IMG/VR virus record: IMGVR_UViG_3300005581_000055
Location: 1-35,602 of that record
DNA length: 35,602 bases
Origin: a virus
Strand: one strand, 5' to 3'
The notes below the pieces were generated by a model. The model was not told where the DNA came from and searched no databases. It was given only the letters and a program-made list of their open reading frames with translations. This document shows positions 1-35,602 of this stretch, one piece after another. The position numbers and the translations under genes are program-made. The first letter of the stretch is position 1. Each line of letters opens with the position of its first letter.

Positions 1-3000
1 CGACGGCACTACTGTTTTATCCTTGACCCAAAAATAATATTTTGTAATGCTAGACCCATCTTCAATGACATAGGTATATGTACTATAACTAGTATTTTGA
101 ACTATGCCTGTTGGATAAACCCTAGCAACACCGGTTGGCAGTTGTCCGTCGATTAACGTTCCATTACTAACTGCTTCGTTGTATGCTACCGGGTCTACTG
201 AGGATTCAGTCCATTCATATATGTCAATGCTAGATCCTGTAAATAATTTACCCCAATTTTTTAATCTATAATCCAGTGTTCCTTGTTCGTACGTAACATA
301 TTTGGCCGTACTAACGTCCCACCATACTGTACCAATTTGGGCACGTTCCCAATATGCGTCAGGGTTTATTGTTACGTCAGGATCAGATGAAATTTCATAT
401 TGGGCCGGGTCTGCTGGGCTCTTAATATTAATTTCTACATTAGCTATCGATGGAATTATTCCTTTATACGGATCCCAACGTTCTATATCTAGCAGAACTC
501 TATCTAGCGCATGGTCATACAGAAGCACTTCGTCAATAGCATACGTATCTACCATTGGCTGTTCTTTGTCGATTAAATCAAACTGCTTATACGGAATGTA
601 GTCTCTTATTTCGTCTTGCCACATAAAAATAGCATAGCCATATAATGGCGAACCTATTTCTTCTATAAATGCAAGTTGATTATCTATCCAGGTATATCGA
701 CTTAATGCTGTAATAGATTGTTGTAATCTTGCTTGTGACTCGAACTTTACAGGAACAAATGAATAGGCATCGCCTTCTGTTCCTACTTCAGTGATTATAC
801 TATCAATTTCTACAGTATCATTGCCTACTATTTTGTCAATTCTAAAAAAGCCGTCGACTACATCACTACTATTAGTATTTGATATATGTAGCCAATCACC
901 CACAGTTAGTGCAGTATTAATATTTTCACTAAATGTAACATTAGTTGGGCCAGTTGGATCGTCTTCATCGGCTTTAGCGATGCTTGAAATTGTAAAATGT
1001 TTTTGCTGGCGTAGTATACTCCAGTTACCAAACTCAAAATTACCAACCCAAATGTTTGGCCTATCGCTACTAGTAGGATCAATTGAATCATACAATCCCT
1101 TAAGGCCTGTGGCTAGTCCAATGGAGTATGATACATGTTCGAAACTAACAAATCCCGGAGTTGGTAAATCGTCGTCATATACAATTTCATTGCTATCATT
1201 TGTAATAACAGATTTTTTACGTACTGGAAACTGTAGATTATCTATTCCAGGTCGATGTATCCATCGACTATCATTAGTCATAATATCAATTATACTATCT
1301 GTGCTACGATCTATATTACTTCTTTCAGTCGTAGGATCATAGTCAGGCATGAATCTAAACACTTGTTTAGCATCTTTAAATTCTCGTTGCTTTAATTGTA
1401 AATTCCAACTGAGTTTAGTTTCATTTGCTCCAAAGTCGCCTAATTTAAATAACCACTCTTCGTCTACTACTAGTTCTTTAGCATACGAAACATCACCTTC
1501 TATTTTTGTATTACGTAATAGTTTATTATATGATGCTGGTGTGCCTTGTTGTCTCATCATTCCGCGCTGGAACTCAAACGCAACTGTAGGATTCTCTAAT
1601 AGATTACCTAAATAATTTTTTGTATTAACTCCAAGAGTATGCCTTGCTGTTTCTACTAAGCGAGAATTTAATGTACTACCTTCTACGTTAAAATATCGTG
1701 TATCCATGTCGTCAATGGTTCTGTCAAAGTTAGCAATTAACGAATTACCGTAAATTAAATAACCCGGGGCATATGGGCGCCCTTGCCAATCGGCAGTACG
1801 CTGACCAATTAATTTTAATCTATATTGTTTTAATCGTAGTACAGGATCATATATGATGTCGTTAAACACAGTTTCGTTGTCAAATACAATTGCGTGTTCT
1901 ATATCAATTATTCGTAGTCTTACTCCAAATAATCCTAGTTGATTATCTTTTACAGTAATAGAAGTTAGCCCATCGTCTTCTCTATTTACAGTTACATTTG
2001 ATACATCAATAGGAATACCATCTTTGTTTAGCAACGGAGAAAAACCTCTGTCTAAATAGTTAAGATCTTCTACAAATCCCCTGTCTAATTTAAATTCTAA
2101 CTTATTAGCACACGGACTTAGATTAATACTATAGCCAGGATTCCATTGGGTTTCGCTCCAGAATAAGAAATGCTGAGCACTTTGTCTAAAATCTTTAATT
2201 CCAGACATATTACTATCATATTCGCCAAAAACTACCCCTTGGTCAATTATCCATTTATTATATCCTAATAGAAAATTTACTACGTCTTCACGACTTGTCA
2301 ACGTTGTACCATAGTCTAATTTAGAACTATTTTGTTCCCAGTCTATTGCTTCCTTAATGGTTAAATTTCCGTATGTAAAGTCTTTAGTACGAGTTGTTGA
2401 TTTAGGACGGTAAATTATAAAGTATGGATTTACTAAATTTGTGCCACTGACTTCATATCCTTTGCCGTTAAAGGTAATTTTTACGCCGCTATAGAAAAAT
2501 TCTGTATACGGAGTTCCTTTATAAAATATAATACCGTAGTTCTCTTCCGGTACTATATTTGTATCTTTTTGTGTTTTAAAACTGTCTGCTATAAATGTTA
2601 AATTACGCTTATCAGCAAATCCGCCCACTTTAAATATAGGTTGTACTGTTGCATATCTTAAATTTGTACTAAAAGAATCAGCAACCGTTTTGCTATCACT
2701 AATTAGACCTTCAACGATTAATTGCTCTAATCCATAACGGATTATTACGTTATCGACGTCGTCGAGTTCTCTGTGAAAAACATAATCACTGAGCTGTGGT
2801 CGACTACCTTGCAAGTTGCTTATGCTATACTGCGTTCTATAGAAATCAACGTCAGTATATTCTGGTTGCCAGCATTTTTCAACAAACTTATTTGGTGCTA
2901 CTGTAAATTTCCACTGAGCTATATCCCATGGATAACTTTCACTATGAACCCATGCCATTTCTTGATTGCCTAAATCGCCTTGTTTCCATGCAACCTGAGC

Positions 3001-6000
3001 TTGTTCTTGTGTTGGCTCACTTACAATATTCGCGGCTACTGGGTCCAGTAACTGTCCTAAATAATTCACAGGAAACTCGGCGCCAGGTCTTGCATATCTT
3101 AAATCAATATACACGCCATCGCTTGGGGGAGAAACGTTTCCTAATTGTAATGCCGTTATTAATGGAGTACGCTTATTTGGATTTGTCCAGCTATATGCAG
3201 AATCCCACCACGTTGGTTTAACTGTATACCCTAACATTTCCCACGGATGTGTATGTGGCCTGTCGGTATCAAATAAATGTTTATATATTGCTCTCCAACT
3301 GCCGCCAGCTCTTGTACCTTGGTCGATAATCTCAAACGTAACACTAACATGGTCATATTGGCAAGTATCAACTAATATTAATCTACTATCAGATTCTACA
3401 CTTGCTACTGTTCCGATGTCGAACCCTGCCAATGTTTTTAAAACATTACCTACACTTACTTCTGTTAAAAATGCAGTATTGTTTCCATTCAGATCGCCTG
3501 TTGTTCCGTTTACTATTTTAGATCCATTACTAACTGTTAAGGTACCGGTACCATTTCTATTAATAGAACCTACATTACAGGAACTAAAATTCCATGTAAA
3601 TTTATTGTTTTGTCGATAAAAATTGTCATTGCTATATTGAGTGACACCGTTATTTGTTGCCCACAATCTGTACAAGTCTTCTGCATACTGTAAATACTCG
3701 GCATTATTGAAACGTGTATTCCTATAATAGCCCGGGCGGCTACGATCCCACTCGAATCTATTTTCTTTAAACTTCTTAAAAATGTTATTATATATACGAG
3801 CTTCTAATTCAAATATAATGTCATCCCTATAATCTCCATAAGAAACTATCTTACTACCGTCATGACATAGTATATGTGTAACTGGAGTTGTATATGTATT
3901 GTCTGTTATAATTTCTGGCATATATACTGGCGCCATACCCAACTTTGCTAGGGTAGGGGGAATATAACAGTTATTTTTAGTTTCGTAGACAGTTAAAGTT
4001 AGATTTTGTTCGCCCGTTAATCCAGTGTTTAGTGTAATAGTAGTGTTGCCTAATTCAAAGTCGCGGCCTTCTATTAACGATTGACTGTTAATGTTAACGT
4101 AGACGTGATTGCGGTATGGATCATTAATATCTACAGCAATTGGTAACGCAAATATTCTACCACTATTAGATGTTGCGCCAGGGTAAGTTATGGTATTATT
4201 AATTGCTCCCCAATATACCATATCACTAAGTGCATGTGGAAATTCTGTATCTTTACCTATGTTAATCGCGGTTAATGCTATGTTTAACATTTCTGCAGGT
4301 GTTAACTCAGTTACACTAATTTCGTTATTTAAACTTTCTATTTTTTGTAAAAACTTTTGTCTAAATGATTTATACTGTATCGAACCCCAACGTAGTGCAT
4401 TAATTGGATTAGTATCGGAATTACGTAATAGTACTGCTAGTTTTAAAGAACTATTTTCTGGTTGTCCGACAACCCACCCTTCTCCCGGGTTCGTATGTAT
4501 ATTAAAATAATTATTTTTTCCGAACGCTTCTCCGGAAAACCCAATGGTACTTAGTAGTTTACTTTTGAAATGATTGAATAAGGAATTATAACCAGCCGAC
4601 ACAATCTGATTCTGGTCAGCATTTGCTTCTAATGTGCTATGTATTGCATATACACCTAATTCGATTGAACTTTCGAATAAGGCCTCAATATAGTCACCTG
4701 CTTTAAGATTGGCGCCGTCTACATATACATCCATTAATGCACGATTTATAGGATTCTGTTCCCATGTAATGCCGCCCGACTGATCATATCCGTTGACCCT
4801 GATTATAAAACTCCTAGGATCTAAGTACGTATCCGTAATTAATATCTGCCCAATTTGTCCGTTGAATGCATAACGTAATTTTATAAAATCAGGAGCAGTA
4901 ATTGAAATTAGCCCAGCGTTAGCGCCGTTATTTTCAATCCATGGCAAAACTACATATCCAATGTCATCGCGATATACTGTAAATGGCATGCCCGACATGT
5001 TTAATATATTAGCTGTTTCGTTAATTGGAACTACTAGTGTATTTGTATTTGGGTCAAATCTTTCCCATTCATTATTTTTACTTAAACACCAGAACACAAT
5101 ATTTCCATATTCTTGTGTTATCATATAGGTATATGATGGTCTGCTGTCTATAGGAATTGATAATACATTATCTTGTTGCGGTTCAACTATAGTTCTACTA
5201 ACACGCTGATACGTTTTTGGTGGTTCACTGCTTTTGACCCAACTATTACTTTGCATTGATTTGTTAAATTGATCATTGAAATATTGATAGTAATAGTTTC
5301 CTGGGATTTCTGTTCGTAAACCATCTGCATTATAATAAGATCGATTTCCCTGTGTGTTATTGAATACAATATTAGTAAAAATTTTCGCAAAAGGACTACT
5401 CGAGTCTACTAACTGGAAGTTAGTACTTTCATAAGAAATATTAATTCCTAATTCAGCATCCATTACATCACCAGGAGCATATTCAAATAACGTATTTCCG
5501 GCAAAGTCATTACCAGTCCATTCGTTGTTACTACCTAGGTATTTTCCGTTATTGTCATATAAATTAAACTTAGGTGCTTGGTTATGCAATAATTTATTTT
5601 GTCCTAGTTGCCATTTAGTACCAGTATACCATAGTTCTCTAAATAAAAATGCATTGCCTTGTGTAACAAATACCTTTTGGTCATTAATCGGGATGGCGTC
5701 ACTGGCCGGTACAAATTCAATCGCTGACCCGACACCCCTTACAATGTAAGTTTTATTGTTATAACTGTGATTACCATTAATAAAAAGAACACGCATCTCA
5801 TTTTTAAGATGAATAGCATCAACCATATAAGCACTTTGTCCAGCTATGTCAGATGGTAATGTTCTATCAATGATTAAATTAACTTCTTGTTTAACAGTTT
5901 TTCCGTAGTCATATAATTCTATATTTTTGTTAAATTGTATGATTGGGCGAGCGCCTCGTAAATCCAATGGTAGTAAGTCGGCCGCGTTAATATCTAAGAA

Positions 6001-7200
6001 CTCACACGTGGCTTTTACTGCATCTACATGATACCATTTATTTGTTCTGCTCCATGGATTCTGATCTGTCGCGCCGCGGGCCATAACAACATATTCTTTA
6101 AGAGAGCCGGCTATTTCACTGGTATCCCATTTCTTTTGATCCCAATTGGTGCCGTCCCATGGCAAATATGCCATTGTAGAAAATATTGTTCTTGTGTCTA
6201 GTAATTTATTAGGTATTAGTTTAATAGATTCGCCAACTCCGTCTACAATAAAATATGTAGGATCAATAATTGGATCGTTGCTACTAACATATTCTAAAGG
6301 AGTTACGGTGTCCGGAGTAACTCCGTTAACTCGGATCGAAAATCCAGTGCCCTGTAGTAATACTGATGGGCTTACTTTTAATGTATCGCCTACGTTAAAT
6401 CCAGAACCACCATCAAGCAAATCGATCCGTGTAACTAATCCTTGTTCTACTGTGGCTGTAACTTTTATTCCAGAGCCGTAGACATTATCAGTGGTACCAA
6501 TTAAAGGTATATTTTCATACACTCCGTCAATATAGCCAGAGCCACCGATTAATAAATTCAATGATGTAGCTGACTTCCTGTTAATAAAAAATAGTTTCAT
6601 ACCATTAACTAAAGTTAATGTCTTACCATTTGATTGCTCCGGAGTAGTATAAGATAGTTTCCCTAATATATCAGTAGCTACATTTATTAATCCTTCTAAT
6701 CTAATAGGACGTGGATCAAATTTTAGCCAATAGTAACTACTGAAATTAATAAACATATCAGTGTTAATAGGAGGAGCCCATACATATGAATCACTGTCTA
6801 ATTGATCTGATTTAAAATCAGGCCAATTAATTTTTAACTGGTCTAAAAAGTCGTCGTAATTTAATGCGTCGGTAATATTACCATCTTCGTCATTCAATAC
6901 AACCCCAGTATCAAATTGGTAGTCGCCTCTTATTTCTCTGGGTTCTTCTAAGTAAAAGTCAGTTGTAGGATTATATACTGTTCCACTCTTTCTACCAATA
7001 TATAAATTAATATCTTCAGGATGACCTTTACTAATTAATGTATCTATACTGTTCTTTAAAAACTTTAAATTTACATCTGTCTTAAAATAGCCGGGCAAGA
7101 ACGTACTGGCACTAACAGTATCCTGTTTAGTTCCTTGACCCGGGACTGTATTTTTACCTTGAACGACCGGCTGTGCAGAGAAATTATTTTTTGTCGCCAT
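1..7200 (-). CDS. Giant virion structural protein in the gp7 position (partial, C-terminus off the window)
   Basis: One uninterrupted minus-strand frame of 2400 codons runs from ATG at 7200 to the left edge with no stop, so the C-terminus is missing. The protein begins MATKNNFSAQPVVQ. It is hydrophilic, rich in N, D, Y, G and T, and has no enzyme motif that I recognise. Glycine turns GGSGY (about residues 219-223) and GGSGF (about 264-268), each followed by a short beta-like stretch, resemble repeats common in phage fibre and baseplate proteins. The start lies one base after the gp6 stop, with an AAGG ribosome site inside the gp6 end, so the two are co-translated. In T4 the gene after 6 is 7 (about 1030 residues); this one is more than twice that. 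The gp7-like role is inferred from position only. A fusion of wedge or fibre functions is possible. Confidence 0.8.
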   Translation of the reverse strand, partial: MATKNNFSAQPVVQGKNTVPGQGTKQDTVSASTFLPGYFKTDVNLKFLKNSIDTLISKGHPEDINLYIGRKSGTVYNPTTDFYLEEPREIRGDYQFDTGVVLNDEDGNITDALNYDDFLDQLKINWPDFKSDQLDSDSYVWAPPINTDMFINFSSYYWLKFDPRPIRLEGLINVATDILGKLSYTTPEQSNGKTLTLVNGMKLFFINRKSATSLNLLIGGSGYIDGVYENIPLIGTTDNVYGSGIKVTATVEQGLVTRIDLLDGGSGFNVGDTLKVSPSVLLQGTGFSIRVNGVTPDTVTPLEYVSSNDPIIDPTYFIVDGVGESIKLIPNKLLDTRTIFSTMAYLPWDGTNWDQKKWDTSEIAGSLKEYVVMARGATDQNPWSRTNKWYHVDAVKATCEFLDINAADLLPLDLRGARPIIQFNKNIELYDYGKTVKQEVNLIIDRTLPSDIAGQSAYMVDAIHLKNEMRVLFINGNHSYNNKTYIVRGVGSAIEFVPASDAIPINDQKVFVTQGNAFLFRELWYTGTKWQLGQNKLLHNQAPKFNLYDNNGKYLGSNNEWTGNDFAGNTLFEYAPGDVMDAELGINISYESTNFQLVDSSSPFAKIFTNIVFNNTQGNRSYYNADGLRTEIPGNYYYQYFNDQFNKSMQSNSWVKSSEPPKTYQRVSRTIVEPQQDNVLSIPIDSRPSYTYMITQEYGNIVFWCLSKNNEWERFDPNTNTLVVPINETANILNMSGMPFTVYRDDIGYVVLPWIENNGANAGLISITAPDFIKLRYAFNGQIGQILITDTYLDPRSFIIRVNGYDQSGGITWEQNPINRALMDVYVDGANLKAGDYIEALFESSIELGVYAIHSTLEANADQNQIVSAGYNSLFNHFKSKLLSTIGFSGEAFGKNNYFNIHTNPGEGWVVGQPENSSLKLAVLLRNSDTNPINALRWGSIQYKSFRQKFLQKIESLNNEISVTELTPAEMLNIALTAINIGKDTEFPHALSDMVYWGAINNTITYPGATSNSGRIFALPIAVDINDPYRNHVYVNINSQSLIEGRDFELGNTTITLNTGLTGEQNLTLTVYETKNNCYIPPTLAKLGMAPVYMPEIITDNTYTTPVTHILCHDGSKIVSYGDYRDDIIFELEARIYNNIFKKFKENRFEWDRSRPGYYRNTRFNNAEYLQYAEDLYRLWATNNGVTQYSNDNFYRQNNKFTWNFSSCNVGSINRNGTGTLTVSNGSKIVNGTTGDLNGNNTAFLTEVSVGNVLKTLAGFDIGTVASVESDSRLILVDTCQYDHVSVTFEIIDQGTRAGGSWRAIYKHLFDTDRPHTHPWEMLGYTVKPTWWDSAYSWTNPNKRTPLITALQLGNVSPPSDGVYIDLRYARPGAEFPVNYLGQLLDPVAANIVSEPTQEQAQVAWKQGDLGNQEMAWVHSESYPWDIAQWKFTVAPNKFVEKCWQPEYTDVDFYRTQYSISNLQGSRPQLSDYVFHRELDDVDNVIIRYGLEQLIVEGLISDSKTVADSFSTNLRYATVQPIFKVGGFADKRNLTFIADSFKTQKDTNIVPEENYGIIFYKGTPYTEFFYSGVKITFNGKGYEVSGTNLVNPYFIIYRPKSTTRTKDFTYGNLTIKEAIDWEQNSSKLDYGTTLTSREDVVNFLLGYNKWIIDQGVVFGEYDSNMSGIKDFRQSAQHFLFWSETQWNPGYSINLSPCANKLEFKLDRGFVEDLNYLDRGFSPLLNKDGIPIDVSNVTVNREDDGLTSITVKDNQLGLFGVRLRIIDIEHAIVFDNETVFNDIIYDPVLRLKQYRLKLIGQRTADWQGRPYAPGYLIYGNSLIANFDRTIDDMDTRYFNVEGSTLNSRLVETARHTLGVNTKNYLGNLLENPTVAFEFQRGMMRQQGTPASYNKLLRNTKIEGDVSYAKELVVDEEWLFKLGDFGANETKLSWNLQLKQREFKDAKQVFRFMPDYDPTTERSNIDRSTDSIIDIMTNDSRWIHRPGIDNLQFPVRKKSVITNDSNEIVYDDDLPTPGFVSFEHVSYSIGLATGLKGLYDSIDPTSSDRPNIWVGNFEFGNWSILRQQKHFTISSIAKADEDDPTGPTNVTFSENINTALTVGDWLHISNTNSSDVVDGFFRIDKIVGNDTVEIDSIITEVGTEGDAYSFVPVKFESQARLQQSITALSRYTWIDNQLAFIEEIGSPLYGYAIFMWQDEIRDYIPYKQFDLIDKEQPMVDTYAIDEVLLYDHALDRVLLDIERWDPYKGIIPSIANVEINIKSPADPAQYEISSDPDVTINPDAYWERAQIGTVWWDVSTAKYVTYEQGTLDYRLKNWGKLFTGSSIDIYEWTESSVDPVAYNEAVSNGTLIDGQLPTGVARVYPTGIVQNTSYSTYTYVIEDGSSITKYYFWVKDKTVVPS

Positions 7201-7201
7201 C

Positions 7202-10200
7202 TTATGCCTTAATTAACTTTTGTTGTTTCAAGTTAGTATCAGTTAACTGTGTAATAATATCAATATCCTTAATAGTTGCGCCGCTAACAAATAATTCGTT
7301 AGCACCACTTGTTACTTGGAACAAGTCCCCGAACGTTGTACTAGTTCCTTGCGGTACTAATACTACAGAACTGATAGATCCTGCTAACTTAGTATGTATG
7401 TAGGCCGCCAGTTCCGTAAAGTAAAATGTTTCTCCAAAGGTCCAGTTAACAATAGAAAAGAACTCGTCGATTGCCGTTAGTGTTCTACTTTTAATTTCAC
7501 TATCACTGAGTGATGTTCCAGCCAGTTTAATTACTTTAAATTTTCCTTTTAGCTCTTTATCTGCATAATTTCCAAATAGTATCTTATATTTACTTGGTCG
7601 ATATACAATTGTATCACTACTTGTTTTAACTTCTTCCAATGCCGCAAAATTCTGATACAGCTCTTGCGGGGTTGGAGGTAATGGCATGTCTTCAATTTTG
7701 CCTGTGGCTTTTAACCATCGTCTAAATTTTAAATCGTAGTCACTAGTTAATACAAATAAATCTATAATATTAATAGAACTTGGATCAATTCTCTGATTAG
7801 ACTCTGCAATATGATGCCACTGCATATACAAATCAGTTCTACCTTTGTGTGTAATACTAGTGGTTGTATCTTCATACGAAGAATCAAAAATTTGTCTAAA
7901 TTTAATGCCGTTAACAGTTACATAGTCTGACTTAACAATATTACTGCCTACTAGGCCTTCAAAGATATATGGATCATCGGGTAAGAAATCACTGTTGGCA
8001 TCAGATAAACTAACCACTAATTTCGTATTATCTGTAAAACTATCTTCGGCAATAAAATATTTGTCACTCTTAAACTCTGCTTTTTTGCCAAAGACTTTTG
8101 TGCCGTCAGCACTTAAATTCGATGGCAAGTAATAGAAGCTATCTTGTTCTATTTTAGTTGTTTCGCTGTTAATGGCTTTTTTAAAGTTTTCGTTAAAGAA
8201 TCTAACTTTATTCACACTGCCTGAAATGTAACGAATTGATTTATGATAAACAACGTATTGATCATTCTCATAATTCACTCTAATCCACCAACTGTTGTCT
8301 TTATTTTGTTCACTTACATCACCGGCAAATGTTGTATTATAGAAAAGAGAATTTCCTATATTATTTTGACTTACGATTCTGTAAGTTTGCGTAATATAAT
8401 CATAACGTATTGCAAACGGCAATTTAGTTTCTAACAACTCTTTAATTAAATTGTACTCGGTGGTGCCGAATACTTGTTTAAATCTAGGAATATATCGGAT
8501 TATTTTACTATTAGTTTTAATATTTTTCGAAAGAACTACAACACCAGTGCCATCTTCTTTTCTGCCGGTATTGTTTGAATTCAAATCTTGTACACCTTGC
8601 CCGGTGCCGTATATATTGGTTACGGCCACCCATTGCCTAACTTGTGTGTCAGGGTCTTCAAATTCAAGTAATGCACCTTGTACAATTTGTCTATTTTGTC
8701 CAACCGTTGCTAACCCTATTTTAATAATAGAGGCAAAGTTTTGGCTGACTTCGAAGCCAGTAAAGTATCCTGTGCTCTTGCCAGAGCCCAACGTAACCCT
8801 ATTCCATTTAACATTTGTCGGTAAACCAGTAGTTGGCGATGGCGATTGATTATAGTTTAGTGCCGGGCTCTGTGAATAGAACATGTTAACGACCTCGGCC
8901 TCACGTAATATGCCAGCTAGATTATCGACAATTAAATTTTTAAGGTACAAGTTATTGTTAACAGTATAATAGTTTGTTGTATAATATTCGTCTTTATAGA
9001 TATATGCATCATCTGTAAATATATCCAAACTTTGGTTTGTACCAGTAGGATCTGTTATATTTGTATATCTACTAAATCCACTGTGTATTCTATTAGTTGC
9101 TTTAATTTTTAAAATGTTATTGCTTGTTGTCAACGGATACACACTATAATCATTACCAGTAACCATACGGTCCTGACTATAATATGAGTTCGGTGCATTA
9201 ACTCTTACACTTTCAATATCTTCACTGCCTACGCTATTAGTCACATCATATTCTAAGTCGGCAGTTAACGTTAAAAACTGGCGCTTGCCCACTTTATCAT
9301 AGTATGCAAAGTCCCATGTGATGTTTTTCATATCTTCAGGGCGTATAGTATATGTCTCACCGTTACTACTACGTGTCCATACTCTGATAATTCCCCTAGG
9401 AACTTGGCTAAAGTATCCGTCGCCAAACTTTACACTAATTTTATCATTGTCTCGAGTAATTACGCTACATATTTTTCTGTCGCCGCTGGCAAAGCTATTA
9501 TAAATGATATTGTTACCAACTAAGTTAGGCACATTTTTCCAGTTATTAACTACACTACCATCTTCATTGATTGCTTGTACGTAGACGTCCTGCTCGTTAA
9601 TCATTTCGATATCAATGTCAATGACTCTATTTTCGATATAATCGTTTAATTGATAGTCGTTCTTATTCATCTGTCCTTGTTTAAAGACAACAAAGAATCC
9701 TGTATTAGCACTAGTATTGCCGGCGCCGTCATTTCTATATAGTAAATTCCACTGAGAGAATGGATCCGGTGTTTGTTCTTCGTAGTAACCTAGGTCTGCA
9801 AATGTGGGATTACATATTTCAAAATTTGAAGTTTTACTTGCTACAGATGCACTATAACTAACTGCAACCTGTTGGTCAGGTATAGTATTTAGGCTGTATA
9901 ACTGACTAGTAACGCCGCCCACAGTACCTGCTTTTACAGGTGTTCCAAATGGATGGTTAGTTCCAAATACCGAATTTAATACTGTAATAAATTTTTCAAA
10001 ACTATCAGGATCGTTTACGCCTGCCCATTGTAATGGTACATTAGCTAAATTTGAACCAGTGCTATCTAATACATTTTCAGTTGTTTTAATTGATTTTATT
10101 TTTAATAGGCCCTGTGCAGACACGTTACGCTTTGGGTTGTAGCTTAAAAATCTGGCTAGGCGCAATACGTTTTCTTTACGTTCGGCAGTATCAATGAAGT

Positions 10201-10456
10201 TCTCACGACTGTTTAAATCAATACGAAACCCTAAGTTTTGTCCTAAGAACGCTACTAAGTCAATAAGGGCAACAAACTCACTACTTTGAATCCAGTCATT
10301 AAAATCTTCAGGATAGTTAGTGCGAATGTATTCAATCATTGCCGTACGCAATGTATCAAAGTCATATGCTTTAAAATCAGCATTCTTAAAACTCTGATAT
10401 ACGCTTTGCCAGTTTTCTGCGGCAAATAAATTTTCTTGTCTAATAGTTTGCGCCAT
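7202..10456 (-). CDS. 6: Baseplate wedge protein gp6
   Basis: A 1084-residue protein matching the T4 gp6 / baseplate J-like family. The N-terminal third is the most recognisable: an acidic start, then FNDWIQSSEFVALIDLVAF, a fold that packs against gp25 and forms the wedge dimer, and ENVLRLARFLSYNPKR. A central segment around NSYYSQDRMVTGNDYSVYPL corresponds to the conserved baseplate J core. In the virion gp6 makes the continuous ring that joins wedges around the hub. T4 gp6 is about 660 residues, so roughly 400 residues are extra, mostly in the middle and C-terminal half. It follows gp25 by nine bases and precedes the giant structural gene by one base, which is the T4-type wedge order. Confidence 0.93.
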   Translation of the reverse strand: MAQTIRQENLFAAENWQSVYQSFKNADFKAYDFDTLRTAMIEYIRTNYPEDFNDWIQSSEFVALIDLVAFLGQNLGFRIDLNSRENFIDTAERKENVLRLARFLSYNPKRNVSAQGLLKIKSIKTTENVLDSTGSNLANVPLQWAGVNDPDSFEKFITVLNSVFGTNHPFGTPVKAGTVGGVTSQLYSLNTIPDQQVAVSYSASVASKTSNFEICNPTFADLGYYEEQTPDPFSQWNLLYRNDGAGNTSANTGFFVVFKQGQMNKNDYQLNDYIENRVIDIDIEMINEQDVYVQAINEDGSVVNNWKNVPNLVGNNIIYNSFASGDRKICSVITRDNDKISVKFGDGYFSQVPRGIIRVWTRSSNGETYTIRPEDMKNITWDFAYYDKVGKRQFLTLTADLEYDVTNSVGSEDIESVRVNAPNSYYSQDRMVTGNDYSVYPLTTSNNILKIKATNRIHSGFSRYTNITDPTGTNQSLDIFTDDAYIYKDEYYTTNYYTVNNNLYLKNLIVDNLAGILREAEVVNMFYSQSPALNYNQSPSPTTGLPTNVKWNRVTLGSGKSTGYFTGFEVSQNFASIIKIGLATVGQNRQIVQGALLEFEDPDTQVRQWVAVTNIYGTGQGVQDLNSNNTGRKEDGTGVVVLSKNIKTNSKIIRYIPRFKQVFGTTEYNLIKELLETKLPFAIRYDYITQTYRIVSQNNIGNSLFYNTTFAGDVSEQNKDNSWWIRVNYENDQYVVYHKSIRYISGSVNKVRFFNENFKKAINSETTKIEQDSFYYLPSNLSADGTKVFGKKAEFKSDKYFIAEDSFTDNTKLVVSLSDANSDFLPDDPYIFEGLVGSNIVKSDYVTVNGIKFRQIFDSSYEDTTTSITHKGRTDLYMQWHHIAESNQRIDPSSINIIDLFVLTSDYDLKFRRWLKATGKIEDMPLPPTPQELYQNFAALEEVKTSSDTIVYRPSKYKILFGNYADKELKGKFKVIKLAGTSLSDSEIKSRTLTAIDEFFSIVNWTFGETFYFTELAAYIHTKLAGSISSVVLVPQGTSTTFGDLFQVTSGANELFVSGATIKDIDIITQLTDTNLKQQKLIKA

Positions 10457-10465
10457 TGCTTACCT

Positions 10466-10825
10466 TTATTTTATTTCCTTACTTGTGTCGAACTCAATTT
10501 GTAAATCTGTTACCAAGTTATCTGGCAAATAATTTAACCTTATAACTAATGTAAATCCATTTGGAACCGGGATTATGTTTACCCCTATTAATTCGAACCT
10601 TATATCTTGTCTGATTATAGCCAAACATTCATTTTTTACATAACTTTCCAGTTCAGGAGTTAATGCATCAAATAATACGTCCCATATCCCTGTGCCAATA
10701 TCTGGCGCCATAACACGTTCGCCCTTTCGAGTCATGAACGTGTTTAGCAAATCTTGTTTTGCAATCTCAACATCATATGCCTTATTAGAAGGTAAATGTG
10801 AAGAGAATCCTTTATATGTTGTCAT
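10466..10825 (-). CDS. 25: Baseplate wedge protein gp25 (gp25/GpW family)
   Basis: A 119-residue protein of the gp25-like family found in T4 baseplates, P2 GpW and type VI secretion TssE. Typical features are NKAYDVEIAKQDLLNTFMTRKGERVMAPDIGTGIWDVLFD, i.e. an N-terminal helix, the RKGER turn and the GT.IWDVLFD segment, followed by beta strands ending in LQIEFDTSKE. The protein nucleates sheath polymerisation and binds gp6. I chose the ATG at 10825; an in-frame TTG at 10840 would add five residues, but no good ribosome site supports it. The gene sits nine bases upstream of gp6 in the wedge operon. Confidence 0.93.
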   Translation of the reverse strand: MTTYKGFSSHLPSNKAYDVEIAKQDLLNTFMTRKGERVMAPDIGTGIWDVLFDALTPELESYVKNECLAIIRQDIRFELIGVNIIPVPNGFTLVIRLNYLPDNLVTDLQIEFDTSKEIK

Positions 10826-10857
10826 ACCATTATTTACCAATAAAATAAACTACATAC

Positions 10858-11112
10858 TTAATGTATGGTAGGTTTTGGTCCATCTTGGGATCCTTCTTCT
10901 AAACGTTGTAATAATTCAGTTATTTCCATATTCTTAAATAACTGCTGGTTAAGTGCCGCAACTATACTTTTAAAAACTTCTAAATTTTTTGGCTGAGAAT
11001 CATTTGGGGCCACAATTGGATGTATGAAATCCAATTGGCCATTTTCTTTAATAATGATGGCGCAATCGCTAGGGTTGCACTGATAGCCGGGTTTTGGAGT
11101 TATGATTGACAT
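10858..11112 (-). CDS. Small conserved-type phage protein, first gene of wedge operon
   Basis: An 84-residue hypothetical protein starting MSIITPKPGYQCNPSDCAI, with two N-terminal cysteines (in CNPSDC) and a C-terminal helix containing LLQRLEEG. No known domain is recognised. It is the promoter-proximal gene of the gp25-gp6 operon, about 25 bases downstream of a NATAAATA late box, so it should be expressed late with baseplate proteins; a structural or assembly role is a guess. Its first codons overlap the -35 box of the opposite-strand early promoter at 11106-11111. Confidence 0.75.
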   Translation of the reverse strand: MSIITPKPGYQCNPSDCAIIIKENGQLDFIHPIVAPNDSQPKNLEVFKSIVAALNQQLFKNMEITELLQRLEEGSQDGPKPTIH

Positions 11113-11134
11113 AATTTACGATTTAATGTATACT
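11106..11134 (+). promoter_or_regulatory. Sigma70-type early promoter
   Basis: TTGACA at 11106-11111, a 17-base spacer and TATACT at 11129-11134 (five of six -10 matches). The expected transcription start, near 11141, leaves a short leader with GGAGG at 11156-11160 before the ATG at 11167. The -35 box lies inside the start of the divergent gene ending at 11112. Confidence 0.75.
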
Positions 11135-11136
11135 TG

Positions 11137-11144
11137 TATTTATT
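11137..11144 (-). promoter_or_regulatory. T4-type late promoter box (AATAAATA)
   Basis: Read on the minus strand this is AATAAATA, matching the NATAAATA late element used by gp55-type sigma factors in T4-like phages. It lies 25 bases before the start of the first wedge-operon gene and overlaps the start region of the opposite early transcript. Confidence 0.6.
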
Positions 11145-11166
11145 TGCACAAATCTGGAGGATTTTA

Positions 11167-11562
11167 ATGTCGATGCATATCGAAGGGCCATGGCTTAGTA
11201 CTACTGGTAAGCGTAAAGGCAAACTAAAGTTTAAGTCAGCCGCAGAGGCACAACGTGCTAGGGAATTAGACGCAAGCTGGAAAGAATTGCTTAAACGTCA
11301 AGGTCTTGAGCTTGAAGAACGGAAGCGCAAGCAGGCAATGAGTGCAGAACCATTGGCTGGTAATTATTCATTAGCTATTCCAGAAGGCCGAAGCACTAGT
11401 CATATTAAAAGTCTAGGACAGGACAACGGTGTTGCAACCTTGGCTCCAGCCAAAGTGTATACCGGCACTAAAGTTAAAGGCATTGCTACTATGCACAAGT
11501 CTAATGCGGTGCCTGTGTTTAGCGACGAAGAAGCCATAGATATTAGTAGGATGCGTAGGTAA
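11167..11562 (+). CDS. Conserved hypothetical phage protein
   Basis: Start chosen at ATG 11167 because a strong GGAGG ribosome site lies six bases upstream; an upstream in-frame start at 11134 would fall within the promoter. The 131-residue product starts MSMHIEGPWLSTTGKRKGK, has a strongly charged helix around residues 22-60 (KSAAEAQRARELDASWKE...), and ends with HKSNAVPVFSDEEAIDISRMRR. That C-terminal motif (K-S-N-x-VPVF followed by an acidic stretch and MRR) recurs in small unknown proteins of many tailed phages, to my memory. No function is assigned. It is the first gene of a three-gene early unit. Confidence 0.82.
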   Translation: MSMHIEGPWLSTTGKRKGKLKFKSAAEAQRARELDASWKELLKRQGLELEERKRKQAMSAEPLAGNYSLAIPEGRSTSHIKSLGQDNGVATLAPAKVYTGTKVKGIATMHKSNAVPVFSDEEAIDISRMRR

Positions 11563-11585
11563 ATAATTTAACTAAGGAGTCTATT

Positions 11586-11744
11586 ATGGATGAAAAGTCT
11601 TGCCCGTTGGAGCATACAGAACATGCTCGACATTGTTCTCTACTAGATGGCCACAAAACAGAAAACAGCGTATGCCAATACAAAGATGAATGTAAGCAGA
11701 TGTACGCATCATTAAAAAATACACCACTAGAGGAAGTATTATGA
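11586..11744 (+). CDS. Small cysteine-rich protein (52 aa)
   Basis: ATG at 11586 is preceded by AAGGAG at a good distance. The product starts MDEKSCPLEHTEHARHC and ends KNTPLEEVL. Four cysteines (6, 17, 30, 36) plus histidines in the N-terminal half could bind a metal, but no family is recognised. The stop overlaps the next gene's start as ATGA, so the two are translationally coupled. Confidence 0.7.
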   Translation: MDEKSCPLEHTEHARHCSLLDGHKTENSVCQYKDECKQMYASLKNTPLEEVL

Positions 11745-12034
11745 AAAAACTTATTTTAGTGTTAGCTGTATTGGCATTAACCGGATGTTCAACCAGACAA
11801 ATGGGGCCAGCATTAGTGGGCGGCGTAATTGGTTATGCTATTGCTAAAGACGCTGAGCCTAAAACTGTAGTAATTAGACAACCGGTTATTGTTCATAGTG
11901 TCCCAGTATCCAATGGTAGGCCAGAATTTTCACATTGTGTAGGATATCCGCTAGGAAGAGATCGAGACGCTTGTAATCGCGGTGCTATGGACAGGGCATC
12001 GGACGATGCTTATCGTTATGGTCGTTACAGATAA
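11741..12034 (+). CDS. Putative outer-membrane or periplasmic lipoprotein
   Basis: A 97-residue protein with a classic signal peptide: two lysines after Met, a hydrophobic run, and the lipobox LTGC with the lipidated cysteine at residue 16. After cleavage the mature part has a glycine-rich hydrophobic segment (MGPALVGGVIGYAIAK, resembling a glycine-zipper) and a Arg/Tyr/Asp-rich tail. Phage lipoproteins of this size act in lysis (Rz1-like spanin) or in superinfection exclusion; there is no Rz partner next to it, and it is short of proline compared with Rz1. The start overlaps the previous stop. Its last ten bases overlap the convergent gene on the other strand. Confidence 0.8.
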   Translation: MKKLILVLAVLALTGCSTRQMGPALVGGVIGYAIAKDAEPKTVVIRQPVIVHSVPVSNGRPEFSHCVGYPLGRDRDACNRGAMDRASDDAYRYGRYR

Positions 12035-12675
12035 CTTGTAAAAATACTAAGCCCTATTTTACTTTGGGCTCCGGCTTCTAAAAAATTAGTAGACACATGA
12101 AGGTGTTTGCGGTCAAAAACAATAATGTCTCCGGGAATCCATTCGCATCTGTTTAACACAGACATCCCTTCAAAGTTACTTCGGTCTAAATGATTGCATT
12201 CAGTAACTAACGTCTCGTCGAATCCTTGTACAAGGCCACAGACCTCAGCATAGTCGTCCACTATTTTATTAAATTCTTCTTTTACGCCCGGTGTTCCTTT
12301 AACAAAGAAACTTGCGGCGCCGTCCCATTTTTGATTTAGTATGTATAATGCATTTTTAGAAGAATCATACGTAGGCGTTGTAAAAACTTTAAGGGGTATT
12401 ACAAATGTTTTATAAGGACGTGGATCAGGTATGCCTGTATCTGTATGGATTCTGTATGGTACATTGGTAGTAAAGAAATTACCGCTGGTAATTTCCCAAG
12501 TGCCTTTGCCTAACTCGTTGTCAATTATAGGTGTTATAATATCTATAACTATTGGAGTTAAATTGGAAAAATGACGTCCTGAAAATTTAGCATACTCGTT
12601 TAGGTCTAGTTGATGTTCATTCATTAACTTAGTTCTGCTCCATAGGTCTAATGCTTTTTTTAATACGTATGCCAT
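12025..12675 (-). CDS. Putative 2-oxoglutarate/Fe(II)-dependent oxygenase
   Basis: A 216-residue protein with the layout of a jelly-roll Fe(II)/2OG dioxygenase. The motif H77-T-D79 (in YRIHTDTG) would supply the first two iron ligands, and the C-terminal segment PGDIIVFDRKHLHVSTNF offers H191 or H193 as the third, followed by K206 and a final beta strand IGLSIFT. The family hydroxylates proteins, nucleic acids or small molecules; the substrate here is unknown. It is the last gene of a four-gene minus operon, and its ATG overlaps the stop of the PP-loop gene by one base (TAATG), implying coupled synthesis. Assignment rests on motif spacing, not on close similarity. Confidence 0.7.
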   Translation of the reverse strand: MAYVLKKALDLWSRTKLMNEHQLDLNEYAKFSGRHFSNLTPIVIDIITPIIDNELGKGTWEITSGNFFTTNVPYRIHTDTGIPDPRPYKTFVIPLKVFTTPTYDSSKNALYILNQKWDGAASFFVKGTPGVKEEFNKIVDDYAEVCGLVQGFDETLVTECNHLDRSNFEGMSVLNRCEWIPGDIIVFDRKHLHVSTNFLEAGAQSKIGLSIFTSYL

Positions 12676-13310
12676 TACTTTGAACCCGGATCTTTTTTAC
12701 CTAATATACGAAACGCCCACTCTCGTTCTGCACACTGAAAACATTGTCCACATCTTCCTATTTGCATTTCGGTACAGCTATGACTAAGCTCTAGCAATTT
12801 TTCTTGTCCAAATTGATAGTACAGATCTAAGGTATGTGTTTTATATAAGTCGACGAATGGCACCTGAGCACGTTTGTACTTGTTATGTGAGGGTCGCTCT
12901 GGGTATAATCCCGGCATCGGAAACTCTTCTGGCGGCGTTTGTTGGCTTCCGTAGAAAATGTAATCTACTATTCCGTTGTCTAGCATTGCCATAGTACCAG
13001 TTTCAACTTGCTTACTGTGATGTACTGTTGGGTCACCTACCGATAAAGGAACTGGTAACTTTAAATTTAACCGTTGATTAACGTATTCAACAATGTCTGG
13101 ACTATACAAGTACGCACCGTCTGTTCTTGGTACTGTAAATGGTATCAATTCTGCAGGATTAGGGCGTTGTTTGTTTAATAACGCTACAATATATAACAAT
13201 ATTGCACTATCTGCGCCGCCACTTACTGTTATGCCTACTTTTTTAGGCCAGTCTGGTATGTATATATTAAATCTTCGTATGTCGTTTTTTGGTCCACAAA
13301 TTATTAACAT
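12675..13310 (-). CDS. QueC-like PP-loop ATPase (N-type ATP pyrophosphatase)
   Basis: A 211-residue protein with the ATP-binding PP-loop SGGADS at residues 30-35 and a C-terminal cysteine set C179, C187, C190, C193 in the form C-x7-C-x2-C-x2-C. That combination resembles QueC, the 7-cyano-7-deazaguanine synthase, whose zinc site has the same arrangement. The rest of the 7-deazaguanine pathway (FolE, QueD, QueE) is absent from the window, so the substrate may differ. Start chosen at ATG 13310, which overlaps the preceding stop (TGATG); an in-frame TTG at 13403 would add 31 residues. It is flanked on both sides by oxygenase genes. Confidence 0.8.
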   Translation of the reverse strand: MLIICGPKNDIRRFNIYIPDWPKKVGITVSGGADSAILLYIVALLNKQRPNPAELIPFTVPRTDGAYLYSPDIVEYVNQRLNLKLPVPLSVGDPTVHHSKQVETGTMAMLDNGIVDYIFYGSQQTPPEEFPMPGLYPERPSHNKYKRAQVPFVDLYKTHTLDLYYQFGQEKLLELSHSCTEMQIGRCGQCFQCAEREWAFRILGKKDPGSK

Positions 13311-14014
13311 CAGTGTCGGTGTTGCAAATGGGCAATCACTTTGCTGACATTTGTAACTGTAAATGGAATATTCATAATTAAGTGGATGCTGTCGTCTGTC
13401 CAACTTATTGTTCTATGAGTCTTTTTTGTATTTACGTAATACACGCGGCCTTGTTCTATATTAATCTTTTTATCATCCATCCACCAATCATATTGATAAG
13501 GCGCGGCGTTTTTAATAAAACAAGCCAGTCTAAATTCTCTACGTGGGAATCCTGGACTGTCCCTGTGGGGAACAAAGTATCCGCCGGTATTACACTTTAC
13601 AAAAAAACTGCGGCCTACTGGAGCAAATTCTTGGAACAATGGATGCAAACTTGCACAGGCATCATATAGTGGTGTTAGTTTAGTAAATGCGCTATCACCC
13701 ACCGGCTTGCCTAATGCTTGTGCGGCTTCCGGCAGGCTAGGCAAACTACGATGGTCCCACCCTTCTATATCCAGTGTGGTAAGACTAAGTCCTAATCGGT
13801 TGTTTGGTCTATCCGTCCTAGGAAGATAGTCAACCCAGTCATTGGTAAACACGGACAATTCTTGTTCGAGTTGTGCCGTGTTTACCAAAAAGTCCAGCGG
13901 TTCAAAGTCGCCGATCCCTAATAATGTAGTCTCCGCTACCAGTTTATCAAAATTACTAATAGCTGGATCAACTGTACTTCGACTGTGACTTATGCCTTGC
14001 CCATTTACCGTCAT
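13310..14014 (-). CDS. Aspartyl/asparaginyl beta-hydroxylase-like 2OG oxygenase
   Basis: A 234-residue protein. The core VPHRDSPGFPRREFRLACFIKN gives the HxD iron motif (H150, D152) followed by arginines, and the segment GRVYYVNTKKTHRTISWTDDSIHLIMNI gives the distal iron histidine H200, in the order and spacing seen in the Asp/Asn beta-hydroxylase branch of Fe(II)/2OG enzymes. Phage copies are common in marine T4-like viruses, but their substrates are not known to me. The gene starts inside the stop of the HNH gene (ATGA) and ends overlapping the QueC-like gene (TGATG). Confidence 0.8.
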   Translation of the reverse strand: MTVNGQGISHSRSTVDPAISNFDKLVAETTLLGIGDFEPLDFLVNTAQLEQELSVFTNDWVDYLPRTDRPNNRLGLSLTTLDIEGWDHRSLPSLPEAAQALGKPVGDSAFTKLTPLYDACASLHPLFQEFAPVGRSFFVKCNTGGYFVPHRDSPGFPRREFRLACFIKNAAPYQYDWWMDDKKINIEQGRVYYVNTKKTHRTISWTDDSIHLIMNIPFTVTNVSKVIAHLQHRH

Positions 14015-14550
14015 GCGGCCTGCACTAACTCATCGGGCCATTGGATGTATTCTTTCCATGCTTCGTCCCTGATGTGAATTATTTGTTTACGAGCAAGTTT
14101 TGCCATTTCCCAATATGTGGGTGTACGTGGCTTTATCATTGGTTCCAGCGGGTCGGTACCTTTAATAAAGTTGCAAGTACGACATGCAGTAACAATGTTA
14201 TCCCATGTTGTTTCGCCACCTTGGCTACGTGGAACTACATGGTCAAATGTCAAGTCGTCCACATGAAATGCTTCTCCACAGTATTGACACTTGTGGCCGT
14301 CACGTAAATAAACCATTCGCCTGTTGAATGCTACACCAAAGCTAGGGTTTATCCATTTAGTAGCCACAATGATGCTGGGTACTTTCATAGTTACATATTG
14401 ACTGTGAACTTCCCAATCTGTGTATTCTTTAATTATTGTTGCCTTGTCGGCAAAGACTGCCTTAACAGCAGTTTGCCAGTCGACTGTGCTTAAAGGCAAT
14501 AGACATAATGGGTTGTAGTCTGCGTTTAGAACTAGTGTGTCGTTGCTCAT
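14011..14550 (-). CDS. HNH endonuclease
   Basis: A 179-residue protein from ATG 14550 (an in-frame TTG at 14571 is less likely). The N-terminus, MSNDTLVLNADYNPL, is characteristic of a widespread bacterial and phage HNH family. Zinc cysteines C88/C91 (CQYC) and C123/C126 (CRTC) flank the catalytic DH pair (D103, H104 in LTFDHVVPRSQGG) and N127, a complete HNH site. It may nick DNA as a free-standing homing-type or genome-processing enzyme. It is the first gene of the minus operon under the promoter at 14590-14618. A CTTAAATA sequence at 14558-14565 could be a variant late box. Confidence 0.9.
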   Translation of the reverse strand: MSNDTLVLNADYNPLCLLPLSTVDWQTAVKAVFADKATIIKEYTDWEVHSQYVTMKVPSIIVATKWINPSFGVAFNRRMVYLRDGHKCQYCGEAFHVDDLTFDHVVPRSQGGETTWDNIVTACRTCNFIKGTDPLEPMIKPRTPTYWEMAKLARKQIIHIRDEAWKEYIQWPDELVQAA

Positions 14551-14589
14551 GATTATATATTTAAGTTGCAATTCAGTTATTGAATAGCC

Positions 14590-14618
14590 ATTATAGCATA
14601 GTAGTCATTAGAAGTCTA
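14590..14618 (-). promoter_or_regulatory. Sigma70-type promoter for the HNH/oxygenase/PP-loop operon
   Basis: On the minus strand: TAGACT (four of six matches to TTGACA) at 14618-14613, a 17-base spacer ending TGC (extended -10), and a perfect TATAAT at 14595-14590. Its transcript would start about 30 bases before the ATG at 14550. Confidence 0.6.
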
Positions 14619-14636
14619 TTTGTGTTATTACCGTTT

Positions 14637-14644
14637 TATAAATA
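14637..14644 (+). promoter_or_regulatory. Possible late promoter box TATAAATA
   Basis: A perfect T4 late element on the plus strand, ending six bases before the ATG at 14650. Transcription from it would begin at or next to that ATG, giving a leaderless message. AT-rich surroundings mean chance occurrence cannot be excluded. Confidence 0.4.
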
Positions 14645-14649
14645 TTTGC

Positions 14650-14841
14650 ATGTTAGAAAAAGTAGCCGATACCGAAAAATCTAGAAGGCTGGCCGTTTGC
14701 AGTAAATGCGAACATTTATTTGCGCCCACAATGTCCTGTACCAAATGCGGATGTTTTTTAGCAGTTAAAGCATCGTTCAAAATTTTTAAATGCCCCATGG
14801 GGAAATGGGCCGTAAATTTGATTGACAATAAATCCAATTAA
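14650..14841 (+). CDS. Small zinc-ribbon protein
   Basis: A 63-residue protein whose core CSKCEHLFAPTMSCTKCGCF has two CxxC knuckles and a further cysteine, followed by KCPMGKWA; this is a compact zinc ribbon of a type seen in many phage small proteins. It could bind nucleic acid or a protein partner. ATG 14650 has no visible ribosome site; an in-frame TTG at 14620 seems less likely because it adds a non-conserved-looking leader. The last codons (LIDNKSN) contain the -35 box and most of the spacer of the promoter at 14822-14850. Confidence 0.75.
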   Translation: MLEKVADTEKSRRLAVCSKCEHLFAPTMSCTKCGCFLAVKASFKIFKCPMGKWAVNLIDNKSN

Positions 14842-14850
14842 TTGTATAAT
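14822..14850 (+). promoter_or_regulatory. Strong sigma70 promoter, repeat copy 1
   Basis: Perfect TTGACA (14822-14827), 17-base spacer, perfect TATAAT (14845-14850). The spacer ends with the palindrome CAATTAATTG (14835-14844), abutting the -10 box. Bases 14822-14863 are identical to 15169-15210. The transcript has a leader of about 20 bases with an A-rich AAAAAGG ribosome site before ATG 14878. Confidence 0.9.
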
Positions 14851-14877
14851 AGTGGCATAGTAACAAAAAAGGCTCGT

Positions 14878-15159
14878 ATGCAATTTAACTCTGCCCCTAG
14901 TAATACTTTATATGTAAAAGTAAACTTTAAGCGTCAGCCTTACTCAAATAATATAACTGCAATTCGCGTTGTAGCACATATATATTCAGATTTTGTGTCA
15001 AACAAAGCTCTATTTTTAATAGACATGTGCCCAGATAATACTAACATATTACAAGTAGAAGATGTTGTAAAAACGCTACAAAAACAAGCAAATTCCTTAA
15101 ACGTAAGTGTTACAATAGCAAAACCCGTATACAAAAGACTAGTAGAGAATGTTGCGTAA
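14878..15159 (+). CDS. Hypothetical early protein (93 aa)
   Basis: Start set at ATG 14878 because the promoter -10 box lies at 14845-14850, which rules out the longer frame beginning at 14842. The product starts MQFNSAPSNTLYVKVNFKRQ and looks like an alternating beta/alpha protein with a lysine-containing helix (VVKTLQKQANSL). No family is recognised. It has its own strong promoter, so it is likely one of the first abundant early proteins, perhaps a host-takeover factor; that is inference from expression context only. Confidence 0.75.
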   Translation: MQFNSAPSNTLYVKVNFKRQPYSNNITAIRVVAHIYSDFVSNKALFLIDMCPDNTNILQVEDVVKTLQKQANSLNVSVTIAKPVYKRLVENVA

Positions 15160-15168
15160 AAACAACAG

Positions 15169-15197
15169 TTGACAATAAATCCAATTAATTGTATAAT
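15169..15197 (+). promoter_or_regulatory. Strong sigma70 promoter, repeat copy 2
   Basis: TTGACA (15169-15174), 17-base spacer containing CAATTAATTG (15182-15191), TATAAT (15192-15197). It is identical over 42 bases to copy 1 and lies in the short gap between two small genes. An AAAAGG ribosome site follows before ATG 15227. Confidence 0.9.
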
Positions 15198-15226
15198 AGT
15201 GGCATAGTAAGTAAAAAGGAAACGCA

Positions 15227-15484
15227 ATGAAAGCACTTCAGACATATATCGACAAGCAGAATAAGTGGAACGCTATCTTCAAAGGTAGTCAATATGAAAT
15301 CAAAACTGCTAAAGGTCGGCAGGAAGTTGCCAACCGTATAGACTCGGATCTTAGTCCAGAGAATCTGTCATGCGACGGTGAACTGCCCCGTAGTCAGGTT
15401 CAAGCTAAGTATCGTTCATTGACTGCCGCGGCACGTGACTTGCAGAAGTTGGATCCTTCAGTTAAATTTTACGAATTTGCATAA
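15227..15484 (+). CDS. Hypothetical early protein (85 aa)
   Basis: The product starts MKALQTYIDKQNKWNAIFKG and is charged, mostly helical in character, with no recognised domain. The start is supported by AAAAGGAAA just upstream and by the promoter at 15169-15197. It is followed nine bases later by a small membrane protein gene. Function unknown. Confidence 0.75.
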   Translation: MKALQTYIDKQNKWNAIFKGSQYEIKTAKGRQEVANRIDSDLSPENLSCDGELPRSQVQAKYRSLTAAARDLQKLDPSVKFYEFA

Positions 15485-15493
15485 GAGTAAATC

Positions 15494-15712
15494 ATGGAAA
15501 AACTTTTTGTTGTGTTTGGTACAATTGCTTTCGGTGTTGCTGGCCTGCTGTTACTCAGTTTCTTACTGAGCTGGCCAGTATACATGCTTTGGAACGGTTG
15601 TCTGGTTGGTGCAGTGACAGGCGTAGTCGAAGTGACTTGGTTGCAAGCCTGGGGTATCACTGTACTGTGTGGCTTCCTGTTTAAATCAACCGCTAAGTCA
15701 AATGGAAATTAA
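15494..15712 (+). CDS. Small inner-membrane protein (two hydrophobic segments)
   Basis: A 72-residue protein with a hydrophobic segment at residues 4-32 (VVFGTIAFGVAGLLLLSFLLSW region) and a second at about 48-64 (TWLQAWGITVLCGFLFK). The pattern WPVYMLWNGCLVG followed by a LQAWG-LC-LF segment is one I associate with a small membrane protein recurring in unrelated tailed phages. Its role is unknown; early expression suggests host membrane modification rather than lysis. The end overlaps the next gene by eleven bases. Confidence 0.8.
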   Translation: MEKLFVVFGTIAFGVAGLLLLSFLLSWPVYMLWNGCLVGAVTGVVEVTWLQAWGITVLCGFLFKSTAKSNGN

Positions 15713-15992
15713 TAGAAACAAGTTTGGGTTCCTGGGTTGGAACAATAGCCCTGGGCACGACAAGATATGGGGCTTTATAGAAACAAGTCAGGGCGTGTTT
15801 GGATTCTGGGGTCGTCGTAAAGGCAAATTGTCTTTCAAAGAATACCCTAGTATCTGGGACGCTCATGACATTGCGAACCAAAAAGAGCGCAAGGGCTATC
15901 GTGGCACTGACGTAAGTGTTCTACCCACTGACTTTGAAGGACAATTAATGTTTGCTTGTTTGGGTATGGTTAAGTTTGGTATTGACAAATAA
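15702..15992 (+). CDS. Hypothetical early protein with WGR-like segment
   Basis: ATG 15702 lies inside the end of the membrane protein gene. The 96-residue product contains DKIWGFIETSQGVFGFWGRRKGKLSF (about residues 20-46), which loosely recalls WGR domains (a Trp-Gly-Arg motif that binds nucleic acid ends), but the similarity is too short to assign. Its last codons (FGIDK) hold the -35 box of the promoter at 15982-16010. Confidence 0.75.
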   Translation: MEINRNKFGFLGWNNSPGHDKIWGFIETSQGVFGFWGRRKGKLSFKEYPSIWDAHDIANQKERKGYRGTDVSVLPTDFEGQLMFACLGMVKFGIDK

Positions 15993-16010
15993 TCCAATTA
16001 ATTGTATAAT
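15982..16010 (+). promoter_or_regulatory. Strong sigma70 promoter, repeat copy 3
   Basis: TTGACA (15982-15987), 17-base spacer with the same palindrome CAATTAATTG (15995-16004), TATAAT (16005-16010). It differs from copies 1 and 2 by a few bases before the palindrome and after the -10 box. The -35 box overlaps the end of the upstream coding region. It drives 16041 onward, including DNA ligase. Confidence 0.9.
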
Positions 16011-16040
16011 ACTTGTATAGTAACTAAAAAGGACTTGAAA

Positions 16041-16367
16041 ATGATTGCACTAGATAACATCGAATCCATTCATAATACCGCGGTTTCGGCCGCTCAGAAG
16101 GCGGAAGCAGACTTTATTGCCCGACACGGCGAGCCAGGTTACTGTGGTTTTGCTTGGGTACATGTCAGCGAAAAAGCATCAACCAAATTGGGTCGTGCGC
16201 TGAAAACTGTGGGCTTCAAGCCTGCATATGGTGGCGGACTTCAACTTTGGAACCCCGGTGGCTCATTTACTCAGAGCATGGACATCAAAGAAACAGGTGC
16301 CCAGGCCTATGCCGATACATTGAGGGCATTTGGTATTACTGCATACATGAGTTCGAGGGCAGACTAA
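16041..16367 (+). CDS. Conserved-type hypothetical phage protein (108 aa)
   Basis: Start set at ATG 16041, after the promoter and an AAAAGGA ribosome site. The product starts MIALDNIESIHNTAVSAAQKAEADFI and has a central glycine-rich part GEPGYCGFAWVHV...GGGLQLWNPGG followed by a helix (KETGAQAYADTLRAFGI). I believe similar proteins occur in several tailed phages without known function. No catalytic motif is evident. Confidence 0.8.
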   Translation: MIALDNIESIHNTAVSAAQKAEADFIARHGEPGYCGFAWVHVSEKASTKLGRALKTVGFKPAYGGGLQLWNPGGSFTQSMDIKETGAQAYADTLRAFGITAYMSSRAD

Positions 16368-16368
16368 T

Positions 16369-16623
16369 ATGAGAGACCAATCAGTAGAGGATAAAGTTAT
16401 GCTGGCGCTTAAAGGCTACGAGTGGGTTAGAGAAAATCATGGCAGTTTGTTTGACCGTGGTGCCGCGGACAGTTATTATTCACGCAAACCCGACCCACAT
16501 TATGGAGGTGTCGGGGGAGAAAGTGGCAAGCGGCATGACGTGTTATCCTCCAAAGAGATTAAAGAATACATGGCAGGATTTGAGTACAACGAAGCATCCG
16601 GCGACAAAAAATATTATAATTAA
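16369..16623 (+). CDS. Conserved-type hypothetical phage protein (84 aa)
   Basis: It begins one base after the previous stop. The product carries the motif RGAADSYYSRKPDPHYGG, followed by a C-terminal segment EIKEYMAGFEYNEASGDKKYYN; this GAADSYY...PHY signature is common in small unknown phage and bacterial proteins. It precedes the DNA ligase gene by one base. No function is assigned. Confidence 0.82.
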   Translation: MRDQSVEDKVMLALKGYEWVRENHGSLFDRGAADSYYSRKPDPHYGGVGGESGKRHDVLSSKEIKEYMAGFEYNEASGDKKYYN

Positions 16624-16624
16624 T

Positions 16625-17929
16625 ATGAAAAAACCATTCGAAGTAATCGACGCCCTTGAGGCTGACAATAGTAGACTTGCTAAAGAAGCAATCTTTAAGG
16701 CAGAGTCTGATGCAGGAAACGATATCTTTTTTGAAGGATGTGGCCTTGCACTTAATAGTTTAATTACCTTTGGACTTAAAAAGGTACCTATCCATGGCGG
16801 GCCAGACGGGCAAGGGTTGCCATGGGAGGCGTTTGTTGAACTCACTGAACAATTACGCAGTCGTGCATTGACTGGAAATGATGCACGAGCGGCCGTTGAG
16901 TTGTGTCTTAGTTCTGCTAAACAACAAGAATGGAACAGTTGGTATCGACGTATCCTTATTAAGGACCTGCGTTGCGGTGCCAGTGAAAAAACTATCAACA
17001 ATAGTGTAGCAAAGAAATACAAGGTGCCAGTGTTCACTTGTCAACTTGCACACGATAGTACTAACCACGAAAGCAAAGTATGTGGACAAAAACTAATCGA
17101 AGTCAAACTGGATGGCGTCCGAGTATTAACGATAGTGTATCCGGACGGGCAAGTGGATCAGTTCAGCCGCAATGGCAAGGAATTGCTGAACTTTGGTCAC
17201 ATCAAAAGCCAATTCGAAAAAACAGTTACTGGCTTGACGGAGCCAGTGGTCTTCGACGGCGAAGTGATGTCAAGTAGTTTCCAAGACTTAATGAAACAAG
17301 TACACCGCAAAGATAATGTAGAAGCCAGCGACGCGGTACTGCACTTGTTTGACTTCATCCCTCTCAAAGACTTCCAAAAAGGTATGTGGGATCGTAAACA
17401 AATTGACCGTAGCGAAAAACTAAAAGCATGGAAAGATTTGTGGACGGCCGAAACTCCTAACGTTGATATCGTTGGACAGGAATTAGTTGACTTGGATTCA
17501 AGTGTGGGCCAGGCTCGTTATACTGAAATTAATGCTCAGGCTATTAAAGGTGGCTATGAAGGTATTATGCTTAAAGATGTTAACGCACCTTATGAATGTA
17601 AACGTAGTGTGGCGTGGCTTAAACTTAAACCTTTCATTGAAGTCAGCTTAAATGTTGTAGGAGTCGAGGAAGGCACTGGCCGCAACGAAGGCAGGCTAGG
17701 TGCAATTATTTGTGAAGGTCTAGATGATGGGAAAAATATATCTGTTAACGTTGGTAGCGGTTTTAGCGATAACAACCGTGATGACTATTGGAATAGTAAA
17801 TCTAAACTTTTCGGACAAATTGTTGAAGTACGTGCAGATGCAGTTACACAAAATCAGGACGGCACGTATAGTTTGCGCTTTCCTAGGTTCCTACGATTCC
17901 GAGGCTTCGAAGTCGGCGAAAAACTTTAA
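16625..17929 (+). CDS. 30: ATP-dependent DNA ligase (gp30-like)
   Basis: A 434-residue protein with the nucleotidyltransferase motifs in order: motif I EVKLDGVR with the adenylated lysine K161, motif III-like VLHLFDFIPL, motif IV YEGIMLKD and motif V WLKLKP, followed by an OB-fold ending in LRFPRFLRFRGFE. The N-terminal 150 residues form the helical DNA-binding domain of T4-type ligases. The enzyme seals nicks during phage replication and repair. T4 gp30 is about 487 residues with its lysine at 159, so the match is good. ATG 16625 fits the neighbour spacing; the frame is open back to 16439, but that part overlaps the real gene before it and is not needed. Confidence 0.95.
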   Translation: MKKPFEVIDALEADNSRLAKEAIFKAESDAGNDIFFEGCGLALNSLITFGLKKVPIHGGPDGQGLPWEAFVELTEQLRSRALTGNDARAAVELCLSSAKQQEWNSWYRRILIKDLRCGASEKTINNSVAKKYKVPVFTCQLAHDSTNHESKVCGQKLIEVKLDGVRVLTIVYPDGQVDQFSRNGKELLNFGHIKSQFEKTVTGLTEPVVFDGEVMSSSFQDLMKQVHRKDNVEASDAVLHLFDFIPLKDFQKGMWDRKQIDRSEKLKAWKDLWTAETPNVDIVGQELVDLDSSVGQARYTEINAQAIKGGYEGIMLKDVNAPYECKRSVAWLKLKPFIEVSLNVVGVEEGTGRNEGRLGAIICEGLDDGKNISVNVGSGFSDNNRDDYWNSKSKLFGQIVEVRADAVTQNQDGTYSLRFPRFLRFRGFEVGEKL

Positions 17930-17937
17930 GGAGTAAT

Positions 17938-18243
17938 ATGAAAAATTGGTTACGACATAAATTGCATAATTTTATCTTTCCACAAGATTGTGTAGAGTCA
18001 AAAGTATCAAACAGCCTTAGTACTAGTATAGGCGGACGGCATCACAAAACATTAAGTAGTGAAACCGAACCATTGAGATTTTCAGTGTATAATGCTTCGG
18101 GAGGCAAAATTGTTGAAATTAGTCACTACGATCAAAAACGCGATCGCCACGACACCAACCTACATATTATTGGCAGTGATGAGGACTTTGGAGAAAGCAT
18201 TGGAAAAATTGCATTCATCGAACTTCTTAAGAAAGGCCACTAG
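17938..18243 (+). CDS. Hypothetical protein (101 aa)
   Basis: It starts after a clear AAGGAG ribosome site eight bases from the ligase stop. The product, MKNWLRHKLHNFIFPQDC..., has a basic N-terminus and a beta-rich middle (GGKIVEISHYDQKRDRHDTNLHII) ending with a helix. No known domain is recognised. It belongs to the same early operon as ligase. Confidence 0.75.
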   Translation: MKNWLRHKLHNFIFPQDCVESKVSNSLSTSIGGRHHKTLSSETEPLRFSVYNASGGKIVEISHYDQKRDRHDTNLHIIGSDEDFGESIGKIAFIELLKKGH

Positions 18244-18244
18244 T

Positions 18245-18478
18245 ATGCTTACTGAACGAGAAATAGGTTCTATACTGGCCGCGCAGTTAGTGAGCTTATC
18301 CAAAGATCGAACGTACAGTTACATCAGTAACACACCGTCTTATTCTCATTTGGAAGAGCCGGGCAAAAAGATCATGGCTGAACTTGTTGACATGTTGTTT
18401 GTCAAGGCAGTTGAAGCTGAAAAGAAACGTAGGCAAGATGAAGCTGAACAACTTGTTATGGAAAATCTTAAGAACTAA
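18245..18478 (+). CDS. Hypothetical helical protein (77 aa)
   Basis: ATG 18245 is one base after the previous stop. The product starts MLTEREIGSILAAQLVSLSKDRTY and ends in a long charged helix (VKAVEAEKKRRQDEAEQLVMENLKN) that could form a coiled coil. Function unknown. It is the last plus-strand gene of this block and overlaps the convergent minus-strand gene end by four bases. Confidence 0.75.
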   Translation: MLTEREIGSILAAQLVSLSKDRTYSYISNTPSYSHLEEPGKKIMAELVDMLFVKAVEAEKKRRQDEAEQLVMENLKN

Positions 18479-18957
18479 GTTAGAGAAACTAACTCTAATG
18501 CGGAGTCACTGGTAAGTCTGCTAACAACATCAGCGATTGGAATTTTGAACTTGATGCTGGCATATACCATACCTTTATTTCTAACATCCCATAATAGCGG
18601 AGACGTTTGTAAGTCGACGAGATATACATTATCTTTAGTTAACGACACACGGGCTCCGTCTTTGTTACAATAATATTGTTCGCCAGAGGTAAGTAGATTC
18701 ATAATCATACAAGTGAACCATTGGCTTTTTCCGTAATGTTCTTTTAATGTGGGACCGTACATGCTGTAACTGGGCTCTATTGCAATATCAGCTACACTAG
18801 AAGGTATGCATTTCAGAAACTCTTGTTTGTGTTCTCCAATTGGAGTTACAGATTTTTTATGTTGGGCTATATGTATTCTGTCCCAATTTATCCATTTTAA
18901 ATTTTGTTCTTCCCATCTATTGGGAAACTTAATTCCCTTTAATTCATAAATGGTCAT
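18475..18957 (-). CDS. Hypothetical protein at the end of the baseplate hub operon (160 aa)
   Basis: Start chosen at ATG 18957, which overlaps the gp5 stop as ATGA; a longer frame from 18993 would overlap gp5 coding. The product starts MTIYELKGIKFPNRW. The C-terminal half (SLTKDNVYLVDLQTSPLLWDVRNKGMVYASIKF) has the strand pattern of a jelly-roll fold like the oxygenases in this window, but I see no HxD iron motif, so catalysis is not claimed. Its placement suggests co-expression with the hub late in infection. Confidence 0.7.
   Translation of the reverse strand: MTIYELKGIKFPNRWEEQNLKWINWDRIHIAQHKKSVTPIGEHKQEFLKCIPSSVADIAIEPSYSMYGPTLKEHYGKSQWFTCMIMNLLTSGEQYYCNKDGARVSLTKDNVYLVDLQTSPLLWDVRNKGMVYASIKFKIPIADVVSRLTSDSALELVSLT
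18478..18494. terminator. Possible bidirectional hairpin between convergent genes
   Basis: AGTTAG-AGAAA-CTAACT forms a six-base-pair hairpin exactly at the junction of the two converging gene ends. There is no strong T-run on either strand, so termination is only a possibility. An overlapping alternative stem (TTAGAG/CTCTAA) also exists. Confidence 0.3.
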
Positions 18958-20927
18958 GGTACAAATCCAGCTGGTTTGGCAACGTTTTGCCATTGTCTCT
19001 TTTGCACTTCGGTAGGTGCACCAAACACAGGCTTCCAGCGGCCTGCGCCTAGTTGTTCGCCTTTAGTTTGTGCTTTATTATTATTAATAGCTCGTTTAAT
19101 TGCCTTAAATCCTTCCAGCTCTAACTGCTGTCTTGTATTACCTTTAGGATAATTACCAGTTAAAAATATTTGTGCTTCTTTAAGTCGTCGTGCATTCTCA
19201 TGCGGGCAAGCACTAATAGCATTGCCCATACTCTTATAGTCTTTTTCTTTTGCTAATGTTATAATGGTCTTGCCGTTAAGTTTTAATCCAGACATGCCAC
19301 CGGCTCCCATATTATATGCAACACTAATTAATGCATCATATTGAGGTTGAGTAAACTTAACCCCTTTAAATCTTCTACTCATTTCTTTTTCGAAATACTT
19401 AACGTCTTGCAAGAACTTATTATATGCTTGGTCGTATGTTTTGCCGTTTTCAAATTCACCAGCAGTATCATGCGGTATTCCGGGTTGTTGTAAATGACCA
19501 AAGCCAATACTGTTGTATCTGTAGTCCCAGTAATCTATTGGGCGGAATGCTTCTTGTCCTAATATAAAATCTACGCCAGGTTTACTTATATGCATAGCAG
19601 ATACATCAGTCATTGTAGTAGTGTCTACACCTTCACTGGGCTTAACGTCAGATACATCCAATGGAGTAGTTGATGCATTGGGATCAGTGGGAAACTGATG
19701 ATCTAGTGCTGGGTCGGAACTCTGTTGCGCTGACCTAGTAATACTAACTAGCCCTGGATTGGGTAAATTAACGTGGCCTTGCCATGGCTCGTGTTCGGGT
19801 GCTCTACTTACTATAGATCTCCTTAAACTAGTATTTGTAACCAATGCAGTTTCTTCTGGCTGTGCTGGATCATCTGCTCCTGGTCCATTTAAATGAATTG
19901 TGCTTCCGACTACTATAACTTCTCCGGTGGCTCCTATTGTTAACTTGCCGTTAACTCCTAATGCCATACCTGCGCCAGCCAGCATATCAATACGTTGACC
20001 TATTGTTTGTCGCATATTGCCGCCGGCTTTAACATTAAAGTCGTCAACACATTCCATATTAATATTTTTGCCGGCCCTTAGGTTTAAATCTCCCAAGGTA
20101 TGCATGTTAATGCCACCTTCAGCATACGCATCTATATGGCCATCGGCACTTAATTCAAACCATGCTGTTCCATCTCTATTAATCATGTACACCATACCAA
20201 AGGTATCGCTAATGAATATTTGTGCGCCGTGTGATGTACGTAATCTAATATAAGAATTTTTTACATCATCGTCCATAACAAACTGTTGTTGTCCAGGTGT
20301 CAATATGCCTTGCACTTTACTAACGCTGTCGCGTTGTGCGCCGCTGGTACTATTACCCCTGAGAAAGTCTTTAGTTAGTCCTTGGTCTTCCAATGCATCT
20401 GCAAGTGTGGAATGTCGGGGTCGCAAGCTGGCATCGTTATCTAAATCTCGTTTATTTTTTTCTGCGCTGGGATATGTCTCTGCATTTGTTGTTTTACCAT
20501 ATGTTTTACCGAATGGAATTCCTGGAACAGTATATGTATTTGCTTGTTGATATAAACAAGCAAACCATACACCTTTAGTAATATCTCCGTTGGGAAACGC
20601 AATTAGAACTTCATTATTAACGTCGGGCGGCACAAACCAAAACCCATAGGCTTTTTGTGTATCTTTAAAACTTTTAGGATTAGATCCAGTTGCATGTGGA
20701 TTAGTAGCGCCAGCAAACGGACTAGCATATCCGACTGTGATCCAGCTGGATGAATCTTCAGACGAACTTTTAAATTCTGGGATCCAAACTTTAAGTCTGC
20801 CCATACCTCTGTCATCTTTATTATCTTTAATAATGCCAAGATATATGCCCAAGGGCATATTAATTCTACTGGCGTTGCCGTCCTTAGATTGTGGTCTTAC
20901 TCTATTTGCCGCGTTACTTAATGCCAT
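18954..20927 (-). CDS. 5: Baseplate central spike protein gp5 with C-terminal lysozyme
   Basis: A 657-residue protein. Residues 27-130 form the gp5-type OB fold (GIYLGIIKDNKDDRGMGRLKVWIPE ... PPDVNNEVLIAFPNGD). Residues about 225-350 are short repeats with alternating hydrophobic residues (NMHTLGDLNLRAGKNINM...), the triple-stranded beta-helix needle also seen in VgrG. Residues about 440-595 are a GH24 lysozyme: E459 and D468 are spaced as the catalytic Glu and Asp, then SIGFGH (S473 where Thr is usual) and PQYDALISVAYNMGAG. It pierces the outer membrane and cuts peptidoglycan during injection. In T4 gp5 the lysozyme lies between OB fold and needle; here it follows the needle. Three bases separate it from the hub gene upstream. 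Confidence 0.93.
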   Translation of the reverse strand: MALSNAANRVRPQSKDGNASRINMPLGIYLGIIKDNKDDRGMGRLKVWIPEFKSSSEDSSSWITVGYASPFAGATNPHATGSNPKSFKDTQKAYGFWFVPPDVNNEVLIAFPNGDITKGVWFACLYQQANTYTVPGIPFGKTYGKTTNAETYPSAEKNKRDLDNDASLRPRHSTLADALEDQGLTKDFLRGNSTSGAQRDSVSKVQGILTPGQQQFVMDDDVKNSYIRLRTSHGAQIFISDTFGMVYMINRDGTAWFELSADGHIDAYAEGGINMHTLGDLNLRAGKNINMECVDDFNVKAGGNMRQTIGQRIDMLAGAGMALGVNGKLTIGATGEVIVVGSTIHLNGPGADDPAQPEETALVTNTSLRRSIVSRAPEHEPWQGHVNLPNPGLVSITRSAQQSSDPALDHQFPTDPNASTTPLDVSDVKPSEGVDTTTMTDVSAMHISKPGVDFILGQEAFRPIDYWDYRYNSIGFGHLQQPGIPHDTAGEFENGKTYDQAYNKFLQDVKYFEKEMSRRFKGVKFTQPQYDALISVAYNMGAGGMSGLKLNGKTIITLAKEKDYKSMGNAISACPHENARRLKEAQIFLTGNYPKGNTRQQLELEGFKAIKRAINNNKAQTKGEQLGAGRWKPVFGAPTEVQKRQWQNVAKPAGFVP

Positions 20928-20930
20928 GTG

Positions 20931-23312
20931 TTAACTCTTTGTGTTTGGAACTGTCGAAGATGTTTTAGTTGGATACGACTCTCGACTTTTCTTTACAGAC
21001 TTCTGTTCTGTAGCTTTATCTGCGGCTTTCTTTGAAGCCGTTTGTGTTTCGATGCCTAAATAACTGTTAATAATATTTGCATCTCTTACTGCTGTTAACT
21101 TTTGTGTAAAATTTCCTTTAAAAGTATGCTCTACATTTGTAACTAGATATAAACCAGATATCATCTGATTCGTATCAAACGTCATCAATCCATCATCGTT
21201 ATATTGGCTTGGTGTTTGAACGGCCAAGTACAAATAATTGCCGCCTTTATTATAATCTGCAAATATAGAATTAGAATACTTGGCCTGATTGTTTCCAGCT
21301 AGTTTTTCTAACAGTATGCTATTTGGCACACCAAACCAGAATGGATCTCCAATTATTTCTATTGGGTCTAGTTTACATAAATCTGCACTGGCTTTGAGTT
21401 GATTAAAGATATATCCGAAACTACCTCTGTTGTTACTAAACGGACTTTCCATACCTTGAGTTGATTCTTGGTCAGTGTCGTCTTCTAAGAATCTATTTAA
21501 CAACCAACCCGCATTAACCTGTGTATTGTCTACTACCCCTTCGCTGTCTTGATAAGTTAATCCTTGAACTCGTATTTGCTTAGGATCCTGTTGCGGTGCA
21601 TTTTGGCCGAACTTTTTAATTGGACCTAGTAATGTTGTTACGGCGGCTTGCTTATCTTGCATCCATGGATTAGTTTTCTGCTTTGCTTCTAATTCTGCAA
21701 TTCGTTGTTGTCTTTTAGACTCTCTTAGATAAATGCCCTCTCTTGCGTCTTTGAGTGCTTTGGCATTATCTTTCCATTCTTTTCTAGCTTCATCAATACG
21801 TGCTTTTTCCCCATTGGGATTGCCTTTAATTTTGTCTCCATGCTGACTAGTATCTGCAAATGCTGTTCCGTTAGTAGGCACAGGTTGAAAATAACTGTTT
21901 TCTAACTTAATGTTAAAATTCATTACTTCAGTGTTACGGCCAGTATACAAATAGTCATAGCGTTTGTTAAGCATGTTTAATGCTTTCATTTTCATGAAAC
22001 GCTTTTTAACTGTTTCTTTATTAGTATTGTCGTCACCACCTTGCTGTGCATCTTGATCAGCTGGCGTTACAATCTGCGGAGTTATCCACGGTATTATTTT
22101 GTATGTTATTTTCTTTGCATAGTCTTTAACATAGCTATCAAACTCAATTGCTTCAGTCCATGTTTGTACTCTGAAAAATTGATATGGATCAGCGGCTTCG
22201 TCGGGAGTTATTTTACTAGGTAATCCTTTTTCGCCGCCGGCACTACCTTTTCGTTCTACACGTTGTAATTGTTGCATTTCGTCTGTGCCAGCTAAAATAA
22301 CATTAATCAATCCTAGTATACCAGACCCTTCCCTGAATACTTGTTTACCTTTGCCGCCGTCAGATTGCAGTGATTTACTGATAGAAATATTACTAGGGTT
22401 AAAATTAGCAAATCTATATTTTGCTATTTCTGGATCAACTTGGAATACATATTCATGTGCTACTAATTTACTAGCGTATACTTTATTTTTTTCTTTTTGA
22501 TTCAATGCAGTGGCTAAGCCAGTGAAGTATTCTCCAACTGTGGACGCAGAAACATTAACAATGTCTTTTAAGTTTTCTACAATTAGTTCCTGTGCTTGAA
22601 CTTCTTGGTGTACAAATTCAATATCATACTTGCCGCCGTTGGCATCTATATTCATAGTTACTTTTTTAAACACAATTGGCCATATAAAATAAGTGTCAGG
22701 AATAAAAATGTTTTCGCCAGTTTCGGTTGTTCCTTTAAATGTAACTTCTAGATAATAACTTGCTTGGGTGTGATTAGATATACGTAACGCATTAGCTGTT
22801 CTAACTATATTATCTAAAAATCTAACACCCAATGGTTCAACAATAACCATTCTACCAGTTGTATTAGTTACATTCTGAGACTTACTATCCCAATTACAAA
22901 CAGATTTAAGAGTGCATTCATCAATGACCATGTCGGCAGTCGCGGCGGTTTCTGCAATAACTACGCCCTGTTCGACTTTCCAGTCTGACACAAGTTGTGG
23001 ATGTATCATTGTTAAGCGCAAATAGTACGCAGTATTAGTATAAGTGTTAAGAATATTATCTTTAAACTTGTTTGCCGCTTCAGCGGCATTTGCAATATCT
23101 AATTGAACTGGTACAACTGATTTGTCTTTGTCATCTACTTGTTTTATGTAGTCGGGATCTTTAAGAGCGTTTACTCTAGATTTTCTATTTTCAACTACAT
23201 TGTCGTAGCCCGCTTGAGTTTCGGCATCTCTGCCTTTATTAGCTTTCGCGGCCTCGGCGGCATTCGTCGGAGGGTTGCTCTTACTAGGATATTTTTGTTT
23301 TACTGTAGCCAT
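20931..23312 (-). CDS. Baseplate hub protein, gp27-like
   Basis: A 793-residue protein directly upstream of gp5, where the hub partner gp27 (gpD-like fold) is expected. The C-terminal part LMTFDTNQMISGLYLVTNVEHTFKGNFTQKLTAVRDANI is a typical hub signature (a strand pair, VEH-F-G-FTQ-L and RD). The N-terminus is low complexity and lysine/alanine-rich; a charged coiled-coil region lies near two thirds of the length (EKARIDEARKEWKDNAKALKD...). T4 gp27 is about 391 residues, so this version is doubled in size. The trimer would connect tube, wedge and spike. The gp27 identity rests on position and the C-terminal motif. Confidence 0.75.
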   Translation of the reverse strand: MATVKQKYPSKSNPPTNAAEAAKANKGRDAETQAGYDNVVENRKSRVNALKDPDYIKQVDDKDKSVVPVQLDIANAAEAANKFKDNILNTYTNTAYYLRLTMIHPQLVSDWKVEQGVVIAETAATADMVIDECTLKSVCNWDSKSQNVTNTTGRMVIVEPLGVRFLDNIVRTANALRISNHTQASYYLEVTFKGTTETGENIFIPDTYFIWPIVFKKVTMNIDANGGKYDIEFVHQEVQAQELIVENLKDIVNVSASTVGEYFTGLATALNQKEKNKVYASKLVAHEYVFQVDPEIAKYRFANFNPSNISISKSLQSDGGKGKQVFREGSGILGLINVILAGTDEMQQLQRVERKGSAGGEKGLPSKITPDEAADPYQFFRVQTWTEAIEFDSYVKDYAKKITYKIIPWITPQIVTPADQDAQQGGDDNTNKETVKKRFMKMKALNMLNKRYDYLYTGRNTEVMNFNIKLENSYFQPVPTNGTAFADTSQHGDKIKGNPNGEKARIDEARKEWKDNAKALKDAREGIYLRESKRQQRIAELEAKQKTNPWMQDKQAAVTTLLGPIKKFGQNAPQQDPKQIRVQGLTYQDSEGVVDNTQVNAGWLLNRFLEDDTDQESTQGMESPFSNNRGSFGYIFNQLKASADLCKLDPIEIIGDPFWFGVPNSILLEKLAGNNQAKYSNSIFADYNKGGNYLYLAVQTPSQYNDDGLMTFDTNQMISGLYLVTNVEHTFKGNFTQKLTAVRDANIINSYLGIETQTASKKAADKATEQKSVKKSRESYPTKTSSTVPNTKS

Positions 23313-23313
23313 T

Positions 23314-23604
23314 TTATAGGTATGTGTTTGCTCGGTCTTTACTTAGTAATTTAATCCTTGTGCCAGATTTAAAGTCGAACACCGGATCTCTCAATACGTT
23401 TGGATTTAATGCACGGAATATCCACCATAATCTACTAGACCCATACGCTTCATAAGCTAATAGGTCTGGTCGGCAATGATATTTAGGTTCAATTGTAATT
23501 TCTATTTCAGTTCCGTCGTAGGCAATAGATGGCAAACTTGCTGTGTCTAAATAAAACCTGTTGATTCGGGTAGTAGAATACGGGCTTGCATTTTCATATC
23601 TCAT
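23314..23604 (-). CDS. 53: Baseplate wedge protein gp53
   Basis: A 96-residue protein containing the gp53 core: YDGTEIEITIEPKYHCRPDLLAYEAYGSSRLWWIFRALNPNVLRDPVFDFKSGTRIKL. The RPDLLAY...YG...LWW...NP...DP..DF..GT pattern is characteristic of the gp53 / LysM-like baseplate wedge family that links adjacent wedges. T4 gp53 is twice as long, so this is a minimal version. It begins two bases after the previous stop and ends one base before the hub gene. Confidence 0.85.
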   Translation of the reverse strand: MRYENASPYSTTRINRFYLDTASLPSIAYDGTEIEITIEPKYHCRPDLLAYEAYGSSRLWWIFRALNPNVLRDPVFDFKSGTRIKLLSKDRANTYL

Positions 23605-23606
23605 AA

Positions 23607-24227
23607 TTAAATGTATCCTTGTTTGGCCAATGTGCCGTTCGCAAAGTCAGACAAATTGAATTTGTTTTTGATAGCATTAGTGCTATATTGCACTGACAGA
23701 TCCATGGTCATTTCTAACACCATCGGTACCATTGACGTTCCAATCGGCGTTTTAATTGGCACATAGTCTACATCACTAGGGTACCTGTAGTTTACGCTGA
23801 TCACCTGTACCGGAACATTTTCAAAGTTCGTTGGACCATATGCGCTGAAATTTAACACTGGTGGCGGACTGCCGCGCTTTGCATCAGTTACACCAAAATG
23901 CATTTTGGTGATTGTTCTTAAGTAATGCATTACTGCTATCATGTATAATCCATCGTCAACAGTACTTGCAGTAAATTTGATTGAGTTCAAACTTATCCTA
24001 GGGTTTTCTGTTCTTTTGTAAATATTAGGACTATAGTTAGTATGGGTCAGCGCCAATGGATCGTATATTGCCCTGACATCATACTGAATGTCTGGCATAT
24101 ATGGAAAGAGTATGCCGCCGAATTGTTTAAGTGGATCTAGTATTGGGCTGTTAAACATTGGGTCACGTACCCCTTGTTTACTGGCCAGTGACACCCTGTT
24201 GGAATAATTAATCGATTCGCCCGCCAT
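23607..24227 (-). CDS. Baseplate tube-like protein (gp48/gp54-type, tentative)
   Basis: A 206-residue protein starting MAGESINYSNRVSLASKQG. The features ENPRISLNSIKFTAS, an antiparallel middle (YLRTITKMHFG ... GSPPPVLNFSAYG) and VPVQVISVNYRYPSDVDYV resemble tail-tube and baseplate-tube folds (T4 gp54, gp48, gp19). It ends FNLSDFANGTLAKQGYI. Its neighbours gp53 and the hub support a role in initiating the tail tube on the hub. It is shorter than T4 gp48 or gp54. An AGGAG ribosome site seven bases before ATG lies inside the end of the upstream gene, with a 20-base overlap. Confidence 0.55.
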   Translation of the reverse strand: MAGESINYSNRVSLASKQGVRDPMFNSPILDPLKQFGGILFPYMPDIQYDVRAIYDPLALTHTNYSPNIYKRTENPRISLNSIKFTASTVDDGLYMIAVMHYLRTITKMHFGVTDAKRGSPPPVLNFSAYGPTNFENVPVQVISVNYRYPSDVDYVPIKTPIGTSMVPMVLEMTMDLSVQYSTNAIKNKFNLSDFANGTLAKQGYI

Positions 24228-24837
24228 TGCCGTCTCCTAGTTTGCTATCTACCATTTTAAATAATTGCTGATCAAATTTACCAAATAACTCTGTAAATAA
24301 TTTAACTCGAGTCTCAGAGTCTGAATCTTTATACATTGCTCGTATTTCACTAGCACTTCGTATTTCGCGGCCTAATATACTAAAATCAAATGTCGGTACG
24401 GTATACACATATCCATGTTTGTCAAATGTTTTAAAATCATGGTCTTTCTGAAAAGCCTGTAAATAGCTAGGTGTGCCATCTTTCTTTAAACCAAATTTGA
24501 AACGAGGGTCATCTGACATATCTTTTTCACTGACTGCAAACACCAATACATTTTTAGTAGGATCATAATTTGCTGTAATTTCCTGTGCTTGATATGGGTT
24601 TTTTGTTAAAATTACTTGGCTAGAAGGAACGCCCGTTAATTGCATTAATGCTTTCTTTTCTGCAAAAGAAAACGGACTTTTAAGAGGTTCTACTTTGTCA
24701 CTAGTAGCAATATACACTGAGCCAGCTCCAAATTGTTTGACTAAGAAGTCAAATACCTGCTTGTGTCCTAAATGAAAAGGCTGAAATCTACCGGGGTATA
24801 CTATTACTAGTCTCTTGTCTATTTGGCTGAATCTCAT
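24208..24837 (-). CDS. NadM-like cytidylyltransferase-family nucleotidyltransferase
   Basis: A 209-residue protein with the nucleotidyltransferase signature GRFQPFHLGH at residues 16-25 (the HxGH loop binding ATP phosphates) and the C-terminal RSASEIR at 160-166, equivalent to the ISxTxIR motif of NMN adenylyltransferases. It would transfer AMP from ATP to a nucleotide such as NMN, giving NAD. The C-terminal 35 residues are charged. It is the first gene of the baseplate hub operon, 24 bases after a late box and with an AAGGA ribosome site, an unexpected place for a metabolic enzyme. Substrate is not certain from sequence. Confidence 0.85.
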   Translation of the reverse strand: MRFSQIDKRLVIVYPGRFQPFHLGHKQVFDFLVKQFGAGSVYIATSDKVEPLKSPFSFAEKKALMQLTGVPSSQVILTKNPYQAQEITANYDPTKNVLVFAVSEKDMSDDPRFKFGLKKDGTPSYLQAFQKDHDFKTFDKHGYVYTVPTFDFSILGREIRSASEIRAMYKDSDSETRVKLFTELFGKFDQQLFKMVDSKLGDGNGGRID

Positions 24838-24860
24838 CGCATTGTTCCTTATCTATCTAA

Positions 24861-24868
24861 TATTTATG
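24861..24868 (-). promoter_or_regulatory. T4-type late promoter box (CATAAATA)
   Basis: Minus-strand CATAAATA, an NATAAATA match, located 24 bases before the start of the hub operon's first gene. Expected to be recognised by gp55-type sigma factor encoded on the other side of the same intergenic region. Confidence 0.6.
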
Positions 24869-24904
24869 GCAAACAAAAACGGTGAATTCATGCTTTTATA
24901 ACCA

Positions 24905-24933
24905 TTGACAATGGTAGTCTACTCTAGTATAAT
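24905..24933 (+). promoter_or_regulatory. Sigma70 promoter of the gp55 operon
   Basis: Perfect TTGACA (24905-24910), 17-base spacer, perfect TATAAT (24928-24933). The -10 box ends six bases before the ATG at 24940, so transcription should begin at the start codon. The spacer lacks the CAATTAATTG palindrome of the other three perfect promoters. Confidence 0.85.
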
Positions 24934-24939
24934 AATTCT

Positions 24940-25845
24940 ATGACCGCACCTAAAATATACCTTAGCAACAAAGAATTGCTTAAAGAAATACATAAAAGTA
25001 AGATGACTTACTCTTGGATTAAAAGCCCAGATTACTTTCAGCATGATATTATTGTGCGAGATTTAAACGATTTCAATAGTACCCCCACTGAAAAGTTGCC
25101 AGACGGAGTAATTGCCGAAGCGCAGTCAAACAGAGCGGCGGCACTAAGTGCCAAAGCGCACGATGTTGCTCTTAAAGAATGGGAAGGTAAGGGCGGTAAG
25201 GGCGAAAAGCCAAAAGCCATTCAATATAAAGTTGATTCTTCTACCGTTAATCCCGACGATTTAGTTATTCGATTAATGACATTCGCACATATTCCCGAGG
25301 AGCCGGGTAGGAAAAACAAACCAAAAATAACTTCGGACTACCATAGTAAAGTAAATTTCCCACCGTTCCAACATTTTGCTAAACTCAACGGAGACTGGAA
25401 AGAAGTAGCTCGAAGTCATTGGAAGGGCGATGCAGATACCGGAGAGTTCAGTGTTGACCACGGAACAACTACTAGACGTTTAGCTGAAATGTACATAAAA
25501 TTATGTGAACGTTACAGTATGCGTAGTAACTGGCGAGGCTATACGTATGTTGAAGAAATGCGTGGTCAGGCACTATTACAATTAAGTCAAATTGGTTTAC
25601 AGTTTGATGAATCGAAATCTGAGAATCCGTTTGCATACTATACTGCCGCTATTACTAATAGCTTTACTCGAATTTTAAATATTGAAAAGAAAAATCAGGT
25701 TATCCGTGATGATTTGTTAATCGACAACGGGCAATTACCAAGTTACAGTAGACAGTTGGAGTACGAAGCAGGTATGGTTCTAGAAAGGGAACGCAACTCT
25801 GCTCTGCGAGATTCGGAATCAGTAGGGGTAATTGTAGATGAATAA
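24940..25845 (+). CDS. 55: Late-transcription sigma factor, gp55-like
   Basis: A 301-residue protein. Residues about 177-262 correspond to the T4 gp55 core, which is a minimal sigma region 2: YVEEMRGQALLQLSQIGLQFD, then NPFAYYTAAITNSFTRILNIEKKNQVIRDD. This binds host RNA polymerase and recognises the late TATAAATA box. T4 gp55 is 185 residues; here about 110 extra residues precede the core, including a lysine/glycine-rich stretch (GKGGKGEKPK). The start codon lies where transcription should begin, suggesting leaderless translation; the next Met (residue 22) is an alternative. It is the first gene of the long operon to 33403. Confidence 0.9.
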   Translation: MTAPKIYLSNKELLKEIHKSKMTYSWIKSPDYFQHDIIVRDLNDFNSTPTEKLPDGVIAEAQSNRAAALSAKAHDVALKEWEGKGGKGEKPKAIQYKVDSSTVNPDDLVIRLMTFAHIPEEPGRKNKPKITSDYHSKVNFPPFQHFAKLNGDWKEVARSHWKGDADTGEFSVDHGTTTRRLAEMYIKLCERYSMRSNWRGYTYVEEMRGQALLQLSQIGLQFDESKSENPFAYYTAAITNSFTRILNIEKKNQVIRDDLLIDNGQLPSYSRQLEYEAGMVLERERNSALRDSESVGVIVDE

Positions 25846-26026
25846 TGGTACTAAAGAACGTATGCAAGAACTGATGGTACCTATCGACACTAGTATACAG
25901 TTAACAAATGATTCAAATGAGCTCCTTATGGTTGCATGTGCTATGATGCAACGCTCAAAAGAAATATTCGAAACAGTACTAGGAGATACAGGTCGTAAAA
26001 AGATGTTTAAGGATTATGCTGAATGA
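25838..26026 (+). CDS. Small hypothetical protein between gp55 and gp47 (62 aa)
   Basis: It starts inside the last codons of gp55 (8-base overlap) and its stop overlaps the gp47 start (ATGA). The product, MNNGTKERMQELMVPIDTSIQ..., is a helical acidic/Met-rich protein with no known domain. Tight coupling to gp55 and gp47 suggests a replication/transcription accessory role; nothing in the sequence shows it. Confidence 0.75.
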   Translation: MNNGTKERMQELMVPIDTSIQLTNDSNELLMVACAMMQRSKEIFETVLGDTGRKKMFKDYAE

Positions 26027-27042
26027 CTCAACTTTTTAAAAAAGTAGCTTGCTTTACTGATATTCATTTCGGTATGAGGCAAAATAGCAAAGCACACAAT
26101 CAGGACTGCGAAGATTTTATCAATTGGTTCTGTGAAACTGCAAGAAAAGAAGGTGCTGAAACTTGTATTTTCTTAGGGGATTGGCATCACCATCGTGCAA
26201 CCGTTAATGTTAGTACACTGAACTATACTGTTAATAATCTAGAAACGTTAAGTAAAAATTTCAAACAAGTGTATTTTATCACTGGTAATCATGATTTGTA
26301 TTACAGAGAAAAAAGAGAGTTAAACAGTTTACCGTTTGCAAAAAATATGGATAATATTATAATGGTAGACGAAGTATTCCGGCAAGGTGATGTTGCTATT
26401 ATTCCTTGGCTAGTAGAAGATGAATGGACTAAGATGAAATCTCTTAAAGAGAAATATGTATTTGGTCATTTCGAACTTCCTAACTTTTATATGAACGCTA
26501 TGGTAGAAATGCCGGACCATGGCGGTTTAAATTCTGGACATTTTCCTAATCAAGAGTATGTGTTTAGTGGACATTTTCACAAGAGACAGAATAGAGGAAA
26601 TGTACACTATATTGGCAATGCATTTCCACACAACTATGCCGACGCTGGAGATGACGAACGTGGTATGATGATCCTAGAGTGGGGTGGCAAGCCAGAATAC
26701 ATTACATGGCCAGGCCAACCTAGATTCCGTACAGTAAAGCTAACTCAGCTTATTGAAAATCCAGATTCTTATCTAAGCCCTAGTACATTTATACGTGTTA
26801 CGGTGGACGTTGACATTAGCTACGAAGAAAGCACATTTCTTAAAGAAAACTTTATGGACACATACAAGTTACGAGAAATTAGTTTTATCCCTGGCAAAAA
26901 AGAAGAACATGCAACCGAATGGGATGCTGGAGAAATTAAATTTGAAAGTGTTGACACTATTGTGTTAAACCAATTGACTGCCATCGATAGTAAAGTTATC
27001 AACAAGCAAATGTTGATTGACATTTACAACGGATTACAGTAA
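26023..27042 (+). CDS. 47: Recombination endonuclease subunit gp47 (Mre11-like)
   Basis: A 339-residue calcineurin-like phosphoesterase with all metal-binding motifs in order: D13-x-H15 (FTDIHFG), GDWHHHR (52-58), GNHD (88-91), GHFE (148-151) and GHFHKR (183-188). This is the SbcD/Mre11 nuclease that with gp46 resects DNA ends for recombination-dependent replication and helps degrade host DNA. Size equals T4 gp47. It is coupled to the preceding gene by ATGA and followed by gp46 after eleven bases, as in T4. Confidence 0.96.
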   Translation: MTQLFKKVACFTDIHFGMRQNSKAHNQDCEDFINWFCETARKEGAETCIFLGDWHHHRATVNVSTLNYTVNNLETLSKNFKQVYFITGNHDLYYREKRELNSLPFAKNMDNIIMVDEVFRQGDVAIIPWLVEDEWTKMKSLKEKYVFGHFELPNFYMNAMVEMPDHGGLNSGHFPNQEYVFSGHFHKRQNRGNVHYIGNAFPHNYADAGDDERGMMILEWGGKPEYITWPGQPRFRTVKLTQLIENPDSYLSPSTFIRVTVDVDISYEESTFLKENFMDTYKLREISFIPGKKEEHATEWDAGEIKFESVDTIVLNQLTAIDSKVINKQMLIDIYNGLQ

Positions 27043-27053
27043 AATAACAATCT

Positions 27054-28829
27054 ATGATCACAGTAAAAAATATTACGATTAAAAATTTCATGAGTGTTGG
27101 AAATGTCACTCAAGCAGTACAGCTAGATCAAAACGGACTCACCCTTGTTTTAGGCAATAACCTAGACTTGGGAGGTGATGGAAGTAGGAATGGTACAGGA
27201 AAAACTACCTTAGTTAATGCCCTTTGTTATGGCTTGTATGGTCAAGCTATAACTAACATTAGGAAAGACAATCTTGTTAATAAAACAAACTCCAAAAACA
27301 TGCTGGTTACTATCGACTTCTCGAAAAACGGGTCGACTTACAGAATTGAAAGAGGTCGCAAGCCTAACGTATTCAAATTCATTGTCAACGAAAGCGAGAT
27401 TGCTGACAATGCGTCCGATGAAGGTCAGGGAGAAAACAGACTAACACAACAACATATCGAGTCAGTGTTGGGTATGAGCTACGATATGTTCAAACATATT
27501 TTAGCATTAAACACTTTTACTGAGCCGTTTCTTAGTATGAAGTCTACTGACCAACGTGCTATTATTGAGCAGTTACTGGGCATTACATTGCTTAGTGAAA
27601 AAGCAGAAATTCTTAAAGAGCTAATGAAGTCTAGCAAAGACAGTCTCAAAGAAGAAGAATTCAGAATGAAAGCTCAACAAGAAAGTAATAATAAAATTAA
27701 GTCGTCAATTGACGACTTAGAAAAAAGAAGTAGTATTTGGTTAAGAAAAAGTGAAGAAGATATTGTCACTTATCAAAAGATAATTGCAGAACTAGAAGCA
27801 ATTGAGATTAACCAGGAACTGACCAATCATCAGCTAGTAACTGTATGGAAAGAAAAACAAAGTAAAATTACTAGATTTAATAAAGACGTAAGCACACATC
27901 AAAGTGCAATTAAAAGATTAACTACTCAACGAGCAGAACTAGAAAATGCGCTGTTAAAAGCACGTGATCATACATGTCATGCATGTGGACAAGGGATACA
28001 TGATTCTAAACAAGAATCCATGTTAAGTGATTTAGAAGATGCTGTATTAATTATTACTACAGACATAACATCAGAGTCTGCGTTAGAGCAAGTGGCCAGT
28101 TCTTCTATTACAGAGTTAGGAGAGTTGGGCAACTGTCCTATTCTAAAATATGCTACGTTGGATGAGGCAATTAATCATAAAACAACATTAGACAATACGT
28201 ATAATCAACTTGAAAATAAACTATTAGAGACTGATCCGTATCATGAACAAATTGTGCATTTAAAAGATACTGCACTCACTGAGCTTGACTGGGATAAAAT
28301 AAACGACTTAACTAAGTTAATTGAACACCAGGACTTTTTGTTAAAACTATTAACAAACAAAGACAGCTTTATTCGACGAAAAATCATTGAGCAAAACCTG
28401 AGTTACTTAAATCATCGATTAGAATATTACTTAGAGAAATTAGCACTACCGCATGAAGTTAAGTTTCAAAGCGATTTAACTGTTACTATTGAACAGTTGG
28501 GGCAAGAGTTTGACTTTGATAATCTTAGCAGGGGCGAGCGCAATAGGCTGATCCTGGGATTATCATGGAGTTTCCGTGATGTATACGAAAGCCTGAATAC
28601 TCCTATAAATCTATTGTTTATCGATGAAATGGTTGATAGCGGCATGGACCCTAATGGGGTCGATAGTGCATTGGGTGTTCTTAAGAAAATGAGCAGAGAG
28701 CAAAATAAAAATATATTCTTGATTAGTCACAGAGACGAGTTGATCGCTAGAGTAAATACTATTCTACAGGTAACCAAAGAAAACGGGTTCACTACGTTTG
28801 GAATTGACGTAGATATGGTGGAGACTTAA
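27054..28829 (+). CDS. 46: Recombination endonuclease subunit gp46 (Rad50/SbcC-like ATPase)
   Basis: A 591-residue SMC-type ATPase. Walker A GSRNGTGKT at 43-51, a coiled-coil arm with the zinc hook CHAC (C308, C311) near the middle, the ABC signature LSRGE at 491-495 and Walker B LLFIDE at 520-525, followed by a D-loop and the late switch LISH. It forms the gp46/gp47 complex that processes DNA ends. T4 gp46 is 560 residues. Stands eleven bases after gp47. Confidence 0.96.
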   Translation: MITVKNITIKNFMSVGNVTQAVQLDQNGLTLVLGNNLDLGGDGSRNGTGKTTLVNALCYGLYGQAITNIRKDNLVNKTNSKNMLVTIDFSKNGSTYRIERGRKPNVFKFIVNESEIADNASDEGQGENRLTQQHIESVLGMSYDMFKHILALNTFTEPFLSMKSTDQRAIIEQLLGITLLSEKAEILKELMKSSKDSLKEEEFRMKAQQESNNKIKSSIDDLEKRSSIWLRKSEEDIVTYQKIIAELEAIEINQELTNHQLVTVWKEKQSKITRFNKDVSTHQSAIKRLTTQRAELENALLKARDHTCHACGQGIHDSKQESMLSDLEDAVLIITTDITSESALEQVASSSITELGELGNCPILKYATLDEAINHKTTLDNTYNQLENKLLETDPYHEQIVHLKDTALTELDWDKINDLTKLIEHQDFLLKLLTNKDSFIRRKIIEQNLSYLNHRLEYYLEKLALPHEVKFQSDLTVTIEQLGQEFDFDNLSRGERNRLILGLSWSFRDVYESLNTPINLLFIDEMVDSGMDPNGVDSALGVLKKMSREQNKNIFLISHRDELIARVNTILQVTKENGFTTFGIDVDMVET

Positions 28830-28830
28830 A

Positions 28831-29286
28831 ATGGCTGGCACAGTTATCGCAACAGAAAAAGATAAAACAGGCGCTGATGTTACTATCAGCTGGGCTAAGA
28901 AAATTGGCGGAAGTATTGTTACTCCGTTTTTTCTACGAAATTATGCGGCGTTAATAGAAAACGGACATTCTGCCTCCTTTATATTTGGAACTAATAACAG
29001 TAAAGCAGTTTATGCTGTCATTGACAACACGGTGGTAGGTGCAATTGTATATGATACACAAGAAGACACTTATAAAACTGCATGGATTGTATTAAGTTGT
29101 ATCGACGACAACTACCGTCGTCGTGGAATATATATGATGCTTCATAAACATTTCGAAAATGTTGTTAAAAACGAAGGTAGTAAGCGTCTGGCTAGTCATG
29201 TGCATGTTGATAACGTTATAAGACAAGCCAGTTGTGAAGCAGTTGGGATGAAGCCTGATTTTTTAAGAATGGAAAAAACACTATGA
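28831..29286 (+). CDS. GNAT-family N-acetyltransferase
   Basis: A 151-residue protein with the acetyl-CoA motif YRRRGIYMMLHKHFENV (R96-R-R-G99-I-Y, a Q/R-x-x-G-x-G/A variant with Y in the last position) after the beta-4 strand TAWIVLSCID, and a C-terminal HVHVDNVIRQASCEAVGMK typical of GNAT motif B. Acceptor unknown. It starts one base after gp46 and overlaps the oxygenase gene by four bases, so it opens the second PP-loop/oxygenase island. Confidence 0.82.
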   Translation: MAGTVIATEKDKTGADVTISWAKKIGGSIVTPFFLRNYAALIENGHSASFIFGTNNSKAVYAVIDNTVVGAIVYDTQEDTYKTAWIVLSCIDDNYRRRGIYMMLHKHFENVVKNEGSKRLASHVHVDNVIRQASCEAVGMKPDFLRMEKTL

Positions 29287-30128
29287 CATTAAAAGAAGAA
29301 TTTGAATTAAACGGTTTCTTAGGACCGTTAGAAATTATGTCTCGAGAAGAGGCCGCAGAGTTTTGCAAGTTAGTCATGCAGGCTGAAGAAAATATTAAAC
29401 TAATGAAAAGTGATTATCGTTGCAAAAGTAATGTATTATTTCCATTTGTAGATAAAATTAGTAAGCACCCAAAGTTAATAGAATATCTATCAGAGTTAAT
29501 AGGACCAAATATACATTGTTGGGATACCCTATTTTGGGTCAAACATCCCGGTGATAAAAAAGACGTTAGCTTTCATCAAGATGCCACTTATTGGAATTTT
29601 GATAAAAAACATTTGGCTGTTACTGCTTGGTTTGCATTTAGTGATGTAACTGAAGAACACGGAAGTTTAGAGTATGTCAAAGGTAGCCATCGAGTATTCC
29701 AGCACAGACATAAAGATGTTAAAACAAACACTAATTTATTAATGAGGGGACAAACTGTAGATATTGATGTCCCAAAAGAACGTATTAAAACAACCGTGCC
29801 AGCCGGACATGTTATGTTGCATAGTCCTTATATTATACACGGTAGCGCAGATAATCAAGCAAATACACCAAGAGTAGCTATGGGTATGATTTTTGCGTCC
29901 ACTGAATGTAAACCCATTTTAAATATAAGTCCAGAAAGTACTGTAATAGTAGCTGGTGAAGACACATATAATTATATGTTACATGATCCTGCTCCTTGTG
30001 GAGACTGGGACTTAGATTTAAAAAACTGGCAAGGTGCTTACGATCGTCAGCATATTAACTATTATGAAATGGAACAAACTCCTGCCAGTCCTTACAATAA
30101 ATTTAATAAAGAAAATGCAACTGTTTAA
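29283..30128 (+). CDS. PhyH-type Fe(II)/2OG dioxygenase
   Basis: A 281-residue phytanoyl-CoA dioxygenase family protein. The iron ligands are H98 and D100 (SFHQDATYW) and H186 (YIIHGSADN), and R197 (NTPRVAM) should bind 2-oxoglutarate. The intervening VTAWFAFSDVTEEHGSLEYVKGSH is highly characteristic of the family (A-W-A-D-x-x-x-x-x-G-x-L-x-x-x-x-G-S-H). Marine phage members exist, but I know no assigned substrate. Coupled by ATGA to the GNAT gene; its end overlaps the next gene by 14 bases. Confidence 0.92.
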   Translation: MTLKEEFELNGFLGPLEIMSREEAAEFCKLVMQAEENIKLMKSDYRCKSNVLFPFVDKISKHPKLIEYLSELIGPNIHCWDTLFWVKHPGDKKDVSFHQDATYWNFDKKHLAVTAWFAFSDVTEEHGSLEYVKGSHRVFQHRHKDVKTNTNLLMRGQTVDIDVPKERIKTTVPAGHVMLHSPYIIHGSADNQANTPRVAMGMIFASTECKPILNISPESTVIVAGEDTYNYMLHDPAPCGDWDLDLKNWQGAYDRQHINYYEMEQTPASPYNKFNKENATV

Positions 30129-30648
30129 AGATTGGCGAGAATGTGATATCAGTGAAGATCCAGACTTAGTGTTAGATAAAACTAAGTCGTATTACTTGCA
30201 TGCCAAGGCTTGGCATTTTAAAGGATATATAGGTGGAACGCATTCCTGGTTTGCATGTTATAATACCCAGCATAAAAACTGGCTTGTAGCAGAAGTCACA
30301 GACCGAGAAACATTAGATGTGCAACAATGTCGCACTATATACAGTGGGGCACAAGATTTAGATAATATCGAAGAACGTGCCGCATTTATCAGCGACCGTT
30401 CATATAACGGTAAATGGTTTGGTAATAAAGTATCTATTGTAGATAGTTGTCCTGCCATTGATTACAGTGACTTACTTTATTCAGTTAAAAAATATCCTAT
30501 TGAAAAATTCGAGTTATTAAATTATAATTGCAATACTTTTTTATCTTACCTCATATGGGATTTACAGTTAGACTTAAAACGGCCAATTAGATCAGTTGGT
30601 TTTAAAAACACACAGTGGTGGAATAGACATTATGAATTTGAGATTTGA
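30115..30648 (+). CDS. Possible permuted NlpC/P60-like (papain-fold) protein
   Basis: Start set at ATG 30115; a longer frame from 30034 lies over the oxygenase gene. The 177-residue product has GYIGGTHSWFACY with H43 and, 96 residues later, LNYNCNTFLSYLIWDL with C139. His before Cys, with the Cys in an N-C-N-T-F helix start, is the order of circularly permuted NlpC/P60 and LRAT-like enzymes (thiol peptidases, amidases or acyltransferases). This is a motif-level guess. The gene overlaps both neighbours, so it is part of the same unit as the oxygenase and PP-loop genes. Confidence 0.6.
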   Translation: MQLFKDWRECDISEDPDLVLDKTKSYYLHAKAWHFKGYIGGTHSWFACYNTQHKNWLVAEVTDRETLDVQQCRTIYSGAQDLDNIEERAAFISDRSYNGKWFGNKVSIVDSCPAIDYSDLLYSVKKYPIEKFELLNYNCNTFLSYLIWDLQLDLKRPIRSVGFKNTQWWNRHYEFEI

Positions 30649-31714
30649 ATACACCGAAAACAATCATTTTAAGTGGGGTTTCGGAGATGAATGGTATAAC
30701 CACCCGGATCCTGAAAAGCAGTATAAAATACAGCTAGGCTATGTTACCCGCCCAGTTAAACGTTTCAGAGAAGAATGTATTATTACTGCAAAATTAATTG
30801 CATCTAAGGCCACTAAACCTATTTGCATCGGACTCAGCGGCGGCAGTGACAGTCAGATGTGTTGCCTAGCATTTATGGAAGCAAAGATTCCATTTAAAGT
30901 TGTTATACTGAGTATGTTCGATAACGAAGGTGATATTGTCAATGACCATGATATTAAAACTGCGTATGCGTTTTGCGAAAAATATAACATTGAATACATT
31001 ATATTTCCATTAAACATAGACGAATTTTATCAAACAAAAGGTGTCGAGTATGCCGCAAAATATGGACTCGTCGGGGTACACACAATTATTCAATGTGCTA
31101 CTATGGATTTTATTTGCCCTGACTATTGTTATATCATGGCCGGCGGTGACGTTGTGATGGTTCCTTATAAGAAGTATGTTACTCCTGATTTAGAAATACC
31201 TACGTACGAGTGGGATCCTAAAATGAATAAAATAGTTTGGTGGCAAACTCCGGTGCCCATTATGCAACATATGATAGAAATGGGGTACGAAGGTACTAGT
31301 AAATTTTACTTATATACTCCTGAGATAATTGCAAGTTATCTTACTGACCCTACTGTAACAGAATTTTTAGCAGTACAAGATATAGTGTATGAGGTTTTTT
31401 GTCGATGGCATCCACAAGTTCGAATGTGGTGGCGATTGTTTCATATGTTATATAAGCCATTGATGACTCAACGAGAATGGCCTGAAATGATTCCAGCACG
31501 TAAGTATACTGGATTTGAGCAACTACAGGGTAAGAATTTTAATTCAGGAAAAGAAGTTCTTTTTCAAAGATATATAGATGAGGCCGCGGCCGGCAAAACA
31601 TTAGGACAAGTAGTTGTTACTACTATACCAGATTTAATCGAGTATGTTACTAAGCCACATACTCATAGTTTGGTTTCTACACGTAGACTTAAAAAAGATG
31701 AATGGGTAAAATGA
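30632..31714 (+). CDS. PP-loop ATPase superfamily protein A
   Basis: Start at ATG 30632, overlapping the previous gene by 17 bases. The 360-residue protein has the PP-loop ICIGLSGGSDSQM (SGGSDS, residues 69-74) in a Rossmann-like alpha-hydrolase fold, then FKVVILSMFD and a C-terminal region rich in Trp, Tyr and Met (RWHPQVRMWWRLFHML). Such enzymes adenylate a carbonyl or similar group before attack by amine or sulphur (asparagine synthetase, QueC, TilS, PAPS reductase relatives). No zinc cysteine cluster like the QueC-like protein in this window is seen. Substrate unknown. Confidence 0.8.
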   Translation: MNLRFEYTENNHFKWGFGDEWYNHPDPEKQYKIQLGYVTRPVKRFREECIITAKLIASKATKPICIGLSGGSDSQMCCLAFMEAKIPFKVVILSMFDNEGDIVNDHDIKTAYAFCEKYNIEYIIFPLNIDEFYQTKGVEYAAKYGLVGVHTIIQCATMDFICPDYCYIMAGGDVVMVPYKKYVTPDLEIPTYEWDPKMNKIVWWQTPVPIMQHMIEMGYEGTSKFYLYTPEIIASYLTDPTVTEFLAVQDIVYEVFCRWHPQVRMWWRLFHMLYKPLMTQREWPEMIPARKYTGFEQLQGKNFNSGKEVLFQRYIDEAAAGKTLGQVVVTTIPDLIEYVTKPHTHSLVSTRRLKKDEWVK

Positions 31715-32775
31715 AAGAATATTTGTGGATTAATTGGAGTAATCTAAATTACACAGATATGCCTGTGCGCGGTAGCTTCAGAAATGTTGTGGGCAATTAT
31801 GAATTTCCCGTTGATCGTTTTAATATGTTAGATAATGTACTTGAACTTCCTTGCCGGAACATATTGCAAGATCCTAAGTTTACATTGACAAATTTAACAA
31901 ACGATTGGGAAGATCGATATTATTCTGTATTAGATAGTATTGCAGATAATGTGTTTACTATTGCAAATGGAAGAACAATTGTAGTTACATATAGTGGCGG
32001 TATTGATAGTGTTTCTGCATTAATATCTTTGCAAAAACACAGCAAGTATAAAGAATACCTAGAGCAGGGTAAATTTAAAGTAGCATTAACTAGTACCAGT
32101 ATAACAGAATACCCCGAATTATTTTATAAAAGTATACTACCTAATATTCCGTTGATTCCATTGGATTATGTATCATTGATGAACGATGACGATGTGATGT
32201 TAGTGACCGGTGACATGGGAGATTATTGTATTGGATCCAGCGACACTCTACGATTTTCTGCTATGCAACCAGATTTAGATTTGATGGCGCCATGGAGAGA
32301 AATCATTCCTCTTATATCAAAAGTTAAAGGATCATCGTTATACTTACATACCATGGAAACATTAGCTAGTAAAGCACCGTTTGAGATATGTTCCATTAAT
32401 CAATTATTTTGGTGGACTGCAAATTCATTAACTGGTGTCCAAGATGATTTGTTTCGACCTTGGTATTGGAGTACTGGCGCTAAAATAGAAGATGCCATTA
32501 CACAAAATAAAATTTTTAGATTCTTTTATGATGCGGCAATGATGACGTTTAGTTTTGAATATATGAGTACTAATCCAGTATATCATAATTATATAGATAA
32601 TAAAACGTGGCAAAAAAAGTACATTGTAAACTCAACAAAAGATAGTAGTTATATGAATAAAGGAAAGATATTCAGTCAACGATTAAGTTTACGTCATGTA
32701 TTTAAAACTTCTATATATATTGAAAACGGTATTATAAAATTTGGCACAGATGTGGGTACAATAAATGGCTCTTGA
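31711..32775 (+). CDS. PP-loop ATPase superfamily protein B
   Basis: Start set at ATG 31711, which overlaps the previous stop as ATGA; another in-frame ATG lies at 31702. The 354-residue protein has the PP-loop IVVTYSGGIDSVSAL (SGGIDS, residues 95-100) after a roughly 90-residue N-terminal domain. The remainder (LVTGDMGDYCIGSSDTLRF, LFWWTANSLTG) resembles the general layout of the preceding PP-loop protein, but the sequences differ clearly. Possibly a diverged paralogue or the partner subunit of protein A. Overlaps the next gene by eleven bases. Confidence 0.8.
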   Translation: MKEYLWINWSNLNYTDMPVRGSFRNVVGNYEFPVDRFNMLDNVLELPCRNILQDPKFTLTNLTNDWEDRYYSVLDSIADNVFTIANGRTIVVTYSGGIDSVSALISLQKHSKYKEYLEQGKFKVALTSTSITEYPELFYKSILPNIPLIPLDYVSLMNDDDVMLVTGDMGDYCIGSSDTLRFSAMQPDLDLMAPWREIIPLISKVKGSSLYLHTMETLASKAPFEICSINQLFWWTANSLTGVQDDLFRPWYWSTGAKIEDAITQNKIFRFFYDAAMMTFSFEYMSTNPVYHNYIDNKTWQKKYIVNSTKDSSYMNKGKIFSQRLSLRHVFKTSIYIENGIIKFGTDVGTINGS

Positions 32776-33403
32776 GCGAATTAAATTATTAGTAGACCAA
32801 TATTCAGGACAAGTAGTTTGGCTCAGTTATCGTTTCGATGACAGTACTCCTATGCACGATCCTACTCTTAATGTTTATCACTACTCCGGTAATATAGAAA
32901 TTAATGCATGGGGGTTATATTCTCAATATAGGTTATTTTATAAACCAGATGCATTGAATTTATATCATTCTTCATATAGTTTATTTGACGACGATATTCA
33001 ATTGCGTAGAGCAAAATGTATAGCTATTAATCAAGTTAATAATTCAATTATGTATCAGTATGAAAAGTTTCATTTAGGGAATGAAAAGTTCTATGCAAAT
33101 ATAAATTACCATAATTGGCCAACAATTTTTAGTCATGCACACAATTGTTCAATTGAGGATGCCGCAAAATTAGTTAAATTTAAAAAAGATGAGATTGAAT
33201 GTGGCATGCATACTTTAGAATCATTCAAGTACTTGTTTATTAATAACATCAAAAATGCCAAGACCTTGGCTGAAATAGACGTGTTATTTAATATAGCATG
33301 TGTAGAGTTACTAAGCACAAACACTATTACAATATCACAATTAAAAACAGTTTCTGCAGAAAATTTAGTTACTATTGCTAATAAAAAGAAGAAAAATGTA
33401 TAG
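32765..33403 (+). CDS. Hypothetical protein at end of the gp55 operon (212 aa)
   Basis: The 212-residue product starts MALERIKLLVDQYSGQVVWLSYRFDDS and has many Tyr, His and Asn residues (NVYHYSGNIEINAWGLYSQYRLFY), then a helical lysine-rich C-terminus ending KKKKNV. No domain recognised. It overlaps the PP-loop gene before it, so it may be a subunit or substrate of the same pathway. A 48-base gap with no clear terminator follows. Confidence 0.7.
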   Translation: MALERIKLLVDQYSGQVVWLSYRFDDSTPMHDPTLNVYHYSGNIEINAWGLYSQYRLFYKPDALNLYHSSYSLFDDDIQLRRAKCIAINQVNNSIMYQYEKFHLGNEKFYANINYHNWPTIFSHAHNCSIEDAAKLVKFKKDEIECGMHTLESFKYLFINNIKNAKTLAEIDVLFNIACVELLSTNTITISQLKTVSAENLVTIANKKKKNV

Positions 33404-33451
33404 CACACATGAGATCTGGTAGTAATTGAGCATAAAGACTATATAGTAAGC

Positions 33452-33877
33452 ATGACATGGACACACCAAGGAAATTTAGTCGAAACGCTTCCAATAGACT
33501 GTATTGGATTTGTTTACGTTATTACCAATAGCGTAACCAATCGAAAATACATAGGCAAAAAACTAGCAAAATTTAGTAAAACAACTTATAAAACAGTTAA
33601 ACTTAAAAATGGCACAAAAAAGAAAAAGAAAATTAGAAGCAAAATCGACAGCGACTGGCAAGACTACTACGGGTCAAACATAGAACTTAACAAAGATGTA
33701 GAAATATTAGGCAAAGATAAATTCTTAAGAGAAATTTTATATTACTGTACATCAAAGGCACAATGCTCATACATAGAAGCAAGAGAACAATTTACAAATA
33801 AAGTATTGGAATCTGCAGACTGGTATAACGGGCACATTCAAGTTCGCGTCCACGGCTCACACATACTCCACAAATAA
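33452..33877 (+). CDS. GIY-YIG family endonuclease
   Basis: A 141-residue protein with the GIY-YIG fold: GFVYVITNSVTNRKYIGKK (FVYV at 20-23 in the GIY position, YIG at 33-35) followed by a basic insertion rich in lysines, DWQDYYGSN and a helix with SYIEAREQF supplying the usual glutamate. These single-strand-nicking nucleases occur as free-standing homing enzymes and as host DNA-degrading enzymes in T4-like phages. The start follows a 48-base gap with no clear ribosome site. A gene-free structured stretch begins directly after its stop. Confidence 0.85.
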   Translation: MTWTHQGNLVETLPIDCIGFVYVITNSVTNRKYIGKKLAKFSKTTYKTVKLKNGTKKKKKIRSKIDSDWQDYYGSNIELNKDVEILGKDKFLREILYYCTSKAQCSYIEAREQFTNKVLESADWYNGHIQVRVHGSHILHK

Positions 33878-34310
33878 CAACTACGGAAAAGCTAAGTCCC
33901 GGCTGATAGATAGGGATCCTATAACTGGACCTCGGGTCACAGGGATGGAAATTCTGCGCCGTAGCAGAGACTAACTCCACTATCCTTAACAGGACGTAGT
34001 TCAATTGCTTGAAAAGAACTGGGTTTAGTATACGTAAAGCTAAAAAGAGTGAGCTCTGTTGACAATTACAACTCACAAGCTATGTAACCTGCTCTAATAG
34101 TGTTACGTAGTTGCGTTAAAGTCTAGTGTAAAAAGGTACCGCGAAACCGCCTTTGCTTGGTAAAAACAAGTTTCTTAATTAGAGTGTGACATATGGATGA
34201 AGGATAATGTCTAAACATACTTGGCCTTGGAATAAGGCTAAGTGTGACTGAACTCAGGATAATACTTAATCTTGTTAAAAAAGTTAATTGAGTGTTACGT
34301 TAGTAACACG
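33878..34310 (+). ncRNA. Candidate structured non-coding RNA region (strand tentative)
   Basis: No convincing gene lies between 33878 and 34345. The stretch carries many perfect or near-perfect hairpins: ATAGG/CCTAT (33910-33922), GACC/GGTC (33928-33938), TCCT/AGGA with TAAC loop (33983-33994), GTGAG/CTCAC (34049-34076), CTTG/CAAG (34156-34170), a ten-base-pair stem at 34219-34243, and GTGTTAC/GTAACAC with GTTA loop (34292-34309). AACTACG at 33879-33885 pairs with CGTAGTT at 33995-34001, closing a multi-stem domain; a second CGTAGTT at 34106-34112 offers an alternative partner. I cannot match it to tmRNA, RNase P, tRNA or a known riboswitch. Group I intron remnant next to the GIY-YIG gene is possible. 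A 14-codon reading frame (34207-34251) is present but not convincing. Confidence 0.4.
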
Positions 34311-34317
34311 AAGATTA

Positions 34318-34335
34318 GGCTGTGTTTACACAGCC
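34318..34335 (-). terminator. Hairpin terminator after the gp26/frameshift ORF
   Basis: GGCTGTG and CACAGCC form a perfect seven-base-pair stem with a four-base loop, about ten bases past the stop of the minus-strand ORF at 34346. A weak T-containing tail (TAATCTT) follows on the minus strand. The stem may also serve the plus strand, and flanking bases (AAGATTAG with CTAATTATCTT) can extend it. Confidence 0.55.
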
Positions 34336-34345
34336 ACAATTCTAA

Positions 34346-34588
34346 TTATCTTCTTGATTTAGCTTTAGCATCTTTCATAGCTTGCTCTTCTTGTTCTGCT
34401 CTAAACTTTAGTGCTTCTGCTAAAGAGCCACGTTCTTCTGAAGACATATCATGAATATCGTGAAATGACATTCCGCTATAAATTGCTAGTAACATAAGGT
34501 CTTTCCTTATGGCTTTCTGATCTTCTTCGAACGAGCTAACAAACTGTGCTAACTCAGCGGGTTCTTGAAGTAATGAAGAAAGCCTTAG
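34346..34588 (-). CDS. Overlapping -1 frame ORF after gp26, probable frameshift extension
   Basis: An 80-codon minus-strand frame with no ATG, GTG or TTG at its head: the -1 frame is closed upstream by a TGA near the end of the gp26-like gene and then stays open to the stop at 34346. The peptide (LRLSSLLQEPAELAQFV ... MSFHDIHDMSSEERGSL ... AKAKSRR) looks like a real protein: amphipathic helices with charged ends, and a segment of the kind seen in small tail-assembly proteins such as gp51-like or tape-measure chaperones. It would be reached by -1 slippage at 34591-34597, giving a fusion of about 361 residues. An internal start at ATG 34495 with AAGGA upstream could alternatively give a 49-residue product. 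Confidence 0.65.
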   Translation of the reverse strand, partial: LRLSSLLQEPAELAQFVSSFEEDQKAIRKDLMLLAIYSGMSFHDIHDMSSEERGSLAEALKFRAEQEEQAMKDAKAKSRR

Positions 34589-35430
34589 GCGAAAAAATCG
34601 CTGGGATTCATAGGCAGTTCAGTTGTATGTTCAACTTTACAAGAACTACAAGTAAACTTAATAGTAGTATCTACACCAGCATCCATTAATGACTTTAAGG
34701 TTTTATCAATTGCATCAAATTCAGGCTTACTGATAGTTGTTAACCATTCTCTAATCATTGTTCTATCATTGAATTCTTGACGGTCAGGAGTTTCTACTTT
34801 TTCTATGGCAGATGAAATCAAATCCAATGTTGCATCTAACAGTCTAGTAAAACTTCCACCTGCAAATCTAATTTTTTGCAATTGATCCTGAACATCTTTT
34901 TCTACTTGTTGTCCTTTGGCCATTTCTTCAAAGCCAGCAATGCTGACTTTATTTTGAGCAGACAATGTGTAAGGCTTTACAGTTACTTTGATACCCGACG
35001 ATAGTTCTACCATTTTAGATCCAGTGTAAAACACAGTGGTATCTAATAGATTGCCAAGATTTACATTAACTGGATTCTTTACCGATGGAACACAGTCGGG
35101 ACAAACAAACTCAGTTTCCATAAAATCACCGTAAGTACTCATTCTGATACCCACCATAATTGAATCAATATCAATGGCCGGTACTTCGTTTGGATCTGAA
35201 ATCCCGGGCACACATGTTCTGAATACTTGCTTTAGTGCTTCGCCGTTTAATAATGCATCAGGACTTTTTAATAAGATTTCGTCTTTAGCAGTCATAGGAT
35301 ATACTGCTATTTCTCCCGAATCCGACAAATCAATTGGTTTACTATAGCTTTGCCCGCCGCTGGGTAATTTGATATATCTTGCTGGGCGTTTGTTATATTG
35401 AATCAACGGATTCATTTTTGTGTTTTCCAT
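34585..35430 (-). CDS. 26: gp26-like baseplate hub / tail assembly protein
   Basis: A 281-residue protein starting MENTKMNPLIQYNKRPARYIKLPSGG. Two CxxC pairs, FVCPDC near residue 110 and FTCSSC near residue 263, can form a zinc ribbon, as in the T4 gp26 family; the C-terminus HTTELPMNPSDFFA matches its typical ending. T4 gp26 takes part in hub assembly and is proposed to act as a tape-measure chaperone. GGAG lies nine bases before ATG, and a late box TATAAATA lies 37 bases upstream. The final codons carry a T-run that permits -1 frameshifting. Confidence 0.85.
   Translation of the reverse strand: MENTKMNPLIQYNKRPARYIKLPSGGQSYSKPIDLSDSGEIAVYPMTAKDEILLKSPDALLNGEALKQVFRTCVPGISDPNEVPAIDIDSIMVGIRMSTYGDFMETEFVCPDCVPSVKNPVNVNLGNLLDTTVFYTGSKMVELSSGIKVTVKPYTLSAQNKVSIAGFEEMAKGQQVEKDVQDQLQKIRFAGGSFTRLLDATLDLISSAIEKVETPDRQEFNDRTMIREWLTTISKPEFDAIDKTLKSLMDAGVDTTIKFTCSSCKVEHTTELPMNPSDFFA
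34591..34597 (-). promoter_or_regulatory. Putative -1 programmed frameshift site TTTTTTC
   Basis: On the minus strand, codons GAT TTT TTC GCC TAA end the gp26-like gene. The heptamer T TTT TTC fits the X XXY YYZ rule, and a one-base backward slip continues as TTT CGC CTA AGG into an 80-codon open frame. It lies one codon before the stop, which would favour pausing. Confidence 0.6.
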
Positions 35431-35443
35431 GGTATTTTTCTCC

Positions 35444-35451
35444 GATAAATA
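35444..35451 (+). promoter_or_regulatory. T4-type late promoter box (GATAAATA)
   Basis: Plus-strand GATAAATA, 34 bases before the ATG at 35486, an NATAAATA match. The minus-strand late box at 35468-35475 lies downstream of it, so the two late transcripts start within overlapping sequence. Confidence 0.5.
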
Positions 35452-35467
35452 ATACTATACTAATGAG

Positions 35468-35475
35468 TATTTATA
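35468..35475 (-). promoter_or_regulatory. T4-type late promoter box (TATAAATA)
   Basis: Minus-strand TATAAATA, a perfect T4 late element, 37 bases upstream of the gp26-like start with a GGAG ribosome site between. Confidence 0.65.
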
Positions 35476-35485
35476 TACGTAGATA

Positions 35486-35602
35486 ATGGCAACCACCCCT
35501 AAAAATATACCCTTACCCGACGGGTCCGAACGCCCACAATGGGCCACGGAAGAAACGTTACTTAAACTGCTAGACAAATTTGGCGGCAGTTCTGCAGGTG
35601 TA
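35486..35602 (+). CDS. Partial gene, N-terminus of a probable virion protein
   Basis: The frame opens at ATG 35486 and runs off the right edge after 39 codons (MATTPKNIPLPDGSERPQWATEETLLKLLD...). The head, with LPDGS..P.WATE.TL.KL, resembles the N-termini of large tail or tape-measure-type proteins in T4-like marine phages, from memory. A late box 34 bases upstream and the neighbouring gp26 tail gene agree with a structural role; its true identity needs the missing part. Confidence 0.6.
   Translation, partial: MATTPKNIPLPDGSERPQWATEETLLKLLDKFGGSSAGV

Follow-up and report, generated by a model that had tools for sequence, protein, structure and literature searches.

What does a QueC-like PP-loop ATPase do when it is encoded between two Fe(II)/2OG oxygenases in a phage? 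The question is raised by the window analyzed here, a 35.6-kb (35,602-nucleotide) stretch of viral DNA with a minus-strand island of four ORFs (14550-12025). An earlier note had read the island as encoding a new modification chemistry acting on a DNA base, tRNA, or protein, which we judge a fair reading. The island as observed was confirmed, but its interpretation only in part: the association of the ATPase with the two oxygenases stood, whereas the membership of an HNH nuclease and the absence of the remaining preQ0 pathway did not. The features of the island are as follows.

14590..14618, minus strand: candidate sigma70-type promoter of the island, TAGACT-17-TATAAT with an extended -10 (TG before the -10), 10/12
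14011..14550, minus strand: HNH endonuclease gene that opens the island, 179 aa; ATG start at 14550, with TTG at 14571 as a possible alternative
13310..14014, minus strand: OX1, 234 aa, predicted Fe(II)/2OG oxygenase of the Asp/Asn-hydroxylase type
12675..13310, minus strand: QueC-like, 211 aa, predicted PP-loop ATPase that carries zinc cysteines
12025..12675, minus strand: OX2, 216 aa, second predicted Fe(II)/2OG oxygenase

All four ORFs are present and overlap their neighbors by 1-4 bases, as first described: the HNH/OX1 junction is ATGA (4-base overlap), the OX1/QueC-like junction TGATG, and the QueC-like/OX2 junction TAATG (1-base overlap each). A 242-aa version of the QueC-like ORF was rejected as an over-extended start; all relatives use ATG and are 210-216 aa in length. 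The claim that the island has its own promoter is reasonable, given that the candidate lies 40 nt upstream of the HNH gene and that a TG-N-TATAMT-like core is kept in four relatives; promoter-like sites in the region number 17 against 11.1 ± 3.5, no clear enrichment. The island was also said to run against its neighbors. This is true of the small flanking genes, which lie on the plus strand, but not of the baseplate block (7202-11112 and 18475-24837), which shares the minus strand with the island.

Neither OX1 nor OX2 had a credible Pfam match, and a PDB profile search with both returned weak matches only. Their assignment as oxygenases nonetheless holds up, with an HxD...H iron triad in 98-100% of the 90 or more relatives in each family. 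In OX1, H150 and D152 are 100% conserved and H200 98%, with R162 invariant or at 98% (n = 90 sequences). This triad, together with similarity to the annotated Asp_Arg_Hydrox protein of phage Mosig (hhalign probability 98.4), identifies OX1 as a putative Fe(II)/2OG oxygenase. For OX2, H77xD79...H193 and K206, the basic 2OG-binding residue, are 100% conserved (n = 93 sequences), and the AF2 model (pLDDT 85) is a double-stranded beta-helix resembling SnoN (VIA Z 14.2) and P4H (13.2). The triad and modeled fold indicate that OX2 is likewise a 2OG oxygenase.

The enzyme between them matches PF06508 over its C-terminal part only (27.1 bits). Its AF2 model (pLDDT 85) adopts the Rossmann-like fold of the QueC family, with VIA Z scores of 11.8 (162 residues aligned) and 11.1 to canonical QueC (3bl5 and 2pg3), 11.0 to Cap9 of type IV CBASS (9nto), and 10.1 to QatC of qatABCD (9y01). 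Across 46 sequences, the S, G, G, and S of the SGGxDS loop are 100% conserved and the D 97%; K157 and the motif C(x)7CxxCxxC-x-ER-x-W are also conserved, the Lys, the four cysteines, and ER-x-W being invariant. The fold and the cysteines uphold the earlier identification as QueC-like with zinc cysteines, and canonical QueC likewise has the SGGxDS loop, a Lys on its surface, zinc cysteines toward the C-terminus, and a length of about 210 aa. Differences include the cysteine spacing, which is C(x)8CxxCxxC in QueC, and the lack of a que operon (no adjoining queD or queE). Furthermore, the YxQxHxxE, VPxRN, and YPDC motifs are essential in E. coli QueC (PMC13329287). QueC-like lacks the first two, as well as the Asp of YPDC, their positions being taken by (P/A/D)(R/K)xDGA, GDPTxHH, and (Y/A)P-x-R. 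The Tyr and Asp that read 7-carboxy-7-deazaguanine (CDG) are not conserved in 46 relatives and PxR is kept in their place, which argues that the substrate site has been remodeled.

QueC-like could also be a protein conjugase of the Cap9/QatC type, which would couple the acid form of a nucleobase to the N-terminus of a protein, and the oxygenases would adjust the conjugate. Cap9 is the best PDB sequence match (1.6e-4), and it shares with the QueC-like protein the fold, the C(x)7CxxCxxC spacing, and the lack of a preQ0 operon of its own. However, the Cap9 motifs Y/FxQ(x)5E, RN, and YxDC are missing, and no CD-NTase with an N-terminal MGG, nor any QatB, adjoins the gene. The partners are instead two 2OG oxygenases, and the neighboring N-termini are MSN (HNH), MTV (OX1), and MAY (OX2) rather than MGG or MGT. 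QatC has also lost the Tyr/Asp pair that reads CDG; unlike the 211-aa QueC-like protein, it is about 400 aa long with N- and C-terminal extensions, spaces its cysteines C(x)19, and is partnered by QatA, QatB, and QatD. We consider a conjugase of this type improbable. The QueC-like protein is probably neither a canonical QueC nor a Cap9 or QatC, but a new branch of the QueC family. That family was reportedly mapped in 2026 into canonical QueC, QatC, Cap9, LarE, and some smaller sets, several of its branches having no known chemistry.

The earlier note had suggested searching other phages for the same gene set, and OX1, QueC-like, and OX2 do recur together. All 14 non-identical contigs with close QueC-like relatives carry both oxygenases adjoining the QueC-like gene. 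Of 30 non-redundant phage loci with OX1 and QueC-like, 23 have no more than 100 bp between the QueC-like gene and an oxygenase even though 15 different gene arrangements are seen, indicating that the linkage survives rearrangement. OX2 is found within about 4 kb in 56 of 75 OX1 loci, and 22 of the 75 have OX1 and OX2 with no QueC-like gene within 4 kb, making QueC-like an optional partner. Independent occurrence in relatives, which had been named together with a lack of modified nucleosides as refuting the earlier reading, was observed to this extent. Gene neighborhoods support a real association, with OX1, QueC-like, and OX2 as a predicted functional unit. The trio recurs in large aquatic T4-like phages, and its members probably work jointly on one undescribed chemical modification.

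The HNH gene does not belong to the conserved unit. Its product matches PF01844 (8.8e-17) and phrog_16726 (3.3e-40), and it is co-operonic only in the close relatives of the window (group A). It adjoins island genes in L012-L015 and lies several kb from QueC-like in a second phage group (group B, G008-G010), ruling it out as a module member and contradicting its earlier inclusion in the gene set. HNH may be a passenger or a separate nuclease.

The trio resides in a hypervariable island of the phage, with co-neighbors that are themselves tailoring enzymes (radical SAM, nitroreductase, desaturase, aldo-keto reductase, and acetyltransferase). Pelagimyophage islands are rich in such auxiliary genes (PMC7029224), and in the hypervariable host-recognition island of Mosig EXVC030M, OX1 relatives lie by tail fibers, nitroreductase, desaturase, radical SAM, and acetyltransferase. 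This setting, and the occurrence of OX1 and OX2 without QueC-like, would suit three unrelated auxiliary genes that merely share an island. We find this highly doubtful given the adjacency retained across arrangements and the overlapping reading frames of group A. Mosig differs in having no QueC-like or OX2 relative by tblastn. The same search over cultured phages (INPHARED) found no relative of QueC-like, OX2, or a divergent QueC-like protein, and one contig scan of bacterial genomes gave a single weak match to the C-terminal cysteine motif in an unrelated multidomain protein. PADLOC returned generic QueC and HNH matches and a pVip match for the radical SAM neighbor, and nothing else.

The QueC-like enzyme, bracketed by the two oxygenases, had been described as lacking the rest of the preQ0 pathway. 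That description is an artifact of the window: when pathway genes were sought in larger relatives, the two largest close ones (G002, 184 kb; G003, 231 kb) were found to encode FolE, QueE, a protein resembling QueD, and a DpdA2-like transglycosylase of the TGT superfamily (motifs DSGGFQ, NVLQGG, GWAMGGN, and FDCASP; at 132615-134144 in G003). For the close relatives, this rules out a genomic orphan. A missing PF01702 match was discarded as proof that a transglycosylase is absent, since control phage 9g, with a proven DpdA, also has no such match. QueC-like could accordingly be a diverged QueC step of 7-deazaguanine DNA modification, as in phages 9g, Iggy, and R5C (FolE, QueD, QueE, QueC, DpdA), with the oxygenases decorating the inserted base. 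It is the sole QueC-family protein above the PF06508 cutoff in G002 and G003. The QueD-like protein occurs in 9 of 9 contigs larger than 54 kb across groups A and B, belongs to a subfamily found with QueC, FolE, and DpdA in R5C and Iggy, and is adjoined by a YhhQ/Vut_1 transporter in G002 and G008. That the most complete close relatives carry this pathway, apart from a canonical QueC, fits a 7-deazaguanine role and counts against a separate tailoring module.

The distribution of these genes points the other way. The pathway genes lie tens of kb from QueC-like, which itself lacks the QueC signature, and tight co-occurrence with QueE or DpdA2 was looked for across phages and not found. In 25 other contigs, QueE is negatively associated with QueC-like (1/11 with it versus 10/14 without; p = 0.004), DpdA2-like proteins follow at 3/11 versus 10/14, and QueC-like contigs other than G002 and G003 mostly lack QueE. 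Two contigs with QueC-like, of 159 and 188 kb, have no detectable QueD, QueE, or DpdA2, suggesting that phage-made CDG is not required. Conversely, Acidovorax phage ACP17 encodes QueD, FolE, QueE, and a TGT-like gene with no QueC beside them, indicating that the pathway can run without a QueC step. Given the loss of the CDG-reading residues and this failure to track QueE or DpdA2, it would be unsafe to take a 7-deazaguanine as the substrate of QueC-like, and we rate a role in that pathway as possible but rather unlikely.

Our preferred reading, held tentatively and somewhat short of an even chance, is that the trio makes up a tailoring module of three enzymes, carried by large aquatic phages of the T4-like kind, that oxidizes and then ligates, using a carboxylate other than CDG. 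QueC-like would bind ATP and adenylate the carboxylate, by analogy with the QueC/Cap9 half-reaction, and attack by an amine would then yield an amide or nitrile. The oxygenases would most likely make or prepare the carboxylate: they could oxidize a methyl or hydroxymethyl group step by step, or hydroxylate an acidic side chain. This order is suggested by chemical reasoning. Candidate targets include a phage DNA base, a tail or baseplate protein, and a host surface molecule; a phage-borne macromolecule is favored because the module lies among baseplate and tail-fiber genes with other tailoring enzymes. In the most far-reaching form of the scheme, which we regard as unlikely, OX1 and OX2 would act on a macromolecule of the phage, oxidizing a methyl, hydroxymethyl, or side-chain carbon to a carboxylate or hydroxy acid, from which a QueC-fold ligase with a remodeled pocket would make an amide or nitrile; the product would be a new DNA or protein modification. 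Points against the module are that PP-loop enzymes also perform thiolation and that the zinc-site cysteines of QueC-like are uninformative on the nucleophile.

A PP-loop ligase acting on phage DNA has precedent in CmoY of phage S-B43, an asparagine synthetase-like enzyme of 5-carboxymethylcytosine modification (PMC12783734). QueC-like might similarly ligate an amide onto a carboxylated DNA base in place of CmoY, and further PP-loop proteins are encoded in the window and its relatives. What CmoX/CmoY and the trio have in common is the concept of a phage PP-loop ligase that uses ATP to act on a carboxylate handle. CmoY, however, is an asparagine synthetase homolog, the handle of the trio would come from the oxygenases, and a tblastn search of annotated phages with the two other PP-loop proteins of the window found no match. 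We deem this substitution very improbable.

The locus thus places a further predicted branch of the QueC family in phages, tied to two oxygenases and devoid of the CDG-reading residues. It also offers a defined three-gene set in which to look for a new reaction that activates a carboxylate, whether of DNA, of a protein, or of a small molecule. Separately, the DpdA2-like transglycosylase, FolE, and QueE carried by aquatic T4-like phages predict 7-deazaguanine DNA in uncultured phages.

An Fe(II)/2OG oxygenase (OX1), a QueC-like PP-loop protein of 211 amino acids, and a second Fe(II)/2OG oxygenase (OX2) form a genuine three-enzyme module, recurrent and as yet without a name. In the window, the trio follows an HNH endonuclease gene (HNH; a clear Pfam PF01844 member), and both the positions and the overlaps described in the earlier note were reproduced:

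14550-14011, minus strand: HNH, first gene of the island, 5' to 3'
14014-13310, minus strand: OX1, ATGA overlap with HNH
13310-12675, minus strand: QueC-like protein, TGATG overlap with OX1
12675-12025, minus strand: OX2, TAATG overlap with the QueC-like gene
Just upstream of HNH: candidate promoter TAGACT-17-TATAAT with extended -10, by sequence match

A 242-amino-acid form of the QueC-like protein in the ORF list was ruled out as an over-extension, because the ATG of relatives always overlaps or abuts the OX1 stop. The proposal that the island carries its own promoter agrees with the candidate site, whose -10 core is retained in four relatives. The proposal that the island opposes its neighbors holds for the small flanking plus-strand genes but not for the baseplate genes on either side, which share its strand; the reversed orientation is thus only local. 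Near-perfect promoter sites number 7 in the window versus 0.7 expected. Three copies of a 51-nt element (14822-14872, 15169-15219, and 15982-16032, plus strand) each open with a perfect TTGACA-17-TATAAT promoter and precede a small plus-strand gene.

A QueC relative turned up on 15 contigs in the initial viral scans; one of these is identical to the window, and OX1 and OX2 adjoin the relative in all 14 others. Group A of these large T4-like aquatic phages (L012-L015; QueC 78-80% identical to that of the window) keeps the same order with HNH in front. In group B (L016-L025; 44-49% identical), OX1 and QueC share a strand, OX2 is convergent, and a radical SAM gene often intervenes. Wider scans added 75 OX1 loci, where neighbors within about 4 kb included OX2 and a QueC-like gene (34 loci), OX2 only (22), a QueC-like gene only (5), or neither (14, some on short contigs). 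Fifteen gene arrangements occur across the 30 non-redundant loci that combine OX1 with a QueC-like gene, and in 23 of these loci the QueC-like gene lies ≤100 bp from an oxygenase. Because linkage outlasts so much rearrangement, there is strong evidence that the three enzymes share a job. HNH, previously counted in the gene set, was rejected as a member, as homologues (40-43%) lie several kb from QueC in three contigs (G008-G010).

In group B, the product of the radical SAM gene that separates QueC from OX2 (L016 6582-7592, minus strand, and A7) has a core scoring at 1e-8 to 1e-13 against models of the STM4011 family, viperin, MoaA, and QueE. Upstream of the trio, at a distance of a few kb, L016, L019, L022, and their group B relatives carry genes resembling those for ClpX, ClpS, and small heat-shock proteins.

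A cysteine-rich C-terminus carries the QueC-like protein over the PF06508 cut-off, and a profile of 11 relatives retrieved Cap9 as the top PDB sequence (1.6e-4), with QueC ranking behind. Its AlphaFold2 model (pLDDT 85) aligned to QueC 3bl5 with Z 11.8 (162 residues, 3.6 Å), followed by QueC 2pg3 (11.1), Cap9 9nto (11.0), LarE (10.9), and QatC (10.1). The predicted fold assigns the protein to the QueC/LarE section of the PP-loop superfamily; with these values tied or nearly so, it resolves the position no finer. By the definition of a 2026 survey, canonical QueC carries SGGxDS, YxQxHxxE, VPxRN, YPDC, and C(x)8CxxCxxC, of which Tyr, Arg, and Tyr residues are essential (PMC13329287). In Cap9 and QatC structures, deazaguanine is read by the Tyr and Asp of YPDC, which are replaced in QatC (PMC13279940). 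Across 46 non-redundant phage sequences, SGGxDS, a surface Lys, four cysteines, and ER-x-W are kept, whereas YxQxHxxE, VPxRN, and the C(x)8 spacing are absent; the cysteines follow the C(x)7 pattern of Cap9. In the YPDC region, the Tyr position holds Tyr or Ala, the Asp is not constrained, and an Arg located two residues past the Pro shows 93% conservation. The tested features rule out canonical QueC, Cap9, and QatC, and by these motifs the protein represents a new QueC-family branch with a putatively rebuilt substrate site.

OX2 is predicted to adopt a 2OG-oxygenase fold (AlphaFold2, pLDDT 85; Z 14.2 to SnoN, 13.2 to Pseudomonas P4H, and 12.9 to PHD2), while OX1 is a relative of a protein that is annotated Asp_Arg_Hydrox in Pelagibacter phage Mosig (tblastn 2e-18; hhalign probability 98.4). 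Both should be active, given that the HxD...H iron ligands are invariant or nearly so in 90 OX1 and 93 OX2 sequences.

With 35.6 kb, the window covers only a fragment of its genome, and the remainder of the preQ0 pathway, which the earlier note considered missing, occurs in its closest large relatives, G002 (IMGVR_UViG_3300032288_001980, 184 kb) and G003 (IMGVR_UViG_3300047560_000921, 231 kb). The "orphan QueC" reading was dropped on these grounds. Both encode FolE, QueE, and a QueD-like protein, the last adjoining a YhhQ/Vut_1 transporter gene in G002. Next to their sliding clamp and DNA polymerase genes, both also encode a 510-amino-acid protein with ordered TGT-superfamily motifs (DSGGFQ, NVLQGG, GWAMGGN, and FDCASP), which we read as a DpdA2-like transglycosylase. 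No library searched returned a family name for it; the reading stands because the proven DpdA of phage 9g (PMC6884629), used as a control, likewise gives no Pfam match. With these four components present, both phages probably make 7-deazaguanine DNA. Their QueD-like proteins (G002 8654-9157, G003 200251-200754), like those at L044/L040, belong to a phage subfamily, phrog_2389, with Tyr in place of two of the customary metal histidines (CAY, HGY); they are 88-91% identical between groups that share mostly 30-60% identity in their other common proteins. In both G003 (128549-129640) and Acidovorax phage ACP17 (L100 9192-10220), a glycosyltransferase-like gene neighbors those for FolE, QueE, and the transglycosylase; its product perhaps decorates the inserted base.

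Co-occurrence was scored in another 25 contigs, each carrying OX1 or OX2; 15 of them have QueD-like, 11 QueE, 13 DpdA2-like, and 11 intact QueC-like genes (a broken copy in G024 was scored as absent). QueE occurs in 1/11 QueC-like contigs versus 10/14 others (Fisher p 0.004), and DpdA2-like in 3/11 versus 10/14 (p 0.047); the QueD-like difference (8/11 versus 7/14) is not significant. All three are absent from two contigs (159 and 188 kb) that carry a QueC-like gene. These counts, only a guide because the contigs are fragmentary and were chosen by pattern scans, speak against the QueC-like protein as a regular partner of QueE. ACP17 has QueD, FolE, QueE, and a TGT-like gene with no QueC beside them. 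The host possibly supplies 7-carboxy-7-deazaguanine, the substrate of canonical QueC, to the QueC-like enzyme.

QueC-fold enzymes adenylate a carboxylate, which is then attacked by ammonia or an N-terminal amine, and 2OG oxygenases act on C-H bonds by hydroxylation and can oxidize a methyl group as far as a carboxylate. For the trio, linkage, fold, and catalytic residues are demonstrated; by analogy with this known chemistry, OX1 and OX2 would prepare a chemical group that the QueC-like enzyme then activates. The trio resides in a hypervariable island of baseplate and tail-fiber genes alongside radical SAM enzymes, nitroreductases, desaturases, acetyltransferases, and further PP-loop proteins, surroundings that match the Mosig island and pelagimyophage islands (PMC7029224). 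The target may be DNA, a protein of the virion, or a molecule on the host surface. A second tailoring island in the window (28831-33403, plus strand) encodes an acetyltransferase, a PhyH-type 2OG oxygenase that keeps HxD despite its relation to chlorinating enzymes (4.8e-13), and two PP-loop proteins (30596-31714 and 31702-32775, plus strand); apparent homologues of the first adjoin OX1 in 7/67 loci. In most relatives, each contig contains between 3 and 12 matches to radical SAM, and one phage (L059/L060; G003 139063-148222) carries seven consecutive twitch-type radical SAM genes.
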